From Paraburkholderia sp. (GTDB lineage Bacteria > Pseudomonadota > Gammaproteobacteria > Burkholderiales > Burkholderiaceae): 64,000 nucleotides of DNA. This document shows, piece by piece, positions 1 to 64,000 of this stretch. The position numbers and the translations under genes were made by a program. Where the stretch lies: assembly GCA_031286755.1 (NCBI GenBank), contig JAITTX010000306.1:16259-80258 (forward strand). The letters run 5' to 3'. The notes beneath the pieces were generated by a model, which had not been told where the DNA came from, searched no databases, and saw nothing but the letters and a program-made list of their open reading frames with translations. The number at the start of each line of letters is the position of its first letter. Within the stretch, counting starts at the first letter, position 1.

Positions 1-1284
1 AAGCAGCGTGACGAAGCCGCATGCAACCATGTAGAGCGCCGGCGAAAGCGGGTTGCCGGTCCTGGCGATGAGCCAGGTGACGATGAACTGCGAGCTGCCG
101 CCGAACACCGTCACACCCACGCTGTAGATCACCGAGAGGCCGCTCGCGCGCACGCCGGCCGGCAACATCTCCATGAGCACGAGCAGCATGGGCGTCGAGC
201 CGAGGTTCGAAGCCGCCGTCAGCAGCACCGAAAGCGCCAGCACGAGCGGCACGCTGGGAAAGCGCGTCATGAGCCAGAACGCCGGCACCACCGCGACGAT
301 GTTGAAGGCGAGCGCGCCCAGCACGAGCGGCTTGCGGCGCGCGAGCCTATCGGCGAGCCGCCCCGAAACGAGCGAGGCCACGAGCATCGTGATGCCGGTG
401 GCGCAGCCCGAGAGCAGCGAAAGCGAAGGCGGCATTTTCAGCACGCGAATCATGTAGGTGGGCATGAAGAACACCACGAGATACATGCCCACCGTGCCCG
501 CCGTGACCGAAAAAATGCCCTTGAGCACCTTGCCGCCATGCTCGCGCATGAGCGTGCGCAGCGGGCTGGGCGCATCGGGCGCGGCCTCGTGCGTCTCGTC
601 GAGCTTCGCGCGGATATAGAGCCCCACCGGCGCAATCGCCAGGCCGCCGAGAAACGGCAGGCGCCAGCCCCAGCTTTCGAGCGCATGCGGCGTGAGCGTG
701 GCGTAGAGCAGCGCGCCCGTGAACGCGCCAACCAGCGCGGAGATGCCCTGGCTGCCCAGTTGCCAGCTCACGCGAAAGCCGCGCTGCCCCACCGAGCCCG
801 ACTCCATCAACATCGACGTGGCAGCGCCAATCTCGCCGCCGAGCGAAAAGCCCTGCAGCAGACGCCCCGCGAGCAGCACGAGCGAGCCGTACACGCCCGC
901 CTGCGCATAGGTGGGCGCCAGCGAAATGCACAACGTGCCGGCCACCATCAGCGCGATGGTGAGGGTCATGGCCGCTTTGCGTCCGCGCCGGTCGGCATAG
1001 CTGCCGATCACGAGGCCGCCGAGCGGACGCATCACGAAGCCAATGCCGAAAGTGGCCACCGCAAGCAGCAGCGAACCAAAGGGACTATCCGAGGGAAAGA
1101 AGAGCCGACCGATCAGGAGCGCGAAGAAACTGTAGACCGTGAAGTCGTACATTTCGAGCGCATTGCCGATCGAGCACGCGGCGATCAGGCGGAACTGGCT
1201 CTGGCGCGCCGGCGCGTGGCCGGCGGCGGCGGCGCTCGTGCTGGCGAGCGTGTCGGCGTCGGCGCTGAGCGTAGCGTCATTCAT
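1..1284 (-). CDS. MFS transporter, metabolite:H+ symporter (MHS) family, partial
   Basis: This is a proton-coupled inner-membrane carrier, probably for a small organic acid or zwitterion; the substrate cannot be read from sequence. The start at 1284 gives MNDATLSADADTLAST, and 428 codons are present before the window edge cuts off the C-terminus. After a polar N-terminal tail the protein runs SIGNALEMYDFTVYSFFA, the first-helix signature of MHS carriers (ProP, KgtP and ShiA relatives). It is followed by the cytoplasmic MFS motif around YADRRGRKA and by GRLLQGFSLGGEIGAATS, also typical of the family. It is divergent from the LysR regulator that starts at 1581, with a LysR box between them, so that regulator probably controls it. 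Confidence 0.9.
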   Translation of the reverse strand, partial: MNDATLSADADTLASTSAAAAGHAPARQSQFRLIAACSIGNALEMYDFTVYSFFALLIGRLFFPSDSPFGSLLLAVATFGIGFVMRPLGGLVIGSYADRRGRKAAMTLTIALMVAGTLCISLAPTYAQAGVYGSLVLLAGRLLQGFSLGGEIGAATSMLMESGSVGQRGFRVSWQLGSQGISALVGAFTGALLYATLTPHALESWGWRLPFLGGLAIAPVGLYIRAKLDETHEAAPDAPSPLRTLMREHGGKVLKGIFSVTAGTVGMYLVVFFMPTYMIRVLKMPPSLSLLSGCATGITMLVASLVSGRLADRLARRKPLVLGALAFNIVAVVPAFWLMTRFPSVPLVLALSVLLTAASNLGSTPMLLVLMEMLPAGVRASGLSVIYSVGVTVFGGSSQFIVTWLIARTGNPLSPALYMVACGFVTLL

Positions 1285-1464
1285 GGCGGATCTCCGCAGG
1301 CAGGGTTGAACGTCGCGAGGGTGGCGTGGGTGCCATTCGTGCGCCTTGGGCGGACCCGTCATGCGCTCGGGGTGCGCATGCGGCAGTGCGAACTTCTATT
1401 CAAAGGCAGGCGCGAGTCGATATTCAGGCAAGGTTCAGGTTTGAAAAACTGAGAAATTTTCATC

Positions 1465-1485
1465 GTGATAACCAGATAGAATCAC
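1465..1485. promoter_or_regulatory. LysR-type box GTGAT-N11-ATCAC
   Basis: A perfect 5-bp dyad, GTGAT at 1465-1469 and ATCAC at 1481-1485, is separated by exactly 11 bases. This gives the T-N11-A spacing of LysR-family recognition sites. It lies between the divergent MHS carrier (start 1284) and the LysR gene (start 1581), where such a regulator normally binds. Function is inferred from form and position. Confidence 0.65.
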
Positions 1486-1580
1486 CGTCATAACCATCGG
1501 TCAGCAGCCATCGGGAAAAGTACCGACACTCGCCGCCCTGTGGTCCGCCCATCATGCGAGGCCCCGGAGGAATTCATCGA

Positions 1581-2576
1581 ATGAAACTGCATCAGTTGCG
1601 CGTCCTGCTCGCGCTCGCGCAGCACGGCAGCATGCACGAGGCATCGCGCAGCCTGCACGTCTCGCAGCCCGCGCTGTCCAAAGCGATTGCCGAACTCGAG
1701 CGCGAGTTGGGCGTGACACTCATTTCGCGCTCTGTGCGCGGCGTGAGCCTCACGAACTACGGACGTGCGCTCGTCAAACGCGCGAGCGTGGTCGAGCACG
1801 AATTGCGCCACGCGCTCGAAGACATCGAGTCCATGCGCGGCCACGCCGAGGCGCAGCTCAATATCGGCTTCTCCGCAGTGGCTTCGAGCGGCCCCTTGCC
1901 GGAGTCCATCGCCGCGTTTCGCACGCGCTTTCCCGCAGTGACGATTCGCGCCTACGAAATGCGGCCGCAGCAGATTCTCGAAGGCCTGCGCGAAGGCCAT
2001 CTCGACCTGGCGCTCATCTCCACGAACAGCGGCCCCGGCACCAGCGCGTTTCAATGGGAGCCGCTCTTTTCGGTGGGCATGCATGTGGCCGCGCGCCCCG
2101 GCCATCCGCTCGCGCGCGCGACGCGCATCCGCTCGCTCATCGACGCGCAATGGCTCACGCTCGACCCGCTCGACGACCCGGGCAGCCCGCTCGCGAGCCT
2201 GATGCGCCTGCACCGGCTGGAGATGCCGCGCAACGTCGTGCAGAGCAGCTCGAATCTGCTCGGGCTGCAACTGGCCACGTGCACGGACCTCATCAGCGTA
2301 TGGTCCGATTTCGTGTTCTATGCACGCACGGGCCCGCTCGCGCTGAATCCCGACGCGCTCAAGCCGCTGCCGATCCGCGACGAATTACCGGACTATCACG
2401 TGTTCATGGTGTATCGCTCGCCCGATCTGATGACGCAGACCTGCCTTGAATTCAGTAAGGAAGTGCGCCATCGCGGACGCAAGATGGTGTCGCCGCGTAT
2501 TGCGGCACAAGCGGCGGCACAAGCGGCGGCCCAGGCGGCGGCGCGCGGGCGCAAAGGCGCCAGCGCCACGAGATGA
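1581..2576 (+). CDS. LysR-family transcriptional regulator
   Basis: This is a DNA-binding regulator of 331 aa, near the usual LysR length. Residues 1-60 form the winged helix-turn-helix (HQLRVLLALAQHGSMHEASR, then VSQPALSKAIAELE), and residues about 90-300 form the periplasmic-binding-like effector domain. I chose ATG 1581 because a GGAGG lies seven to eleven bases upstream; an in-frame ATG at 1554 lacks this. The C-terminus carries an unusual low-complexity AAAQ-repeat tail ending in basic residues, encoded by a 12-bp tandem repeat. Its divergent position and the T-N11-A dyad upstream suggest it regulates the MHS carrier and itself. The effector is unknown. Confidence 0.93.
   Translation: MKLHQLRVLLALAQHGSMHEASRSLHVSQPALSKAIAELERELGVTLISRSVRGVSLTNYGRALVKRASVVEHELRHALEDIESMRGHAEAQLNIGFSAVASSGPLPESIAAFRTRFPAVTIRAYEMRPQQILEGLREGHLDLALISTNSGPGTSAFQWEPLFSVGMHVAARPGHPLARATRIRSLIDAQWLTLDPLDDPGSPLASLMRLHRLEMPRNVVQSSSNLLGLQLATCTDLISVWSDFVFYARTGPLALNPDALKPLPIRDELPDYHVFMVYRSPDLMTQTCLEFSKEVRHRGRKMVSPRIAAQAAAQAAAQAAARGRKGASATR
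2502..2540 (+). repeat. 12-bp tandem repeat inside the LysR gene
   Basis: About three copies of a 12-bp unit beginning GCGGCACAAGCG lie here; the first two are identical and the third has diverged. They encode an Ala-Ala-Ala-Gln periodic tail at the end of the LysR protein. Such in-frame repeats can vary in copy number between strains. Confidence 0.75.
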
Positions 2577-2605
2577 GCGACGCGCCTGGCAGCGCCATTC
2601 GCATC

Positions 2606-2633
2606 ATTTCGATAAATGTTGAAATATCGAAAT
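2606..2633. promoter_or_regulatory. ArsR-type operator of the ars operon
   Basis: A perfect 9-bp inverted repeat, ATTTCGATA at 2606-2614 and TATCGAAAT at 2625-2633, has a 10-bp spacer. It sits just upstream of the ArsR reading frame, and A+T-rich dyads of this shape are typical ArsR/SmtB operators. An in-frame ATG at 2616 falls inside the dyad, which argues that translation really starts at 2655. Confidence 0.75.
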
Positions 2634-2654
2634 ATAACGGGTAGTCTTGCGGCC

Positions 2655-2999
2655 ATGGACTCCAACCTTGCCGTACGCGCGCTCGGCGCGCTTGCCCACG
2701 ATTCACGTCTCGCGATCTTCCGCTCGCTCGTCGCTGCTGGAGAAAACGGCATGGCCGCCGGCGAAATCGCGCAGCAACTGGGCCTCGCTCCCTCGAGCCT
2801 CTCATTCCATCTCAAGGACCTGTCGCACGCGGATCTCGTGCGGTCACGCCAGGAAGGACGCTTCGTCATCTACACGGCGAACTTCGGCGCCATGGCCGAT
2901 CTGGTCGGCTTTCTCACAGAGAATTGCTGCGGCGGCGCGGCGTGCGCCGCAAGCGCGCTTCCCCAGGTCTGCGGCAGCAATCATGGGCCCGCGCGATGA
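2655..2999 (+). CDS. arsR: ArsR-family arsenic-responsive repressor
   Basis: This 114-aa winged-helix repressor (MDSNLAVRALGALAHDSRL) is expected to release the operator when it binds arsenite or antimonite. The helix-turn-helix is around GEIAQQLGLAPSSLSFHLKD, followed by the wing VRSRQEGRFVIYTANF. A cysteine pair plus further cysteine (NCCGGAACAAS) near the C-terminus is a plausible As(III) site, unlike the CVC site in helix 3 of the E. coli type. The start at 2655 keeps the whole operator outside the coding sequence. The gene overlaps arsC by four bases (ATGA at 2996), so the two are translationally coupled. Confidence 0.93.
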   Translation: MDSNLAVRALGALAHDSRLAIFRSLVAAGENGMAAGEIAQQLGLAPSSLSFHLKDLSHADLVRSRQEGRFVIYTANFGAMADLVGFLTENCCGGAACAASALPQVCGSNHGPAR

Positions 3000-3490
3000 C
3001 CACGCACGTACTCATTCTTTGCACCCACAACTCCGCGCGCAGCGTGCTGGCCGAGGGCATGCTGAATCACTGGGCGCGCAAGCTCGGCAAGAACGTCCGC
3101 GCCCACAGCGCAGGCAGTGCGCCGAGCGGGCGCGTCAACCCGTTCGCGCTGGAGGCGCTGTCGAATGCGGGAGTCGACACGCGGGGTTGCCGCAGCAAAA
3201 GCTGGGACGAATTCGCGGCGAGCGACGCTCAGTCAATGCGCGCGGTCATTACCGTGTGCGACAGCGCGGCGGCGGAGCCATGCCCATATTGGCCTGGCAG
3301 CCCGGTCAAGGTGCACTGGGGATACCCTGACCCCTCCAATGCCGCAGGCGGCGACGAGGGCAAGCGCCAGGCCTTCGAACTCACGCGCCAGGCCATTGGC
3401 TATCGCATGCTTCAGCTACTGTCACTTCCTCTGGATAACTTATCAAATGCAGAGCTTCAGCACGCACTGAACGACATCCTGCACAGTTGA
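2996..3490 (+). CDS. arsC: Arsenate reductase, low-molecular-weight phosphatase family
   Basis: This cytoplasmic enzyme reduces As(V) to As(III) so the export pump can remove it. The 164-aa protein opens MTTHVLILCTHNSARS and carries the PTP-loop signature C-x5-R at residues 9-15 with the following Ser. The later segment SKSWDEFA and the PDPSNA stretch are typical of the arsenate-reductase branch of this fold. It starts within the arsR stop codon and ends 15 bp before acr3. Which thiol system recycles it (thioredoxin or glutaredoxin) cannot be told from the sequence. Confidence 0.92.
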   Translation: MTTHVLILCTHNSARSVLAEGMLNHWARKLGKNVRAHSAGSAPSGRVNPFALEALSNAGVDTRGCRSKSWDEFAASDAQSMRAVITVCDSAAAEPCPYWPGSPVKVHWGYPDPSNAAGGDEGKRQAFELTRQAIGYRMLQLLSLPLDNLSNAELQHALNDILHS

Positions 3491-3505
3491 CACCCCCGCA
3501 ATTCG

Positions 3506-4576
3506 ATGAACACCCCAAACGCCGCCACTACAGCGCATGCTGCGCTCAAGCCCGCCATAAGCTTCTTCGAACGCTATTTGACCGTCTGGGTTGCGCTGTG
3601 CATTATCGCGGGCATCGCCCTGGGTCAGTTTTTTCCGGGCGTTTTCCAGCTCATCGGCCGCATGGAATACGCACAGATCAATCTCCCGGTGGGCCTGCTC
3701 ATCTGGGTGATGATCATCCCAATGCTCGTCAAGGTCGACTTCGGTTCGCTCCATGAAGTCCGCCAGCACATCAAGGGCATCGGCGTCACGCTGGTGGTGA
3801 ACTGGCTCGTCAAGCCGTTCTCCATGGCTTTTCTGGGCTGGCTGTTCATCAAGCACGCATTCGCGCCGCTGCTGCCCGCGGCGCAACTCGACAGCTACGT
3901 AGCCGGCCTGATCCTGCTGGCCGCCGCGCCGTGCACGGCCATGGTGTTCGTCTGGAGCCGGCTGAGCGGCGGCGACCCGCTTTTCACGCTCTCGCAGGTC
4001 GCCTTGAACGACAGCATCATGGTGGTCGCCTTTGCGCCGCTGGTCGGCCTGCTGCTGGGCATCTCCGCCATTGCCGTCCCCTGGGCGACGTTGCTCACAT
4101 CGGTCGTGCTCTATATCGTGATTCCGGTGATACTCGCGCAGATCCTGCGAAAGCTGCTGCTTTCCGGCGGGCAAACGCAATTCGACACGATCATGGCGAA
4201 GATCGGTCCATGGTCCATCGCCGCCCTTCTCGCGACGCTCGTCCTGCTGTTCGCGTTTCAAGGCAAAGCCATCATCGAGCAGCCGCTCGTGATTGTTTTG
4301 TTGGCAGTCCCAATTCTCATTCAGGTGTTTTTCAACGCCGCGCTTGCCTATGGGCTCAATCGCGCGGTGGGAGAAAAGCACAATATCGCGTGTCCGTCCG
4401 CGCTGATCGGCGCGTCCAACTTCTTCGAGCTGGCCGTTGCCACGGCAATCGGCCTGTTCGGCTTTCACTCGGGCGCCGCCCTCGCAACCGTCGTCGGCGT
4501 GTTGATCGAGGTGCCGGTCATGCTGCTCGTGGTGCGCATCGTCAACCGGTCAAAAAACTGGTACGAATGCGCCTGA
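3506..4576 (+). CDS. acr3: Arsenite efflux permease, ACR3 family
   Basis: This inner-membrane antiporter exports arsenite. The 356-aa protein has about ten predicted transmembrane segments. The conserved helix [20 protein letters not shown] contains Cys143, the cysteine needed for arsenite transport in ACR3 proteins, and [18 protein letters not shown] is another family hallmark. It is the third gene of the arsR-arsC-acr3-arsH operon. It is not of the unrelated ArsB type, although annotations sometimes use that symbol. Confidence 0.95.
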
Positions 4577-4604
4577 ATCGAACGCGCGCCCAAACTCGCC
4601 ATTG

Positions 4605-5342
4605 ATGCGGAGAACCAGCTTGTCCGATCTCACCACCGATTTGCCGCAGCTCGACGCGGCCCAGTTTCGCGCTCCCGATGCAAGCCAGTTGCGGCCTGCA
4701 AAAGCCTCGACGCATCCACCGCGCTTCCTGCTGCTTTACGGTTCGCTGCGGGCGCGCTCGTTCAGCCGGTTATTGACCGAGGAGGCGGCGCGCCTGCTCG
4801 TGGCAATGGGCGCGGAAGTGCGCACCTTCAATCCGAGCGGTTTGCCATTGCCCGACGACGCGCCGGAAAGCCACCCGAAAGTGGCGGAGCTGCGCGAGCT
4901 CGTGCAGTGGTGCGAAGGCATGGTCTGGTGCTCGCCGGAGCGCCATGGCGCCATGACCGGCATCATGAAGTCGCAGATCGACTGGATTCCGTTGTCGATG
5001 GGCGCCGTTCGGCCAACCCAGGGAAAAACGCTCGCGGTCATGCAGGTGAGCGGCGGCTCGCAGTCGTTCAACGCCGTGAACCAGATGCGCGTGCTCGGCC
5101 GCTGGATGCGCATGCTGACCATACCCAACCAGTCGTCGGTGGCGAAGGCGTTTCTGGAGTTCGACGAAGCCGGGCGCATGAAGGCGTCCGCGTATTTCGA
5201 CCGCGTCGTGGACGTCATGGAGGAGCTCGTCAAATTCACCTTGCTGACTCGCGACATCGCGCCTTATCTGGTGGACAGGTATAGCGAGCGAAAGGAAAGC
5301 GCGGAGGCGTTGTCGAAGCGGGTGAATCAGGCCGGCATCTGA
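4605..5342 (+). CDS. arsH: ArsH, NADPH-dependent FMN reductase / organoarsenical oxidase
   Basis: This flavodoxin-like FMN protein oxidises trivalent organoarsenicals in characterised homologues. The 245-aa protein has the FMN phosphate-binding stretch [15 protein letters not shown] near residue 45 and the family-conserved [20 protein letters not shown] and [20 protein letters not shown] segments. ATG 4605 follows directly after an in-frame TTG at 4602; the ATG is preferred. It lies 28 bp after acr3 and ends the ars operon. Confidence 0.93.
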
Positions 5343-5348
5343 GGCTTG

Positions 5349-5366
5349 ATAAATCGGGCGATTTAT
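5349..5366. repeat. 18-bp A+T-rich dyad after arsH
   Basis: The sequence ATAAATCGGGCGATTTAT has perfect 8-bp arms around a 2-base centre, six bases after the arsH stop. It has no U-tract, so it is a weak terminator candidate at best. It may instead be a 3' stabilising hairpin or a protein site. Confidence 0.4.
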
Positions 5367-5462
5367 TTCGCGCGGCCGCTTCGTATATGTCGTGGGCGTT
5401 TTTGCAAACACTCAACAGCAGCAACGCACCAGGGCCGGGCATTTCACATCGAGTATTTAAAA

Positions 5463-5484
5463 AGCCCCGCTGCGCAGCGGGGCT
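5463..5484 (-). terminator. Rho-independent terminator of ppk2
   Basis: A perfect 22-bp GC-rich palindrome (AGCCCCGC... / ...GCGGGGCT) is followed, reading leftward, by TTTTTAAATAC, which gives an RNA U-tract. It lies about 30 bases past the ppk2 stop codon. On the rightward strand the required T-run is missing. Confidence 0.85.
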
Positions 5485-5515
5485 CGTGGCTTGCAACAGC
5501 GCAGCCTTTCAGCCC

Positions 5516-6373
5516 TCAATACACCTCCGGCACGAATCGATACGGATAGTCGGGCTCGACATAGCCCCTATCCTTTTGCCGCGCGGGCAGGCTGACTTCT
5601 TTGCGCTTGACTTCCTCGTAGGGGATCAGGTCCAGCAGATGGCGGATGAGATTCAGCCGCGCGCGCTTCTTGTCGTCGGCGTGCACGACATGCCATGGCG
5701 AGCGCTCGGTGTCGGTTGCGGCGATCATGTCGTCGCGCGCCCGTGAATAGTCGTACCAGCGCCGGTACGATTCGAGGTCCATGGGGGAGAGCTTCCACAC
5801 CTTGCGCTCGTCGTTGATGCGCGCGTCAAGGCGCCGGGTCTGCTCCTCCGGACTGATTTCGAGCCAATATTTCACGAGTATCACGCCGGCGCTCTGAATC
5901 GCCTGTTCGAGAAGCGGAACGTCATGCAAGAACTGCACGGCCTGTTCCTCCGTGCAAAATCCCATCACACGCTCGACGCCCGCGCGGTTATACCAGCTAC
6001 GGTCGAAAAGGATAATTTCGCCGCCAGCGGGCAAATGCGACACGTAACGCTGCATGTACATCTGCGACTTCTCGCGCTCGGTGGGCGCGGGCAGCGCGAC
6101 CACTCGAAAGACGCGGGCATTCACGCGCTGCATGATGGCCTTGATCGTACCGTCCTTGCCCGCGCCGTCCCGCCCCTCGAACAGCACGCAGATTCTGGCG
6201 CCGGTCGCCACGGCCCACTCCTGCAGCTTGACGAGTTCGACACTGAGGCGATCCAGTTCTTTCCGGTATGCCTTCTCGCCCATCCGCCCGGCTTTCACCG
6301 CGCCGCCGACCTTGCCGGTCTTGTCTTTTTTCTCGACCTTTTCGGCCTTGTCGCCCCTGGAATCCTTCGCCAT
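5516..6373 (-). CDS. ppk2: Polyphosphate kinase 2, class I
   Basis: This cytoplasmic kinase uses polyphosphate to phosphorylate nucleoside diphosphates. The 285-aa protein has a lysine-rich N-terminal tail of about 30 residues, then Walker A GRDGAGKDG at residues 67-75, and the Walker B-like FDRSWYNR at 123-130. It is a single-domain PPK2, so class I is the natural assignment. A strong GGAGGAGG lies just upstream of the ATG at 6373. It is monocistronic: its own terminator follows, and the neighbouring sensor kinase ends about 150 bp upstream. Confidence 0.93.
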   Translation of the reverse strand: MAKDSRGDKAEKVEKKDKTGKVGGAVKAGRMGEKAYRKELDRLSVELVKLQEWAVATGARICVLFEGRDGAGKDGTIKAIMQRVNARVFRVVALPAPTEREKSQMYMQRYVSHLPAGGEIILFDRSWYNRAGVERVMGFCTEEQAVQFLHDVPLLEQAIQSAGVILVKYWLEISPEEQTRRLDARINDERKVWKLSPMDLESYRRWYDYSRARDDMIAATDTERSPWHVVHADDKKRARLNLIRHLLDLIPYEEVKRKEVSLPARQKDRGYVEPDYPYRFVPEVY

Positions 6374-6522
6374 CGATACCTCCTCCAGAATGTGCTTCGA
6401 AAATTAAAAAGCACCCGCACTATCTGGTGGCGTCGAAAATGCGTCAATGATCTCAGTCAAGCAGTTTGCTGTCCTACAAGATTGCATCGGATTGCATCGA
6501 TACGCGCGGAAATCAGCGTAAT

Positions 6523-7908
6523 TCAGCGCGCGTGCTCGCCATTCAACACGAGGCGCGCTTCCAGTCCGCCGCCCGGGCGATTGTGCAGCGAAAGCTGCGC
6601 GCCCATCGCAACGGCCAGTTGGCGCGCAATCGCGAGACCCAGCCCCGTGCCGCCCGTGCCGCGATTGCGCGAGGTTTCGAGCCGGTGAAACGGTTCGAAC
6701 ACCGCTTCGAGCGAGGCCTCGGGAATACCCGGTCCGCGGTCGAGCACCGCGATCGTGACCTGCCCTTCAGCCGGTCCCTTGCTCAGCGCAATCTCCGCCG
6801 CGCCGGCGAATTTCAGCGCGTTGTCGACGAAATTGCCCACGATGCGCTTGAGCGCCTGCGCGCGCGTGACCACGGCGAGCGGCGCGCGCGTCTCGTAGCG
6901 CACGTCACTGCCAGCATCCGTGTAATCGCACATGAGGCTGTCGAGCAGGGCATCGAGGTCCACGCGCACCGGCACTTCCGCCGTGCCATGCAGCGTGCGC
7001 GCGTAGGCCACGCCCTCCTTCACGAGCTGCTCCATCTCCTGGAGGTCCTGCCTGAGCCTGGCGCTCTGGGCATCGTCGTCCATGACGTCCACGCGCAGGC
7101 GCATGCGCGTGATGGGCGTTTGCAGATCATGCGAAATGGACGCCAGAATCTGCATGCGCTCGGTCATGTAGCCCGCGATGCGCGCCTGCATCGCGTTGAA
7201 GGCGCGCGCGGCGCGCGCCACTTCGGAAGGCCCGCTTTCCTCCAGGTGCGTGGCCTTGAGGTCGGGGCCGAGCGTGTCGGCGGCGCGCGCGAGCGCATCG
7301 AGCGGACGCGTCGCGATACGCACCGCGAGCCAGCAGCACACCGCCAGCACGACGAGTTGCAGGGCCAGCACGAGCGGCAGCCAGCGCGAGAGCGGCAGCG
7401 CCGATTGCGGATGCACGTCGATGGTGAGCGGCGAGCCGTCGGTGAGGCGCAAATGCACTTGCAGGTGCTCGCTATCGCCGGGAATGGCATTGGCCGTGAG
7501 CGCATAGTGCTTGCCGATGCCCTTCGCGATGGCCGACTCGTAGCGCTGCGAAAGCTGCGCGTCGGGCGCGACGCCGGGCACGCCCGGACCGAGCACGAAG
7601 GTATAGCTGCGCCGCGCGAGCCGGGGCAGCCAGGCGGCGCGCTGCGCGGCCGGCAGATTGTCGAGCAGCGCCACCGAGCTCGCCACTTCGCGCTCGACAT
7701 AATCCATCATCATGTTGGCCGTGGTTTCGTCGCGCTCGGTGAGCGTGAGCCAGAACGACAGCGTCTGGGCGAGCGCGAGGCCCACGCAGAGAATCAGCGC
7801 GAGCCGCGCGAACAGCGTGCGCGGCCAGTGCGGCCAGCGTGGAGGACGGCGGCGCGCGTCCGTCGCGGCCGCCGCGCCGCGCTGCTCGTCATGGCTCGCG
7901 GCGCTCAT
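6523..7908 (-). CDS. Sensor histidine kinase with HAMP domain
   Basis: This inner-membrane sensor has 461 aa. Residues 31-56 form TM1, about 57-173 the periplasmic sensing region, and 176-196 TM2. A HAMP linker (RIATRPLDALARAADTLG) and the dimerisation box ILASISHDLQTPITRMR with phospho-accepting His260 follow. Then come the N box NFVDNALKF, G1 DRGPGIP and G2 GTGGTGLGLAIA of the ATPase domain. The layout resembles EnvZ-type kinases. ATG 7908 overlaps the regulator stop codon by four bases, so kinase and regulator are a coupled pair. The signal is unknown. Confidence 0.93.
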   Translation of the reverse strand: MSAASHDEQRGAAAATDARRRPPRWPHWPRTLFARLALILCVGLALAQTLSFWLTLTERDETTANMMMDYVEREVASSVALLDNLPAAQRAAWLPRLARRSYTFVLGPGVPGVAPDAQLSQRYESAIAKGIGKHYALTANAIPGDSEHLQVHLRLTDGSPLTIDVHPQSALPLSRWLPLVLALQLVVLAVCCWLAVRIATRPLDALARAADTLGPDLKATHLEESGPSEVARAARAFNAMQARIAGYMTERMQILASISHDLQTPITRMRLRVDVMDDDAQSARLRQDLQEMEQLVKEGVAYARTLHGTAEVPVRVDLDALLDSLMCDYTDAGSDVRYETRAPLAVVTRAQALKRIVGNFVDNALKFAGAAEIALSKGPAEGQVTIAVLDRGPGIPEASLEAVFEPFHRLETSRNRGTGGTGLGLAIARQLAVAMGAQLSLHNRPGGGLEARLVLNGEHAR

Positions 7909-8645
7909 TGCGGCCCTTCGACAACGTTCACGGCCGCCGAGAACACATAGCCCTCGTTGCGCAGCGTCTTGATGTAGCGAGGCTCGCGCGCGCCGTCGCG
8001 CAAACGCTGCCGCAGGCGGCTCACGAGCAGATCGATCGAGCGGTCGAACGCATCCGCCTGGCGCCCTTGCGTGAGATTGAGCAATTGGTCGCGCGTGAGC
8101 ACGCGCTGCGGGTTGTCGAGAAATACGCGCAGCAGCCGGTATTCGGCGCCGGAGAGCGCCACGAGCGTATTTTCCTCGTCGAGCAGATGGCGCGCCGTGG
8201 TGTCGAGCCGCCATTCGCCGAAGGCGAGCATCGACGCCGTTTCGCTCACCTGCATGCCGGGCGGCAGCATGCGCGTGCGGCGCAGGACCGAGCGGATGCG
8301 CGCGAGCAGTTCGCGCACGGCGAAGGGCTTCGCGAGGTAATCGTCGGCGCCCATTTCGAGGCCGACGATACGGTCCGTTTCCTCGCCGCGCGCCGTGAGC
8401 ATGAGCACCGGCACCGCGCGAAAACGGCTCGCGCGCAGGTCGCGGCACAGCACGAGGCCGTCCTCGCCGGGCATCATGAGATCGAGCACGATGAGGTCCG
8501 GAGCGCCGCTCTCCAGCGCCGCGCGCATCTCGCGCCCGTTCGCGGCGAGCGATACGCGCATGCCGTTCTTCTCGAGGTAATCGGCAATCAGCTCGCGAAT
8601 GCCGCGATCGTCGTCGACGATCAGAATGTGGTCGGTCTTTTCCAT
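7905..8645 (-). CDS. OmpR/PhoB-family response regulator
   Basis: This 246-aa two-domain regulator has a receiver at residues 1-120 with the acidic pair Asp11-Asp12, phospho-acceptor Asp55 (LIVLDLMMPG) and conserved Lys106 (YLAKPFAV). A C-terminal winged helix follows at about 145-240 (SGAEYRLLRVFLDNPQRVLTRDQLL, then SIDLLVSRLRQRL and RNEGYVF). It forms a coupled pair with the downstream kinase. It starts only 7 bp after the end of a small membrane-protein gene, so these genes are probably co-transcribed from upstream of the GFA-like gene. Confidence 0.94.
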   Translation of the reverse strand: MEKTDHILIVDDDRGIRELIADYLEKNGMRVSLAANGREMRAALESGAPDLIVLDLMMPGEDGLVLCRDLRASRFRAVPVLMLTARGEETDRIVGLEMGADDYLAKPFAVRELLARIRSVLRRTRMLPPGMQVSETASMLAFGEWRLDTTARHLLDEENTLVALSGAEYRLLRVFLDNPQRVLTRDQLLNLTQGRQADAFDRSIDLLVSRLRQRLRDGAREPRYIKTLRNEGYVFSAAVNVVEGPQ

Positions 8646-8652
8646 GCGCCGA

Positions 8653-8868
8653 TCATACCCCGCGTGGGGCCGCGCCCGTGCTGCTCGCGCCGATTGCACC
8701 ACTTGCGGCGCCCACTCCCTTCGCGTTTCGTCCCGGCGAATTGCGCCCGCCCTTGGGCACGATCCGCTCGCGGCGCGTGAGCATCGCCAGCGTACAGCCC
8801 AGCGGATACACTGCCTCGGTCGCAAGACCGCCCGCCACCAGGGCGAGCACCGCAAAGAGCCGTTTCAT
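8653..8868 (-). CDS. Small predicted membrane or secreted protein
   Basis: This 71-aa protein opens MKRLFAVLALVAGGLATEAV, a signal-peptide or single-helix sequence, followed by a basic and then a Gly/Ala/Ser-rich tail. No family is recognised. Support for a real gene comes from context: a GGAGG lies just upstream, its ATG overlaps the stop of the GFA-like gene by four bases, and it ends 7 bp before the response regulator. A link to the two-component system is inference only. Confidence 0.55.
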   Translation of the reverse strand: MKRLFAVLALVAGGLATEAVYPLGCTLAMLTRRERIVPKGGRNSPGRNAKGVGAASGAIGASSTGAAPRGV

Positions 8869-9236
8869 GCGTCCTCCACCACCGAAAGGCTCGCGCCGTC
8901 GTTCAGGCCGGCTTCCAGCGCGAATGGGTCCACGCCGTCGAGACAGCCCAGAGTCACGCGCCACCGCATGGGGTCCGTACGCGTCTGATGAAATGGATAG
9001 ATGCCGCAGTGCTTGCAGAAGTAGTGCCTGGCCACGCGCGTGTTGAATTGATAGAGCGTAAGGGCATCCGCGCCGCTCACGATGGTGAGTTCACCGGCGG
9101 CAAACGGCGGCGACATGAGCGCGCCCTTGCGGCGGCACAGGCTGCAATTGCAGCGCGAGGCGGGCGTGAGCGCGGTGCGGACCTCGAAGCGCACGGCCCC
9201 GCAGTGACACGATCCGTGCAGCGTTGCGGCGTTCAT
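8865..9236 (-). CDS. GFA / DUF636-family zinc protein
   Basis: This 123-aa protein belongs to the Mss4-fold family named after glutathione-dependent formaldehyde-activating enzyme. Zinc ligands are visible in SCHCGAVRFEV, CNCSLCRRKGA and HYFCKHCGIYPFH. Most family members have no proven activity, so formaldehyde handling should not be assumed. AGGGAG precedes ATG 9236. It heads a leftward unit with the small membrane protein and the two-component genes. Confidence 0.88.
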   Translation of the reverse strand: MNAATLHGSCHCGAVRFEVRTALTPASRCNCSLCRRKGALMSPPFAAGELTIVSGADALTLYQFNTRVARHYFCKHCGIYPFHQTRTDPMRWRVTLGCLDGVDPFALEAGLNDGASLSVVEDA

Positions 9237-9476
9237 GGTGCGTTCTCCCTGATGTGTCAATGGCGATGGATGCTTTATAGCGCAGCGCGCGCGGCGCCAT
9301 GTATCCCAATGTATCTGCCTGGACGGCCGATACAAAACATTGCACGCGCACGCCAATTTTCGGGCTCCGGCCTGGGGCTCCGGCATCGCGCAGAACGCAC
9401 GGTATCAGAATCGCATGGCTTGCATGCCCACGGTGGCATCGTCGAGAATGGACGCACCCTCACTCATCGCACCGCC

Positions 9477-10211
9477 ATGAAAATCGCCGCCCTCTCGGAC
9501 ATTCACGGCAATCTCGCCGCGCTCGACGCCGTACTGCGCCACATCCGCTCGCAGGGCGCGGACCTGATCGTCAATCTCGGCGACATCGTGTCCGGATCGC
9601 TCTGGCCAGCCGAAACGGCCGACCGGTTGATGGCGCTCGATCTGCCCGCCATCCGCGGCAATCACGAGCGGCAATTGCTTGCCGGCGACATCGGGAGCAT
9701 GAGGCAGTCCGACCGCTTCGCGCGCGCGGCGTTGCGCGCCGATCAGCTCGACTGGATCGCAGGGCTGCCGGCGACGCTGCGCATTGCCGGCGACGTGCTG
9801 ATGGTCCACGGCACACCGGCGAGCGATCTCGACTTTTTTCTGGAAACCGTGAACGAACAAGGATGCCGCGCCGCCACCCAGGAAGAAGTCGAGCAGCGCG
9901 CGGGCCATGGCGCCGAGCGCCTGATTCTTTGCGGGCATACGCACGTGCCGCGCAGCGCGACCCTCGGCGATGGACGCCTCGTCGTCAATCCGGGCAGCGT
10001 GGGACTCCAGGCCTACGACGACGACCAGCCGTGGCCGTATCGCATCGAAACGGGCTCGCCGCATGCGCGCTATGCCAGCGTCACGCGCACGAAAGCGGGA
10101 TGGAGCGTGGAATTCCATACGGTCGAATACGACTGGAACGGCGCGGCGGATCAGGCGCGCGCCAATGGGCGGCCAGAATGGGAGATGGCGTTGCGTGAGG
10201 GGCGTTGTTGA
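9477..10211 (+). CDS. Calcineurin-like metallophosphoesterase
   Basis: This 244-aa two-metal phosphoesterase has all the usual signatures in order: SDIHGN at residues 7-12, LGDIV, GNHER, a VHGTP stretch, and GHTHVP followed by NPGSVG. The layout matches YfcE/MJ0936-like phosphodiesterases. The natural substrate is unknown. ATG 9477 gives the expected beta-strand start MKIAALSDIHGN. It stands alone between oppositely oriented genes. Confidence 0.92.
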   Translation: MKIAALSDIHGNLAALDAVLRHIRSQGADLIVNLGDIVSGSLWPAETADRLMALDLPAIRGNHERQLLAGDIGSMRQSDRFARAALRADQLDWIAGLPATLRIAGDVLMVHGTPASDLDFFLETVNEQGCRAATQEEVEQRAGHGAERLILCGHTHVPRSATLGDGRLVVNPGSVGLQAYDDDQPWPYRIETGSPHARYASVTRTKAGWSVEFHTVEYDWNGAADQARANGRPEWEMALREGRC

Positions 10212-10260
10212 TCTCCGGACAAGGCGTCAGCCTGAACCGCGCAAAGCTCTGCGCATAGCG

Positions 10261-11481
10261 CTAGCCTGGCGCCGCCCGCCTCGCCAGCGCCCGAACCGCC
10301 ACCGCCGCCGCGGCAATGCCGGACGCCGCGCCCACTACGAGCGCCCAGCGCGGCCCCCAGTGGTCCGCCACCCAGCCCACGATCGGCGCCCCAACAGGCG
10401 TGCCGCCCAGCGCCACGGCCAGGCGTATCGCCATCACGCGCCCGCGCATCGATGGCTCGGTGGACAGTTGCATCAGGCTATTGGTCTCGGTCGTCAAGGT
10501 CAGCGCCGCAATGCCGATCAGCACCAGCGCCGCGCCAAACCAGCCGTAGCTCGGCGCGAGCGCAGCCAGCCCGCAGCCGATGCCGAACACCGCCGACGCA
10601 ATCAGGAGCGAGCCAAAGCGCGGGTTGCTGCGATGCGCGCCGAACAGCGCGCCTGTCACCGTCCCCACCGCCATCAGCGAGGAAAGCAGGCCATAGCCGC
10701 CCGCATCGGCATGAAAGACGCGCACGGCCATGGTGGAAATGAAGATCGGGAAATTGAGGCCGAACGTGCCGATCAGAAACAGCATCACCACGATGGCCTT
10801 GAGATCCGGACGCGCCCACACATAGCGAAAGCCCGCCACGAGGCTACCCTTCGCGGGCGTCGCTCGCGCGCGCACGCGCAACTCCTGCGCGCGCAGCCGC
10901 GTGAGCGAGATCAGCACCGCCACGAACGACAGGCCGTTGAGCACGAATGCCCAGCCCACGCCCACCGAAGCGATCACCACGCCCGCCACCGCAGGGCCGA
11001 TCATGCGCGCGGCGTTGAACGAGGTTGAATTGAGCGCCACGGCGTTGGCCAGGTCGGCGTCGCCAACCAGTTCGGAGACGAAGGTCTGGCGCACCGGCGA
11101 ATCGAACGCCGTGGTGCTGCCGAACAGAAACGCGAAGACATAGACATGCCAGAGCCGCACCGCGCCGGTGATCGTGAGCACGCCCAGTGCAAGCGCGAGC
11201 AGGCCCAGCGTGGCCTGCGTGATCATCAGCAGACGCCGCTGATTCATGTGGTCGGCGGCATAGCCCGACCAGGGCAGAAAGAGCATCTGCGGCCCGAACT
11301 GCAAGCCCATGACCACGCCCACCGCCGCCGCGCTGTGGTGCGTGAGGCCCGTGAGCACGAGCCAGTCCTGCGCGGTGCGCTGCATCCACGTGCCGATGTT
11401 GGACACCAGTGCGCCCGCCGCCCAGACGCGGTAATTGAAGCTGCGCAGCGAGCGGAACATACCTGTGGAGGAGTCGCTCAT
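10261..11481 (-). CDS. MFS exporter, DHA3-like
   Basis: This 406-aa inner-membrane protein has about twelve transmembrane segments. The start MSDSSTGMFRSLRSFNYRVWAAGALVSNIGTWMQ and the NQRRLLMITQ loop are typical of the DHA3/EntS-like exporter group, which includes siderophore and drug exporters. ATG 11481 is chosen because the fold begins there; upstream in-frame sequence has no membrane character. It is divergent from a second carrier of the same group at 12012. The substrate is unknown. Confidence 0.88.
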   Translation of the reverse strand: MSDSSTGMFRSLRSFNYRVWAAGALVSNIGTWMQRTAQDWLVLTGLTHHSAAAVGVVMGLQFGPQMLFLPWSGYAADHMNQRRLLMITQATLGLLALALGVLTITGAVRLWHVYVFAFLFGSTTAFDSPVRQTFVSELVGDADLANAVALNSTSFNAARMIGPAVAGVVIASVGVGWAFVLNGLSFVAVLISLTRLRAQELRVRARATPAKGSLVAGFRYVWARPDLKAIVVMLFLIGTFGLNFPIFISTMAVRVFHADAGGYGLLSSLMAVGTVTGALFGAHRSNPRFGSLLIASAVFGIGCGLAALAPSYGWFGAALVLIGIAALTLTTETNSLMQLSTEPSMRGRVMAIRLAVALGGTPVGAPIVGWVADHWGPRWALVVGAASGIAAAAVAVRALARRAAPG

Positions 11482-12011
11482 GGGCCGCGCCTTCAGTCTT
11501 GAACGCGCGGATCGAACTTGCCAACCGGCGCGCGCCATTCGGGTGCGGGCGCGTTGGCCAGTTCGGGAAGGGAATCGGCGTGTCGTTGGATCATGGACGC
11601 ATTCTACGGAATATGAGGTCAGCCTGGAAAGGCGGGCTTCATGCTTTGGCGCGGGATGTGGCGGCGCGGCGGCGTTGCGCGATGGCGCCGCGCAAGCTGT
11701 GCATGTGGACCGATACAGCAATATGCGCCAATGCTCATGTCGCCAGTCGCGACCGCGGAAGGATACCCATACGCGGATGCCTCCACGCGAGAGCGCACGC
11801 CGTTGAATTCGAAAAGCGCCATGAAGCATTTCCGTTGCAGTTCCAACCGGGGAATTGAACCACAAGAACCGGATAGCCCCACTCTCCGCGTGCCCATAGA
11901 CTCGATTCCAAAGCTCCAGACATATCACTTGCGCCATCCGGCGCGTCTGCCCCGAAACGAGTCATTCCACAGTACTACCAGGTAAATTAAACCGGCATCG
12001 GAAGAACCGCC
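11482..12011. other. 530-bp intergenic region between two MFS genes
   Basis: No intact gene is supported here. On the minus strand it holds a short reading frame resembling the start of a hexapeptide-repeat protein (see the pseudogene at 11690-11822). The rest should hold the promoters of the two divergent exporters, but no clear -35/-10 pair stands out. Confidence 0.6.
11690..11822 (-). pseudogene. Possible remnant of a gamma-carbonic-anhydrase-like (hexapeptide repeat) gene
   Basis: From ATG 11822 the minus strand reads MALFEFNGVRSRVEASAYGY, then PSAVATGDMSIGAYCCIGPHAQ. This is the N-terminal pattern of PaaY/gamma-carbonic-anhydrase-like left-handed beta-helix proteins: a short strand, V-x-x-S-A, then turns ending ...IGAxxxIGPxAxL. 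After about 44 residues the frame turns into Arg/Pro-rich sequence and ends, while a shifted frame continues with LRGAIAQ. No later coils of the helix are visible. I read it as a 5' fragment left by frameshift and deletion; chance similarity remains possible. Confidence 0.45.
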
Positions 12012-13265
12012 ATGAACAATCCGCACACGCAATCCGTCGTCAATCGACTCTCTCACGCGAGCCTCGCCGCGCAGTTCAGCGAGCAGATGACCATTGCCGT
12101 CATTCCGATCGCCGCCGTCGTGGCCTTCAACGCCACGGCACAGCAAACCGCCGCGCTGCAGGCCGTCAACACGCTGCCGTTCCTGCTGCTCTCGCTGCCG
12201 GCCGGCGTGATTGCCGACCGCATGCGCCGCAAGCATCTCATGGTCGTGACTGAGCTTCTGCGCGCCGCCGCCCTCTTCGTATTGTTCGCGCTGTTCTCGC
12301 GTCATGCGCTCACGCTCGTCACGCTGGGCGCATTGGGATTCGCCATCGCCACCGGCACCGTGGTGTTCAGCGTGGCGGCGCCCTCGCTCGTGGCCGCGCT
12401 CGTCGACACCAGCGGCCTGCTCGCCGCCAACCGGCGCCTGGAGATCGCGCGCAGCATCGCCTATACGGCGGGGCCATCGGTGGGCGGCATGCTTGCCGGC
12501 TGGGGTTCCGGTGTGTTCGCCTTTCTCGCCGCATTCACGCTCTCGCTCGTGAGCGCGGGCTTCATGGCGCGCTTGCCCCGCGAGGCGCGCCGCGCGCCTT
12601 CGGGCCGGCACGTCGCCCAGGAACTCGCGGACGGCCTGCGTTTCATCGGCGGCAACCCCTGGCTGCGCCCCATCGTTGCGACAGCGTTCGTATTCAACAC
12701 GTCGTGGTTTCTGCTGCTTTCCGTGTTCGCGTGGTACGCGATCCATCGGCTTGCATTCAGCGCCTCGGAGGTGGGTTTCGCGCTGGGCGTCTACGGATTC
12801 GGCATGATCGCGGGCGCGTTTCTCTACCCGGGTCTCGCGAAGCGGCTCGCGTTCGGCCGGCAAATCCTGCTGGGTCCGTCGTGCGCCGCCATCGCCGCCG
12901 TGCTCATGGCCTGCAGCACGCTCGTGCATGCGAAGGCGTCGGCATCGCCCGTATTCGCGGCGTTCTTTCTGTTCGGCTTCGGGCCCATCGTGTGGACGAT
13001 CTCCACCACCTCGCTACGCCAGATCGTCACGCCCGGGCACCTCATCGCGCGGGTTTCCTCGGTGATCATGATGGCGACGGCCGGCGCGCGGCCGCTTGGC
13101 GCCCTGCTGGGCGCGTGGCTGAGCACGCGCTTTGGCATCGGCAGTTGCCTCGTGGGGGTGCTGATCGGCTTCGGCGCGCAGCTTGCGATCATCGTGTTCT
13201 CGCAGCCCGTGCGCCTGCGCTCGATCACCACGCTGAACGAGGCACCCGCGACCGCCGCGGCCTGA
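12012..13265 (+). CDS. MFS exporter, DHA3-like
   Basis: This 417-aa carrier has about twelve predicted transmembrane helices. It opens with HASLAAQFSEQMTIAVIPIAAV, contains the motif-A-like loop GVIADRMRRKHLMVV, and ends in a short polar tail. Its closest general resemblance is to EntS-like efflux proteins, the same group as the divergent carrier ending at 11481. Substrate and regulation are not visible. It converges on the Ldh2-family gene, with a 24-bp palindrome in the gap. Confidence 0.88.
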   Translation: MNNPHTQSVVNRLSHASLAAQFSEQMTIAVIPIAAVVAFNATAQQTAALQAVNTLPFLLLSLPAGVIADRMRRKHLMVVTELLRAAALFVLFALFSRHALTLVTLGALGFAIATGTVVFSVAAPSLVAALVDTSGLLAANRRLEIARSIAYTAGPSVGGMLAGWGSGVFAFLAAFTLSLVSAGFMARLPREARRAPSGRHVAQELADGLRFIGGNPWLRPIVATAFVFNTSWFLLLSVFAWYAIHRLAFSASEVGFALGVYGFGMIAGAFLYPGLAKRLAFGRQILLGPSCAAIAAVLMACSTLVHAKASASPVFAAFFLFGFGPIVWTISTTSLRQIVTPGHLIARVSSVIMMATAGARPLGALLGAWLSTRFGIGSCLVGVLIGFGAQLAIIVFSQPVRLRSITTLNEAPATAAA

Positions 13266-13337
13266 GCCATTCCGTGGGCCGCCCGTCTCCGCAAATATCG
13301 CCGGCAAGCCCAATTAGCGGAAATCGCCAAATTTGCA

Positions 13338-13361
13338 ATAAATCTCCACGTGGAGATTTAT
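13338..13361. repeat. Perfect 24-bp palindrome between convergent genes
   Basis: Two uninterrupted 12-bp arms (ATAAATCTCCAC and its complement) meet at a CACGTG centre. The palindrome lies between the ends of the MFS gene (13265) and the Ldh2-family gene (stop at 13378). It could form a hairpin acting as a two-way transcription barrier, although T-runs on either side are short. It could also be a protein-binding site. Confidence 0.7.
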
Positions 13362-13377
13362 ATGGGGCACGATCGAA

Positions 13378-14400
13378 TCAGTCGAACAGCCTCATGACAT
13401 CGTCGTAAAGCGCCTGCGGAATGCGCACGCCATCGCGCTCACTGCGCTCGCGCGCCTCGAAGCGCCGCTGCGAAGGCAAGCGCGCGCCCTGCCCGACCAC
13501 GGCCGCAAACAGCCGCTCGGCCCGGGCCTGCCCCGCCGCATAATCCGCGCCGAGAAAGCGGCGCGGATCGATCGCGATCACCAGTTCGCCGTGGCACGGG
13601 CTTGCCCCCGCGCCCCCGTCGAAGGCCTGCGACTCCATGCTCGTGAGATCGCCGATCAGCGCGCCCGCGAGCAGTTCCACCATGGCCGCCAGCGCCGAGC
13701 CCTTGTGGCCGCCGAAGGTCTGCATCGCGCCTTCCAGCGCGGCGCGCGCGTCCGTGGTGGGCTTGCCCTCGCTGTCGATGGCCCAATGATCGGGAATGGG
13801 CTTGCCTTCGCGCGCGTGCAGTTCGATATCGCCGCGCGCAATCGCGCTGGTCGCGAAGTCGAAGACGAACGGATGCCCGTGCTCGCGCGGCCAGGCAAAG
13901 GCAATGGGATTGGTGCCGAACACGCCGCGCGTGCCGCCAGCCGGCGCGACCCAGCTATGGCTCGGGTTCATCGCGAGGCCCACCAGGCCTTGCGCCGCAA
14001 TCGCCTCCACCTCGGGCCATAGCGCCGAAAAATGAAAGCAGCGATTGATGGCCATCGCAGCCAGACCTTGTGTGCGGGCCTTTTCCGCCAGCACCGGCAA
14101 GCCCGTCTCGAAGGCGAGCAATGAAAAGCCATAATGCGCATCCACGGCGAGCACGCCCGGCGACACATCGCGCAAGGTGGGCTCCGCGCGCGGATCGACC
14201 TTGCCGCTGCGCACGGAGCGCACGCAGCCGAGCAAACGATAGATGCCGTGCGAATGGCATTCGTCGCGCTGCCCCTGGGTGATGACGCGCGCGATCGCCT
14301 CGGCGTGCGCGGCCGAAAGGCCGTGATGCATGAGCGCCTTGCGTGCCAATGCGAAGAGTTCATCGAGCGAAAGCACGACGCCCGGTTGTTGATTAGTCAT
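13378..14400 (-). CDS. lhpD: Ldh2/DpkA-family NAD(P)H imine reductase, probable delta1-pyrroline-2-carboxylate reductase
   Basis: This 340-aa protein belongs to the malate/L-lactate/ureidoglycolate dehydrogenase family, which also contains the DpkA and LhpD reductases of cyclic imino acids. Visible hallmarks are QRDECHSHGIYRLLGCVR near residue 45, AINRCFHFSALWPEVE, and APAGGTRGVFGTNPIAFAWP. The position at the end of a hydroxyproline catabolic cluster favours LhpD (delta1-pyrroline-2-carboxylate to proline) over a malate or lactate dehydrogenase. It lies downstream of the terminator that closes the deaminase gene, so it probably has its own promoter. Confidence 0.8.
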   Translation of the reverse strand: MTNQQPGVVLSLDELFALARKALMHHGLSAAHAEAIARVITQGQRDECHSHGIYRLLGCVRSVRSGKVDPRAEPTLRDVSPGVLAVDAHYGFSLLAFETGLPVLAEKARTQGLAAMAINRCFHFSALWPEVEAIAAQGLVGLAMNPSHSWVAPAGGTRGVFGTNPIAFAWPREHGHPFVFDFATSAIARGDIELHAREGKPIPDHWAIDSEGKPTTDARAALEGAMQTFGGHKGSALAAMVELLAGALIGDLTSMESQAFDGGAGASPCHGELVIAIDPRRFLGADYAAGQARAERLFAAVVGQGARLPSQRRFEARERSERDGVRIPQALYDDVMRLFD

Positions 14401-14577
14401 CCCTATTTCCTCATCGGTCGATCACGCGATTCCCGCGCCTCGTGAGCCCGGGCGGGTTGCCCTCGCGCAGCGCCATGGGCGGCCAATCATCCGGCCAGTC
14501 GCGATATGAAACCGGGAACGGGAAGCGCTCGATCAGCGGCTGGCCAGCGATGCTCCTGGTGCCGCCGCAAAAAAATA

Positions 14578-14600
14578 AACCGGGCCGGCGAGGCCCGGTT
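14578..14600 (-). terminator. Rho-independent terminator after the DapA-family gene
   Basis: A 9-bp perfect stem (AACCGGGCC / GGCCCGGTT) with a 5-base loop is followed, reading leftward, by TATTTTTTTG. It lies about 75 bases past the stop of the deaminase gene, the expected place for ending the hydroxyproline operon. Confidence 0.88.
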
Positions 14601-14676
14601 CAAAACGAATGGGAAGGCAACCGCCGCGCCCGCCTTGATCCAGCGGGCAGGCTGCGGCTTGCGCCGCACGCGGGCT

Positions 14677-15597
14677 TCAGAGCCCCACGTCGGGCAGTTG
14701 CGGGCGCGTCGCGAGCGCCTTTTCCATCACCGCTTTCACGTGCGCGAGCGCCTCGCCTTCCAGCGCGAGCCGCGGCGCACGCGTGAGCGCGCTGCCACGG
14801 CCCACGAGTTCTTCGCACAGCTTGATGCACTGCACGAGGTCGGGGCGCGCGTCAAGATGCAGCAGCGGCATGAACCAGTGATAGAGCGCGAGCGCTTCGT
14901 CGAAACGCTTTTGCTTCGCGAGGCGGAACAGCGTCTCGCCTTCCTTCGGAAACACGTTCGACATGCCCGAGACCCAGCCCTGCGCGCCCACGGCAATGCT
15001 CTCGACCACCACGTCGTCGAGGCCCGCGAACAACACGAAGCGGTCGCCCACGGCGTTGCGCAGGTCGATGAAGCGGCTCGTGTCGCCCGACGAATCCTTG
15101 AAGCAGACGATGTTCTCGCAATCCTGAATGGCGATCAGCACGTCGGGCGTGACGTCGTTCTTGTAGACGGGCGGGTTGTTGTAGACCATCACCGGCAGGT
15201 CGGTGCTCGACGCCACCGCGCGAAAGTGCGCGGCGGTCTCGTGCGGCTTGGCCGAGTACACGAGCGCCGGCATCACCATCACGCCGTCCACGCCCACGCG
15301 CTGCGCCTCGCGCACGGTCTGGCGCGCGAACTCGGTGGTGAACTCGGCCACGCCCGCGATCACCGGCACCTTGCCGCCCGCCGCATCGCGCGCGGCCTCG
15401 ATCACGGACAGTTTCTCGCTGGTGTTGAGCGAGGTGTTCTCGCCCACCGTGCCGCAGACCACGAGGCCCGACACGCCATCCTTGACGAGGTTGCTCACCA
15501 CCCGGTGGGTCGCCTCGATATCGACCGAGAAGTCCGGCTTGAACTGGGTGCTGACGGCGGGAAACACCCCGCTCCATTGGATAGCGTTGCGGCTCAC
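14677..15597 (-). CDS. lhpC: DapA-family delta1-pyrroline-4-hydroxy-2-carboxylate deaminase
   Basis: This cytoplasmic class I aldolase-fold enzyme is predicted to convert delta1-pyrroline-4-hydroxy-2-carboxylate to alpha-ketoglutarate semialdehyde and ammonia. The 306-aa protein has GTVGEN at residues 49-54, the catalytic Tyr139 (MVYNNPP) and the Schiff-base Lys167 (CFKDSSGD). The family also includes true dihydrodipicolinate synthases, but the surrounding epimerase and dehydrogenase genes point to the hydroxyproline enzyme. It is the last gene before the terminator. Confidence 0.85.
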   Translation of the reverse strand: MSRNAIQWSGVFPAVSTQFKPDFSVDIEATHRVVSNLVKDGVSGLVVCGTVGENTSLNTSEKLSVIEAARDAAGGKVPVIAGVAEFTTEFARQTVREAQRVGVDGVMVMPALVYSAKPHETAAHFRAVASSTDLPVMVYNNPPVYKNDVTPDVLIAIQDCENIVCFKDSSGDTSRFIDLRNAVGDRFVLFAGLDDVVVESIAVGAQGWVSGMSNVFPKEGETLFRLAKQKRFDEALALYHWFMPLLHLDARPDLVQCIKLCEELVGRGSALTRAPRLALEGEALAHVKAVMEKALATRPQLPDVGL

Positions 15598-15814
15598 AGT
15601 GACAATCTCCTTCGTGGAATGAATCGCGCCAACACGGTGTGGCGATGTGAAGAAGTATCGCTATCCCGCGCCCGTAAAGCTTGGGGGCTTTCGCGACTCA
15701 GGAAGACGAAATCGGCACAGTGGAGCGCGCCGGCGCGAACGCGGGCGACGGGCATACGCGCCCGATCCGGGACAACCCCAGGAGATTCGCGCGCGAATCT
15801 TGCGCAGGCGGCAC

Positions 15815-15852
15815 GCTTGCGGGCTTGCGGGCTTGCGGGCTTGCGGGCTTGC
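15815..15852. repeat. Octamer tandem repeat GCTTGCGG
   Basis: Four exact copies of GCTTGCGG plus a six-base partial copy run head to tail from 15815 to 15852. They end just beyond the stop codon of the AraC-family gene, in its 3' untranslated region. This is a candidate slippage-prone repeat. Confidence 0.85.
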
Positions 15853-15856
15853 AAGC

Positions 15857-16642
15857 CTACGCGCCGCCGCGCCCCGCTTCGCCGGGCTGCGGATGCAGCA
15901 GCGCGCGGTACTGGCTCGGCGTGAGGCCCACCGTGGCCTTGAATTGCCGCGTAAACGCGCTGTGATCGTTATAGCCGCAGCGCGTGGCGACGTCGGTGAT
16001 GCTGAGTTCGCCGGCGAGCAATTCGGAGGCGGCGTCGAGCCGCGTCTTCAGCAGCATCTGGCGCGGCGTGAGATGGAAGATCTTGTGGAAATAGCGCTCG
16101 ATCTGCGCCACCGACATGTCGATCAGCGTGGCCAGATGCGAAAGCTTGAGCGGCTGCGCATAGTTGTCCTGGATGTATTTCGCGGCAACGGCGAGGCGCT
16201 GATACGCGGGATGCGTGCCCTCGGCCGCCTGCAGGTCGCGCGAGATGCCGGCCACGCCCAGCACGCGCCCTTGCGCGTCGTGCAGCGGCACCTTGGAAGT
16301 GAGGCACCAGCCCGGCTGGCGCCCCGGATAGAGATGCAATTCGAGCTGGTCGATGAGCCGGCTGTTCAGGCGCACGACGGCCTGGTCCTGCTCCGTGTAG
16401 ATGCGGCCGAAGCGCCGCGGGAAAACCTCTTCCGCAGTCTTGCCGAGCAGCGCGCGCTTGTCCTTGAAGCCGCAACGCGCCGCCAGCGTGAGGTTGGCGA
16501 TCACATAGCGCGCCTCGTGGTCTTTCACGAAGAAGACCACGTCGGGCATGGCGTCGAAGAGCGGTTCGAGCAGGGAGAAATGCGCCACCATCTGCGGCAG
16601 CGTCGTGTTTTCGTGGGCGGCGGGCAGAACCAGGGCGGGCAT
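15857..16642 (-). CDS. AraC-family regulator with N-terminal PAS domain
   Basis: This 261-aa regulator has a PAS-like sensor at residues about 20-135 (PDVVFFVKDHEARYVIANL, then GRVLGVAGISRD), and a two-helix-turn-helix AraC domain at about 160-255 (LSHLATLIDMSVAQIERYFH, then DVATRCGYNDHSAFTRQF). It sits inside the hydroxyproline cluster, where regulators of this kind (LhpR-like) respond to hydroxyproline. Ten-base direct repeats upstream of its start are candidate binding sites. Confidence 0.88.
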   Translation of the reverse strand: MPALVLPAAHENTTLPQMVAHFSLLEPLFDAMPDVVFFVKDHEARYVIANLTLAARCGFKDKRALLGKTAEEVFPRRFGRIYTEQDQAVVRLNSRLIDQLELHLYPGRQPGWCLTSKVPLHDAQGRVLGVAGISRDLQAAEGTHPAYQRLAVAAKYIQDNYAQPLKLSHLATLIDMSVAQIERYFHKIFHLTPRQMLLKTRLDAASELLAGELSITDVATRCGYNDHSAFTRQFKATVGLTPSQYRALLHPQPGEAGRGGA

Positions 16643-16744
16643 CGCGAAGCGGGTCGAGTCGGGATCCGCTCGATTATGCCCTCGCCATGCGGGCTTGCGT
16701 GCGCGAAAGAAAATCGGGCGGGGAAGGCGCGCGCCGCCCGGCGA

Positions 16745-16810
16745 CTGTGCAGATGCACAGGTCCGGCTCGATGCCCGCTTGTACCCGCTTGTACCTTGTG
16801 CCGCTCGTAC
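16745..16810. promoter_or_regulatory. Dyad and direct repeats upstream of the AraC-family gene
   Basis: Two structures lie in the 170-bp gap before the regulator gene. At 16745-16760 is CTGTGCAGATGCACAG, with perfect 7-bp arms. At 16775-16784 and 16785-16794 are two identical CCGCTTGTAC units, with a third, one base different (CCGCTCGTAC), at 16801-16810. Direct repeats in series are typical of AraC-family sites. Function is inferred. Confidence 0.5.
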
Positions 16811-16813
16811 CGC

Positions 16814-18100
16814 TTATGTCTCTCGTGCTTCGTCATGCACTTCGAGCAAGGTGCCGATGCGCGCGGGCGAGAACGGCGGGCGCTGGCCGCCAGCCCCGCT
16901 ACGCGGCCAGCCGAAGCAGAATGCCGCCGCCTCGCCGCAGATCTTGCCCTGGCAAGGCCCCATGCCGCAGCGCGTCTGCAATTTGGCGTCGCGCCATGAG
17001 CCGTACTGCGCGGCGTCGCCGAAGCGCACGTCCTCGCAACGGCACAGCACCGTGTCCGGCTCGGCCAGCGCGCGCAAGCGCGCATCGAGCGCGAACGCTT
17101 CATGCATGCGCGCGGCGAAGCGCCGGTAGCGCGCGCGCTGCGCGAACCCCGCGCGCGCCTGCCCGGCCTCGCCAAGCGCCGCGTGCGCCGCGATGCGGCC
17201 TTCCACGGCCGCCAGCTCCATGCCGCCCACGCCCGTGCATTCGCCCGCCGCGTAGACGTCGGGCAGCGAGGTGGCCTGCAAGTCGTCGACGGCAATCGCC
17301 GCGACGCCCTGCGTTTCATCGATCCCGCACCCCAGCGCCGCGCCCACGAGCGTATTGGGCACGAGGCCGTACGCGCAGGCGAGGCGCTCGCAATCGATGC
17401 TCAAGTCCCCGACACCCCTGCGAACGCGCACATGCGTGAGCTGCGTCTCGCCGCCCGCCTCGACCACATGCGCGCCGCACAGGTACGGCGTGGCGCGCAG
17501 ATCGAAGCGCATGCGCGCCGCCTGCACGAGCTTCGCGGGCGTCGCCACGAGTCCGGCCGCGAACTGGCGCACCGCATGCGCCGGCGCCTGCTCGACGATC
17601 GCCACCACCTGCGCACCACGCTCGCGCGCCGTGACGGCGGCGGCCCACAGCAGCGGGCCCGTCCCCGCGATCACGATACGTTCGCCGCGCACCGGCATGC
17701 CGCCCTTCACGAGCGCCTGCAAACCGCCCGCGCCCGTGACGCCGGGCAGCGTCCAGCCCGGATACGGCAAGAAGCGCTCGCGCGCGCCGGTCGCAATGAT
17801 GAGCTTGCCGTAGTCGACCGTGTAGCCGCGCGCCGCGTCCTCGAGCAGCAGTTGCCGCGCGCCGCTGGCCTGCACCACGCGCGTGCCACTCAAGCGCGCC
17901 ACGTTGAGCAGCGCCGTGAGCGCTTCGATGGCCTCGCGCGCGGGCCCGGCCGGTGCATGCTGCGGGCCCTGGCGCCAGATCTGGCCGCCCGGCAAGGCGT
18001 TGTCGTCGACGATGCCGACCTGCGCGCCCGCGCGCGCCGCCACGCGCGCCGCATTCAGTCCGGCTGGGCCCGCGCCAATAATCAGGATGTCGAACTTCAT
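16814..18100 (-). CDS. D-hydroxyproline dehydrogenase subunit, HcnB-like FAD/NAD(P) oxidoreductase
   Basis: This is one of three subunits predicted to oxidise cis-4-hydroxy-D-proline to the pyrroline imine at the membrane. The 428-aa protein has the FAD-binding GAGPAG at residues 9-14 (FDILIIGAGPAGLNAARV), a second nucleotide motif around IVIAGTGPLLWAAA, and a C-terminal cysteine cluster for an iron-sulfur centre (Cys353, Cys355, Cys378, Cys383). The same three-subunit arrangement is known from hydrogen cyanide synthase (HcnABC) and opine oxidases. Its ATG overlaps the stop of the 2Fe-2S subunit by four bases. Subunit lettering differs between species, so no symbol is given. Confidence 0.87.
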   Translation of the reverse strand: MKFDILIIGAGPAGLNAARVAARAGAQVGIVDDNALPGGQIWRQGPQHAPAGPAREAIEALTALLNVARLSGTRVVQASGARQLLLEDAARGYTVDYGKLIIATGARERFLPYPGWTLPGVTGAGGLQALVKGGMPVRGERIVIAGTGPLLWAAAVTARERGAQVVAIVEQAPAHAVRQFAAGLVATPAKLVQAARMRFDLRATPYLCGAHVVEAGGETQLTHVRVRRGVGDLSIDCERLACAYGLVPNTLVGAALGCGIDETQGVAAIAVDDLQATSLPDVYAAGECTGVGGMELAAVEGRIAAHAALGEAGQARAGFAQRARYRRFAARMHEAFALDARLRALAEPDTVLCRCEDVRFGDAAQYGSWRDAKLQTRCGMGPCQGKICGEAAAFCFGWPRSGAGGQRPPFSPARIGTLLEVHDEARET

Positions 18101-18366
18101 TCGGCCGCTCTTCCCGTCACCACTTCCATGCCATCCGCGCAGAGCGTCTGGCAAGCCAGCCGATGCCGCACGCCGTCGATCGTCACGCGGCACTCCTGGC
18201 ACACGCCCATGCCGCACAGCGGGCCGCGCAAGGCACCGCTCACGGAGCGGCGCGTGATCACGCCAGCCGAGCCCGCCGCGAGCGCGACGGCCGCCACGAC
18301 CGAACTGCCGCGCGCCACGCTGACGCTGTGGCCATCCACGTCGAGCGTGATCGTCCCCTCAGGCAT
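18097..18366 (-). CDS. D-hydroxyproline dehydrogenase small subunit, 2Fe-2S ferredoxin-like (HcnA-like)
   Basis: This 89-aa protein has a plant-type 2Fe-2S cluster pattern: Cys51, Cys56 and Cys59 in LCGMGVCQECR, with the fourth ligand in the following ACQTLC. It starts with a beta-hairpin fold (TITLDVDGHSVSV) typical of HcnA-like subunits. It overlaps both neighbours: eight bases with the FAD subunit upstream and four bases with the FAD/NAD subunit downstream. This supports a tightly coupled complex. Confidence 0.88.
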   Translation of the reverse strand: MPEGTITLDVDGHSVSVARGSSVVAAVALAAGSAGVITRRSVSGALRGPLCGMGVCQECRVTIDGVRHRLACQTLCADGMEVVTGRAAE

Positions 18367-19561
18367 GCGTGGCTCCCGTCGTCCCGGCAGGCGTCGCGGC
18401 CGGTGTGGAAAAGCGCGCCGGCAAATACGGCGTGGCGTCGATGCGCGCCAGATCCGGCACGCCGAGCATCTGCGCGGCGATCAGCCTGGCGGTGCCCAGC
18501 GCCGTGGTCACGCCCAGGCCCTCGTGTCCCGTGGCGAGCCACGTCGAGCGGTGGCACCCGGCGCCCGCAACCGATTGCGCAGACGATTCCGCAAAATGCG
18601 CGGCTGGCCCGATGAGCGGCTGGCCATCGCGGGTGGCGGGCCGGAAACCCGTCCATGCGCGAATCGCATTGAGCGAGGGCAACTCCGGCAGATACTCGGC
18701 CGCGCGGCGCAGCATGCGCGCGAGAATCGCCGGCTCCACGGCGGAGTCCAGGCTGTCGAACTGGCGCGACGAGCCGATCAGCAATTGCCCCGTGGGGCGC
18801 GGCTGCACGTTGAACGCCACCGAGGTACCAGTGGCGTTGTGCGCGCTCTTGATATAGCCGAGTTCGAGCACCTGATGGCGTATCGTGCCCGGGTAGCGGT
18901 CCGTGATCAGCAGATGCCCTTTCTTTGCCTGCATCGGCAAGCCCGGCAGCAGCTCGGCGCTCTGCAGACCACTGGCGAGCAGCACGGCGCCCGCAGCCAG
19001 CGTCTCGCCATTGGCCAGCACCACGCCCGCGCGATCGAGGCGCGCCACGCGCGTCTGCAGCCGGCACGCAATGCGCCCCTTCACCGGCTGCGCGAGCAGC
19101 CAGGCGGCCACCGCGGGCGCGTAGACCACGGCGTCGTCGGGAATGACCATGCCGCCGCGCAAATCCCGGCGCAAGGCGGGCTCCGCCTCGCGCACCTGTT
19201 GCGCGTCGAGCATCGCGCACGCCACGCCCTGGCTCGCGAGCGCTTGCCGGCGCGTTTGCGCGAGCGCGTACTCTTCGTCGTCGGCGGCCACCCACAGCGT
19301 GCCGCAGCGCACGAACGCCTCGCGCGCGGTGAGGCGCGGCGCGAGTTCGAGCCACAACTCGCGCGACCACGCGGAAAGCGCGAACTCCGCGGGCGTGTCG
19401 TCCATCACCACCAGGTGCCCCATGCCCGCCGCGCTCACCCCGCCGCCCACGCCCGCGCTATCGAGCACAAGCACGTCGGCGCCCTGCCGCGCGAGTTCGT
19501 GCGCACACGCAGCGCCCACGATGCCCGCACCCACCACGATCACATCGGGACTGGCACCCAT
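18359..19561 (-). CDS. D-hydroxyproline dehydrogenase catalytic subunit, DAO-family FAD oxidoreductase (HcnC-like)
   Basis: This 400-aa member of the D-amino-acid oxidase/glycine oxidase family has the Rossmann motif VIVVGAGIVGAACAHELARQ near its N-terminus. It also shows the FAD-contacting C-terminal block GHEGLGVTTALGTARLIA. It is the likely substrate-oxidising subunit for cis-4-hydroxy-D-proline. ATG 19561 is 8 bp past the epimerase stop codon, and its own end overlaps the 2Fe-2S subunit. The start is assigned by the fold; no strong ribosome site is visible. Confidence 0.88.
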   Translation of the reverse strand: MGASPDVIVVGAGIVGAACAHELARQGADVLVLDSAGVGGGVSAAGMGHLVVMDDTPAEFALSAWSRELWLELAPRLTAREAFVRCGTLWVAADDEEYALAQTRRQALASQGVACAMLDAQQVREAEPALRRDLRGGMVIPDDAVVYAPAVAAWLLAQPVKGRIACRLQTRVARLDRAGVVLANGETLAAGAVLLASGLQSAELLPGLPMQAKKGHLLITDRYPGTIRHQVLELGYIKSAHNATGTSVAFNVQPRPTGQLLIGSSRQFDSLDSAVEPAILARMLRRAAEYLPELPSLNAIRAWTGFRPATRDGQPLIGPAAHFAESSAQSVAGAGCHRSTWLATGHEGLGVTTALGTARLIAAQMLGVPDLARIDATPYLPARFSTPAATPAGTTGATHA

Positions 19562-19569
19562 CGGCTTCG

Positions 19570-20520
19570 TCACGCGTGAATGCCCCAGGCGAAGGGATCG
19601 TCGTCGCCGAAGATCAGCCGCGCTTGCGCGCTCACGTGCGCCGTGCCGCGAATGCTCGGGCGCACGTAGCCGGGCGCGAGATCCGCGCCGTGTTCGTAGC
19701 TCGCTTCGAACACGCTGCCCACGATGCTCTCCTGGCGCCACTTCGCGCCCGGCGCGAGCAGGCCGTCGGCGGCAAGGCACGCGATCTTCGCGCTCGTGCC
19801 CGTGCCGCACGGCGAGCGGTCGTAGGCCTTGCCGGGGCACAGCACGAAATTGCGGCTGTCGATGCCGGCCTTGTCCGAATGCGCGAACAGTTCGATATGG
19901 TCGATCGGCGCGCCGCCTTCGCCCGTGATGCCGTTGGCTTCGAGCGCCTGGCGGATGGCCCACGAGGTTTCCGTGAGCGACTCCACGTTGGCGAATTCGA
20001 GCTGCTGGCCATGATCGGAGACGAGGAAGAACCAGTTGCCGCCCCAGGCAATGTCGCCGTGGATGCGGCCGAGGCCGGGCACGTCGAGCGGCACGCCCTG
20101 GCGGTAGCGGTACGCGGGCACGTTGCGCACCGTCACGCTGCGGTCCGCGTGCAGTTCGGCCTCGACCACGCCCACCGGCGTTTCGATGCGGTGCACGCCC
20201 GGCGCGATGCGCCCCAGATGCGCTAGCGAAACGATCAGGCCGATCGTGCCGTGCCCGCACATGCCGAGAAAGCCCACGTTGTTGAAGAAGATCACGCCCG
20301 CCGAGCAAGCCGGATCGTGCGGCTTGCACAACAGCGCGCCAACCATCACGTCCGAGCCGCGCGGCTCGTTGACGATGCCGGCGCGCACGCTGTCGAAGTC
20401 GCGGCGGAAGATTTCGAGCCGCTCTGCGAGCGGGCCGCGGCCGATCTCCGGGCCGCCTTCGGTCACGAGCCGCGTGGGCTCGCCGCCGGTATGGGAGTCG
20501 ATTACGGTGAGGGTTTTCAT
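19570..20520 (-). CDS. lhpA: 4-hydroxyproline 2-epimerase
   Basis: This enzyme interconverts trans-4-hydroxy-L-proline and cis-4-hydroxy-D-proline, the first step of the pathway. The 316-aa protein belongs to the proline racemase superfamily and has both catalytic cysteines, Cys88 in MCGHGTIG and Cys238 in SPCGTGTSA. Having cysteine at both sites separates it from trans-3-hydroxyproline dehydratases, where one is Thr. The N-terminus [18 protein letters not shown] is typical of the hydroxyproline branch. It is followed at once by the dehydrogenase genes. Confidence 0.93.
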
Positions 20521-20633
20521 GCCGGTAATCGTAGGTCTCGCCCGTCTGGCCGTCTTGCTCGAACGGCTCAGCGGCAATGACGATTTCGGCATAGCGCGCG
20601 CCGGGCAGCGCGCGCCGGTTCAGGCCGCGCCGC

Positions 20634-21584
20634 TCAAACGCCGGCGCCGCCCTCGGCGCGGGTGCCACGCACGAACACCTGGCGCAGCCACGCCGGGCCA
20701 TTCACGATCGCGAGCCCCGCGAGCACGAGCGCCGAGCCCGCCAGAAACGCCGCATCGACATGCTCGTGCAGGAGCAGCACGCCCATCGCCACGCCGAACA
20801 GCGGCGTCATGAACGAGAGCACGCCGAGGCGCGCTGCAAAGTAGCGGCGCAGCAGCCAGAACCAGACCAGATAGCTCACGAAGGCCACCACGACGGCCTG
20901 GAACGCGAGGCTCGCGAGCGCGAGCGGCGTGCCGCGAAACGTGGTCTGGCCGGTGGCAAAGGCGAACGGCAACAGCAGGAAGAAGGCGCACGCGAGCTGG
21001 TAGAAAAGCGTCTGCGTAGGAGGCGCCTCGCTCAGGCGGGTGGTGCGCACGATCACCGTGGTCATGCCCCACGCCGCGCCGCCGCACAAGGCCATGAAGT
21101 CGCCGAGCAGCCAGTTGGCGCCCGCCGCGGGGCTGACGCCGCCCACCAGCGCCGGCCCGAGAAACGCCACGGCGATGCCCGCGAACGCGAGGCCGATGCC
21201 GCCCCACTGGAGGCGGGCGAGACGCTCGTCGGGCAGCTTCAGATGCAGGCCGATGGCCGCGAACAGGGGAGCGGTGTAGAGCAGCACGGCCACATGCGAG
21301 GCCTTGGTCCAGCGCAGCCCCTCGGCGACGAACAGGAATTCGAGCGCGAACAGCGCGCCCACCGCGAGCCCGGAGCGCAGCGCGATGCCGGGCAGCCAGC
21401 GCTCGCGCGTGACGAAGCGGTTGAACAGCCAGACGAGCACCGCCGCGCTGCCCGAGCGCACGCTCACCTGCATCATGGGCGCGATGTCGCCGGCCACCGC
21501 CTTGATGGCCACCTGCTGGAAGCCCCAGATCAGGCACAGCGTCACCATGATGGCCATTGCCGCGCCATCCACATGCTTTCTCAT
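20634..21584 (-). CDS. EamA/DMT-family inner-membrane transporter
   Basis: This 316-aa protein has about ten transmembrane helices in two EamA repeats (LCLIWGFQQVAIKAV at the start and the second repeat around WLLGDFMALCGGAAWG). It is the first gene of the leftward hydroxyproline cluster, 113 bp before the epimerase, so uptake or exchange of hydroxyproline or a related imino acid is plausible but unproven. ATG 21584 is used; an in-frame GTG at 21626 would add 14 residues. Confidence 0.87.
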   Translation of the reverse strand: MRKHVDGAAMAIMVTLCLIWGFQQVAIKAVAGDIAPMMQVSVRSGSAAVLVWLFNRFVTRERWLPGIALRSGLAVGALFALEFLFVAEGLRWTKASHVAVLLYTAPLFAAIGLHLKLPDERLARLQWGGIGLAFAGIAVAFLGPALVGGVSPAAGANWLLGDFMALCGGAAWGMTTVIVRTTRLSEAPPTQTLFYQLACAFFLLLPFAFATGQTTFRGTPLALASLAFQAVVVAFVSYLVWFWLLRRYFAARLGVLSFMTPLFGVAMGVLLLHEHVDAAFLAGSALVLAGLAIVNGPAWLRQVFVRGTRAEGGAGV

Positions 21585-21869
21585 TGCCAGCCCACGAATT
21601 TCATTCTTGACCGGCGTAGTATTCACGCGTCAGGATCAAGTCATATAGCGCAAAACTGACAACCGATAGCGGCAGACCGCCAGCGCCGCAATGGCGCGCC
21701 ATCCGGCTCGCGCGCGCCACGGGTCATGTGTGCGCCCCCGCATACATTCGCATAGCAAGACGCGCACGGCTGACTAGAATGTTTGAGTGCAAGCCATGCT
21801 GTAAAGACGGTCGGTTCAGACGCAACATTCGGTGACGTGACGTTTCCATTCCTTATTGGAGGCATGTCC

Positions 21870-22394
21870 ATGACGTGCCTGAACGAAAGGATTGTCGCTG
21901 CGGTATGTCTCCTGCTGAGCGGGTATGCGCTCGCAGACGGCCCTCTTGCAGACGCCCCCGTGGAAATGACGGTTGCCAGCATTGCGCCGCTGCCCGTGGA
22001 GATCGTGGCGCCCATTCCCGGGCCGCAAAGCTATCTGCATCGCTACGAATTCCAGTATCAGGCCGAGCAGCGCGCGCCTTTCGACGCGCTACTGCAGGAC
22101 TTCTATAGCGTGCCGATCACCCACGATTTCCGGCCCGGCGAAGAGAATGCCGCCCCAGCGCCCGGACTGGCGCAGCAGCAACAGCAGCCGTCGGGTCATC
22201 TCCATCTGGGCGCATCCACTGCGCCAGCGCTCACGCTCAGGGAGTTTCCGAACGCCACCTTGACGATAGGCGCGCAGCCCCAGCGGCGGCTGTCGTTGAC
22301 CGTCGACGACTGGGTGTTCTCCGCCACCGCCCGCGTCGCGATCCTGCATTCACGCAGCACGGGCGCGACGGTGACTGTCCGGCGCGGCTTTTGA
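21870..22394 (+). CDS. Exported protein of unknown function
   Basis: This 174-aa protein starts with a clear signal peptide (MTCLNERIVAAVCLLLSGYA, then LADGP), predicted to be cleaved after residue 22. The mature part is Pro/Gln-rich in the middle, with a QQQQQ run, and ends in two beta-rich segments (LTLREFPNATLTIGAQPQ, then SLTVDDWVFSATARVAILH). No family is recognised. ATG 21870 was chosen because GGAGG lies seven bases upstream; the ATG at 21864 would be too close. It converges on the siderophore receptor gene. Confidence 0.65.
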   Translation: MTCLNERIVAAVCLLLSGYALADGPLADAPVEMTVASIAPLPVEIVAPIPGPQSYLHRYEFQYQAEQRAPFDALLQDFYSVPITHDFRPGEENAAPAPGLAQQQQQPSGHLHLGASTAPALTLREFPNATLTIGAQPQRRLSLTVDDWVFSATARVAILHSRSTGATVTVRRGF

Positions 22395-22413
22395 ACGGAA
22401 CCCCACCGTTCAA
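22391..22413. repeat. Dyad at convergent gene ends
   Basis: TTGAACGG and CCGTTCAA form a perfect 8-bp stem around a 7-base loop. The dyad spans the stop codons of both the exported protein gene and the TonB-dependent receptor gene. No U-tract follows on either strand, so classical termination is uncertain. Confidence 0.5.
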
Positions 22414-24650
22414 AAATCAATCTTCGCGTTCAGGCTCACCGTGCGCGGGTCGCCCGGCGCAATGTAGTTGTCGTACTGGAACATCCAGTAGCGGCGGTTC
22501 GTGAGGTTGTCGATGGCCGCGCGCAGCGTCACGTCGTGGCCTCCAATGCGTGTCATATAGTTCGCGCCCACGTTCACGAGCATGTAGCCGCCCGTCTCCA
22601 GGTTGCCGGCGGGACGCACTTCGGTGTTGCCCGTGTACTTCGCGTCGGCGCCCAGACGCAGGCCCGGCACGAACGGCACGTCGTAGCTCACGCGCGCCGC
22701 CGCGACGAACTGCGGCGCGCCCGCCACGCGCTTGCCGTTGTACTGCTGCCCCTTCGCGTACCACGTATCGAGCAGCATGACATCGCCCGCCACCATCCAG
22801 TTGCGGCCGAGACGCACGCTGCCGCCCGCCTCGATGCCCTGATAGATCGAATCGCCGTCCTGCGTGAGCACGTTCTGATCGTTCGCGTAACTCGCGCCGA
22901 GCTCGATGCGGAACAGCGCCGCGTTCGCGCTCCAGCGCGCGTGCTCGCTCTTGATGCCCACCTCGTACTGGCGCGAGCGCAGCGGCCGCAGCACCGACCC
23001 GCCATTCGCATAGATATCCGAAACGATCTGCCCCGGCTCCAGCGACTCCACATAGCTCGCATAGAGCGTGGTTTGCGGTTCGAGCTTGTACATGAGCGCG
23101 AAGGTCGGCGTAAAGACGCCGTTCTGCCCATACGACGCAGTCGTCGCGCCCGATTCCGCAAAGGATTCCTGATCGTAATTCGTGTAGCGCACGCCCGCGA
23201 GCACCGACCAGCGGCTCGTGAGCTCGATGGTGTCGCTCACGAACAGCGACTTCTGGTTGATCTCGCTCGCGCGGTACTTCTGCAGACCGCTGCCCGAGTA
23301 GTAGCGGAACGGATTGGGCTCGTAGAGATTGCCTTCGCCGAGCGTCGTGATGACCGTGCCCGCCGCCGTGCCGTAATCGTTGGTCTGATGCTGGACCGCC
23401 GCGCCGAACACCAGTTGGTGCGTGAGCGGCCCGGTTTTCACCTTGCCTTCGAAGGTGCCCTGCCAGTAGATGTCCTGATGGCCCTCGTCGCCATTCCAGC
23501 GGTTATCGGTGTAATTGCCCGCCTGGTCGAGCAGCGTGAGCGTGCTCTCGTTGCGGTCGCGCGTGGACTTGCTGTAGCTCGCCGAGGTGTTGAACGTCCA
23601 GTCGGGCGAGATCTGGTATTTGACGCCGGCCGTGTAGAGCTGCAGGTTGGTGTTCAGATGCTGGTCGGTGCCGGCGAGCCAGTTGGTGCCGCCGCTGATC
23701 GTCGCGGGCAGGTTCGCGGCCGTGTAGCTGCCGGTGTAGATGGCCGGCGTCTGGCCGCTCGCGCGGCTTTGCTGATAGATCGCGTTGAAGTAGACCTGCA
23801 GGTCGCGCGTGAGCTGCCCGTCGAGCGCGAGCGCCAGCGAATTGCGGTTGATGTCGCCCGCGTTATAGGTCTTGCCCGCTTCGTGCGTGTAGTTGATGCG
23901 CGCGCCGAACATGCCGTCCGGACCGAAGCGGCGGCTCAGGTCCACGTGCTGGGTCAGCACACCATCCATGCGATAGCCGAGGTCGAGGCTCGCGACCGGG
24001 TCCTTGCCCGGCTTCTTCGTCACGTAGTTGACCACGCCGCCCGGCTGCGCGAAGCCATACATGAAGCCGCCGAGCCCCTTGAGCAGCTCCACGCGCTCGA
24101 GATTCTCGTAGGGCATCGTGATGCCGTACGAGATGAACGGATTGCCGTCGATGCGAAAGCCGTTCTGCCAGTCGATGGGCAAACCGCGAATCGTGATGTA
24201 GGTCGCCCATGCGCTATAGGCGTTGCTGTTGTCGGTGACCGAGGCGTCACCGGCGAACACGTCGCCGAGCTTGTTCGCCTGACGGTCTGCCAGGTCCTCG
24301 CCCGTGACCACGGTGGTGGAGAACGGCGTGTCGAGCTGCGAGCGCGTGCCGAGCGCGCCGTTCGAGACCGGCGTTTCCAGATGTAGCGGCGAGTCGCTCT
24401 CGGCGGTGGCGCTCACCTTCACGGCGGGCAGCGCCTGCTCGGCGGCGGACGGGGCGGCGCCATTGGGCGTCACTGCGCCGGGCGTTACGGCGTTCGCGCC
24501 GCTCGTGGACGCCTGCGCGGCGGCACCAGCGCCGGCCGCGGATTGGGCAAAAGCGGACTGGGCCGCTGCGGCAAACGTCAGCCAGGCGGCAATGCGCACC
24601 GGACGGTGGAGCCTGCGCCCCGGACGGCGCGCGATTCGTTGATTGTTCAT
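22410..24650 (-). CDS. fauA: TonB-dependent ferric-siderophore receptor, FauA-like
   Basis: This outer-membrane receptor imports an Fe(III)-hydroxamate siderophore using TonB energy. The 746-aa precursor has a signal peptide (ending ...AAAAQSAFAQ), an Ala-rich linker, a plug domain from about residue 90 (STTVVTGEDLADRQANKLGD, then VELLKGLGGFMYGFAQPGGV), and a 22-strand barrel ending in ...NAKIDF with a terminal Phe. ATG 24650 gives this precursor. The name follows from the divergent alcaligin-like operon; receptors of this class are otherwise hard to assign to a ligand. A Fur-like box lies just upstream. Confidence 0.85.
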   Translation of the reverse strand: MNNQRIARRPGRRLHRPVRIAAWLTFAAAAQSAFAQSAAGAGAAAQASTSGANAVTPGAVTPNGAAPSAAEQALPAVKVSATAESDSPLHLETPVSNGALGTRSQLDTPFSTTVVTGEDLADRQANKLGDVFAGDASVTDNSNAYSAWATYITIRGLPIDWQNGFRIDGNPFISYGITMPYENLERVELLKGLGGFMYGFAQPGGVVNYVTKKPGKDPVASLDLGYRMDGVLTQHVDLSRRFGPDGMFGARINYTHEAGKTYNAGDINRNSLALALDGQLTRDLQVYFNAIYQQSRASGQTPAIYTGSYTAANLPATISGGTNWLAGTDQHLNTNLQLYTAGVKYQISPDWTFNTSASYSKSTRDRNESTLTLLDQAGNYTDNRWNGDEGHQDIYWQGTFEGKVKTGPLTHQLVFGAAVQHQTNDYGTAAGTVITTLGEGNLYEPNPFRYYSGSGLQKYRASEINQKSLFVSDTIELTSRWSVLAGVRYTNYDQESFAESGATTASYGQNGVFTPTFALMYKLEPQTTLYASYVESLEPGQIVSDIYANGGSVLRPLRSRQYEVGIKSEHARWSANAALFRIELGASYANDQNVLTQDGDSIYQGIEAGGSVRLGRNWMVAGDVMLLDTWYAKGQQYNGKRVAGAPQFVAAARVSYDVPFVPGLRLGADAKYTGNTEVRPAGNLETGGYMLVNVGANYMTRIGGHDVTLRAAIDNLTNRRYWMFQYDNYIAPGDPRTVSLNAKIDF

Positions 24651-24714
24651 ATTGGCCAGAGTTAGGGGCGCCTTCCGCACGGGAACATACGGGAGTGTCA
24701 CCCGGAACACAAAT

Positions 24715-24733
24715 ACGACTCATTCTCATTACA
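24715..24733 (-). promoter_or_regulatory. Fur-like box upstream of the receptor gene
   Basis: The rightward strand reads CGACTCATTCTCATTACA here. By eye about 11 of 19 positions agree with the classical Fur consensus, including the TCATTA half. It lies about 65 bases upstream of the receptor start, where an iron-repressed promoter is expected. Confidence 0.6.
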
Positions 24734-25029
24734 TATCGGGCGGCATATTATCAAAGCCTTTTGTCTTTTGAAAGCCTCTGGCAGAAATTCGTCAGGATGC
24801 CCAGTGGGTCGCCGCGTCAATCTCCCCAACGGCCGCAGGGTCTTTCGTATGAAGATTTTTGATTAAAAAGCGCCCGCAGAAGCCTGCTTTGCGCACGCCG
24901 CGCAACACGCGGCCGATCCCCCTCGCGCGCCGGTGCGCTCGGGCTTTGCCGGCCTCATACGCCGATGCGTCCAGATGCGTGCTGGGTCGGCTCAACGATT
25001 CGGCATCCTTACCGTGATGCGTTTTGCCC

Positions 25030-25058
25030 TTGCCAGGTGCAATCGAGTTTCCTATGAT
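25030..25058 (+). promoter_or_regulatory. Sigma70-type promoter of the siderophore operon
   Basis: TTGCCA at 25030-25035 and TATGAT at 25053-25058 are separated by the ideal 17 bases. The predicted start point falls within or beside the Fur-like box at 25067-25085, so bound Fur would block initiation. Confidence 0.6.
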
Positions 25059-25066
25059 TCGCAAAC

Positions 25067-25085
25067 ACGAATCGTTCTCATTTGC
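25067..25085 (+). promoter_or_regulatory. Fur-like box of the siderophore operon
   Basis: ACGAATCGTTCTCATTTGC matches the Fur consensus at about 11 of 19 positions by eye when read on the other strand (GCAAATGAGAACGATTCGT). It sits just after a good -10 element and about 100 bases upstream of the N-hydroxylase start. Confidence 0.6.
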
Positions 25086-25184
25086 GTCGCTATGGCGCAG
25101 ATTTGGCAAACGTTTCCCGTTCCCGGCACCTGCGGGCGCTTCGTGATCCTTCTTTCCGTCTTCGTCCATCGATGAGGTCTCAAC

Positions 25185-26594
25185 ATGGTCTTGCCCGGCT
25201 CCAGTCGAAACGCATTCGTTAGCATGCCTAACACTCAATCGAAGGCCGGCCCGCGGCCCACGCCGGGCTCCGGCGTGCTCGACTTCATCGCCATCGGCCT
25301 CGGGCCGTTCAATCTGAGCCTCGCGTGTCTTGCCGAGCCCATTGGCGATCTGCACGGCCTGTTTCTCGAACGCAACGAGGATTTCGACTGGCATCCCGGC
25401 ATGCTGATCGACGACACCACGCTGCAAAACCCATTCCTTGCGGATCTCGTGAGTCTCGCCGACCCCAAGAGCCAGTTCAGCTTTCTCAACTACTGCAAAC
25501 AGGAGGGCAAGCTCTACGCGTACTACATTCGCGAGCGCTTCTATCTGAGCCGCGCCGAATACAACCGCTACTGCAAGTGGGCGATTGGCCAGCTTTCGAG
25601 CATTGCGTTCGGCTCGCAGGTGGAGCGCGTGGAATACGTGGAGCGCGACGGCGGCCACTATGTGGTTAGCGGACGCCACGTGCGCACCGGAGCGCCGTTC
25701 GTGCACCGCGCGGCGCGCCTCGTGATTGGCGTGGGCTCGGTGCCGCAGTTGCCGCCGTGCTGCGAGGCGGCGCGCGAGCACTGCATCCATAGCGCGCACT
25801 ATGTGGCCCGCAAGCGCGAGTTGCAGGGCAAACGCTCGATTGCCGTGATCGGCAGCGGCCAGAGCGCCGCCGAAATTTTCTACGACCTGCTCAAGGAAAG
25901 CGACGAGCACGACTACTCGCTCACGTGGATCACGCGCTCGCCGCGCTTCTTCCAGATGGAGAACACCAAGCTCACGCTGGAGATGATCTCGCCCGACTAC
26001 ATCGACTACTTCTACAACCTGCCGGATCACGTGCGCGAGGGCATCATCGCGCGGCAGGACAGCCTCTACAAGGGCGTGAACGCCTCGCTCATCAACCAGA
26101 TCTACGACCTGCTCGACGACCGCCGCAGCCGCGGCCGCAACCATGCGCGGCTCATCACCAATTCCGAGCTGACCGGCTGCCATTACGACCGTGCCGGCGA
26201 GCGCTTCCAGTTGCGCTTCGTGCAGCGCGACGAAGGCGTGCAGTATGCGCACGCCACCGACGGCGCGATCTTCGCGACCGGCTACGGCCAGAACGTGCCG
26301 GGCTTCATCGACGGCATTCGCGAACGCATCCGCTGGGACGACAGGGGCCGCTACCGGCTCTCGCGCAACTACGCCATCGACGTGAACGAGCGCGACATCT
26401 TCGTGCAGAACGCCGGGCTCTACAGCCACGGCCTCACCAACCCGGATCTGGGCATGAGTTGCTACCGCAACTCCTGCATCCTGCGCGAGCTGACCGGCGT
26501 GGAGCACTACAAGATCGAGCGGCGCATCGCGCTGCAGGACTTCTCGGTGCCCGATACGGATGCGTTCGTGAAAGCGCCGCTGGAGACGCAATGA
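25185..26594 (+). CDS. alcA: L-ornithine/lysine/diamine N-monooxygenase, AlcA-like
   Basis: This flavin- and NADPH-dependent enzyme hydroxylates a primary amine, the first step in making hydroxamate groups. By analogy with alcaligin the substrate would be putrescine. The 469-aa protein has the FAD motif GLGPFN at residues 38-43, the NADPH motif VIGSGQSAAEIF, and the C-terminal FATGY signature of the SidA/IucD/PvdA family. ATG 25185 has a GAGG at suitable spacing; an internal ATG at 25224 is an alternative. The stop overlaps the exporter start (ATGA at 26591). Confidence 0.9.
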   Translation: MVLPGSSRNAFVSMPNTQSKAGPRPTPGSGVLDFIAIGLGPFNLSLACLAEPIGDLHGLFLERNEDFDWHPGMLIDDTTLQNPFLADLVSLADPKSQFSFLNYCKQEGKLYAYYIRERFYLSRAEYNRYCKWAIGQLSSIAFGSQVERVEYVERDGGHYVVSGRHVRTGAPFVHRAARLVIGVGSVPQLPPCCEAAREHCIHSAHYVARKRELQGKRSIAVIGSGQSAAEIFYDLLKESDEHDYSLTWITRSPRFFQMENTKLTLEMISPDYIDYFYNLPDHVREGIIARQDSLYKGVNASLINQIYDLLDDRRSRGRNHARLITNSELTGCHYDRAGERFQLRFVQRDEGVQYAHATDGAIFATGYGQNVPGFIDGIRERIRWDDRGRYRLSRNYAIDVNERDIFVQNAGLYSHGLTNPDLGMSCYRNSCILRELTGVEHYKIERRIALQDFSVPDTDAFVKAPLETQ

Positions 26595-27880
26595 ATCTGC
26601 GCAACACCATCATTCTGATGACGACCTTCGCCGTCGTCAGCGACGCGATCCTGATCCCGTTCTACCCGCAGTTCTTTGCCGCGCGCTACGGCGTGACGAG
26701 CCCGGTGCACGCGGGCGCCTACGTGGCGTGCATTTCCATCGTCGTGATGCTCACGCTGCCCGTGTGGGCCCGCATCGCGAAGCGTCTGGACGCCATGCAT
26801 CTGCTCGTCTACACGCAATGCGCGGCGGGCGTGCTCTCGATCGCGAGCTACTTCGCGACCACGGTGCCGCTTTTCTGGGTGCTCTCGCTCGCCATGTTCA
26901 TGTGCAAGAGCAGCTATCTGCTGATGTACCCGTACATGATGCGGCTCGAAGCGAAGGAGTCGCACGCGCATACCATCGGCGTGCTTTCCGTGGTGGTGCA
27001 CTTCGGCGCGATTGCGGGCGCCGTGGCGGGCGGCCTCGTGATGCAGGTGTGGGACGCGCATCACTGCATTTTCGCAATGGCCGCCGGCGATTTCGTGCAG
27101 ATGGCGATCTGCATGCGCTTGATCCGGACCCACCGCATCTCGCGGCGCTGCCGCTTCCTGGACGACCAGGCCGATGGCGCGAAGGCACAGGCGGCGCGCC
27201 CCGGGTTGCGCGCACGCCTGCCGATCCTGCGGCTCGCGCTGCTCATGCTCGCGTTCGACTTCTGCGTGTATCTGATCCGGCCGTTCATGTCGTCGTACTG
27301 GCAGCGCGTGAGCGGCTCGTCGAGCGAACTGGCCTCGGGCCTCGTCTTCGCGATTCCCGGCATGGTCGCGCTGGCCGCGCTGCGCATCAACAAGCGCCTC
27401 GCCGGGCACGGCAAGCCGCTGCCGAACCCCATGACGGCGAACCTGCTGCTCTGCACCGCGGGCATGTTGCTGCAGGGCGTGGAGGCGCCGCTCGCGATCG
27501 TCGCGGGCCGGGTCCTGTTCGGCTGGGCGCTGTTCCAGATCGTCGTGAAGCTCGACGTGACGATGTTCGCGCTCAGCACGCCAGCCTCGTATGCCGCCGA
27601 CTACAGCGTCATCAACTTCTTCCAGAACCTGGGCGTGCTGCTCGCTTCGTTCGCGGCTGGCGCGATCGTCGATACCACCGGCCTGCGTGCGCCGTTCTTC
27701 ATCGCTTCGGCGGGCCTCGTGCTCACCGCGTTGCTGGCTGTCTGGCTGCTCGACCGGCCGCGCGCCGCTGCGTCCGCCGAATCCACTGCGTCCGCTGCGT
27801 CCGATGTCGGGCACCCGCCCGCCGCAAGCCCCCTTTCCAGCGACCTCACCGACTCAGGAGTCACCGTCCGTGCGAACTGA
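26591..27880 (+). CDS. MFS siderophore exporter, AlcS-like
   Basis: This 429-aa inner-membrane carrier has about twelve helices (MNLRNTIILMTTFAVVSDAI at the start) and a Ser/Ala-rich C-terminal tail. It is embedded as the second gene of the siderophore operon, overlapping the N-hydroxylase by four bases and the acyltransferase by eleven. Secretion of the finished siderophore is therefore its likely role. In Bordetella the alcaligin exporter gene alcS lies at the far end of the locus, so its position here differs. Confidence 0.83.
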   Translation: MNLRNTIILMTTFAVVSDAILIPFYPQFFAARYGVTSPVHAGAYVACISIVVMLTLPVWARIAKRLDAMHLLVYTQCAAGVLSIASYFATTVPLFWVLSLAMFMCKSSYLLMYPYMMRLEAKESHAHTIGVLSVVVHFGAIAGAVAGGLVMQVWDAHHCIFAMAAGDFVQMAICMRLIRTHRISRRCRFLDDQADGAKAQAARPGLRARLPILRLALLMLAFDFCVYLIRPFMSSYWQRVSGSSSELASGLVFAIPGMVALAALRINKRLAGHGKPLPNPMTANLLLCTAGMLLQGVEAPLAIVAGRVLFGWALFQIVVKLDVTMFALSTPASYAADYSVINFFQNLGVLLASFAAGAIVDTTGLRAPFFIASAGLVLTALLAVWLLDRPRAAASAESTASAASDVGHPPAASPLSSDLTDSGVTVRAN

Positions 27881-28538
27881 AATCGTTGCCGAAGAAATCG
27901 CGCTGCTTCAGCCGTTGCACCAAGCGCCACATCAAACGCCCCGGCTCGCCGCGAGCCGCGCGCCCGATCCCGTCCGCGCGCACGGTGAGACCCCCGCCGC
28001 CAGCCCGACCGGCTTCGAGATCCGCGCGCTCGACCCGGAGCGCGACGCGCCCACGCTGCACCGCTGGTTCGTCGAGGAACGCGCCGCTTTCTGGAACATG
28101 CGCGACAAGAGCGTGCACGAAGTGGCCGCCTTCTATCGGACCATCGAGGACTCGGGTCACGCGCAAGCCTGGCTCGGTCTGCGGCACGGCGCGAGCGCGT
28201 TCCTCTTCGAGAGCTACGACCCGGCCCGCGACGAAGCCGGCGAGCACTACGCGGTGCGCGAGGGCGACCTCGGCATGCACCTCTTCGTGGGTCCGGCCGC
28301 GCAGCCCGTGCCCGGCTACACGCGTGAGGTGTTCCGCACGCTCATGACGTTCCTGTTCGAGCAACTGAACGCCGAGCGCATCGTCGTGGAGCCCGACGCA
28401 CGCAACACCCGCATTCATGCGCTCAATCGCGCGATGGGTTTCGTCTACGCGAGAGACGTGCCGTTTCGCGAGAAGACCGCTTCGCTCGCGTTCTGCACGC
28501 GAGCCGACTTTTACGCCGCCATTCAACAGGACTTCTAA
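27870..28538 (+). CDS. alcB: GNAT-family N-hydroxy-diamine acyltransferase, AlcB-like
   Basis: This enzyme is predicted to acylate the hydroxylamine product of the monooxygenase; in alcaligin the acyl group is succinyl. The 222-aa protein has an extended N-terminus and a GNAT domain from about residue 48 (FEIRALDPERDAPTLHRWF). It shares the IucB/RhbD-type blocks GDLGMHLFVGP and RIVVEPDARNTRIHALNRAMGF. The start is GTG 27870, with AGGAG nine bases upstream, overlapping the exporter stop. Confidence 0.87.
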   Translation: MRTEIVAEEIALLQPLHQAPHQTPRLAASRAPDPVRAHGETPAASPTGFEIRALDPERDAPTLHRWFVEERAAFWNMRDKSVHEVAAFYRTIEDSGHAQAWLGLRHGASAFLFESYDPARDEAGEHYAVREGDLGMHLFVGPAAQPVPGYTREVFRTLMTFLFEQLNAERIVVEPDARNTRIHALNRAMGFVYARDVPFREKTASLAFCTRADFYAAIQQDF

Positions 28539-28552
28539 AAGGACGCCATACC

Positions 28553-30508
28553 ATGACTTCATCCATTGCTCAAATGTCGATGCAACACACCCTGCTCGCG
28601 CCGCAGGAAGCCGCCGCGCATCTCACGCCCGAAGTCTGGCGCGCAGCGAACCGCATGCTGGTGCGCAAGGCCATCGCGGAGTACGCGCACGAACTCATCG
28701 TCGAGCCGCAACGCACCGGCGATGCGGAGGACGAAGGCTACGCGCGCTACGAACTGCAATCCGACGACGGCACGCGCCGCTACAGCTTCGAAGCCCGCCA
28801 GCTCGCGCTGCGCCACTGGAGCATCCGGCCAGAGACGATCGCCTGCATGCAGGGCGGCACGGAACAGCCGCTCGATGCGCTTGCCTTCATCCTCGACGTG
28901 AAAGCGCGCCTCGGCATCAAGGAGGAAATGCTGCCGATCTATCTGGACGAAATCAGCAGCACGCTCTATGGCGCGGCCTGGAAGGCCGTGAAAACCGGCC
29001 CGGACACGCCCGAATTGCTCAGCGCCGACTTCCAGGCCATCGAGACTGCCATGAGTGAAGGACATCCTGGCTTCGTGGCCAACAACGGGCGGCTCGGCTT
29101 CGACGCGGGCGACTATCGCGCCTTCGCGCCGGAAGCGGGCTCAGCCATCCAGGTGATCTGGCTCGCCGTGCACAAGGACAACGCCGCGTTTCATTGCGCC
29201 GAAGACCTCGACTACGAACGGCTCATGCACGAGGAACTCGGCGCACCAGCCATCGCGCGTTTTCAAGGCGTGGTCGAATCGCGCGGCTGCGCTTTCGGCG
29301 ACTACCGCCTGATGCCCGCGCACCCGTGGCAGTGGTTCAACAAACTCTCCATCGCGTTCGCGGCGTACGTGGCGACCAACCGCATCATCTGCCTCGGCTA
29401 CGGAGAGGACCGCTATCTCGCCCAGCAGTCGATCCGCACCTTCTTCAACGTCTCCGAGCGCTCGAAGCGCTACGTGAAGACCTCGCTCTCGATCCTCAAC
29501 ATGGGCTTCATGCGCGGCCTCTCGCCCTATTACATGTCGGGCACGCCCGCCATCAACGACTTCATCAAGGGCATGGTCGAAAACGATCCGTACCTGCGGA
29601 GCAAGGGCTTCACGATCCTGCGCGAAGTGGCGTCGATGGGCTTTCGCAACCGCTATTACGAGGCCGCCGTGCAAGCGGACAGCCCCTATAAGAAGATGTT
29701 TTCCGCGCTGTGGCGCGAAAACCCGCTCGCGCTCGCCGGTGACGGCCAGCGCCTCATGACCATGGCGGCGCTGCTGCACACGGACCGCCATGGCCGCGCG
29801 CTGCTGCCCGCGCTCATCGAGGCATCGGGGCTCACCGCGCAAGCCTGGCTCGAACGCTACCTGGACGCGTATCTCGCGCCGCTCGTGCATTGCTTCTACA
29901 CCCACGACCTCGTGTTCATGCCGCACGGCGAAAACCTCATTCTCGTGCTCGAGAACCACGTGCCGGTGCGCGCGATCATGAAGGACATCGCCGAGGAGTC
30001 CGCGATCCTCAATAAGAATGCGAAGCTGCCAGGGAACGTGCAGCGGCTTGCCGTGGACGTGCCCGAGAACGTCAAGCTGCTGGCGATCTTCATCGACGTG
30101 TTCGACGGCTTCTTCCGCTACATGAACCAGATTCTCGTCGAGCAGAATTGCTGCAGCGAGGACGTGTTCTGGAACGCCGTGGCGCGCTGCGTCGCGCGCT
30201 ATCAGGCCGCGCATCCCGAGCTCGCGCGCAAGTTCGCCGAATACGATTTGTTCGCACCCGAGTTCCTGCACTCCTGCCTGAACCGCCTGCAACTGGGCAA
30301 CAACCTGCAGATGGTCAATCTCGCCGACCCGGCCGGCAATCTGAAGATGGCGGGCAATCTGCGCAATCCGCTCGCGGGGCGGCGCGATGCGCAACTGGCC
30401 TCGCTTGCCGCCAGCGAGCACGGCGCCGTGGAAGCCTCCGTCGTGTCCACGGCCGCCGTGGAGACGGCCATCGTGGACATGGTTGCCGTCGCAACGATGG
30501 GCGCGTAA
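28553..30508 (+). CDS. alcC: NRPS-independent siderophore synthetase, IucA/IucC family, AlcC-like
   Basis: This ATP-dependent synthetase joins acylated hydroxydiamine units into the siderophore and in alcaligin also closes the ring. The 651-aa protein shows the family landmarks HPGFVANNGRLGF at residues 171-183, HPWQ at 257-260 and the long palm region with SPYYMSGTPAINDFIKGMVE. A FhuF-like C-terminal region follows (LVHCFYTHDLVFMPHGENLILV). The last about 40 residues are an Ala/Val-rich tail that looks dispensable. AAGGA precedes ATG 28553. Confidence 0.92.
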   Translation: MTSSIAQMSMQHTLLAPQEAAAHLTPEVWRAANRMLVRKAIAEYAHELIVEPQRTGDAEDEGYARYELQSDDGTRRYSFEARQLALRHWSIRPETIACMQGGTEQPLDALAFILDVKARLGIKEEMLPIYLDEISSTLYGAAWKAVKTGPDTPELLSADFQAIETAMSEGHPGFVANNGRLGFDAGDYRAFAPEAGSAIQVIWLAVHKDNAAFHCAEDLDYERLMHEELGAPAIARFQGVVESRGCAFGDYRLMPAHPWQWFNKLSIAFAAYVATNRIICLGYGEDRYLAQQSIRTFFNVSERSKRYVKTSLSILNMGFMRGLSPYYMSGTPAINDFIKGMVENDPYLRSKGFTILREVASMGFRNRYYEAAVQADSPYKKMFSALWRENPLALAGDGQRLMTMAALLHTDRHGRALLPALIEASGLTAQAWLERYLDAYLAPLVHCFYTHDLVFMPHGENLILVLENHVPVRAIMKDIAEESAILNKNAKLPGNVQRLAVDVPENVKLLAIFIDVFDGFFRYMNQILVEQNCCSEDVFWNAVARCVARYQAAHPELARKFAEYDLFAPEFLHSCLNRLQLGNNLQMVNLADPAGNLKMAGNLRNPLAGRRDAQLASLAASEHGAVEASVVSTAAVETAIVDMVAVATMGA

Positions 30509-30510
30509 GC

Positions 30511-31293
30511 ATGGCGGCGAACCGCGCACTGGTGGACCTGCTGCGGCTCGCCGCGCGTCTCGTGCCGGGCCTGCGCGGCGTGGTGCGCACGCCCGCGGCG
30601 CAAGGCCCGCTTCATGTGTGCCCCGCGCCGGGTGCGAGTGAAGGCAACCGCGCTGCGCTCGACGCCCTGCTCGCGTACTGGTCGCGAGCCTGGCCCGAGG
30701 CAGGGCGCACCTATTGGGCATCGCGCTGCTGGGGCATCCTGATCTGGCAGCCGGTGTATCTGGGCGTGATCGGCGTGCATGCCTCGCAGCGCGCGCTCTC
30801 GCTCGCGTCGCTCGCTCAACCCATAGACGAAGGCTGGACGCGCGAGGTGCATCTGCCCGACCACGCGCCCACCGCCGGCGACACCGGCACGCTGATCGGG
30901 CTCACCGCGCGCGGGATGGCCGCGTGCTGCGCGCAGATTCACGACGACCTCACCCCGGTGATCCGCGTGAACCCGGTCGCGGCGCGCGCGACGCTGGCCG
31001 ACGTGGTGCTCGCCGCCTTGCTCGCGGCAAGCAAGGCGCGGCCCGAATGGCGTCACGCGGATATCGAAGCGCTCGGCCGCCAATGGCTGGCCGCGCTCGG
31101 TCTCGAAGGCTGCGGCGGCTACTTCGCGTTCGAACGCAGCGACGGCTCGCCATCGCTCGCGCTCGAACGCCAGACCTGCTGCTATCACTACCGCCGCCGC
31201 GATGGCGAAATGTGCAGCACGTGCCCGCGGCTCGCGAAGCACGAACGCATCGCGCGACTGAACGCGGAACAGGACGCCACGCGGGAAGCGTGA
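30511..31293 (+). CDS. alcD: FhuF-like siderophore-iron reductase, AlcD-like
   Basis: This protein is predicted to reduce and release iron from the imported ferric siderophore in the cytoplasm. The 260-aa protein ends with the FhuF-type 2Fe-2S signature: a Cys-Cys pair, an aromatic/basic stretch (CCYHYRRRDGEMCSTCPRL), then C-x2-C. The upstream part is the helical FhuF/IucA-C-terminal-like fold (RTYWASRCWGILIWQPVYLG). It starts two bases after the synthetase stop. The Bordetella AlcD protein has no firmly settled function, so the reductase role rests on the motif. Confidence 0.82.
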   Translation: MAANRALVDLLRLAARLVPGLRGVVRTPAAQGPLHVCPAPGASEGNRAALDALLAYWSRAWPEAGRTYWASRCWGILIWQPVYLGVIGVHASQRALSLASLAQPIDEGWTREVHLPDHAPTAGDTGTLIGLTARGMAACCAQIHDDLTPVIRVNPVAARATLADVVLAALLAASKARPEWRHADIEALGRQWLAALGLEGCGGYFAFERSDGSPSLALERQTCCYHYRRRDGEMCSTCPRLAKHERIARLNAEQDATREA

Positions 31294-31349
31294 GCACGCC
31301 GGCGCACTGCGTCCGCACCCGCGTCCAACCGAAAGGAATCGAACCAACG

Positions 31350-32558
31350 ATGAACGACATCAGCAACCTGACGCATCTCGCTCCGCCGCCCGATGCGACA
31401 GAAAGCACACTGCAATTGCCCGCCAGCGCCTATTTCGACGAGGCATTGTTCGAGCGCGAGATGGCGCGCATCTTTGCGCAGTCGGCGCTTTACGTGGGGC
31501 ACGAGCAGTCGGTGCCGGAGCCCGGCGACTGGCGCCGCCTGCCGCAGGACGAAGGCGGCCGCGTGCTCGTTCGCGATGCCTGCGGCGCCGAAGGCGTGCA
31601 ACTGCTTTCCAACGTATGCCGCCACCGGCAGGCGCTGATGCTGGGCGGCGCCGCTGGACCCGCCGACAACGGTGGCAACAGCGGCGGCAGCGCCGCCCAC
31701 GCGCCACCCGCGCGTGGCAACCTCGCAGCGACGGGCGGCAACATCGTCTGCCCGCTCCACCGCTGGACCTACGATTCGCGCGGCGAACTGATCGGCGCGC
31801 CCGAATTCGAGCGCAAGCCTTGCCGCAATCTCGAACGTTTCGCGTTGCGCCAGTGTCATGGCCTTCTCTACGAAGGCCCACGCGAACCGGCGAAGGACCT
31901 GGCCCGCGTGTTCGCGCGGCCCGAGTTCGATTTTTCCGGCTACGTGCTCGATCACGTGCAAACGCATACGTGCCGCTATAACTGGAAGACCTTCATCGAG
32001 GTCTATCTGGAGGACTATCACGTCGCGCCTTTTCATCCGGGGCTCGGAAGCTTCGTGACCTGCGCGGATCTCGACTGGGAATTCGCCGATACCTACAGCA
32101 TGCAGCGCGTGGGCGTGCACGCGGCGCTGGCGCAGCCGGGCTCGGAGGTGTATCGCGCATGGCACGACCGCCTGCTCGACTATCGCGGCGGCGCGGCGCC
32201 CGACTTCGGCGCAATCTGGCTCGCGTACTTTCCGACCCAGATGATCGAGTTGTACCCGCACGTGCTCGTGGTCTCGACGCTCTATCCGAAGGGGCCGCAA
32301 GAGACGCTCAACGTAATCGAGTTCCACTACCCCGAGGAGATCGCGGCCTTCGAGCGCGAGTTCATCGAGGCCCAGCGCGCGGCGTATCTGGAAACCATGA
32401 TCGAAGACGACGAGATTGCCGAGCGCATGGACGCGGGACGCCTGCGGCTCGCGAGGCGCGGCGTGAGCGACGCCGGGCCGTACCAGTCGCCGCTCGAGGA
32501 CGGCATGCGCCATTTCCACGCGTGGTACCGGCGCGCGCTCGCGGGGGCGCCGCTTTAA
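31350..32558 (+). CDS. alcE: Rieske-type oxygenase, AlcE-like
   Basis: This ring-hydroxylating-type oxygenase is expected to hydroxylate the siderophore carbon backbone. The 402-aa protein has Rieske ligands Cys90/His92 (NVCRHRQ) and Cys134/His137 (CPLHRW), and the mononuclear iron site helix with His224 and His229 (FIEVYLEDYHVAPFHPG). Between the two Rieske half-sites lies an unusual Gly/Asn/Ala-rich stretch of about 33 residues (99-131) that most Rieske domains lack. It is the last biosynthetic gene of the operon. AAAGGA precedes ATG 31350 at slightly long spacing. Confidence 0.88.
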   Translation: MNDISNLTHLAPPPDATESTLQLPASAYFDEALFEREMARIFAQSALYVGHEQSVPEPGDWRRLPQDEGGRVLVRDACGAEGVQLLSNVCRHRQALMLGGAAGPADNGGNSGGSAAHAPPARGNLAATGGNIVCPLHRWTYDSRGELIGAPEFERKPCRNLERFALRQCHGLLYEGPREPAKDLARVFARPEFDFSGYVLDHVQTHTCRYNWKTFIEVYLEDYHVAPFHPGLGSFVTCADLDWEFADTYSMQRVGVHAALAQPGSEVYRAWHDRLLDYRGGAAPDFGAIWLAYFPTQMIELYPHVLVVSTLYPKGPQETLNVIEFHYPEEIAAFEREFIEAQRAAYLETMIEDDEIAERMDAGRLRLARRGVSDAGPYQSPLEDGMRHFHAWYRRALAGAPL

Positions 32559-32675
32559 TACTCGCTTAAGACTCTGCTCGCATAGTGACCAGTGACTCCC
32601 TCCGGGAGTTTCACGAGTCTCTCGTTTTGATTCGTCGTTTTGATTCGGGCAGTATCGATCGAAGGAGATACGAAT

Positions 32676-33212
32676 ATGAAATTGGGTTCGTATATCGCGG
32701 CGGGCACGCTGGCGCTCATCCCGATGCTCGCGCTTGCGGGCGGGGCGAATGCGCCAATGGATGCGCAGCGCGCCGCGCAGCCGGTATTCATCAACGTCGA
32801 TGGTCAAACCGTGCCGGTGAAAGCGCAAACGCATGTGATCCAGACCGCGGCCGGCCCAATGCAGGTGCGCACCTGGAGCTGGCACAGCCCGAACGGCAGC
32901 GCCAGCTATGAGATGCAGACGAGCACGGGCAGCGCATCGCCCGCGCTAGCGGCGCGGCAGATGCAGATGGCCCAGGCGCAAATGGTGGCCATGCAACGTC
33001 AGATGATGGCCATGCAGCAGCAGATGATGATGCTCCAGCAAGCTGCGTTCGCTGGCGGATTCGCCATGCCCGCGCCGCAAAGCGTGGTCTTCGCGGTGCC
33101 GATGTGGGCGATGCCGGATCCTGTCGTGATCGTGGAGCCGGTGCAACGCGCGCCGGTTCCAGCGACAGCGCCGCGCAATACGCCAGCGCGTTCGCCGGAG
33201 ATCAAGGCGTAG
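32676..33212 (+). CDS. Exported Met/Gln-rich protein of unknown function
   Basis: This 178-aa protein has a signal peptide (MKLGSYIAAGTLALIPMLAL, then AGG). A central stretch at about 90-125 is extremely rich in Met and Gln: repeated QMQMAQAQ, QRQMMAMQQQ and QMMMLQQ. A Pro-rich C-terminus follows. Met-rich periplasmic segments can bind Cu(I), but no known family is recognised. GGAGA precedes ATG 32676. It follows the siderophore operon by about 115 bp and is closed by a strong terminator, so it may be read through from that operon or have its own promoter. Confidence 0.8.
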   Translation: MKLGSYIAAGTLALIPMLALAGGANAPMDAQRAAQPVFINVDGQTVPVKAQTHVIQTAAGPMQVRTWSWHSPNGSASYEMQTSTGSASPALAARQMQMAQAQMVAMQRQMMAMQQQMMMLQQAAFAGGFAMPAPQSVVFAVPMWAMPDPVVIVEPVQRAPVPATAPRNTPARSPEIKA

Positions 33213-33259
33213 CGGGTGGTGGCTTTGTGCTCCACGCCAGGAGCGCCCGCTCGACACTA

Positions 33260-33293
33260 AAACCGCCGGTCCAAGCCGGCGGTTTTGTTTTTA
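33260..33293 (+). terminator. Strong rho-independent terminator after the Met-rich protein gene
   Basis: A 10-bp perfect stem (AAACCGCCGG / CCGGCGGTTT) with a 6-base loop is followed by TGTTTTTAG. It closes the rightward transcription unit and lies just before the stop of the oppositely oriented hydrolase gene at 33295. Confidence 0.9.
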
Positions 33294-33294
33294 G

Positions 33295-34422
33295 TCACGA
33301 ACCCGCCCCACCCTCCTGCCTGCACAGCCAGCCACGCGCGCGCCCACCCGTCGTCGGCGCCGCGCCCGCCACCTCGCGCCACCAGCGCTCGCCGCGCTGC
33401 GGCTGCGCCAGATCGAGCCGCTCGCCCATGCGCGGGGTCGCCAGCGCCACGCCGCGCGCGAGCGACAGTCCCGTCACGCGCTCGAACGGCTCCTGCCAGC
33501 GGTGCATCGCCAGATCGAAAGTGCCGTTGTGGATCGGCACGAGCCAGCGGCCGCGCAAGTCGATGTGCGCCTGCACCGTTTCCTCGGGCTGCATATGCAC
33601 ATAGGGCCACTGCGGGTCATAAGCGCCGGTCTCGATCAGCGTGACGTCGAACGGCCCGAGCCGCTCGCCAATCTCGCGAAAGCCCTCGAAGTACCCGGTG
33701 TCGCCGCTGAAGAACACGCGCAGATCGCCATCGGCGATCACCCATGAGGCCCACAGCGTGCTGTCGCCGTCGAACAGGCTGCGCCCCGAGAAATGCTGCG
33801 CGGGCGTGGCCGTGAACGCGACGCCCGCCACCTCCGCGCTCTGCCACCAGTCGAGCTGGCGCACCTTCGCCGCGTCGATGCCCCATTCGATCAGCCGGTC
33901 GCCCACGCCCAGCGGCGTGAGAAACACGCCCGTGGTGGCCGCGAGCGCAAGCACGGTCTCGCGGTCGAGGTGGTCGTAGTGATCGTGCGAGAGGATCACG
34001 CCGCGCAGCGGCGGCAGATCGGCGAGCGCGATGGGCGGCGCGTGAAAGCGCTTCGGGCCCATGCGCTTGAACGGCGAAGCCCGCTCGCCGAACACGGGGT
34101 CGGTGAGCCAGTATTCGCCGCGCAGCTTCAGAAGCAACGTCGAATGGCCGAGCCGGTAGAGGCTGCGCTCGGGCGCGGCGTCGAGGTCGGTGCGGCTCAG
34201 CGCGTCCACGGGCAGCGCGCTCGTCGGCGCCGTGCCCTGCGGCTTCCTGAACAGCACGTTCCAGGCAATGCCGAGCGTCTTCGCGAAGCCCTCGGCTGGA
34301 CGCGGGCGCACGTTGCGAAAGCGGGCGCCATCGTGCTGCGGCGAGCCGCTCGACATGTCGCGCGAGCGGCGCGCGGCGGCAAATCCGAGCATGCGGCCAA
34401 GGAAATCGGGGATCGATATCAT
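33295..34422 (-). CDS. Metallo-beta-lactamase-fold hydrolase, UlaG/NAPE-PLD-like
   Basis: This 375-aa protein has the two-metal signature HDHYDH at residues 146-151 and a preceding GHSTLLLKLRGEYWLTDPVF block. Later metal-binding segments are TPAQHFSGR and FFSGDTGYF. This block order is typical of the UlaG/NAPE-phospholipase D-like group. The substrate cannot be deduced. A short N-terminal extension precedes the fold. It is transcribed toward the siderophore terminator and appears monocistronic. Confidence 0.88.
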   Translation of the reverse strand: MISIPDFLGRMLGFAAARRSRDMSSGSPQHDGARFRNVRPRPAEGFAKTLGIAWNVLFRKPQGTAPTSALPVDALSRTDLDAAPERSLYRLGHSTLLLKLRGEYWLTDPVFGERASPFKRMGPKRFHAPPIALADLPPLRGVILSHDHYDHLDRETVLALAATTGVFLTPLGVGDRLIEWGIDAAKVRQLDWWQSAEVAGVAFTATPAQHFSGRSLFDGDSTLWASWVIADGDLRVFFSGDTGYFEGFREIGERLGPFDVTLIETGAYDPQWPYVHMQPEETVQAHIDLRGRWLVPIHNGTFDLAMHRWQEPFERVTGLSLARGVALATPRMGERLDLAQPQRGERWWREVAGAAPTTGGRARGWLCRQEGGAGS

Positions 34423-34758
34423 GAGGGCTTTTCACAAAAGTAGACTCAGCAGTGTAATTTATTTTCGAGAGAAGTAAACCACGCGGTGTAAATACTGGTC
34501 CGGACAAGTGCGCCCCAGCGATCCACGCGAAACCAGGGACACTCCTGGGGCCACGCGCATGCATCCTTCTTGACCTCGAATATTCTCCTGGGTAAATTTA
34601 AATTCATGCACAGGAATTATTCGATGCACTCCCAACGCCAGATCGGGCCCTGATGGCCTGGACGTTTTCGCTTGAACGGACGGCGTCCGATAGCCGAACG
34701 GTTCGCGCGGTATCGATGGTTGCGTTGCCCCTGCCCCTATCAATAAGCAGTCCAGATA
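34423..34758. other. 336-bp intergenic region between the hydrolase and CoA-transferase genes
   Basis: No gene is supported here. It contains one good rightward promoter candidate at 34570-34598. Near 34460-34490 are two similar A+T-rich stretches (GTGTAATTTA and GTGTAAATA) that could belong to the leftward hydrolase promoter. Confidence 0.55.
34570..34598 (+). promoter_or_regulatory. Candidate sigma70 promoter of the CoA-transferase operon
   Basis: TTGACC at 34570-34575 and TAAATT at 34593-34598 are separated by 17 bases. The predicted transcript would have a leader of about 150 bases before the CoA-transferase start at 34759, which leaves room for IclR control downstream. Confidence 0.5.
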
Positions 34759-35919
34759 ATGATGCCAACCTCCCTGCCTCTCCCGCCCGGCTCGCTGCAC
34801 GGTTTGCGCGTGGTGGATTTGTCCCGCGTGCTGGGCGGTCCCTATTGCACGCAGATCCTCGCCGATCACGGTGCCGAAGTGATCAAGATCGAGCCGCCCG
34901 GCGGCGATGAAACGCGCGGCTGGGGCCCGCCGTTCGACGGCGACACCGCGTCCTATTTCCAGGGCGTGAACCGCAACAAGCTCGGCGTCGTGCTGGATCT
35001 CTCGCAGCCCGAGGAGCGGGAGCGCCTGCTGGCCTTGCTCGAAACCGCGGACGTGCTGGTCGAGAACTTCAAGATTGGCACGCTGGAGCGCTGGGGGCTC
35101 GGCTACGACGACGTGCTCGGCGCGCGCTTTCCGCGGCTCGGGCATTGCCGCGTGTCGGGCTTCGGCGCGGACGGCCCGCTCGGCGCGCTGCCCGGCTACG
35201 ACGCGGCCATCCAGGCCATGACCGGCCTGATGAGCGTCAACGGCGAGGCAGGCGGCGCGCCGCTGCGCGTGGGCGTGCCGATCGTCGATCTCGTGACCGG
35301 ACTGAATGCCGCGCTCGGCATCCTCATGGCATTGCGCGAACGCGAGACGAGCGGCCGCGGCCAGTTCGTCGAATCGACGCTGTTCGACTGCGCGCTCTCG
35401 ATCCTGCACCCGCATACGCCCAATTATTTCTACTCGGGCAAGGAGCCGCGGCGCACCGGCAATGCGCATCCGAACATCACGCCCTACGACATGTTTCACA
35501 CGGGCAGCGGCGACATCTTCCTCGCGGTCGGCAACAACACGCAGTTCGCCGCGCTGTGCCGCCTGATCGACGCCGCGCATCTCGCCGACGATCCACGCTT
35601 CGCCGACAACCGGCTGCGCAGCGAGCATCGCAGCGAACTGCGCGCGGAGCTCGAGCAGCGCTTCGCCGGCTGGGATGGCCCGCAGCTCGCCGACACGCTG
35701 GTTCGCCACGGCGTGCCGTGCGCGCCCGTGCTCGGCCTCGGCGCGGCGCTCGCCCATCCCCACACGGCCCATCGCGCGATGAAGGTCGAGCTGGGCACCT
35801 ATCGCGGCATCGCCTCGCCGATCAAGCTGAGCCGCACGCCCGCCACTTACCGCAGCGTGCCGCCCGCGCTCGGCGAGCACGCCGCGCAGGTTTTCGGAAG
35901 TCCATCCGGCGACGCCTGA
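34759..35919 (+). CDS. CaiB/BaiF-family (class III) CoA-transferase
   Basis: This enzyme transfers CoA between carboxylic acids. The 386-aa protein begins with LHGLRVVDLSRVLGGPYCTQ and has the catalytic Asp148 in LPGYDAAIQAMTG, as well as the NRNKLGVVLDL block. It opens a rightward unit with a CitMHS-type carrier, an acyl-CoA dehydrogenase and an IclR regulator, so it probably activates an imported di- or tricarboxylic acid. The exact acid is not deducible. A second ATG follows immediately, so the start is uncertain by one codon. Confidence 0.9.
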   Translation: MMPTSLPLPPGSLHGLRVVDLSRVLGGPYCTQILADHGAEVIKIEPPGGDETRGWGPPFDGDTASYFQGVNRNKLGVVLDLSQPEERERLLALLETADVLVENFKIGTLERWGLGYDDVLGARFPRLGHCRVSGFGADGPLGALPGYDAAIQAMTGLMSVNGEAGGAPLRVGVPIVDLVTGLNAALGILMALRERETSGRGQFVESTLFDCALSILHPHTPNYFYSGKEPRRTGNAHPNITPYDMFHTGSGDIFLAVGNNTQFAALCRLIDAAHLADDPRFADNRLRSEHRSELRAELEQRFAGWDGPQLADTLVRHGVPCAPVLGLGAALAHPHTAHRAMKVELGTYRGIASPIKLSRTPATYRSVPPALGEHAAQVFGSPSGDA

Positions 35920-35990
35920 CCCGCGCGCCGCCCCCTGCTGTTCGACATCACGATAACCGCGGCGCCAGCGAAGCCGCGCAGGAGACAACC

Positions 35991-36062
35991 ATGACACTCG
36001 CCCGCCGCGTCCCGCCGGCCACGTTCCGCGCGCGCAAGGAGACGGCATCATGCTCGCGCTGA
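35991..36062 (+). CDS. Possible 23-residue leader peptide overlapping the carrier gene
   Basis: ATG 35991 is preceded by a good GGAGACAACC ribosome site and opens a 23-codon frame (MTLARRVPPATFRARKETAS, then CSR). It stops at 36062, thirteen bases inside the carrier gene that starts at 36050. The arrangement would allow translational coupling. The peptide is Arg-rich and unlike any known attenuator leader, so this may also be chance. Confidence 0.3.
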   Translation: MTLARRVPPATFRARKETASCSR

Positions 36063-37351
36063 TCGGCACGCTCGCCATCGTCGCCCTGTTCACGCTGATC
36101 ATCACCAAGCGGCTCTCGCCGCTGGTCGCGCTGATCAGCGTGCCCATCGTGGCGGCGCTCGTGGCGGGCTTCGGCCTGTCCACCGCGAAGTACATCGTCC
36201 ACGGCGCGCAGAATATCGGCCCGGTCGCGGGCATGTTCGTGTTCGCGATTCTGTTCTTCGGCATCATCACCGATGCGGGCATGCTCGACCCGATCATCAA
36301 CGGCGTGCTGCGCATCGTGGGCTGCCATCCCACGCGCATCGTGATGGGCTCGGCGCTGCTCGCGCTGCTGATCCATCTCGACGGCTCGGGCGCCGTGTGC
36401 TTTCTCGTGACCATTCCCGCCATGCTGCCGCTCTACGACCGCTTGCAGATGGACCGGCGCGTGCTGGCGTGCGTCGCGTCGATGGCCGCGGGCGTGAACT
36501 TCCTGCCCTGGGTCGGCCCGATGCTGCGCGCCTCCGCCGCCCTGCACATTCCCGGCACCGTGATCTTCTATCCGATGATTCCGGTTCAGGTCATCGGCCT
36601 CGTGTTCGTGTTCGGCTCCGCCTGGGTGCTCGGCAAGCGCGAGGAGAAGCGCCTTGGCCTCACGCGCGCGCACGCGGCCAGCATCGCCGCGGCGCAGCGC
36701 GAGCTCACGCCCGAGGAACTCGCGCTGCGCCGCCCGAAGCGCCTGTGGATCAACCTCGCCCTCACCTTCGTGGTGCTCGCCACGCTCGTCTCCGGCATCG
36801 TGGACCCGATGGTGATGTTCATGATCGGCACCGTGCTCGCGCTCGTCATCAACTATCCCGACGTGAAGCAGCAGCGCGAACGCGTGGACGCGCACGCGAA
36901 GGCGGCCCTGATGATGGCCAGCGTGCTGCTCGCGGCGGGCGCCTTCACCGGCATCATGACCGGCACCGGCATGCTCAACGCCATGGCGGAAGTGGTCGTG
37001 CGCCACGTCCCGGCCCAGAGCGCGCACCACATGCCGTTCGTGCTCGGCCTCGCTTCCATGCCACTCAGCCTGCTCTTCGACCCCGACTCGTTTTACTTCG
37101 GAGTGCTTCCCGTTCTGGCGAAGAGCGGCGAGCTGCTCGGCGTTCCGCCTGTGCAGATGGCGCAAGCCGCGCTGCTCGGCCAGATGACGACGGGCTTTCC
37201 CGTGAGCCCGCTCACGCCCGCCACGTTCCTGATCGTCGGCATGACCGGCATCGATCTCGCCGAGCATCAGAAGTTCACGATACCGTTTCTGTTCGCCGCC
37301 ACCGTGCTGATGGTGTTCAGCGCGGTGCTGGTGGGCGTGTTTCCGCTTTGA
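36050..37351 (+). CDS. CitMHS-family citrate/carboxylate:cation symporter
   Basis: This 433-aa inner-membrane carrier belongs to the citrate-Mg2+:H+ (CitM/CitH) family and has about twelve helices. Conserved segments include GAVCFLVTIPAMLPLYDRLQM, AAGVNFLPWVGP and the C-terminal TGFPVSPLTPATFLIVG. AAGGAG lies just upstream of ATG 36050. It probably brings in the acid that the CoA-transferase and acyl-CoA dehydrogenase process. Citrate itself is not assured. Confidence 0.9.
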   Translation: MLALIGTLAIVALFTLIITKRLSPLVALISVPIVAALVAGFGLSTAKYIVHGAQNIGPVAGMFVFAILFFGIITDAGMLDPIINGVLRIVGCHPTRIVMGSALLALLIHLDGSGAVCFLVTIPAMLPLYDRLQMDRRVLACVASMAAGVNFLPWVGPMLRASAALHIPGTVIFYPMIPVQVIGLVFVFGSAWVLGKREEKRLGLTRAHAASIAAAQRELTPEELALRRPKRLWINLALTFVVLATLVSGIVDPMVMFMIGTVLALVINYPDVKQQRERVDAHAKAALMMASVLLAAGAFTGIMTGTGMLNAMAEVVVRHVPAQSAHHMPFVLGLASMPLSLLFDPDSFYFGVLPVLAKSGELLGVPPVQMAQAALLGQMTTGFPVSPLTPATFLIVGMTGIDLAEHQKFTIPFLFAATVLMVFSAVLVGVFPL

Positions 37352-37399
37352 TTTTCCGCTGTTATGCCGTCCCGAATACGCTTTTAAAGGAAGTCCACG

Positions 37400-38566
37400 A
37401 TGAATTTCAACCTCAATGAAGACCAGCAGTCGATCGTCGCCGCCATCGAAAAGATCTGCGAGCGCTTCGACGACGCCTACTGGCTCGAACGCGACCGCGA
37501 AGGCGGCTTCCCGCACGACTTCCACCGTGCGCTCGCCGACGCCGGCTGGCTCGGGATCGCGATGTCGCCCGAATACGGCGGCTCGGGGCTCGGCATGACC
37601 GAGGCCGCGCTGATGATGCGCACGATCAGCGCCTCCGGCGCGGGGCTTTCGGGCGCCTCGGCGGTGCACATGAACATCTTCGGCCTGAACCCGGTGCAGG
37701 TGTTCGGCAACGAGGCGCAGAAGCAGCGCTTTCTGCCGCCGCTCATCGAAGGGCGCGACAAGGCCTGCTTCGCGGTCACGGAACCCGACGCGGGCCTCGA
37801 CACCACGCACCTGAAAACCCAGGCCGTGCGCGACGGCGACCACTACGTGCTCACGGGCCGCAAGATCTGGATCTCGACGGCACAGGTCGCCAGCAAGATG
37901 CTGATCATCGCGCGAACCACGCCGCTCGATCGCGTCCAGAAGCCCACCGATGGCCTGAGCCTCTTCTACACGGACCTCGACCGCACGCGCGTGGAAGTGC
38001 GCGAGATCGAGAAGATGGGCCGCAAGGCGGTGGACTCGAACATGCTCTTCATCGACAACCTGCGCGTGCCGGTGGAGGACCGCATCGGTGAGGAAGGCAA
38101 GGGCTTTCATTATCTGCTGCACGGCTTGAATCCGGAACGCATTCTGATTGCGTCGGAGGCCGTGGGGCTCGGGCAGGCCGCCTTGCGCCGCGCGACGCAG
38201 TACGCGAAGGAGCGCGTCGTGTTCGGGCGGCCCATCGGCCAGAACCAGTCAATCCAGCACCCGCTCGCGCAGGCGTGGATGGCGCTCGAAGCGGCCGACC
38301 TCATGGTGATGAAGGCCGCCACGCTCTACGACGCGGGCGAGCCCTGCGGGGCTGAGGCCAACGCCGCGAAGTACCTGGCCGCCGAAGCCGCGTTCCAGTC
38401 GTGCCAGACGGCCATCGCGACCATGGGCGGCATGGGCTACGCGAAGGAATATCATGTCGAGCGCTATCTGCGGGAGTGTATGATTCCGAGGCTCGCGCCG
38501 GTCAGCCCGCAATTGATTCTGTGCTTCATTGCGGAGAAAGTGCTCGGGTTGCCAAAGTCATACTGA
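37400..38566 (+). CDS. Acyl-CoA dehydrogenase family protein
   Basis: This FAD enzyme is predicted to oxidise an acyl-CoA between C2 and C3. The 388-aa protein shows CFAVTEPDAG and KIWISTAQVA for FAD and substrate binding, and GGMGYAKEYHVERYLRE near the end. The usual YEGT motif that carries the catalytic Glu of most family members is replaced by RLAPVSPQL. A Glu at position 246 (HGLNPERILIA) matches the place used by isovaleryl-CoA dehydrogenases and could act instead. AAAGGAAG precedes the ATG. The partner electron carrier would be ETF. Confidence 0.9.
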   Translation: MNFNLNEDQQSIVAAIEKICERFDDAYWLERDREGGFPHDFHRALADAGWLGIAMSPEYGGSGLGMTEAALMMRTISASGAGLSGASAVHMNIFGLNPVQVFGNEAQKQRFLPPLIEGRDKACFAVTEPDAGLDTTHLKTQAVRDGDHYVLTGRKIWISTAQVASKMLIIARTTPLDRVQKPTDGLSLFYTDLDRTRVEVREIEKMGRKAVDSNMLFIDNLRVPVEDRIGEEGKGFHYLLHGLNPERILIASEAVGLGQAALRRATQYAKERVVFGRPIGQNQSIQHPLAQAWMALEAADLMVMKAATLYDAGEPCGAEANAAKYLAAEAAFQSCQTAIATMGGMGYAKEYHVERYLRECMIPRLAPVSPQLILCFIAEKVLGLPKSY

Positions 38567-38616
38567 AAACGCGCAAGGCGGCCCACACCGCCTTGCGATT
38601 TACCCCCGCGCCGCCC

Positions 38617-39369
38617 ATGGATGTCAAACTCGTTGCCCGCACGCTCGACCTGTTCGAGCTTTTCGCCGCCGAACAACGCCCGCTGCCGCTTGCCGAAATG
38701 GCGCGGCTCCTGAACGTCCCCGCATCGAGCTGCCTCGCGCTCGCGCGCACGCTGGTGAGCCGCGGCTATCTCTACGAAGTGCGCAAGCGCGGCGGCTACT
38801 ATCCCACGCGGCGCCTGCAACTGCTTGCGAATGCGATCGACGCGGTCGATCCCATTGTCGAAATGCTGCACCCCCGGCTCGTGGAATTGCGCGACGAGAG
38901 CGGCGAGACCGCCGTGCTCGGGAAGATTCACGGCAATGCGGTGGTGTATCTCGATGTGGTGGAATCCGGCAAAGCCGTGCGCTATGCCTGCGCGCCCGGC
39001 GCGCTGAGGCCCCTGCATGCGAATTCGATTGGCAAGGCGATTCTTGGCGAGCTCGATACCGCAGCGCAGCAGGCGCTTGGCGCGAAGCTCGTTTTCGAGC
39101 GCTACACCGATGCAACGGCGCCCGATCTCGCGACGCTGATCGAGCAGGCCGCCGCCGCGCACGAACGCGGCTGGTACGCGAATATCGGCGAAAGCGCGCC
39201 GGAGCTTTCGGCGGTGGCAGTCGCGCTCGATTTCGGCGGCGATCTCTACGGGCTCTCGGTGGGCGGACCCACCGAGCGGATCCGCCAGCATCTCGACAAA
39301 TACGCAGCGGCGCTGGTGGAAGCGAAGCAGCACATTCTCGCGACCTGGCGCGACAACGAAGGCGCTTGA
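38617..39369 (+). CDS. IclR-family transcriptional regulator
   Basis: This 250-aa regulator has a winged helix at residues 1-65 (LARTLDLFELFAAEQRPLPL, then MARLLNVPASSCLALARTL) and a GAF-like IclR effector domain at about 75-245, including PLHANSIGKAILGEL. It follows the acyl-CoA dehydrogenase by 50 bp in the same direction, so it is likely the local regulator of the CoA-transferase/carrier/dehydrogenase unit. ATG 38617 gives the standard start; upstream frame has no fold. Confidence 0.9.
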   Translation: MDVKLVARTLDLFELFAAEQRPLPLAEMARLLNVPASSCLALARTLVSRGYLYEVRKRGGYYPTRRLQLLANAIDAVDPIVEMLHPRLVELRDESGETAVLGKIHGNAVVYLDVVESGKAVRYACAPGALRPLHANSIGKAILGELDTAAQQALGAKLVFERYTDATAPDLATLIEQAAAAHERGWYANIGESAPELSAVAVALDFGGDLYGLSVGGPTERIRQHLDKYAAALVEAKQHILATWRDNEGA

Positions 39370-39426
39370 GCACCGCACGGGCAATCGTCTGACGACTTGC
39401 CCCCACCCAGCCGTTTCCCCACGGCT

Positions 39427-39510
39427 GTATATACCGCGAATATAACGATCGCAAGCACGGGTTAACGAGCCCGAAAACAAAGCCTCCCCTCGAAATTTCG
39501 CGGTATATAC
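39427..39510. promoter_or_regulatory. Paired HutC-type operators upstream of the ABC operon
   Basis: GTATATACCGCGAA at 39427-39440 and its perfect complement TTCGCGGTATATAC at 39497-39510 form a 14-bp inverted repeat with arms 56 bases apart. Each arm holds GTATATAC, which fits the GT-N-TA-N-AC core of HutC-subfamily GntR regulators. A regulator of that kind is encoded in the operon that starts at 39593. Two distant arms could support looping or cooperative binding. Confidence 0.72.
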
Positions 39511-39592
39511 TGCCCCTCATCGCAGCGTCCGCGCAGCGCGCCTTTCACGCATCGCATTCTTTTCAACAGAGGTCATTCCCTCAGGAGAACTC

Positions 39593-40420
39593 ATGAAGCG
39601 CGCCGCAAGTTGGAAGCGTTTTACGCTCGCACTGGCACTGGCCGCCGTTAGCGTGTCCGCGTTCGCGGAAGACCAGCTCGCCAAGGTCAAGAAGGCCAGT
39701 GAACTGGTCGTCGGCACAGAAATGCAGTTCGCGCCGTTCGACTTTCTGGAGAACGGCCAGCAAGCCGGCTTCAACAAGGATCTGTTCGCCGAGATCGGCA
39801 AGGAACTCGGCGTGAAGGTGCGCTTCATCGACCTGCCGTGGCCGAGCGTGCTGCCCGGGCTCGAAGCGGGCAAGTTCGACATGGTGGGCGGCCCGCTGAC
39901 GGTCACCAAGGCGCGCATGGAACGCTACGCGTACACGCTGCCCGTGGCCGACGCCACCGACGCGCTGCTCAAGCGCGCCAACGATACTTCCCTCAAGCAG
40001 TCCAGCGACGTGGCCGGCAAAACGATCGGCGCGGCCAAGGGCACCGCTCAGCTCGACCAGCTGAAAGCCTATGTGGCGACGCTGCCTCACGCGCCCACGA
40101 TCCGTGAGTACGTCGACAACAACCAGGCCTATTCGGATCTCGCCGCGGGCCGCATCGTCGCCGTGGCGAACGCGATGACGAACATCGCCTATGTCGCGAA
40201 GCAGCGTCCGGAAACCTTCGCCGTGCTCACCCCGCCGTTCGGCGCGAAGGTCTATTACGCGTACTGCCTGCGCAAGGACGCGGACAGCAAGCCGCTGCTC
40301 GACGCGTTCAACACGGCGCTGCTGAAGATCCAGGCCGACGGCCGCCTGGCCGCGCTGCAAAAGAAATGGCTCGGCACGACGATGGCCGTGCCCGCCACGA
40401 TGCCCACGCCGAACTTCTGA
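39593..40420 (+). CDS. Amino-acid ABC transporter periplasmic binding protein
   Basis: This 275-aa precursor has a signal peptide (MKRAASWKRFTLALALAAVS, then VSAFA) cut near residue 25. A family-3 solute-binding fold follows, as in polar amino-acid binding proteins: ELVVGTEMQFAPFDFLENGQ, FNKDLFAEIGKELGVKV and GKFDMVGGPLTVTKAR. It captures the substrate for the permease and ATPase genes that follow. The ligand is unknown. AGGAGAACTC precedes the ATG. It is the first gene of a rightward operon reaching to 47105. Confidence 0.92.
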   Translation: MKRAASWKRFTLALALAAVSVSAFAEDQLAKVKKASELVVGTEMQFAPFDFLENGQQAGFNKDLFAEIGKELGVKVRFIDLPWPSVLPGLEAGKFDMVGGPLTVTKARMERYAYTLPVADATDALLKRANDTSLKQSSDVAGKTIGAAKGTAQLDQLKAYVATLPHAPTIREYVDNNQAYSDLAAGRIVAVANAMTNIAYVAKQRPETFAVLTPPFGAKVYYAYCLRKDADSKPLLDAFNTALLKIQADGRLAALQKKWLGTTMAVPATMPTPNF

Positions 40421-40486
40421 CGCGCATCGCTTCCATGCCGCCGCGCCCGTGCGCGGCGGCCACGCCGGACAACGACACTCCTGGCC

Positions 40487-41134
40487 ATGTTCAATCTGAA
40501 CGCGTTCATGCAATCGTTGCCGCTGCTGCTTCACGCAACGGTTGCCACCGTCACCATCTCGCTCGCCGGACTGGCGATCGGCTTCTTCATCGGCCTCGCG
40601 GTCTGCTCCGCGCGGCTCTCGCCGAACCGCTGGCTCAGCAAACTGGGCGGAGCCTATGTGTTCTTCTTCCGCGGCGTGCCCCTGCTCGTTCAATTGCTGC
40701 TGGTCTATTACCTGCTGCCGTTCGTCGGCATCAACGTGCCGCCGCTCGTGGCCGCCATCAGCGCGGTGTCGCTGTGCTCGGCCTCGTATATCGCCGAAAT
40801 TCTTCGCGGCGGCTTTCTGAGCGTGCCCTATGGGCAAATCGAAGCGGCGCGGATGCTGGGCATGCGCGCGTTCGCCACGCTCTGGCGCATCAAGGTGCCA
40901 CAGGCGTTCCGCCTCACGCTGCCCTCGCTCGCGAACGAAATGGTGCTGCTCATCAAGGCGTCGTCGCTGATCTCCGTGGTGGGCGTCGCGGAGATCACGC
41001 GCACCGCGCAAAACATCGCCGCGAGCACCTATCGCCCGCTCGAAGCGTATGTTGCCGCGGGGCTGATCTACCTCGTCATCAACGGCGTGCTCGCGAGCCT
41101 CGCGCATCTCGCCGAAGTGCGGCTGCACGCATGA
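40487..41134 (+). CDS. Amino-acid ABC transporter permease (first)
   Basis: This 215-aa HisMQ-type membrane subunit has about five helices. The family start SLPLLLHATVATVTISLAGL, the conserved FFFRGVPLLVQLLLVYY, and the EAA loop IEAARMLGMRAFATLWRIKVPQA that contacts the ATPase are all visible. It pairs with the next permease to make the membrane channel. Confidence 0.93.
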   Translation: MFNLNAFMQSLPLLLHATVATVTISLAGLAIGFFIGLAVCSARLSPNRWLSKLGGAYVFFFRGVPLLVQLLLVYYLLPFVGINVPPLVAAISAVSLCSASYIAEILRGGFLSVPYGQIEAARMLGMRAFATLWRIKVPQAFRLTLPSLANEMVLLIKASSLISVVGVAEITRTAQNIAASTYRPLEAYVAAGLIYLVINGVLASLAHLAEVRLHA

Positions 41135-41144
41135 GGAACGCACG

Positions 41145-41798
41145 ATGAGCCAGTTCGATCCCACCATCATCACGCACAACCTGCCCGCGATCCTCTCGGG
41201 CTTCGGCATGACGCTCGGCACGTGGGTCGCCGGCGTCGCGATCGCCATGGTGATCGGCTTCGTCGTCGCGGTGCTGCAACTGCTGTGCGGCCGCTGGATT
41301 CGCGCCGTGCTGCGCGTCTACATCGAATGCTTCCGCGCCACGCCGTTTCTGGTTCAGCTATTCGTCCTGTACTACGGCGGCCCTTCGTTCGGCTTCACGC
41401 TCGATCCGGTTCCGGCCGGCATCATCGGGCTCGGCCTGTATGGCGGAGCGTACTTCGCGGAAGCGTTCCGCTCCGGCTTCCGCTCGATACCGCCAGGGCA
41501 TCTCGAAGCCGCACAGTGCCTCGGCCTGTCGCGCTGGCAAACCGTCTGGCGGGTGCAGTTGCCGCAAATGCTCGTGCTGATCATGCCGGCCATCACCAAC
41601 CTCACGATCGTGCTCAGCAAGGAGACTGCCGTTCTGTCGATCGTCACCGTGCCGGAGCTGACCTTCGTGCTGACCGGCATTGGCTCCGAAACCTTTGCTT
41701 TCGTGGAAACGCTGCTGATGCTGTGCATCTGCTATCTCGCGCTCGTCGAGCTCACCTCACGTGCGGGCGCGTGGGTTGAAGCGCGGCTTGCGGACTGA
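41145..41798 (+). CDS. Amino-acid ABC transporter permease (second)
   Basis: This 217-aa HisMQ-type subunit has the [20 protein letters not shown] motif and the EAA loop [22 protein letters not shown]. It starts 10 bp after the first permease gene, consistent with a heterodimeric channel. The presence of two distinct permeases suits a basic or polar amino-acid importer. Confidence 0.93.
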
Positions 41799-41823
41799 CG
41801 AACCCGGTGAGGACCCTCCTCCG

Positions 41824-42683
<860 letters not shown>

Positions 42684-42687
<4 letters not shown>

Positions 42688-43826
42688 CGCCGACCGAGCT
42701 GTTCATTGGCGCCACGCGCAACGAAGTGCGCGCGCTGCCCGCGTACAATGCCGGCCTCTCGGCGGACAGCGTGCGTGCGCAGTACGGGCTCGCGCGCGTC
42801 GCGAAGCTCGCGAGCAACGAGAACCCGCTGGGCGCTGGCGCGCGCGTGGAGGCCGCGCTCGCGCACGCGCTCGCCGGGGGTGTCAGCGTTTATCCCGATC
42901 CTGCGTGCGGCGCATTGCGCACGGCACTCGCCGAGCGTCTCGCGCTCGCCCCTGAGCGCCTGTGCTTTGGCAATGGCTCCGAGGACCTGCTCGCGGTGGC
43001 CTCGCACACGTTTCTCGCGCCGGGCGACGAGGTGGTCACCGTGGTGCCGTCGTTCGGGTTGCACATCATCTACCCGCAAAGCGCCGGAGCGAACGTAATC
43101 GCGGTGCCGATGCGCGCGCTCGAATTCGACGTCGACGCGCTGTGCGCGGCACTGAGCCCGCGCACGCGCATGCTCATCATTAGCAATCCTTCCAATCCGG
43201 TCGGCTGCGCAATGAGCACCGCGCAGATCGAGCGGCTGCTTTCCTGCGTCTCGCCGGCAACGCTGGTGCTGTGGGACGAGGCCTATTACGAGTACGCGCG
43301 CCACGCGCCCGATTATGCCGACTGCCTGCCGCTGCTCGCGCGCAGCCGCTCGCCGTGGCTCATGCTGCGTACCTTCTCGAAGGCATACGGGCTCGCGGGC
43401 GTGCGCATCGGCTATGGCGCCGCATCCGATGCGCGGCTCGTCGGCCTGATGGAGCGGATTCGCACGCCGTTCGGCATCAATCATCTCGCGCAATGCGCAG
43501 CGCTCGCAGCGCTGGCCGATAGCGCGCATATGGAGGCGAGCGTCGCGCACGTCGAGCGTGAACGCGAGCGCATGCGCGAGGCACTCGTCGAACTCGGCTA
43601 CGCGCCGGCGCGCTCGTATGCGAATTTCCTGTTCTTCGACGCGCACGAGGACGCCGCCGCGCTGTCCCAACGGCTGCTCGCGCATGGCGTGATCGTCAAG
43701 CCGTGGCGCGAGACGGGCTACGCAAGCTGCCTGCGCGTGTCGATCGGCAGCGCCGACGACAACGACCTGTTCGTCGCCGCGCTCGCAGCCGAGCGCGGTG
43801 CGGCCGCTGCGAGGACATTGCGTTGA
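42684..43826 (+). CDS. Class I/II aminotransferase, HisC-like
   Basis: This 380-aa PLP enzyme has the fold-type I pattern of histidinol-phosphate aminotransferases: [12 protein letters not shown] at residues 41-52, SNPSNPVG for PLP, DEAYYEY, and the PLP lysine Lys233 in [15 protein letters not shown]. Its place between an amino-acid importer and an oxygenase argues against a role in histidine biosynthesis. It more likely transaminates the imported amino acid or a product. It overlaps the ATPase and the regulator genes by four bases each. Confidence 0.9.
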
Positions 43827-44605
43827 AGACCGTCCGACTCGCGCGAAACGCCGCGAAGCCGCGCACCGGCCCCGAACCGCAAGCCGCCATCGCGCGCTAC
43901 GAGCAGGTCAAGGCCTACGTGCGCCGCAGCATCGAGTCCGGAGCGTGGCGCACCGGCGACCGCATCCCCTCGGAGCTCGCGCTGGTGGGCACCCTCGGCG
44001 TCTCGCGCATGACCATCAATCGCGCGTTGCGCGAGCTCTCCGACGAAGGCGTGCTCACGCGGCAATCGGGCATTGGCACCTTCGTCGCCGAAACCAAGCC
44101 GCTCTCGACGCTGTTGACGATCGCGCATATCGGCGACGAGATCCGCTCGCGCGGCCACGCCTACAGCTTCGCAATCCTGCTGCAGGCGCGCGAAACCGCG
44201 CCCGTGCTGGTGTCGAGCGCGCTGGAACTGATGCCGGGCGCGTCGGTTTTTCATGTGATCTGCGTGCATCGCGAGAATGGCCTGCCAGTGCAACTGGAGG
44301 AGCGCTACGTGAACCCGGACCTCGCACCGGATTTTCTCGCGCAGGACTTCAGCGCGCGGCGCCCCTCCGAATACCTGTACGACACGGTGCCGCTCGACGA
44401 GATCGAGCATATCGTCGATGCGGCGCTGGCGACGCCCAGCGAAGCGGCGCTGCTCGAAATCTCCGATGGAGAGCCGTGCCTCACGCTGGTGCGGCGCACG
44501 TGGACCAAACACCGGGCAGTCACGTTCGCGCGCTTCGTGCATCCGGGCTCGCGCTACCGGCTCGGCTGCCGCTTCTCGCCCGGTGCCGCGCCACAGCAGG
44601 GGTGA
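43823..44605 (+). CDS. GntR-family regulator, HutC subfamily with UTRA domain
   Basis: This 260-aa regulator has a GntR winged helix at about residues 22-90 (YEQVKAYVRRSIESGAWRTG, then GVSRMTINRALRELSDEG) and a UTRA ligand domain at about 110-250. The start is TTG 43823, overlapping the aminotransferase stop as TTGA, with GAGGA seven bases upstream. The paired GTATATAC sites before the operon fit its subfamily, so self-regulation of the operon is likely. The natural effector may be the transported amino acid or a breakdown product, not necessarily histidine or urocanate. Confidence 0.9.
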   Translation: MKTVRLARNAAKPRTGPEPQAAIARYEQVKAYVRRSIESGAWRTGDRIPSELALVGTLGVSRMTINRALRELSDEGVLTRQSGIGTFVAETKPLSTLLTIAHIGDEIRSRGHAYSFAILLQARETAPVLVSSALELMPGASVFHVICVHRENGLPVQLEERYVNPDLAPDFLAQDFSARRPSEYLYDTVPLDEIEHIVDAALATPSEAALLEISDGEPCLTLVRRTWTKHRAVTFARFVHPGSRYRLGCRFSPGAAPQQG

Positions 44606-44680
44606 CCCGCGCCATCCGCGTATCCGGCCTGGCGACGCTTATCGACGTTTATCGACACAACCCTCGACGAGACCATCACG

Positions 44681-45658
44681 ATGACTGAGACAGCCTACAT
44701 TCCTCTGATCGACATGCAGGGTGTGCGCAATCGCGAGCGCGAGGCCACCCGGCAGGTCGCGCGCGAAATCTACCGGGCTTGCACCACGAGCGGCTTTTTC
44801 TATATCCGCAACCATGGCGTGCCCGCGGAAATCATCGAGCGCGCCCAGGCGGCGGCGCGCACATTCTTCGCGCATCCGCCCGAAGTCAAGCGGCAGGCCG
44901 CGGTCAATCACCGGCATCGCGGTTTCAATGCGCTCGGCGACGCCACGATGTATCAGGCCACGCGCCCCGACTTCAAGGAGTTCTTCTCCATTGGCCTGGA
45001 ACTGCCCGAGGACGATCCCTCCGTGCTCGCGGGCGAAGCGTTGCGCGGCCCGAACAACTGGCCCGCGTTCATGCCGGAATTGCGCCCCGCCCTGTACGCC
45101 TACTACGAAGCGCTCGGCGCCTGCGGCGCCGATCTGCTGCGCGTGGTGGCGCTGAGCCTCGGCATCGGTGAAGACTTTTTCGTGGACAAGTACACCAAGC
45201 GCCTGCAACGCACGCAAATGGTCTACTACCCGGCCCAGGACCCGCAGTCGGAAGCCGATCAGTTCGGCGTCGCGCCGCATACCGACTACGGCTGCATCAC
45301 GCTGCTGTGGCAGGACAACATCGGCGGCCTGCAAGTGCGCGAGCTCGGCTCGAACAACTGGATCGACGCGCCGCCCATCGAGGGCACGCTCGTGATCAAC
45401 GTGGGCGATCTGCTCGCGCGCTGGTCGAACGATCGCTTCCAGTCGACCATGCATCGCGTCATCAATCGCTCGGGACGCGAGCGCTATTCGATCGCCACGT
45501 TCTACGATCCCGATTATCGCGCGACCGTGGACCCGCGTGGCCTGGGTGTGGACGATGCGCACGCGAAGCACGAGAGCGTTGCGGCCGGCGACTATATTCT
45601 CGGCCGCATCAATGCGTCGATGGGATATCGCAAGAAGCTTCAGCAGACGGCAAGCTGA
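44681..45658 (+). CDS. Fe(II)/2-oxoglutarate-dependent oxygenase, isopenicillin N synthase-like
   Basis: This 325-aa protein has a DIOX_N region at residues about 5-110 (TTSGFFYIRNHGVP) and the catalytic jelly roll with the iron triad His200, Asp202 and His258. Arg268-x-Ser270 (RYS) binds the co-substrate carboxylate. It probably hydroxylates or desaturates the amino acid that the upstream transporter imports, or a keto acid from it. The real reaction is unknown. It shares the operon with the HutC-type regulator 75 bp upstream and a GlcD-like oxidase downstream. Confidence 0.9.
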   Translation: MTETAYIPLIDMQGVRNREREATRQVAREIYRACTTSGFFYIRNHGVPAEIIERAQAAARTFFAHPPEVKRQAAVNHRHRGFNALGDATMYQATRPDFKEFFSIGLELPEDDPSVLAGEALRGPNNWPAFMPELRPALYAYYEALGACGADLLRVVALSLGIGEDFFVDKYTKRLQRTQMVYYPAQDPQSEADQFGVAPHTDYGCITLLWQDNIGGLQVRELGSNNWIDAPPIEGTLVINVGDLLARWSNDRFQSTMHRVINRSGRERYSIATFYDPDYRATVDPRGLGVDDAHAKHESVAAGDYILGRINASMGYRKKLQQTAS

Positions 45659-45725
45659 TCCGGCAGCGCAAGCTGGGCACCAGCCGGCGCCCTTCATTCC
45701 AGACACTGAACTCGACAGGCCCTTC

Positions 45726-47105
45726 ATGGAAGCAATACTGAACGCGCTCAAGGACGCGCTCGGCGCGGACGCGGTACGAACCGGCAACGCTATCGAAAGC
45801 CGCTACCTTGGCGACTGGAGCGCGAAGTCCGCGCACGCCCCGCTCGCGGTGGTGCTGCCCCGTGATACTCAGGAGGTGGCCACCGCGCTGCGGTTGTGCA
45901 ACGCGGCCCGGCAAAGCGTCGTGCCGCAGGGCGGCTTGACGGGCCTCGCGGGCGGCGCTGTGCCCACATCGCGCGACGTTTGCATTTCGCTGGAGCGCAT
46001 GACCGGCATCGAAGAGATAGACCGCTCCGCCGCCACCATGACCGTGCGGGCCGGCACCACACTGCAGACGATCCAGGAAGCCGCCGACGCCGCTGGCTTC
46101 GAGTTCCAGCTCGACCTCGGCGCGCGCGGCACCTGCCAGATAGGCGGCAATCTCGCGACGAACGCGGGCGGTATCCGCGTCATTCAGTCGGGCACCGCGC
46201 GGGATCAGGTATTGGGCCTCGAAGTCGTGCTCGCGGATGGCAGCGTGCTGAGCGCCATGGGAAAGATGATCAAGAATAATACCGGCTACGATTTGCGGCA
46301 TCTGTTCATCGGTTCGGAAGGCACGCTGGGCATCATTACCCGCGCCGTGCTGCGGCTCGCCCCTCGTCCCGCCGCGCGGCATACGGCGCTGTGCGCGCTT
46401 TCCGGATACGAAAGCGCGGTGGCGCTCCTGCAGACGCTAAAGGCGCGCCTCGGCAGGGAGCTCAGCGCGTTCGAGCTCATGTGGCCGGACTTCTTCGAGA
46501 TGGGCGTGGCGTTCTCCCGCAGCCAGCAGGCGCCGTTTTCCACCGCGTACCCGCTCTATGCGCTAATCGAGCATACGTCCTGCGCCGACGACCGGCACGA
46601 CAGTCTCGCGCAAACGCTGGCGAACCAGCTCGAAGCGGGCGGGCTGCTCGACGCGATTATTTCGCAGTCCGCAGCGCAATCGCAGTCGTTATGGGAAATA
46701 CGCGAAGCGACGGCGGAGTTTCCCGTCAAGCTCACTCCCATCAATTTCGACATCAGCATTCCGATTGGGGACATCGGCCGCTTCGTCGACGCCTGCCGCG
46801 CTGAGTTCCAATCGCGCTGGCCCGCCAGCCGCTCGTTGTTCTTCGGCCATATCGGCGACTCGAATCTGCACGTTACCGTGGATGGCCGGTCGATTCCCGG
46901 TGTCGCGCCCGACGCGGTCGAACAGGGTGTATACGATCTCGTCAGGGCGTTTCAGGGGTCGGTTTCCGCCGAGCATGGCATCGGCATGCACAAGCGCGCG
47001 TTTCTTGGCTATACGCGCAGCGAGGCGGAGCTTGCGTGCATGCGGTCGATCAAGCATGCGCTCGATCCCAACGCCATTCTGAATCCGGGGAAGCTGCTTT
47101 CGTGA
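45726..47105 (+). CDS. FAD-linked 2-hydroxyacid oxidase/dehydrogenase, GlcD-like
   Basis: This 459-aa VAO-family flavoprotein has an N-terminal FAD-binding domain (QGGLTGLAGGAVPTSRDVCI; GNLATNAGGIRVIQ; GSEGTLGIITRAVL). The C-terminal oxidase domain includes GHIGDSNLHVTV and SAEHGIGMHKR. The family includes glycolate oxidase GlcD, D-lactate and D-2-hydroxyglutarate dehydrogenases. It closes the ABC/oxygenase operon and would oxidise a hydroxyacid made there. A paralogue of similar length converges on it, with only 11 bp between their stop codons. Confidence 0.9.
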   Translation: MEAILNALKDALGADAVRTGNAIESRYLGDWSAKSAHAPLAVVLPRDTQEVATALRLCNAARQSVVPQGGLTGLAGGAVPTSRDVCISLERMTGIEEIDRSAATMTVRAGTTLQTIQEAADAAGFEFQLDLGARGTCQIGGNLATNAGGIRVIQSGTARDQVLGLEVVLADGSVLSAMGKMIKNNTGYDLRHLFIGSEGTLGIITRAVLRLAPRPAARHTALCALSGYESAVALLQTLKARLGRELSAFELMWPDFFEMGVAFSRSQQAPFSTAYPLYALIEHTSCADDRHDSLAQTLANQLEAGGLLDAIISQSAAQSQSLWEIREATAEFPVKLTPINFDISIPIGDIGRFVDACRAEFQSRWPASRSLFFGHIGDSNLHVTVDGRSIPGVAPDAVEQGVYDLVRAFQGSVSAEHGIGMHKRAFLGYTRSEAELACMRSIKHALDPNAILNPGKLLS

Positions 47106-47116
47106 CCCGGCGCCGC

Positions 47117-48511
47117 TCAGCCCGGCAACACCTTGCGCGGGTTGAGCACGCCGAATGGATCCAGTGCGCGCTTGATCGAGTGCATGGCCGCGATCTCGTC
47201 CGCGCTGCGCGTATGGTCTAGCACGTCGCGCTTTTTCGCGCCAATGCCGTGCTCGGCCGACACCGATCCGCCAAAGTCGCGCACGATGCCATAGACGAGC
47301 ACCTCGATGTCCTCGACGGTCTGCGCATCCGCATCGGCCACGTGCACGATCAGATGCAGGTTGCCGTCGCCGAGGTGGCCGTAGGCCAGCACGATGCTGC
47401 CAGGCCAGGTGGCACTCACCTCGCGTTCGCACAGTTGCGCCGCCGCGCCGATATCGGCGATCGAAAAGCTGACATCGAAGGCCACGAGACCTGGCAGCGT
47501 CACCGGAAAGTCGGCCGTCGAATCGCGCACGCGCCAGAACATCTGCGCATCGGCGCGCGACTGCGCAATGGCCGCATTCTCGATCACGCCGTTTTCCAGC
47601 ATCGTCGCGAGAAAACCTTCAAAGCGCTCCTGATGCGCGCAAGCCTGAGATCCCGTCGCTTCGAGCAGCACGTAGTAGCCGTGCCGGCTCCCGAGTGGCC
47701 GCCTCAGCCCCGCGACGCTCCCCGTCACGTAGTCAACGAAGCTCGGCCACATCACCTCGAATGCGGAAACCCCCGCTTCGAGATCACGCTGCGCGCATTC
47801 GAGCAACCGCGTCACCGCCGCATAGTCCGCAAGCCCGCACCACGCCGTCGCCACGGCGCCGGGGCGCGGCCGCAGGCGCAAGACCGCTCGCGTGATCACG
47901 CCGAGCGTGCCTTCGCTGCCGATCATCAGGTTGCGCAGATCGTAGCCGGTGTTGTTCTTGACCATGCGATGCAGACCGCCGATCACGCTGCCGTCGGCGA
48001 GCACGGCCTCCACATCGAGCACGTGCTCGCGCGCCATGCCGTAACGGATCACGCGTACACCGCCCGCGTTGGTGGCCAGGTTGCCGCCGATCGTGCAACT
48101 ACCGCGCGCGCCCAGGTCGAGCGCGAACATCAGGCCCGCAGCCTCGGCGGCCTGCTGAACGGCTTCGAGCGTCGCGCCGGCCTCCACCGTGACGGTGCCC
48201 GAAATCGTATCGACGGCACCGATGGCGTTCATGCGTTCGAGGCTCAGGGCTATATCGCCGCGCGACGTGCATGCCCCGCCCGCGAGCCCCGTGAGCCCGC
48301 CCTGCACGACAACCGGCTGCCTGTGGTGGTTGCAGATCGACATGATCTCGCTGACCTGCGCCACACTGCGCGGCCGCGCAAGCGCGAGCGGCACCTCCCC
48401 GCGCAGCCCGCTCCAGTCCTCCGTGCGGCGCTCCGCGATCCCCTCACCCAGGCTGACGATGTCCTCCCCGAGCACGCTCATGAGCGCCGCGATTACTTCG
48501 TTCGATGACAT
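47117..48511 (-). CDS. FAD-linked 2-hydroxyacid oxidase/dehydrogenase, GlcD-like paralogue
   Basis: This 464-aa flavoprotein shares the same blocks as the gene ending at 47105: QGGLTGLAGGACTSRGDIAL, GNLATNAGGVRVIR, GSEGTLGVITRAVL and GHLGDGNLHLIV. The two are clear paralogues in convergent orientation. This one belongs to the leftward aldolase/carrier unit controlled from about 50.66 kb, so it likely oxidises a different hydroxyacid. ATG 48511 lies 32 bp after the carrier gene. Confidence 0.9.
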   Translation of the reverse strand: MSSNEVIAALMSVLGEDIVSLGEGIAERRTEDWSGLRGEVPLALARPRSVAQVSEIMSICNHHRQPVVVQGGLTGLAGGACTSRGDIALSLERMNAIGAVDTISGTVTVEAGATLEAVQQAAEAAGLMFALDLGARGSCTIGGNLATNAGGVRVIRYGMAREHVLDVEAVLADGSVIGGLHRMVKNNTGYDLRNLMIGSEGTLGVITRAVLRLRPRPGAVATAWCGLADYAAVTRLLECAQRDLEAGVSAFEVMWPSFVDYVTGSVAGLRRPLGSRHGYYVLLEATGSQACAHQERFEGFLATMLENGVIENAAIAQSRADAQMFWRVRDSTADFPVTLPGLVAFDVSFSIADIGAAAQLCEREVSATWPGSIVLAYGHLGDGNLHLIVHVADADAQTVEDIEVLVYGIVRDFGGSVSAEHGIGAKKRDVLDHTRSADEIAAMHSIKRALDPFGVLNPRKVLPG

Positions 48512-48543
48512 AGAAATCTCCCGTTGCCGGCATTGAACGCGCG

Positions 48544-49878
48544 TCAGCGCGCGACACTCGCGCGGCGTGGCGTGTCCGGCACGAACGCGAGCAGCAGCGC
48601 GCCCACGAGCGACACGCCGCTGAACATATGCATAGCGCCGTTCATGCTGTGCGTGGCGGTCTTGATCCAGCCGACGAGGTAAGGCGAGAACAAACCCGGC
48701 AGGTTGCCGACCGAGGTGATGAGCGCGATGGCCACTGCCGATGCGCGGCCTTGCCAGGCGGCGGTCGGCAGGTTCCAGAACACGGGCAGCGAGGCCATGA
48801 GGCCGAACATCGCGAGACTCAGCACGACCATGGAGAGGCCGACACTCGATGCCACCAACGGGCTCGCAGCCCAGCCGAGCGCCGCGAGCATCGAAAGCAC
48901 CATGAGCATCGTCCGCGTGTGCTGACGACGGTCGACCCAGCGCGCGACGAACCCCATCGCAACGACAGCAACGCACCACGGAATCGTCGAGAGCATGCCG
49001 ATCGCAAGCGGGTCCTTGATACCCGAGACCTTGATGATGGTGGGCAGCCAGAACACGAAACCGAAAAACGACACGCCGTAGCAGCCATAAATCGCCGAGA
49101 AAACCCATACGAGTGGACGCGCCAGCACCTGGCCGACCCGCACCTTCCGGACCGTGGCGCGCTCCGCTTCGATCAGGGCGTGCACCTGAGCTTTTTCGTC
49201 GGCGCTCAGGAAGCGCGCCTGCTGCGGCGAAGCGGGCAGCCATGCGAGCGTCGCGAGCCCCAGCACGATGGACGGCACACCTTCGATCACGAACAGCCAT
49301 TGCCAGCCTGCGAGCCCGTGCAATCCATTCATGCTGTGCAGGATGACGCCGGACACCGGCCCGACGGTCACGCCCGCCACCGCGATCGCCGTCATGAAGA
49401 TCGCGGTCATGCGTGTGCGCCAGGCTCGCGGAAACCAGTCGGTGAGGTAGTAGATGATGCCCGGAAAGAAACCGGCCTCGGCCACGCCAAGCAGCAAACG
49501 CATCGTGTAGAACTGCGCGGGGGTATGCACGAACAACGTGCCCGCCGAAACGGCACCCCAGGAAATCATGATGCGCGCGATCCAGCGCCGCGCACCGTAA
49601 CGCTTCATCAGCAGATTGCTTGGCACTTCGAATAAAACATAGCCGACAAAGAAAACCCCAGCGCCCATGCCGTAGACGAGTTCCGAAAAACCGAGGTCGT
49701 CGAGCATCTGCAGCTTGGCGAACGCGATGTTCATGCGGTCGACCTGAGCGATGAGATAGCAGAGAAACAGGAACGGCATGAGCCGCCACGCGATCTTGCC
49801 GAACAACGCCCGCCGCATATCGGCCGGGTCGGCCACGTCCATCGCCGGCGTGGCGGCCAGGTTCGGCCCGGGGTTCAT
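48544..49878 (-). CDS. MFS carrier, anion:cation symporter (ACS) family
   Basis: This 444-aa inner-membrane carrier has about twelve helices and the ACS pattern seen in galactonate, tartrate and phthalate carriers: CYLIAQVDRMNIAFAKLQML, EVPSNLLMKRYGARRWIARI and GVAEAGFFPGIIYYLTDWFP. Organic acid uptake is expected. ATG 49878 overlaps the aldolase stop by four bases. It lies in a leftward unit aldolase-carrier-oxidase. Confidence 0.9.
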   Translation of the reverse strand: MNPGPNLAATPAMDVADPADMRRALFGKIAWRLMPFLFLCYLIAQVDRMNIAFAKLQMLDDLGFSELVYGMGAGVFFVGYVLFEVPSNLLMKRYGARRWIARIMISWGAVSAGTLFVHTPAQFYTMRLLLGVAEAGFFPGIIYYLTDWFPRAWRTRMTAIFMTAIAVAGVTVGPVSGVILHSMNGLHGLAGWQWLFVIEGVPSIVLGLATLAWLPASPQQARFLSADEKAQVHALIEAERATVRKVRVGQVLARPLVWVFSAIYGCYGVSFFGFVFWLPTIIKVSGIKDPLAIGMLSTIPWCVAVVAMGFVARWVDRRQHTRTMLMVLSMLAALGWAASPLVASSVGLSMVVLSLAMFGLMASLPVFWNLPTAAWQGRASAVAIALITSVGNLPGLFSPYLVGWIKTATHSMNGAMHMFSGVSLVGALLLAFVPDTPRRASVAR

Positions 49879-50636
49879 GCGCCGTCTCCAGGCTGCAGGC
49901 GCAAGGCCCGCGCACGGGCGTCGCGCAGCCCTTGCGCGACCAGTCCGATATCGTTGGCCGCGACAGCCAGGCGGTAGCCATCCGCAAATGCACGGCTGGC
50001 CGCCTCGGCGTCGTTCGTGAATAGGCCACACGGCAGACCGTGCGCTTGCGCGGCGCGCAGCACGCGCGCGCAGTCGCGCCCGATCAGTTCGGCGTCGGCG
50101 GTGCCACGCGACAGGCTCAGGTCACCGGTGCCGATGAACAGGAAATCGAGTCCCGGCACCGCCGCGATCGCCTCCACGTTTTCAACGCCCTTCACCGTCT
50201 CGATCAGCGCGCCGACCACCACCTGCCGCCCGCACTCCACCATCGCCTCCACACCGCCGGCCAGCATGCGCACACCGCCCGCCGAGCGCACTCCGAGCGG
50301 CGGATAGTGACTGGCGGCAACCGCGCGCCGCGCGTCATCCGCGCTCTCGATCAGCGGCACCAGCACCGCGGCGGCCCCCGCATCGAGCGCCGCGCCAATC
50401 TGGTGCGCCGAGTGATCCGCACAGCGCGCTATCACGGGCACCTGGCGGCCAATCGCGCCTAGCGCCGCCTCGAGCGTGCCGCGCTCCCACAAGCCGTGCT
50501 GCAGGTCGAGCACGATCCCGCCAGGACGCACCCGGGCCGCATACTCCGCGATTGCCGGGCTGCCGAGCGCGAGCCAGGCGAGATCCACGGGCGCACTACC
50601 CGCCAGTGCGGGTCTGAACGATGCAAACAGCGTCAT
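49875..50636 (-). CDS. HpcH/HpaI-family class II pyruvate aldolase
   Basis: This 253-aa metal-dependent aldolase of the HpaI/GarL family splits a 4-hydroxy-2-keto acid into pyruvate (or a relative) and an aldehyde. Conserved features are DLQHG with His47, Arg71 (VIARC), Glu146 (GALIETVKGVEN) and Asp172 in FIGTGDLS. It is the first gene of a leftward unit, with a CTGAATTCAG palindrome 25 bases upstream of its start. The acid cleaved is unknown. Confidence 0.9.
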   Translation of the reverse strand: MTLFASFRPALAGSAPVDLAWLALGSPAIAEYAARVRPGGIVLDLQHGLWERGTLEAALGAIGRQVPVIARCADHSAHQIGAALDAGAAAVLVPLIESADDARRAVAASHYPPLGVRSAGGVRMLAGGVEAMVECGRQVVVGALIETVKGVENVEAIAAVPGLDFLFIGTGDLSLSRGTADAELIGRDCARVLRAAQAHGLPCGLFTNDAEAASRAFADGYRLAVAANDIGLVAQGLRDARARALRLQPGDGA

Positions 50637-50660
50637 GCGGATTGACTCCCTGATTGAGCA

Positions 50661-50674
50661 TTCTGAATTCAGAA
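50661..50674. promoter_or_regulatory. CTGAATTCAG operator, site 1
   Basis: TTCTGAATTCAGAA is a perfect 14-bp palindrome 25 bases upstream of the aldolase gene. The same core returns at 54860-54873, and in weaker form at 50844-50857 and 54669-54680. All four sites lie in the two divergent promoter regions of this regulon. A FadR-type GntR regulator encoded at 57434 is the obvious candidate binder. Confidence 0.68.
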
Positions 50675-50843
50675 CTACGCGACCAGTCGAGAGTAGGTGC
50701 AGAAAATCGGGCTGTCAAATCCCATTGTTCGCAACACGGAATTTCGCGGGTAAACGCTAGATGATGGCGGTTTTCCCAGCTTGACCTCGGGTTCGTACCT
50801 ATTTCGTCAGGCAGGCCGGCAGCTAGACTTCGCTGCTATGGAA

Positions 50844-50857
50844 TTCTGAATTCTGTT
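50844..50857. promoter_or_regulatory. CTGAATTCAG operator, site 2 (degenerate)
   Basis: TTCTGAATTCTGTT keeps the left half and the GAATTC centre of site 1 but loses symmetry on the right. It lies 55 bases upstream of the EthD-like gene, which is divergent from the aldolase gene. Confidence 0.5.
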
Positions 50858-50911
50858 TTTGAAAAATGAAACGGCCGCACCGGCGCCGCGCGAGCGGCAA
50901 GGGAGAATGTC

Positions 50912-51601
50912 GTGGAAGTCGTGCTGTTTTTGACCTGGAGAACGCCGCACCACTGCGGAGCGCCACCGCTTGCGGCCTATGCACAGTTCCTCGCGGGCGT
51001 GCCTGGCGCCACGCGGGCACGCCTGCACGTGCCCGCCACGGCAACGGATCCGTACCTGAACGACAGGGACGCACCCAGCCTCGTGGCGCAGGTTTACTTT
51101 CGGGAGCTCGACGCGCTCGAATCCGCCTGCGGCCCCAACGGTGCGCTGCAGGAATTGATCAGCCGGCGCGCGCACCGCTGGAACGCCGAGGCAGTCCTGA
51201 GCCAGCAGGCCATGGCCGTGCGGGCATTTGGCGTGCCGCAGCCAGGCGGCGCAGCCGCATGCACCTATCTCGTCGCCTATCACGGCGAGCCGAACGACTT
51301 CGATGCGTGGCTCGGCCACTATCGCGCGAACCATGTCCCGCTGATGTTGCGCCTGCCGGGCTTGCGAGCGCTGGAGATCCACACGCGGCTCGACTACGTG
51401 AGCGCGCTGCCGGCCGCGCGGGAAACCTGCGTGCAGCGCAATCAGGTCGTGTTCGATAGCGCGAGCGCACTCACCGCTGCGCTGAATTCTCCGGTGCGCC
51501 ACGAAATGCGCGCCGACTACGAAGCCTCGCCGCCGTTCGCCGGACACAACACGCACTACCCCATGACGAGCCACGCGGTGAGTGGCATCGCGAACCCCTG
51601 A
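50912..51601 (+). CDS. EthD-like dimeric alpha/beta-barrel protein
   Basis: This 229-aa protein appears to have two ferredoxin-like halves. The second half (CTYLVAYHGEPNDFDAWLGH, then YRANHVPLMLRLPGLRALEI) resembles EthD-type proteins, which often accompany monooxygenases without a settled catalytic role. The start is GTG 50912 with GGGAG upstream. It is followed 20 bp later by a flavin monooxygenase, so it probably serves the same pathway as an accessory or ring-handling enzyme. Confidence 0.72.
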   Translation: MEVVLFLTWRTPHHCGAPPLAAYAQFLAGVPGATRARLHVPATATDPYLNDRDAPSLVAQVYFRELDALESACGPNGALQELISRRAHRWNAEAVLSQQAMAVRAFGVPQPGGAAACTYLVAYHGEPNDFDAWLGHYRANHVPLMLRLPGLRALEIHTRLDYVSALPAARETCVQRNQVVFDSASALTAALNSPVRHEMRADYEASPPFAGHNTHYPMTSHAVSGIANP

Positions 51602-51621
51602 AACCACCGGGACCCAAGACC

Positions 51622-52725
51622 ATGTCCGCTCCCCTTTCCAATCCCATGCACGGCCCCTCCGCGTTCAAGATCGGCGTGTTCTCGGCCAATGCCGACGGCG
51701 GCCTGTCCTTCACCACGGTGCCCGAGCGCTGGACCGCGCAGTGGGACGATGTCGAGCGCGCGGCCATCATCGCCGATCGTGGCGGCTTCGACTTCTTCCT
51801 GCCGATCGCGCGCTGGAAGGGGTTCGGCGGCGCGATGAAAGTGCGCGAGTGGTCGTTCGAAACCTTCACGTTCGCGGCCGCGCTCGCGGCGGTCACCACG
51901 CGCATCGCATTGTTCATGACCGTGCACGTCCCGCTCGTGCACCCGCTCTACGCGGCGAAGGCGCTCGCGACCGTCGACCACATCAGCCATGGCCGCGCGG
52001 GCCTGAACATCGTGTGCGGATGGAATCCCGACGAGTTCGCCATGTTCGGCATGCGCCTTGGCGAGGCGCCCTATGAGCAGGCCGCCGAATGGAGCGAGAT
52101 ACTCGTGCGCCTCTATAACGAGCCGGCGCCGTTCGACTACGACGGACGCTATTACCAGCTTCGCCAGGCCGTGAGCAGGCCGGCCGCGCTGCAAAGCCCG
52201 CGGCCGGTCACGATGAACGCGGCCTTCGGGCCGCCGGGCCGGGACTTCGCGGCCCGCCATTGCGACTACCTGTTCACGACCTTCACCGATCTCGAGACGG
52301 GCCGGCAGCACGTCGCCGATGTGCAGGCGCGCGGCAGCGCGGCGGGGCGCGAAATCGGCGTCTATACGGTCGCGCACGTGGTCTGCCGCGAGACCGAGCG
52401 CGAGGCCCGCGAGTACTACGATCACTATGCGCGCCTTCACGCCGACAACGGCGCGCTCGACTATCACATGAGCCGCAAGCAGGACTTCTCGCGCAGCCAC
52501 GACGATGCGGCCTACCGGCTGCACCGCCAGCGCTTCGCGGCAGGGGGCGGCAGCTATCCGCTCGTCGGCACGCCCGAGCAGATCGTGGCGGAAATGGTGC
52601 GCATGGAGGCGAGCGGCTTTCGTGGCGCGGCGCTCACGTTCGTGAACTACGCCGACGAGTTGCCGTTCTTCTGCGAGCGCGTGATCCCGTTGATGCGCGA
52701 GGCCGGCCTGCGGGTGCCGGCATGA
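51622..52725 (+). CDS. LLM-class flavin-dependent monooxygenase, RutA/SfnG-like
   Basis: This 367-aa bacterial-luciferase-like TIM barrel uses FMNH2 and oxygen. The blocks ARWKGFGG, WSFETFTFAAALAAVTTRIA, ATVDHISHGRAGLNIVCGWN and the C-terminal GTPEQIVAEMV place it in the branch that includes pyrimidine monooxygenase RutA and dimethylsulfone monooxygenase SfnG. The substrate is unknown, but C-N, C-S or amide bond attack is common in this branch. It overlaps the flavin reductase gene by four bases, giving a two-component oxygenase. Confidence 0.9.
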   Translation: MSAPLSNPMHGPSAFKIGVFSANADGGLSFTTVPERWTAQWDDVERAAIIADRGGFDFFLPIARWKGFGGAMKVREWSFETFTFAAALAAVTTRIALFMTVHVPLVHPLYAAKALATVDHISHGRAGLNIVCGWNPDEFAMFGMRLGEAPYEQAAEWSEILVRLYNEPAPFDYDGRYYQLRQAVSRPAALQSPRPVTMNAAFGPPGRDFAARHCDYLFTTFTDLETGRQHVADVQARGSAAGREIGVYTVAHVVCRETEREAREYYDHYARLHADNGALDYHMSRKQDFSRSHDDAAYRLHRQRFAAGGGSYPLVGTPEQIVAEMVRMEASGFRGAALTFVNYADELPFFCERVIPLMREAGLRVPA

Positions 52726-53291
52726 AGCGCGGCTCGCTGCCGGACGCCGCGCCCCCGCCCGACGCGCTCGCCCACGCATGCGCCGCCGTGGACGCGACGA
52801 CGTTTCGCCAGGGCATGCGTCACCTCGTCGGCGCCGTCAATGTGCTGGCGGCACGTCTGCGGGACGGCGCCCCGGTGGGACTCACGGCCACCGCCGTCTG
52901 CTCGCTGTCCGCTGAGCCGCCCGCGCTGCTCGCCTGCGTGAACCGGGCGAGCACGCTCGGCAACGCGATTGCGATCGGCATGGACTTCTCTGTCAACGTG
53001 CTGGGCGCTCATCACGAGGCGCTCGCGCGCGCCTTTGGCGGCATGGCGGGCATCGACCAGCGCGGACGCTTCGCGCTCGGCGAATGGCACGCCGGCAAGG
53101 ATGGGCCGCCGCTGCTCGCCGACGCACTCGTGGCCTTTGTCTGCCGTGTCGTGCAAACCGTCGAGCACGGCAGTCATTGTGTCGTGATCGGCCAGGTCGA
53201 GCAGGTGGCGCTACCGGCAATCCATGGGGCCATCAGGAGCAACCTTGTCTACCGCAACGGAAGCTTCGGCCGTTTCCCGGAGCCGGTCTGA
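52722..53291 (+). CDS. Flavin reductase partner of the LLM monooxygenase
   Basis: This 189-aa protein of the FMN-binding split-barrel flavin reductase family (DIM6/HpaC type) contains FRQGMRHLVGAVNVLAAR, GLTATAVCSLSAEPPALLAC and FSVNVLGAHHEALA. It would supply reduced FMN to the monooxygenase encoded just upstream, whose stop codon overlaps its ATG. The C-terminal block HCVVIGQVEQV and LVYRNGSFG is also typical. About 180 bp without a gene follow. Confidence 0.9.
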   Translation: MKRGSLPDAAPPPDALAHACAAVDATTFRQGMRHLVGAVNVLAARLRDGAPVGLTATAVCSLSAEPPALLACVNRASTLGNAIAIGMDFSVNVLGAHHEALARAFGGMAGIDQRGRFALGEWHAGKDGPPLLADALVAFVCRVVQTVEHGSHCVVIGQVEQVALPAIHGAIRSNLVYRNGSFGRFPEPV

Positions 53292-53471
53292 GACGGTTGC
53301 GCGGCTTGCTCCAGCCTCCGTTCGCGCGGCGGCAACGCGCTGCCCGCACGCGACGCGTATCGAGGCGGCGATGCCCGCGTTCATCGGCATGACCGAAGCA
53401 CCGTATTTCGGATTACCAGGAAAAATTGTGACTGTGATCGACAAATGGGCCGCCACCCCGGCCCACCCGGT

Positions 53472-54641
53472 TCATTTCGCGAGCGTGTGCACCACCTGAC
53501 CGATGAAAGCCTCGCAGGCCGCGAGCTGCGCGAGGCTCACATACTCGTCGGGCTTGTGTGCGACCTCGATCGAACCCGGCCCGCAAACGATGCTCGGCAC
53601 GCCAACCGCCTGAAAAAACGACGCCTCGGTCCCATAGGCAACGCGCTGAGGCGCGCGCGCTCCGAGCAGGCCCAGTGCGAGCGCCTGAAGCGCCGCGCTG
53701 TCGTTTTCATCCAGCGCGGGGATCGCGCCGATGCAATCGAACTCGATCGCCGCCTGCGCATGGCGCGCACGCATGCGCGGCAAGACATCGTGCAGCGCGT
53801 ACGCGCGCACGGCCTCGAAAAAGCGCTCCGGCGCGACGCCCGGCAAATACCGGTACTCGAATGAAAACTCGCAACTCGCCGGAATGATGTTCATGCCATT
53901 GCCGCCGCTGATCGTGTTGGCCGAGATCGTCGAGAACGGCACGTCGAAGCCCTCGATGCGCGGCCCGCTACGCGCCTCCTCCTCGCTCAGGCGTTGAATA
54001 TGCGTGATCACGTTGGCGGCATACTCGATCGCGTTGACGCCCGCTGGCGTGAGCGACGAATGGGCCGCGCAGCCCGTCACCGTGCAGCGGTAGATGCGCC
54101 CGCCCTTGTGCGCAGCCACCACCTGCATGCCGGTCGGCTCGCCGACGATGCAGCCGGACGGTTCGATGCCGGCATCGCGCATGTCGGCCAGCAAACCGGG
54201 GATGCCGAGGCAGCCAACCTCCTCGTCGTAGCTCAAGGCGAGGTGCACCGGCTCGCGCAAGCGCGCCGCGCCGAGCGTCGCGGCCTGCGCGAGCGCCACG
54301 CCGAGAAAACCCTTCATGTCGCAAGCGCCGCGCCCATACAGCCGGCCCTCGCGGGTCGTCGCGCGAAACGGGTCGCTTTGCCAGACCTGGCCGTCCACGG
54401 GCACCACGTCGGTGTGCCCCGAGAGCACCACGCCGCCAGGACCGTCGCCGAAACTCGCGAGCAGGTTCGCCTTCGAACGCGCCGCGTTGTAGTCGAGCCG
54501 CACGCGCGCGCCATGGGCTTCGAGGCGTCCGGCTGCCCATTCGATCAGCGCGAGATTGGAATTGCGGCTCACCGTGTCGAAGCCGATCAAAGCCGAAACG
54601 CACTCGATGACTTCCTGCGAAGGCCCACCCTGCTGTGCCAT
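53472..54641 (-). CDS. M20-family deacylase, ArgE-like
   Basis: This 389-aa zinc amidohydrolase has the ArgE/DapE signatures: SGHTDVVPVDG, GRGACDMKG with the bridging Asp, SYDEEVGCLG with the catalytic Glu pair, GEPTG, and the C-terminal GTEASFF. It was probably annotated as acetylornithine deacetylase, but its place in a catabolic regulon suggests removal of an acyl group from a pathway intermediate. The ATG is at 54641, with a CTGAATTCAG-like site 30 bases upstream. Confidence 0.9.
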   Translation of the reverse strand: MAQQGGPSQEVIECVSALIGFDTVSRNSNLALIEWAAGRLEAHGARVRLDYNAARSKANLLASFGDGPGGVVLSGHTDVVPVDGQVWQSDPFRATTREGRLYGRGACDMKGFLGVALAQAATLGAARLREPVHLALSYDEEVGCLGIPGLLADMRDAGIEPSGCIVGEPTGMQVVAAHKGGRIYRCTVTGCAAHSSLTPAGVNAIEYAANVITHIQRLSEEEARSGPRIEGFDVPFSTISANTISGGNGMNIIPASCEFSFEYRYLPGVAPERFFEAVRAYALHDVLPRMRARHAQAAIEFDCIGAIPALDENDSAALQALALGLLGARAPQRVAYGTEASFFQAVGVPSIVCGPGSIEVAHKPDEYVSLAQLAACEAFIGQVVHTLAK

Positions 54642-54668
54642 ACCGTCTCCTGCTTCAAATTGAAATCT

Positions 54669-54680
54669 ATTGAATTCAGT
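54669..54680. promoter_or_regulatory. CTGAATTCAG operator, site 3 (one mismatch)
   Basis: ATTGAATTCAGT keeps the GAATTCAG core but has T where the palindrome needs C on the left. It lies 30 bases upstream of the deacylase gene, matching the location of site 1 upstream of the aldolase gene. Confidence 0.6.
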
Positions 54681-54859
54681 TTATCCGGCACCTCGCCAGG
54701 GTGTCAATCGTGCCTGGTATTTGCCCCTATGCGACATGGCGTGTAGCCGCAAAACCACAATTTAAACATGTATTTCAACGACTTATTCGATTGCACCCAG
54801 TTACGCCGATGAATTGTTTTTCGTTGACGCTGCAAATTTAAGTTCATATATTCGCATTC

Positions 54860-54873
54860 AACTGAATTCAGTT
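54860..54873. promoter_or_regulatory. CTGAATTCAG operator, site 4
   Basis: AACTGAATTCAGTT is a perfect 14-bp palindrome 25 bases upstream of the carrier gene at 54898. With site 3 it brackets the 256-bp divergent promoter region between deacylase and carrier. Confidence 0.68.
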
Positions 54874-54897
54874 TAATCAACTCACGGGCAGAAACCA

Positions 54898-56220
54898 ATG
54901 GACACCAACCGACCCACCCTTGCCGCGCACGCGCTTCCAGTCACCGAGGACGCGTTGTTCAGCAAGGTCGCCTGGCGCCTGCTGCCGATCCTGTTCGTGA
55001 GCTATGTCGTCGCCTACATCGACCGCGTCAACGTTGGCTTTGCGAAGTTGCAGATGCTGGGCGACCTGCACTTCTCGGCCCAGGTCTATGGCTTCGGCTC
55101 GGGCATTTTCTTCGTGGGCTTCCTGCTGTTCGAGATCCCCAGCAATCTGCTGCTCTATCGCTTCGGCGCGCGCGCGTGGCTCGCTCGCATCATGATCACG
55201 TGGGGTCTCGTCTCCGTGCTCACCCTGTTCGTGCGTACGCCGATGCAGTTCTATGCGGCGCGCTTCCTGCTGGGCGTTGCGGAGGCCGGCTTTCTTCCCG
55301 GCGTCGTCTATTACCTTTCGCAGTGGTTTCCGCCGCATCGCCAGGGTCGCGTGATGGCGCTGTTGATCACGGCCGCCGCAGCCGGTGGCGTGATCGTCGG
55401 GCCGCTCTCGGGCTGGATCATGGACGCGTTCTCGAACTCGGCAACCCTGCGCAACTGGCAATGGCTGTTCCTGCTGCAGGGCCTGCCCGCGATGGTCGTC
55501 GCCTACCTGCTATGGCGCGTGCTGCCCGATCGCCCCGACACCGTCGAGTGGCTCGACGCCTCCGAAAAGGCCGTGCTCCAATCGCTCGTCAGCGGCACGC
55601 AACATCATCTTCCGCGCAAAGACAAGATTGCCGAGGTACTGCGCTCCGCGAACGTCTGGTGGCTCGCGCTCGTCCTGCTCGCGCTGAACCTGGGCATCTA
55701 CGCGGTCATCTTCTGGACCCCGACCATCATCCGCGACGCGGGCATCACCAACCTCAGCCACATTGGCTATCTCGCGGCGCTACCTTATGTGGCATCCGCT
55801 GCCGCCATGCTGCTGCTCGGCCGCTCATCCGACTTCTTCGGCGAACGCCGCTGGCACCTCGCACTGTCGTGCCTCGGCGGCGCGGTCGGGCTCGTGCTGA
55901 CCGCGTTCGCCGCTTCGACCCCCTTGCGCATCGCCGGCGTGACCCTCGCGACGGCGATGTTCATCGGCAGCACGCCGCTCGTCTGGGCGCTGGGCGGCAA
56001 CTTCATGAGCGGGCGCGCGGCCGCCACCGGCTACGCGCTGATGAACGCGATAGCGGCGCTCGGCGGCCTGTTCGGTCCCTACGCGATGGGTCTTGCACAG
56101 GATCTCAGCGGCAGCATCTCGATCGCCGTGCTTGCGATCGCCGGATGCTCGGTGCTGGGCGCACTTTGCGTGCTGGCACTGCCTGCTGAGCAACACACCG
56201 CGAAAAACACCACACATTAG
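54898..56220 (+). CDS. MFS carrier, anion:cation symporter (ACS) family
   Basis: This 440-aa inner-membrane carrier has about twelve helices with the same ACS hallmarks as the carrier at 48544-49878: SYVVAYIDRVNVGFAKLQML, EIPSNLLLYRFGARAWLARI and GVAEAGFLPGVVYYLSQWFP. It is expected to import an organic anion. It is followed 29 bp later by a porin gene, so outer and inner membrane uptake appear to be co-expressed. Confidence 0.9.
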   Translation: MDTNRPTLAAHALPVTEDALFSKVAWRLLPILFVSYVVAYIDRVNVGFAKLQMLGDLHFSAQVYGFGSGIFFVGFLLFEIPSNLLLYRFGARAWLARIMITWGLVSVLTLFVRTPMQFYAARFLLGVAEAGFLPGVVYYLSQWFPPHRQGRVMALLITAAAAGGVIVGPLSGWIMDAFSNSATLRNWQWLFLLQGLPAMVVAYLLWRVLPDRPDTVEWLDASEKAVLQSLVSGTQHHLPRKDKIAEVLRSANVWWLALVLLALNLGIYAVIFWTPTIIRDAGITNLSHIGYLAALPYVASAAAMLLLGRSSDFFGERRWHLALSCLGGAVGLVLTAFAASTPLRIAGVTLATAMFIGSTPLVWALGGNFMSGRAAATGYALMNAIAALGGLFGPYAMGLAQDLSGSISIAVLAIAGCSVLGALCVLALPAEQHTAKNTTH

Positions 56221-56249
56221 ACCCGCGCATCAAACCCGGAGCAAACAGC

Positions 56250-57365
56250 ATGACAGACACAATAATATGGAGTCCGAAAATGATGGCTTGCCGTCGCGTT
56301 TCCTGCGTGGTGGCACTAACGGCGGCGTTCGGCTTTTGCCAATCCGCACGCGCGGCCAGCAGCCTGACGCTGTATGGGATCGTCGATGCCGGCCTCACGT
56401 GGGCCAGCAACGAAGGCGGCGCGCAGAATATCTTCCTCGACACGGGGGTCATGCAAGGAAACCGGCTCGGCTTTCGCGGCGTGGAGGATCTCGGCGGTGG
56501 CTGGCAAGCCAACTTCCAGCTCGAGAACGGATTCTCGATAGGAACCGGAGCGGCTGGACAGGGAGGGCTGCTGTTCGGCCGCCAGGCATGGGCGGGCCTC
56601 TCCTCGACCGACTACGGCAGTCTCAAGCTCGGCCGCCAGTACGACTTCTTCACCGACACGCTGGAAGCCTATTACACGCCAACCTGGTCGGCGGGCGGTT
56701 ATGCGAACAACCCGCTCGATAACGATCGCATGAGCGGGCAACGCGTGAACAACGCGGTCAAGTATCTGTCGCCGGCATTCGGCGGCGTGCAGTTCGGCGC
56801 GATGTACGGCTTCTCGAACCTGGCCGGCAATTTCAACGGCCCCGGGCGCACGTACAGCTTCACGGCCACCTGGACGCGCGGCGGCTTTTCGGCTGGTGCG
56901 GCCTATACCGAGGTCAGCGGCACGACGCTCGACATTGCGCCGCTCGTCGGCAGCAGCACGCCGCAACTGATCGGTGGGCGCTACCTGCGCGACTGGGGCG
57001 CGGGCATGAGTTACGCGCTGAATTCACTCACGTTCTACGGCGTCTACTCGCAAGCGCTCTACGTGGCCCGGGACGGGCAACTGCAGAACCAGATGTTCCG
57101 CAACTATCAGGCAGGCGTGGCATGGCAAGTCCGCCCGGACCTGACGGCCGGCCCCGGCTACGGACTCACAACGCTCGGGCCGAAAAAATACCACCAGTTG
57201 AACCTCACAATCGACTACTTCCTCTCGAAGCGCAGCGACGTCTACGCTCAGGCCATCATCCAGCACGCCAGCGGCGCGGGCGCGACCGCCGACGTCATCA
57301 GCCTGCCCGCGTCGAGCAGCGCGGACCAGATACTCCTGCGCGTGGGCTTGCGCGAGAAGTTCTGA
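56250..57365 (+). CDS. Gram-negative porin, Burkholderia OmpC-like
   Basis: This 371-aa outer-membrane trimeric porin precursor has a signal peptide ending ...QSARA before the mature start ASSLTLYGIVDAGLTWASN, a very typical betaproteobacterial porin opening. Barrel strands and the constriction-loop region follow (SLKLGRQYDFFTDTLEAYYT), and the chain ends ...GLREKF with a terminal Phe. ATG 56250 has GGAG upstream; an internal ATG at 56280 would give a shorter signal peptide. Confidence 0.92.
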   Translation: MTDTIIWSPKMMACRRVSCVVALTAAFGFCQSARAASSLTLYGIVDAGLTWASNEGGAQNIFLDTGVMQGNRLGFRGVEDLGGGWQANFQLENGFSIGTGAAGQGGLLFGRQAWAGLSSTDYGSLKLGRQYDFFTDTLEAYYTPTWSAGGYANNPLDNDRMSGQRVNNAVKYLSPAFGGVQFGAMYGFSNLAGNFNGPGRTYSFTATWTRGGFSAGAAYTEVSGTTLDIAPLVGSSTPQLIGGRYLRDWGAGMSYALNSLTFYGVYSQALYVARDGQLQNQMFRNYQAGVAWQVRPDLTAGPGYGLTTLGPKKYHQLNLTIDYFLSKRSDVYAQAIIQHASGAGATADVISLPASSSADQILLRVGLREKF

Positions 57366-57433
57366 AACGCCGGTGCGCCGCGACGCCAACGGCGATACGC
57401 TACAATCCGTCCATCCTCATTCTTCCCCTCCGT

Positions 57434-58111
57434 ATGACGGCTGCGCAAGGCAAATCACGGCGCGGCGAGCGCTCGGAAACGCTCGTCGACACGATCTACC
57501 GGGACACGCGACAGCGCCTGAATCAGGGCGAATGGCGCCCCGGCGACCGGCTGCTCGACTACGAGATCGGCGAGCGTTTCGGTTGCACGCGCATGCCCGT
57601 GCGCCAGGCATTGCTCCGGCTCGTCAACGAAGGATTGCTCAACGGCACGACGCGCGGCTTTCAGGTGCCGGTCATGACCGACGCGATGGTGCGCGACGTG
57701 TTCGAATTGCGCCGCATTCTCGAGCCGGCCGCCGCCGCGCTCGTGGTGGCGACAGCGGATCACAAGCAATTGCACGCGGCCCTGAGCAAGGCCATCGACC
57801 TCGCCAAAGTAGCGATGACGCACAACGACCCGGCGCTCATGTTCAGCGCGAACGCAAGCTTTCGCCATGCATGGCTGCAATGCGTGCGCAACGAGCGCCT
57901 CGTCAGCATGATCGCCATGTCGGCGGACCACGCCAATCAGGTGCGCTTTTCGAACACCCAGGACACCGCGAACTTTGCGCGGACCGTCGCGGCCCTCGAG
58001 CAATTGAGCGAGGCGTTGACGAGCGGCGACGCCGAGCGTGCGCGCGGCGTCATGCACACATTCTTGCTCGCGGCGGAAGCCGCCTATTTCGAGCGTCGGC
58101 TCAAAATCTGA
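57434..58111 (+). CDS. GntR-family regulator, FadR/FCD subfamily
   Basis: This 225-aa regulator has a GntR winged helix at about residues 15-80 (LNQGEWRPGDRLLDYEIGER, then CTRMPVRQALLRLVNEG) and an all-helical FCD effector domain at about 90-215 with the metal/ligand residues typical of the group (FSANASFRHAWLQC). It follows the porin gene in the same direction. It is the most likely protein to bind the CTGAATTCAG operators of the neighbouring operons; this assignment is inference. Confidence 0.9.
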   Translation: MTAAQGKSRRGERSETLVDTIYRDTRQRLNQGEWRPGDRLLDYEIGERFGCTRMPVRQALLRLVNEGLLNGTTRGFQVPVMTDAMVRDVFELRRILEPAAAALVVATADHKQLHAALSKAIDLAKVAMTHNDPALMFSANASFRHAWLQCVRNERLVSMIAMSADHANQVRFSNTQDTANFARTVAALEQLSEALTSGDAERARGVMHTFLLAAEAAYFERRLKI

Positions 58112-58136
58112 GCCGACACGATCCGCCAGCCGGTCC

Positions 58137-59729
58137 TCAATACCCCATCGCACACCCATCCTTGCGATGATCGGATGCCCCGGTGAGCACGCCGCGCTCC
58201 CAGTCGATGCGAATCGCCTGCGAGCCGCCAATCGGCCCGGCCGAAGGCACGAGCGCGAAGCCCCGGTCCGCGAGCACCGCGCGCGCGGCCTCCGGCAGCG
58301 CCGCTTCGACCTCCACGGTTCCCGTGCCCGGGCGCGGAAACACACGCGGCAAGTCCATCGCCGCCTGCATGTCGAGACCGTAATGCAGCACCTTCGAAAG
58401 AAAATGCGCGTGACCCATCGCCTGGTAGTGGCCGCCCATCACGCCGAAGCTCATCTGCACGCGGCCATCGCGCGCCACCATGCCGGGGATGATGGTATGC
58501 AGCGGGCGCTTGTGCGGGGCGATCGCGTTCGGGTGCCCCGGCTCGACCGAAAAGCCCATGCCGCGGTTGTGCAGCATCACGCCCGATTCCTTGCCCATCA
58601 GCCCGCTTCCGAATGCATAGAACAACGAATTGATGAAGCTCACGCAGTTGCGGTCGCGATCGACCACGGTGATATAGACCGTGTCGCGGTGCTCGACCGG
58701 CGTGAGCGCGACGGCCGGGTCCAGCACGCGTTCGAGGTCGATACGGCCGCGCAGCGCATCGACGTGAGCGTCGGACAACAGGCGCTCGACGTCCACGCGC
58801 CCCTCGCGCGGGTCGCCCAGCACGGCATCGCGCACCGCATAGGCAAGCTTGGCCGCCTCGATCTCGCGATGCAGGCGATCGGGGTCGAGCGGGCTACCTT
58901 CGGCGTCGTACTTGTCGAGCAGCCTCAGCAGCAGTAGTGCGATCACGCCCTGCCCGGCCGGCGGGCATTCGATCACGTCGTAGCCGCGAAACTTCGCGCG
59001 GATGGGCGTGACGTATTCGCCGCTGAATCCGGCGAAGTCGTCCAGCGTATGCAAGCCGCCGTGCGCCTGGAGCGTGGCCACGAGATCGGCGGCCACGGCC
59101 CCGCGATAGAACGCGTCGCGGCCCGTTTCCGCAATCACACGCAGCGTGTTCGCGAGGCGCGGCTGCCGGTGCGTCTCGCCCGCGCGCGGCGCGGCGCCGT
59201 CCACGAGCATGGCCTTGCACGCCGCTCCGTCGCGCGCGAGCGTTTCCACTTCGGCGGCCCAGTCGCGCGCGGTGCGCGGCGCGACGGCGTAGCCTTCTTC
59301 CGCGAAACGAATGGCCGGGGCGAGCACGTCGCGCAGCGGCAGGCGGCCATGGTCGCGGTGCAGCGTCGTCCATGCGTCCACGGCGCCGGGCACCGTAACC
59401 GCGTGCGGTGAATGGCGCGCGATCGCGGTCACGCCCATCGCGCGCAAGCGCTCCGCGCTAGCGGCGGCAGGCGCCCAGCCCGAGCCGTCGTAAGCAATCA
59501 CGTCGTCGCTGCCGCCGCGCGAATAAAGCGCGAAGCAGTCGCCGCCCACGCCCGTGGAGCCGGGTTCGACCACGCATTGCACCGAGCACGCGGCAATCGC
59601 GGCGTCCATGGCGTTGCCGCCCGCGGCCAGTATCTGGATGGCGGTGAGCGTGGCGCTCGGGTGCGAGGTCGCGGCCATGCCATTGCGGGCCATCACGAGC
59701 GAGCGGCCCGGCATTTCGAAGTTACGCAT
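58137..59729 (-). CDS. Gamma-glutamyltransferase family protein
   Basis: This Ntn-hydrolase precursor of 530 aa is expected to cleave itself and hydrolyse gamma-glutamyl bonds. The conserved Thr350 in HRDTVYITVVD would become the nucleophile. MAATSHPSATLTAIQILAAGGNAMDAAIAA and EPGSTGVGGDCFALY mark the N-terminal part. There is no signal peptide, so it resembles cytoplasmic YwrD-type members and not the secreted Ggt. AGGAG precedes ATG 59729. It is the last gene of a unit that begins with an amino-acid ABC importer, suggesting that an imported gamma-glutamyl compound is the substrate. Confidence 0.88.
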   Translation of the reverse strand: MRNFEMPGRSLVMARNGMAATSHPSATLTAIQILAAGGNAMDAAIAACSVQCVVEPGSTGVGGDCFALYSRGGSDDVIAYDGSGWAPAAASAERLRAMGVTAIARHSPHAVTVPGAVDAWTTLHRDHGRLPLRDVLAPAIRFAEEGYAVAPRTARDWAAEVETLARDGAACKAMLVDGAAPRAGETHRQPRLANTLRVIAETGRDAFYRGAVAADLVATLQAHGGLHTLDDFAGFSGEYVTPIRAKFRGYDVIECPPAGQGVIALLLLRLLDKYDAEGSPLDPDRLHREIEAAKLAYAVRDAVLGDPREGRVDVERLLSDAHVDALRGRIDLERVLDPAVALTPVEHRDTVYITVVDRDRNCVSFINSLFYAFGSGLMGKESGVMLHNRGMGFSVEPGHPNAIAPHKRPLHTIIPGMVARDGRVQMSFGVMGGHYQAMGHAHFLSKVLHYGLDMQAAMDLPRVFPRPGTGTVEVEAALPEAARAVLADRGFALVPSAGPIGGSQAIRIDWERGVLTGASDHRKDGCAMGY

Positions 59730-59801
59730 CAGCGCACTCTCCTGTTTTTTGGTGTCCTGATCATGTGCCCATGAAGGCAACGCAGCCGCCATCGGCACGT
59801 A

Positions 59802-60596
<795 letters not shown>

Positions 60597-60597
60597 G

Positions 60598-61365
60598 TCA
60601 ACGCCCCCGCAGCAGCTTCATCGTTTGCGCGCCAAAGAGACGCGTGTTCGCAGCCGGTTTCGCCTCGCCGCGGCCGAAGTGCGCCTCCAGCCGCCGCTGC
60701 ACGAAGCCCCACAGCGTGGTGAGCGCGAGGAAGTAAATGCCGAGCACGAGATAGAGCTCGAACACGCGGAAGTTCACCGAGGTGATCATCTGCGTGCTGA
60801 GCATCAGTTCTGGCACGCCAATCACGCTCACGAGCGTGGTGTTCTTCAGCATCACATTGAACTCGTTGCCGAGCGGCGGCACGATCACGCGCAGCGCCTG
60901 CGGCAGCACGACCCGGCGCATGAGCAGCACCGAAGTCATGCCGAGCGAGCGCGACGCTTCGTACTGCCCACGATCCACCGAGCTCAGGCCCGCGCGAATG
61001 ATCTCCGCCTGATAGGCCGCCGAATTCATGCCGAGCGCGAGCACGGCGGCCTGGATATTGCCCGGCAGCGTGATGATGCCGAAGTCGAGATCGTGAAAAT
61101 GAAAGATGTTCGCGGCGGCGAACGCCGTGTACAGGAACACGATCTGCATGAGCAGCGGCGTGCCGCGCATGACCCAGATGTAGCCGCGCGCGAACGCCTG
61201 CACCGGCAGGCTCGACGAAAGCCGCATGAGCGCGATGACGAGGCCCAGTGTCGCGCCCAGCACGACCGCGCAGGCGCTGATCGAGAACGTGAGCCACAGG
61301 CCATGCAGGTACGCGGGGCTGGGCTCCAGCAGGAATTTCCGGAAAATTTCCCAACTGAAATTCAT
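60598..61365 (-). CDS. Amino-acid ABC transporter permease
   Basis: This 255-aa HisMQ-type membrane subunit contains [20 protein letters not shown] and the EAA loop [22 protein letters not shown]. Unlike the rightward operon at 40.5 kb only one permease gene is present, so the channel is probably a homodimer. A polar C-terminal extension of about 30 residues follows the last helix. Confidence 0.92.
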
Positions 61366-61380
61366 GGCTTCACCCCGCGC

Positions 61381-62199
61381 TCAATAGCGGTCGTTCTCGA
61401 GCTTCCAGGTTGAGAGCATCTTGCCGTAGCGGTCGCTCTTCACGAGCTCGGCCACGACCTTCGCCACCGCCGGCGAGAGCGGCTCGCCCTTGCGCGCGCC
61501 AATACCCGTCGCGATGCGGTTGAAGCCCGGCACCGCCTCCTCGAACATGTCTCCCGACGCCTGGCGGAAGTGCGCGGCGCTCTCCGAGGTGGTGCCGTAG
61601 GCGTCCACCTGTTGCAGGCGGAAGGCCTGGAATGCATCGGCGTCCGAGCTATAGACGACGATATTCATCGGCGCCTTGCCCGCGGCCGTGAGCTTCTGGT
61701 TTTCCTTTTCGAGCAGCGTGCTGATGGTCGTGCCGTTGAGCACGCCCACTTTCATGCCCGCGAGATCGTCGAGCGAGCGCACGTGGCGCGGGTTGCCGCG
61801 CGGCACCATGATCGACTGGCTCGAATACATGTAGTCGATGATGTCGATGATCTGGCGCCGCTCGGGCTTGTCGAACAACTGGCCGATCACGAGATCGCAC
61901 TGGCGCGCCTGCAGCGCGGGAATCTGCCCGCTGAACGACATGATCTTCCACTCGACCTTGAGATTGCCGAGCTGCTTCGCCACGTCGCGCGCCACGTCCA
62001 CGGAGAAGCCGCGCGGCTGCTGATTCTCGTCGTACGACGCGAGCGGCGGCGCGTCCATGCTCGAACAGTAAGTCAGCGTGCCGCTTTTCACGAGGTTCAG
62101 ATCGGCGGCCTGCGCCACGGAGGCTCCGGCAAGCTGGGCCAGAACCGCGACGCCGGCACAGGCGGCAAGACGAAAACGCTTGAACTCTTTTGCTGACAT
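61381..62199 (-). CDS. Amino-acid ABC transporter periplasmic binding protein
   Basis: This 272-aa precursor starts MSAKEFKRFRLAACAGVAVL, with a signal peptide ending AQA near residue 31. A family-3 binding fold follows (GTLTYCSSMDAPPLASYDEN; SVDVARDVAKQLGNLKVEW; CDLVIGQLFDKPERRQI). It feeds the permease/ATPase encoded downstream. CAGGAG precedes ATG 62199. Coupling with gamma-glutamyltransferase suggests the ligand may be a gamma-glutamyl compound. Confidence 0.92.
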   Translation of the reverse strand: MSAKEFKRFRLAACAGVAVLAQLAGASVAQAADLNLVKSGTLTYCSSMDAPPLASYDENQQPRGFSVDVARDVAKQLGNLKVEWKIMSFSGQIPALQARQCDLVIGQLFDKPERRQIIDIIDYMYSSQSIMVPRGNPRHVRSLDDLAGMKVGVLNGTTISTLLEKENQKLTAAGKAPMNIVVYSSDADAFQAFRLQQVDAYGTTSESAAHFRQASGDMFEEAVPGFNRIATGIGARKGEPLSPAVAKVVAELVKSDRYGKMLSTWKLENDRY

Positions 62200-62275
62200 C
62201 GGGAAGCTCCTGGCTGAGTGTGAGGCACAACGAGAGAGGCACAACGGCGAGCGGGCGAACCGGCCAACCCGCGCG

Positions 62276-62974
62276 TCATTCTCGCGATGCCGGCGATTCG
62301 AGAAATTCGATGATCTGGGGAACCGTCGATTCGATATGCGCACGCAGCGCCTGCTCGGCCTGCACGGGGTCGCGCGTGCGCAGCGCGTCGATCAGGATCT
62401 GGTGTGCGTCGCGCGCGCGCTTGCGCCGGAACGTCGCCTGCTCGATCCACAGGCGCATGGGGCCTTCGATCAGCGTGTAGAGCGAGAGAATCTGCTGATA
62501 CAGGCGCGTGCGGCCGCTGATCTCGCACAGGTATTCATGAAACGCGCAGTGGCGCTGCACCCAGGTGTCCGTGTCGCCGACGCAGGCGTCCATGTCTTCC
62601 AGCAAGCGCCCGAGTTTCGCGAGGTGCGCTTCGGTGCAGCGCGGCGCGGCCACGCGCATGGCGAGCCCCTCGAGCGCGATGCGCATGTCGAAGATGTCCT
62701 GGATCTCGTCCACGGAAAGGCCGCGCACGATCGCGCCGCGATTGGGGCGCTGGATCACCAGCCCCTCGCCGTGCAGCCGCCGCAGCGCGGCGCGCACCGG
62801 CATGCGGCTCATCGAGAGCGCTTCGGCAACGCTCTCCGCCACGATGCGCTGGCCCGCCGCGTAACGGCCTTCGATGATCGCCTCCAGCAGGAAACGATAA
62901 GCCTCTTCCTCGGCGGACAAGGCCAGGCCGGCTGTGCTGCGGGCGTGAGTGACGGCCATGGTGCGGTGCGACAT
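62276..62974 (-). CDS. GntR-family regulator, FadR/FCD subfamily
   Basis: This 232-aa regulator has a winged helix at about residues 22-85 (AEALSMSRMPVRAALRRLHG, then IQRPNRGAIVRGL) and an FCD domain (DIFDMRIALEGLAMRVAAPR, then HCAFHEYLCEISGR). It lies directly upstream of and in the same direction as the ABC importer/gamma-glutamyltransferase genes, 76 bp before the binding protein, and is their likely regulator. Confidence 0.9.
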   Translation of the reverse strand: MSHRTMAVTHARSTAGLALSAEEEAYRFLLEAIIEGRYAAGQRIVAESVAEALSMSRMPVRAALRRLHGEGLVIQRPNRGAIVRGLSVDEIQDIFDMRIALEGLAMRVAAPRCTEAHLAKLGRLLEDMDACVGDTDTWVQRHCAFHEYLCEISGRTRLYQQILSLYTLIEGPMRLWIEQATFRRKRARDAHQILIDALRTRDPVQAEQALRAHIESTVPQIIEFLESPASRE

Positions 62975-63016
62975 TGCGTCGCATCTGGTTACGTGATGGG
63001 TGACAGATTACTCCCG

Positions 63017-63034
63017 CTGGATTTTTGGATCCAG
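63017..63034. promoter_or_regulatory. Dyad between divergent GntR and TetR genes
   Basis: CTGGAT and ATCCAG form a 6-bp inverted repeat with a 6-base spacer, and the inner TGGATCCA is itself palindromic. The site is 43 bases upstream of the leftward GntR gene and 128 bases from the TetR start, so it is a candidate GntR site. Confidence 0.45.
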
Positions 63035-63161
63035 TCTTTCAAAAAAAGTGTTTTCCCGGATGGCGCGCGCCGCCCGCGTACTCAATGCGCGTGATGCACT
63101 CGACCAGAGGCTCGCGCTGATTGCTCTCAGGTTGTCCGGCGATCGACAGTAAAATCCCCGC

Positions 63162-63791
63162 ATGGATTCGAACGCCGCCTCCCCCCAACGCCTGACCGAC
63201 CGCAAACGCGCCGCCATCCTCGAAGCGGCCATCGAGGAGTTTCTCGCCGCCGGCTACGATGCCACCAGCATGGACCGCATCGCCGCCCGCGCGAGCGTCT
63301 CGAAGCGCACCGTCTACAACCACTTCCCGAGCAAGGAAGCGCTTTTCGCGGCCATCCTGCACCAGCTCTGGGACGCCAGCCCTGGCGGCGCGCCGCCCGC
63401 GTACCGCGCCAGCGAACCGTTGCGCGAGCAATTGCTGGCGCTGTTGCTGCGCAAGCTGCGCCTCATGGCCGACGACTCGTTCCTCGCGCTCGCGCGCGTG
63501 GCGATCGGCGCCGGCATCCACTCGCCCGAGCGGGCGCGGGACATGGTGGCGCGCCTCGGGCAGCGCGAGGAAGACGTGACCGTGTGGATCCGCGCCGCGG
63601 CCGCCGACGGCCGCCTGCGCGTCGACGACCCGCTCTTCGCCGCGCAGCAGCTCCATGGGCTCGTGAAAGCGTTCGCGTTCTGGCCGCAAGTGACGATGGG
63701 GCAGCCGCCGCTGGGCGAAGACGAGCAGCGGCAGGTCGCGCAAACCGCCGCCGAGATGTTTCTCGCGCGCTATGCCGCGCAGCATCCGTGA
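63162..63791 (+). CDS. TetR-family transcriptional regulator
   Basis: This 209-aa regulator has an N-terminal helix-turn-helix at residues about 13-60 (RAAILEAAIEEFLAAGYDAT, then ARASVSKRTVYNHFPSKEALF) and a helical ligand domain. The sequence resembles AcrR/YerO-like repressors with a TetR_C_7-type C-terminus. It is divergent from the GntR gene. Its target may be a gene beyond the right edge of the window. Confidence 0.9.
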   Translation: MDSNAASPQRLTDRKRAAILEAAIEEFLAAGYDATSMDRIAARASVSKRTVYNHFPSKEALFAAILHQLWDASPGGAPPAYRASEPLREQLLALLLRKLRLMADDSFLALARVAIGAGIHSPERARDMVARLGQREEDVTVWIRAAAADGRLRVDDPLFAAQQLHGLVKAFAFWPQVTMGQPPLGEDEQRQVAQTAAEMFLARYAAQHP

Positions 63792-63833
63792 GGCGGGAGC
63801 GGGCTGCCTGGAAGCACCGGTAGTGCGAGTGGA

Positions 63834-63847
63834 TGTGCATATGCACA
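63834..63847. promoter_or_regulatory. Palindrome TGTGCATATGCACA
   Basis: A perfect 14-bp palindrome lies 43 bases after the TetR stop. It differs by one base from the dyad at 16746-16759 upstream of the PAS-AraC gene. The rest of 63792-64000 shows no supported gene; a short leftward open frame (63920-64000) runs off the edge and may be the tail of a gene outside the window. Confidence 0.45.
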
Positions 63848-64000
63848 GATGAACGCGTGTGAAACCGGTTCGAAGTGGGCGCGTGAACCCGGCTTTGCGC
63901 CTGCTGACCTACTCCGGCCTCACGCAGGCCGCGCCACGAACGCGTACGCCGCGCCTGCGGCCGGGCTCACCCGCTCCCGAGCGCCAGAACCAGAACGCCA

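Follow-up and report, generated by a model that had tools for sequence, protein, structure and literature searches.

An alcaligin-type siderophore operon in Paraburkholderia with a predicted exporter, receptor and iron control of its own

What a soil bacterium of the genus Paraburkholderia produces with a set of alcaligin-type genes, and how it would export, recover and control that product with parts unlike those of Bordetella, is the question raised by a locus at 22410-32558 of the window analysed here (the whole 64-kb stretch of DNA, G000:C473:16259-80258). A leftward gene for a TonB-dependent receptor is followed by six rightward genes in the order alcA-MFS-alcB-alcC-alcD-alcE (Table 1). 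This arrangement was described in the first-pass annotation and is upheld, since all seven genes are present with the expected domains and the exporter gene does stand second, overlapping both of its neighbours. The locus is probably an iron-regulated alcaligin operon that includes dedicated genes for export and uptake, the product most likely being alcaligin; the enzymes, gene order and relatives of the locus are described below, and from these we infer the substrates, the product, the transport roles and the control by Fur.

Table 1. Positions of the genes and candidate regulatory sites of the locus, numbered along the 64-kb window.
Feature	Position	Strand	Basis or remark
TonB-dependent siderophore receptor, FemA/BauA-like	22410..24710	-	Pfam Plug+barrel; proposed ferric-alcaligin receptor
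Fur-box-like site 5' of receptor	24709..24733		Lineage matrix, two overlapping registers
Fur-box-like site 5' of alcA, GCAAATGAGAACGATTCGT	25067..25085	-	Top lineage-matrix score in window
alcA, FAD-dependent diamine N-hydroxylase	25185..26594	+	Lys_Orn_oxgnase; PDB relatives
MFS exporter (predicted), without BLAST similarity to AlcS	26591..27880	+	MFS_1; 4-bp overlap with alcA
alcB, GNAT N-acyltransferase, succinyl transfer inferred	27870..28538	+	Acetyltransf_8; GTG start; 11-bp overlap with MFS gene
alcC, NIS synthetase (predicted dimerisation and macrocyclisation)	28553..30508	+	IucA_IucC+FhuF; PDB 2x0o; AlcC tree
alcD, FhuF-like siderophore-iron reductase	30511..31293	+	FhuF_C / TIGR03950; CC-x10-C-x2-C motif
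alcE, Rieske oxygenase, cluster-type putative putrescine C-hydroxylase	31350..32558	+	Rieske+Ring_hydroxyl_A; motifs; tree

Biosynthetic enzymes and the likely product

The best solved relative of AlcC in a PDB search is Bordetella AlcC (2x0o; E = 1.6e-261, 872 bits), with DfoC of the desferrioxamine systems (754 bits) and DesD (approximately 705 bits) both scoring below it. The window protein is 63% identical to 2x0o, against approximately 82% for Achromobacter AlcC, and in the AlcC tree this AlcC-group NIS synthetase sits among clusters that bear AlcE, its nearest named relatives being those of Paraburkholderia tagetis, P. oxyphila and P. silviterrae. The first-pass annotation had held that grouping of the synthetase and acyltransferase with another siderophore family would be fatal to an alcaligin assignment; for the synthetase, such a grouping was found neither in the best match nor in the tree.

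The closest solved relatives of AlcA are DfoA (2e-141), a DesB-type monooxygenase (4e-139) and a putrescine N-hydroxylase (6e-118), the matches to ornithine and lysine enzymes being far weaker (only approximately 1e-32 to 1e-48); these matches place AlcA with the diamine N-hydroxylases. DfoA and the DesB-type enzymes of the desferrioxamine pathways use cadaverine. AlcB, which was placed by family search and PDB search only, matches PF13523 with 159.7 bits and the acyltransferase part of DfoC at 1.7e-40, giving the operon a GNAT acyltransferase beside its diamine N-hydroxylase. AlcD passes the siderophore ferric-reductase model TIGR03950 (181.2 bits; cut-off 137.9) and carries its cysteine motif at residue 223. 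AlcA, AlcB, AlcC and the receptor class all have homologues of solved structure.

In AlcE, the Rieske ligands and the mononuclear-iron motif (D/E)xxHx4H are intact, and the protein is 68% identical to AlcE of Achromobacter insuavis. Between its two Rieske motifs (residues 90-137) lie 41 residues, an insert of the cluster type, given that this spacing spans 25-53 residues in 57 cluster proteins and 16-20 in 11 housekeeping-type ones. The housekeeping copies form a separate group with 100% support in an AlcE tree that is rooted at its midpoint and has long, weakly resolved deep branches. One such paralogue is encoded in the source genome as well (G000:C371; 63% identity over residues 128-398), and an AlcE homologue was matched in 56 of the 59 Burkholderiales genomes searched. 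This near-universal occurrence would suit the view that the operon alcE serves chiefly to supply 2-hydroxyputrescine as a polyamine of the cell, its link to a siderophore being incidental, but the universal copy forms a separate clade and lies elsewhere in the source genome, and the operon copy is of the siderophore-cluster type with an insert of its own, so that such a role is highly improbable. The putrebactin, bisucaberin and desferrioxamine systems have, to our knowledge, not been described with an AlcE; here, the gene is present and intact within the cluster. By sequence, the enzymes are an ordinary alcaligin-type set in an under-described genus.

An AlcE-type enzyme was reportedly identified as a putrescine 2-hydroxylase (putrescine C-hydroxylase) by Li and colleagues in 2016. 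By analogy, the window AlcE would hydroxylate putrescine at C2 to 2-hydroxyputrescine, helped or backed up by the housekeeping paralogue, whereupon the diamine would be N-hydroxylated by AlcA and receive succinate through AlcB; AlcC would then join two such units and close the macrocyclic dihydroxamate, most likely alcaligin. The order of the AlcE step is disputed because a summary of the Bordetella alc pathway places it after that of AlcB (PMC3510459), although alcaligin results from either order. The MFS protein in second position would export the siderophore, the divergent FemA/BauA-like receptor would import its ferric form and AlcD would help to release the iron. Both transcription units would probably be repressed by Fur under plentiful iron, and no AlcR-like or FecI/FecR-like sensing of the product would operate at the locus.

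The chemistry and homology of AlcA, AlcB and AlcC are common to the putrebactin, bisucaberin and desferrioxamine systems (PubABC, BibBC, DesBCD and DfoAC), and since NIS systems of related type can use several different diamines in vivo (PMC8891985), alcaligin may be accompanied by putrebactin-like compounds. In its stronger form, this argument would have AlcA, AlcB and AlcC take whatever diamine is available, the product being another macrocyclic dihydroxamate or a mixture of such compounds (putrebactin, avaroferrin, bisucaberin or forms with incomplete C-hydroxylation), in keeping with the several products that such systems yield according to diamine supply (PMC8891985) and with the desferrioxamine-pathway affinities of AlcA. 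Such an outcome is unlikely, if worth taking seriously, as the operon has a dedicated cluster-type AlcE that is kept in every mapped Paraburkholderia and Caballeronia locus, and family searches recognised no decarboxylase in it. Alcaligin stays the favoured product.

Gene order, exporter and receptor

The Bordetella/Achromobacter cluster alcABCDE-alcR-alcS-fauA has homologues of its AlcA, AlcB, AlcC, AlcD and AlcE in the window, which differs from it in having a non-AlcS exporter in second place, a divergent non-FauA receptor and no AlcR. The first-pass annotation had called the gene order "rearranged", a description that does not survive comparison with other genera. Among 80 named loci in which gene order was mapped, the MFS gene stands second in 70, and the order A-MFS-B-C, whether or not D and E are present, recurs across Paraburkholderia, Caballeronia, Variovorax, Polaromonas, Ralstonia, Hydrogenophaga, Cupriavidus, Stutzerimonas, Aquitalea, methylotrophs and further groups; within Bordetella itself, B. 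petrii MY10 and Bordetella genomosp. 2 show it as well. The clusters of Variovorax, Polaromonas, Ralstonia and Bordetella genomosp. 2 have the same A-MFS-B-C-D-E order as the window and are its closest AlcC neighbours outside Paraburkholderia and Caballeronia. The exception is the order A-B-C-D-E-AlcR-AlcS-FauA: the second-position MFS gene is missing only in Achromobacter and two Herbaspirillum strains, in whose loci AlcR and AlcS are present. Because the missing MFS gene and the AlcR/AlcS presence each take one change on the AlcC tree, the classical Bordetella/Achromobacter layout looks derived, unless the root lies within that clade. This agrees with the restriction of alcABCDER-fauA in Bordetella to the classical species and B. 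holmesii, likely by recent acquisition (PMC5045587). This turns round the picture in which the Bordetella locus serves as the reference, as it is the AlcR/AlcS/FauA set that looks derived. An alcaligin-like cluster is already in print for Paraburkholderia tropica ABIP 659 (PMC13184526); it shares genus and label with the present locus, the passage in question naming no order of genes, regulator, receptor or product.

A BLASTP comparison of the operon MFS protein with Achromobacter AlcS, itself a Bcr/CflA-type protein, gave no similarity (best E 2.2), and no AlcS was found at the locus. Weak AlcS-like matches (32-33%) in the flanks of two other Paraburkholderia loci (L047 and L048) fall beyond the operon and were not taken to be AlcS. 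The best PDB relative of the receptor is FemA (E = 7.5e-51), with FauA at 5.2e-15, and its score against the FauA model NF049960 is 74 bits, compared with a cut-off of 900 and 1330 bits for an Achromobacter control; across the source genome, nothing exceeded that cut-off, the best score being 86 bits. On these scores, the exporter is no orthologue of AlcS, nor is the receptor one of FauA.

In a genus set of 144 genomes, with at least 76% identity taken to define a receptor orthologue, the cluster is present in 23 and the receptor in 37. The receptor accompanies 22 of the 23 cluster-positive genomes and 15 of the 121 cluster-negative ones (Fisher 3.8e-15, uncorrected for kinship, related species not being independent). 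One may argue from these 15 carriers, and from the dissimilarity to FauA, that the protein is a general xenosiderophore receptor standing beside the operon by chance. That reading is quite improbable, as the receptor goes with the cluster even when unlinked, lying approximately 110 kb from the operon in one genome (G016), and as several of the cluster-negative carriers are former producers with remnants of the genes or show a cleanly empty site. The association supports, without proving, a role in ferric-alcaligin uptake; because the protein belongs to another family than the known alcaligin receptors and 15 cluster-negative genomes carry it, ferric alcaligin is its putative ligand. It is a candidate for a new class of ferric-alcaligin receptor in environmental strains.

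Control of the locus

The statement in the first-pass annotation that no AlcR lies nearby is right in substance. The sole AraC-type protein on the contig, a PAS-HTH_18 protein (15857-16642, minus strand), is encoded approximately 8.5 kb from alcA, lies next to a gene of the DHDPS family within a hydroxyproline-type locus and aligns with AlcR at 29% identity over 78 residues of the HTH domain only. No full-length AlcR match was found elsewhere in the source genome (86% complete, in 599 contigs), the best being 33% in the HTH part only. The accompanying suggestion that activation may have been lost presumes an AlcR-bearing ancestor and is unsupported, because the AlcC tree does not favour such an ancestor.

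A second known mode of control pairs an ECF sigma factor (FecI) with FecR beside the cluster and an STN domain on the receptor. Clusters of Variovorax, Polaromonas, Ralstonia and the B. petrii type have FecI upstream, most of them with FecR as well; in Variovorax, Polaromonas, Ralstonia and Bordetella genomosp. 2, these are encoded upstream together with a FoxA/FhuA-like receptor, in the orientation of the cluster, an arrangement absent at the Paraburkholderia locus. The Bordetella genomosp. 2 receptor has the STN domain, whereas Pfam finds only Plug and barrel in that of the window, where neither FecI nor FecR was found beside the cluster. No match to FecI/FecR or AlcR was obtained in any of the Paraburkholderia or Caballeronia loci checked. 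An AraC-type activator or a FecI/FecR pair might instead be encoded elsewhere in the genome, which holds approximately 45 HTH_18 proteins and one FecR and is incompletely assembled. Control of this kind is nevertheless quite unlikely, given that no protein could be aligned to AlcR beyond the HTH, that the related loci are likewise devoid of matches and that FecR signalling requires an STN domain, which is missing from the receptor of the window.

Direct control by Fur is suggested by the two promoters. With a lineage matrix built from the alcA-upstream sites of other Paraburkholderia and Caballeronia species, hence from orthologous promoters, the site upstream of alcA scores 23.0 bits, the highest in the 64 kb (next best 17.2), and two overlapping registers upstream of the receptor score 16.9 (24709-24727) and 13.7 bits, third and fifth in the window. 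Comparable sites occur at the equivalent position in other Paraburkholderia and Caballeronia alc loci. Only the lineage-specific matrix singles out the alcA and receptor promoters; against the 19-bp Fur consensus of E. coli, the sites are unremarkable, with 11 of 19 matches, as 71 sites in the window have at least 11. Both are putative Fur sites.

Loss of biosynthesis in receptor-bearing relatives

Fossils of deleted alc genes were found in three receptor-bearing genomes. Two of them, G448 and G488, keep the synteny of the window (HypE, EamA, a 203-residue gene, the receptor and a 190-residue gene, with MBL also in G448), but alcA to alcE are absent and the sequence resumes within the last 34 nucleotides of alcE. 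In G448, 27 of these 34 nucleotides agree with the window, no other offset in the 12.7-kb locus giving more than 22, and the alignment runs on through the stop codon into the 3' flank. The receptors of both genomes are nested among those of cluster-positive species in the receptor tree, and the receptor promoter site is still present in both. The third genome, G479, retains a piece of alcA (residues 352-397) and a piece of alcB (residues 63-89, with stops) in their original order beside an intact receptor, and branches apart from the other two in the receptor tree. Since alc fossils thus stand beside receptors in separate branches, these remnants show at least two losses of biosynthesis in which the receptor survived. 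A recent horizontal gain of the operon by the window lineage was also considered; for the clade with the HypE-EamA-receptor-operon-MBL arrangement, the fossils and the receptor tree disfavour it and favour loss in the relatives.

We lean slightly towards a broader reading in which Paraburkholderia combines alcaligin enzymes with means of export, uptake and control unrelated to those of Bordetella, and in which at least two deletions of biosynthesis left an iron-controlled receptor behind, which would make the strains concerned natural receptor-only users (cheaters) of alcaligin with producer ancestry. With producer, clean-absence and fossil states at one chromosomal locus in related species, the genus would offer a clean system for questions on siderophores as public goods.

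A clean absence of the operon is seen in G536 when set against G013. Other clades hold the operon elsewhere (L051-L054, for example), and it may therefore have been transferred or relocated within the genus.

Operon remnants and conserved flanks

Among the receptor-bearing relatives, the alcA and alcB pseudogene pieces beside the receptor of G479 are fossils of a lost operon, and in G448 and G488 the alcE scar lies at the very spot from which alcA-E are absent. Both small genes flanking the receptor and operon in the window, neither of which has a Pfam match, have been kept with the receptor in the operon-less G448 and G488. The hydroxyproline-type locus, encoding Ldh_2, a DHDPS-family protein, a PAS-AraC regulator, FAD oxidoreductases, an epimerase-like protein, and an EamA transporter, is conserved in relatives at its end facing the receptor.

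Features of the siderophore region and its relatives
Feature	Position	Strand	Remark
Hydroxyproline-type catabolic locus	window 13378-21626	-	adjoins siderophore operon
Two small conserved genes	window 21783-22394; 32640-33212		flank receptor and operon
alcE	window 31350-32558	+	Rieske oxygenase
AlcE-type Rieske enzyme (L146)	C371:5916-6971		housekeeping, same genome
alcA and alcB pseudogene pieces	L180:9307-9513 (G479)		adjoin intact receptor gene
alcE 3' scar	L178:9930-9963; L179 about 7730-7763		G448, G488

Operon and housekeeping copies of AlcE

The second, housekeeping enzyme shares 63% identity with alcE over residues 128-398. Almost all of the Burkholderiales genomes that were searched contain a related copy, which means that alc clusters without alcE might yet yield C-hydroxylated products. 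The AlcC-containing A-MFS-B-C cluster of G411 (L037) has an AlcE of the housekeeping type after it, apparently recruited there independently. In the operon AlcE, a glycine/alanine-rich loop separates the two Rieske motifs; its length ranges from 25 to 53 residues depending on the species.

Related clusters in other lineages

Whereas the classical Bordetella locus carries AlcR, the alc-type clusters of the non-classical Bordetella petrii MY10 and Bordetella genomosp. 2 (L060, L062) are ordered A-MFS-B-C(-D-E) and accompanied by FecI/FecR and a signalling receptor, L060 being cut by the contig end after alcC. Alcaligin-type products may also be common in gammaproteobacteria, given the A-MFS-B-C-E clusters of Pseudomonas, Stutzerimonas, Halopseudomonas, and Cellvibrio (L091-L093, L098-L100, L103, L105, L106, L109, L121). 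The pseudomonads among these also have an AlcD-like gene, encoded on the opposite strand some 6-7 kb beyond the cluster.
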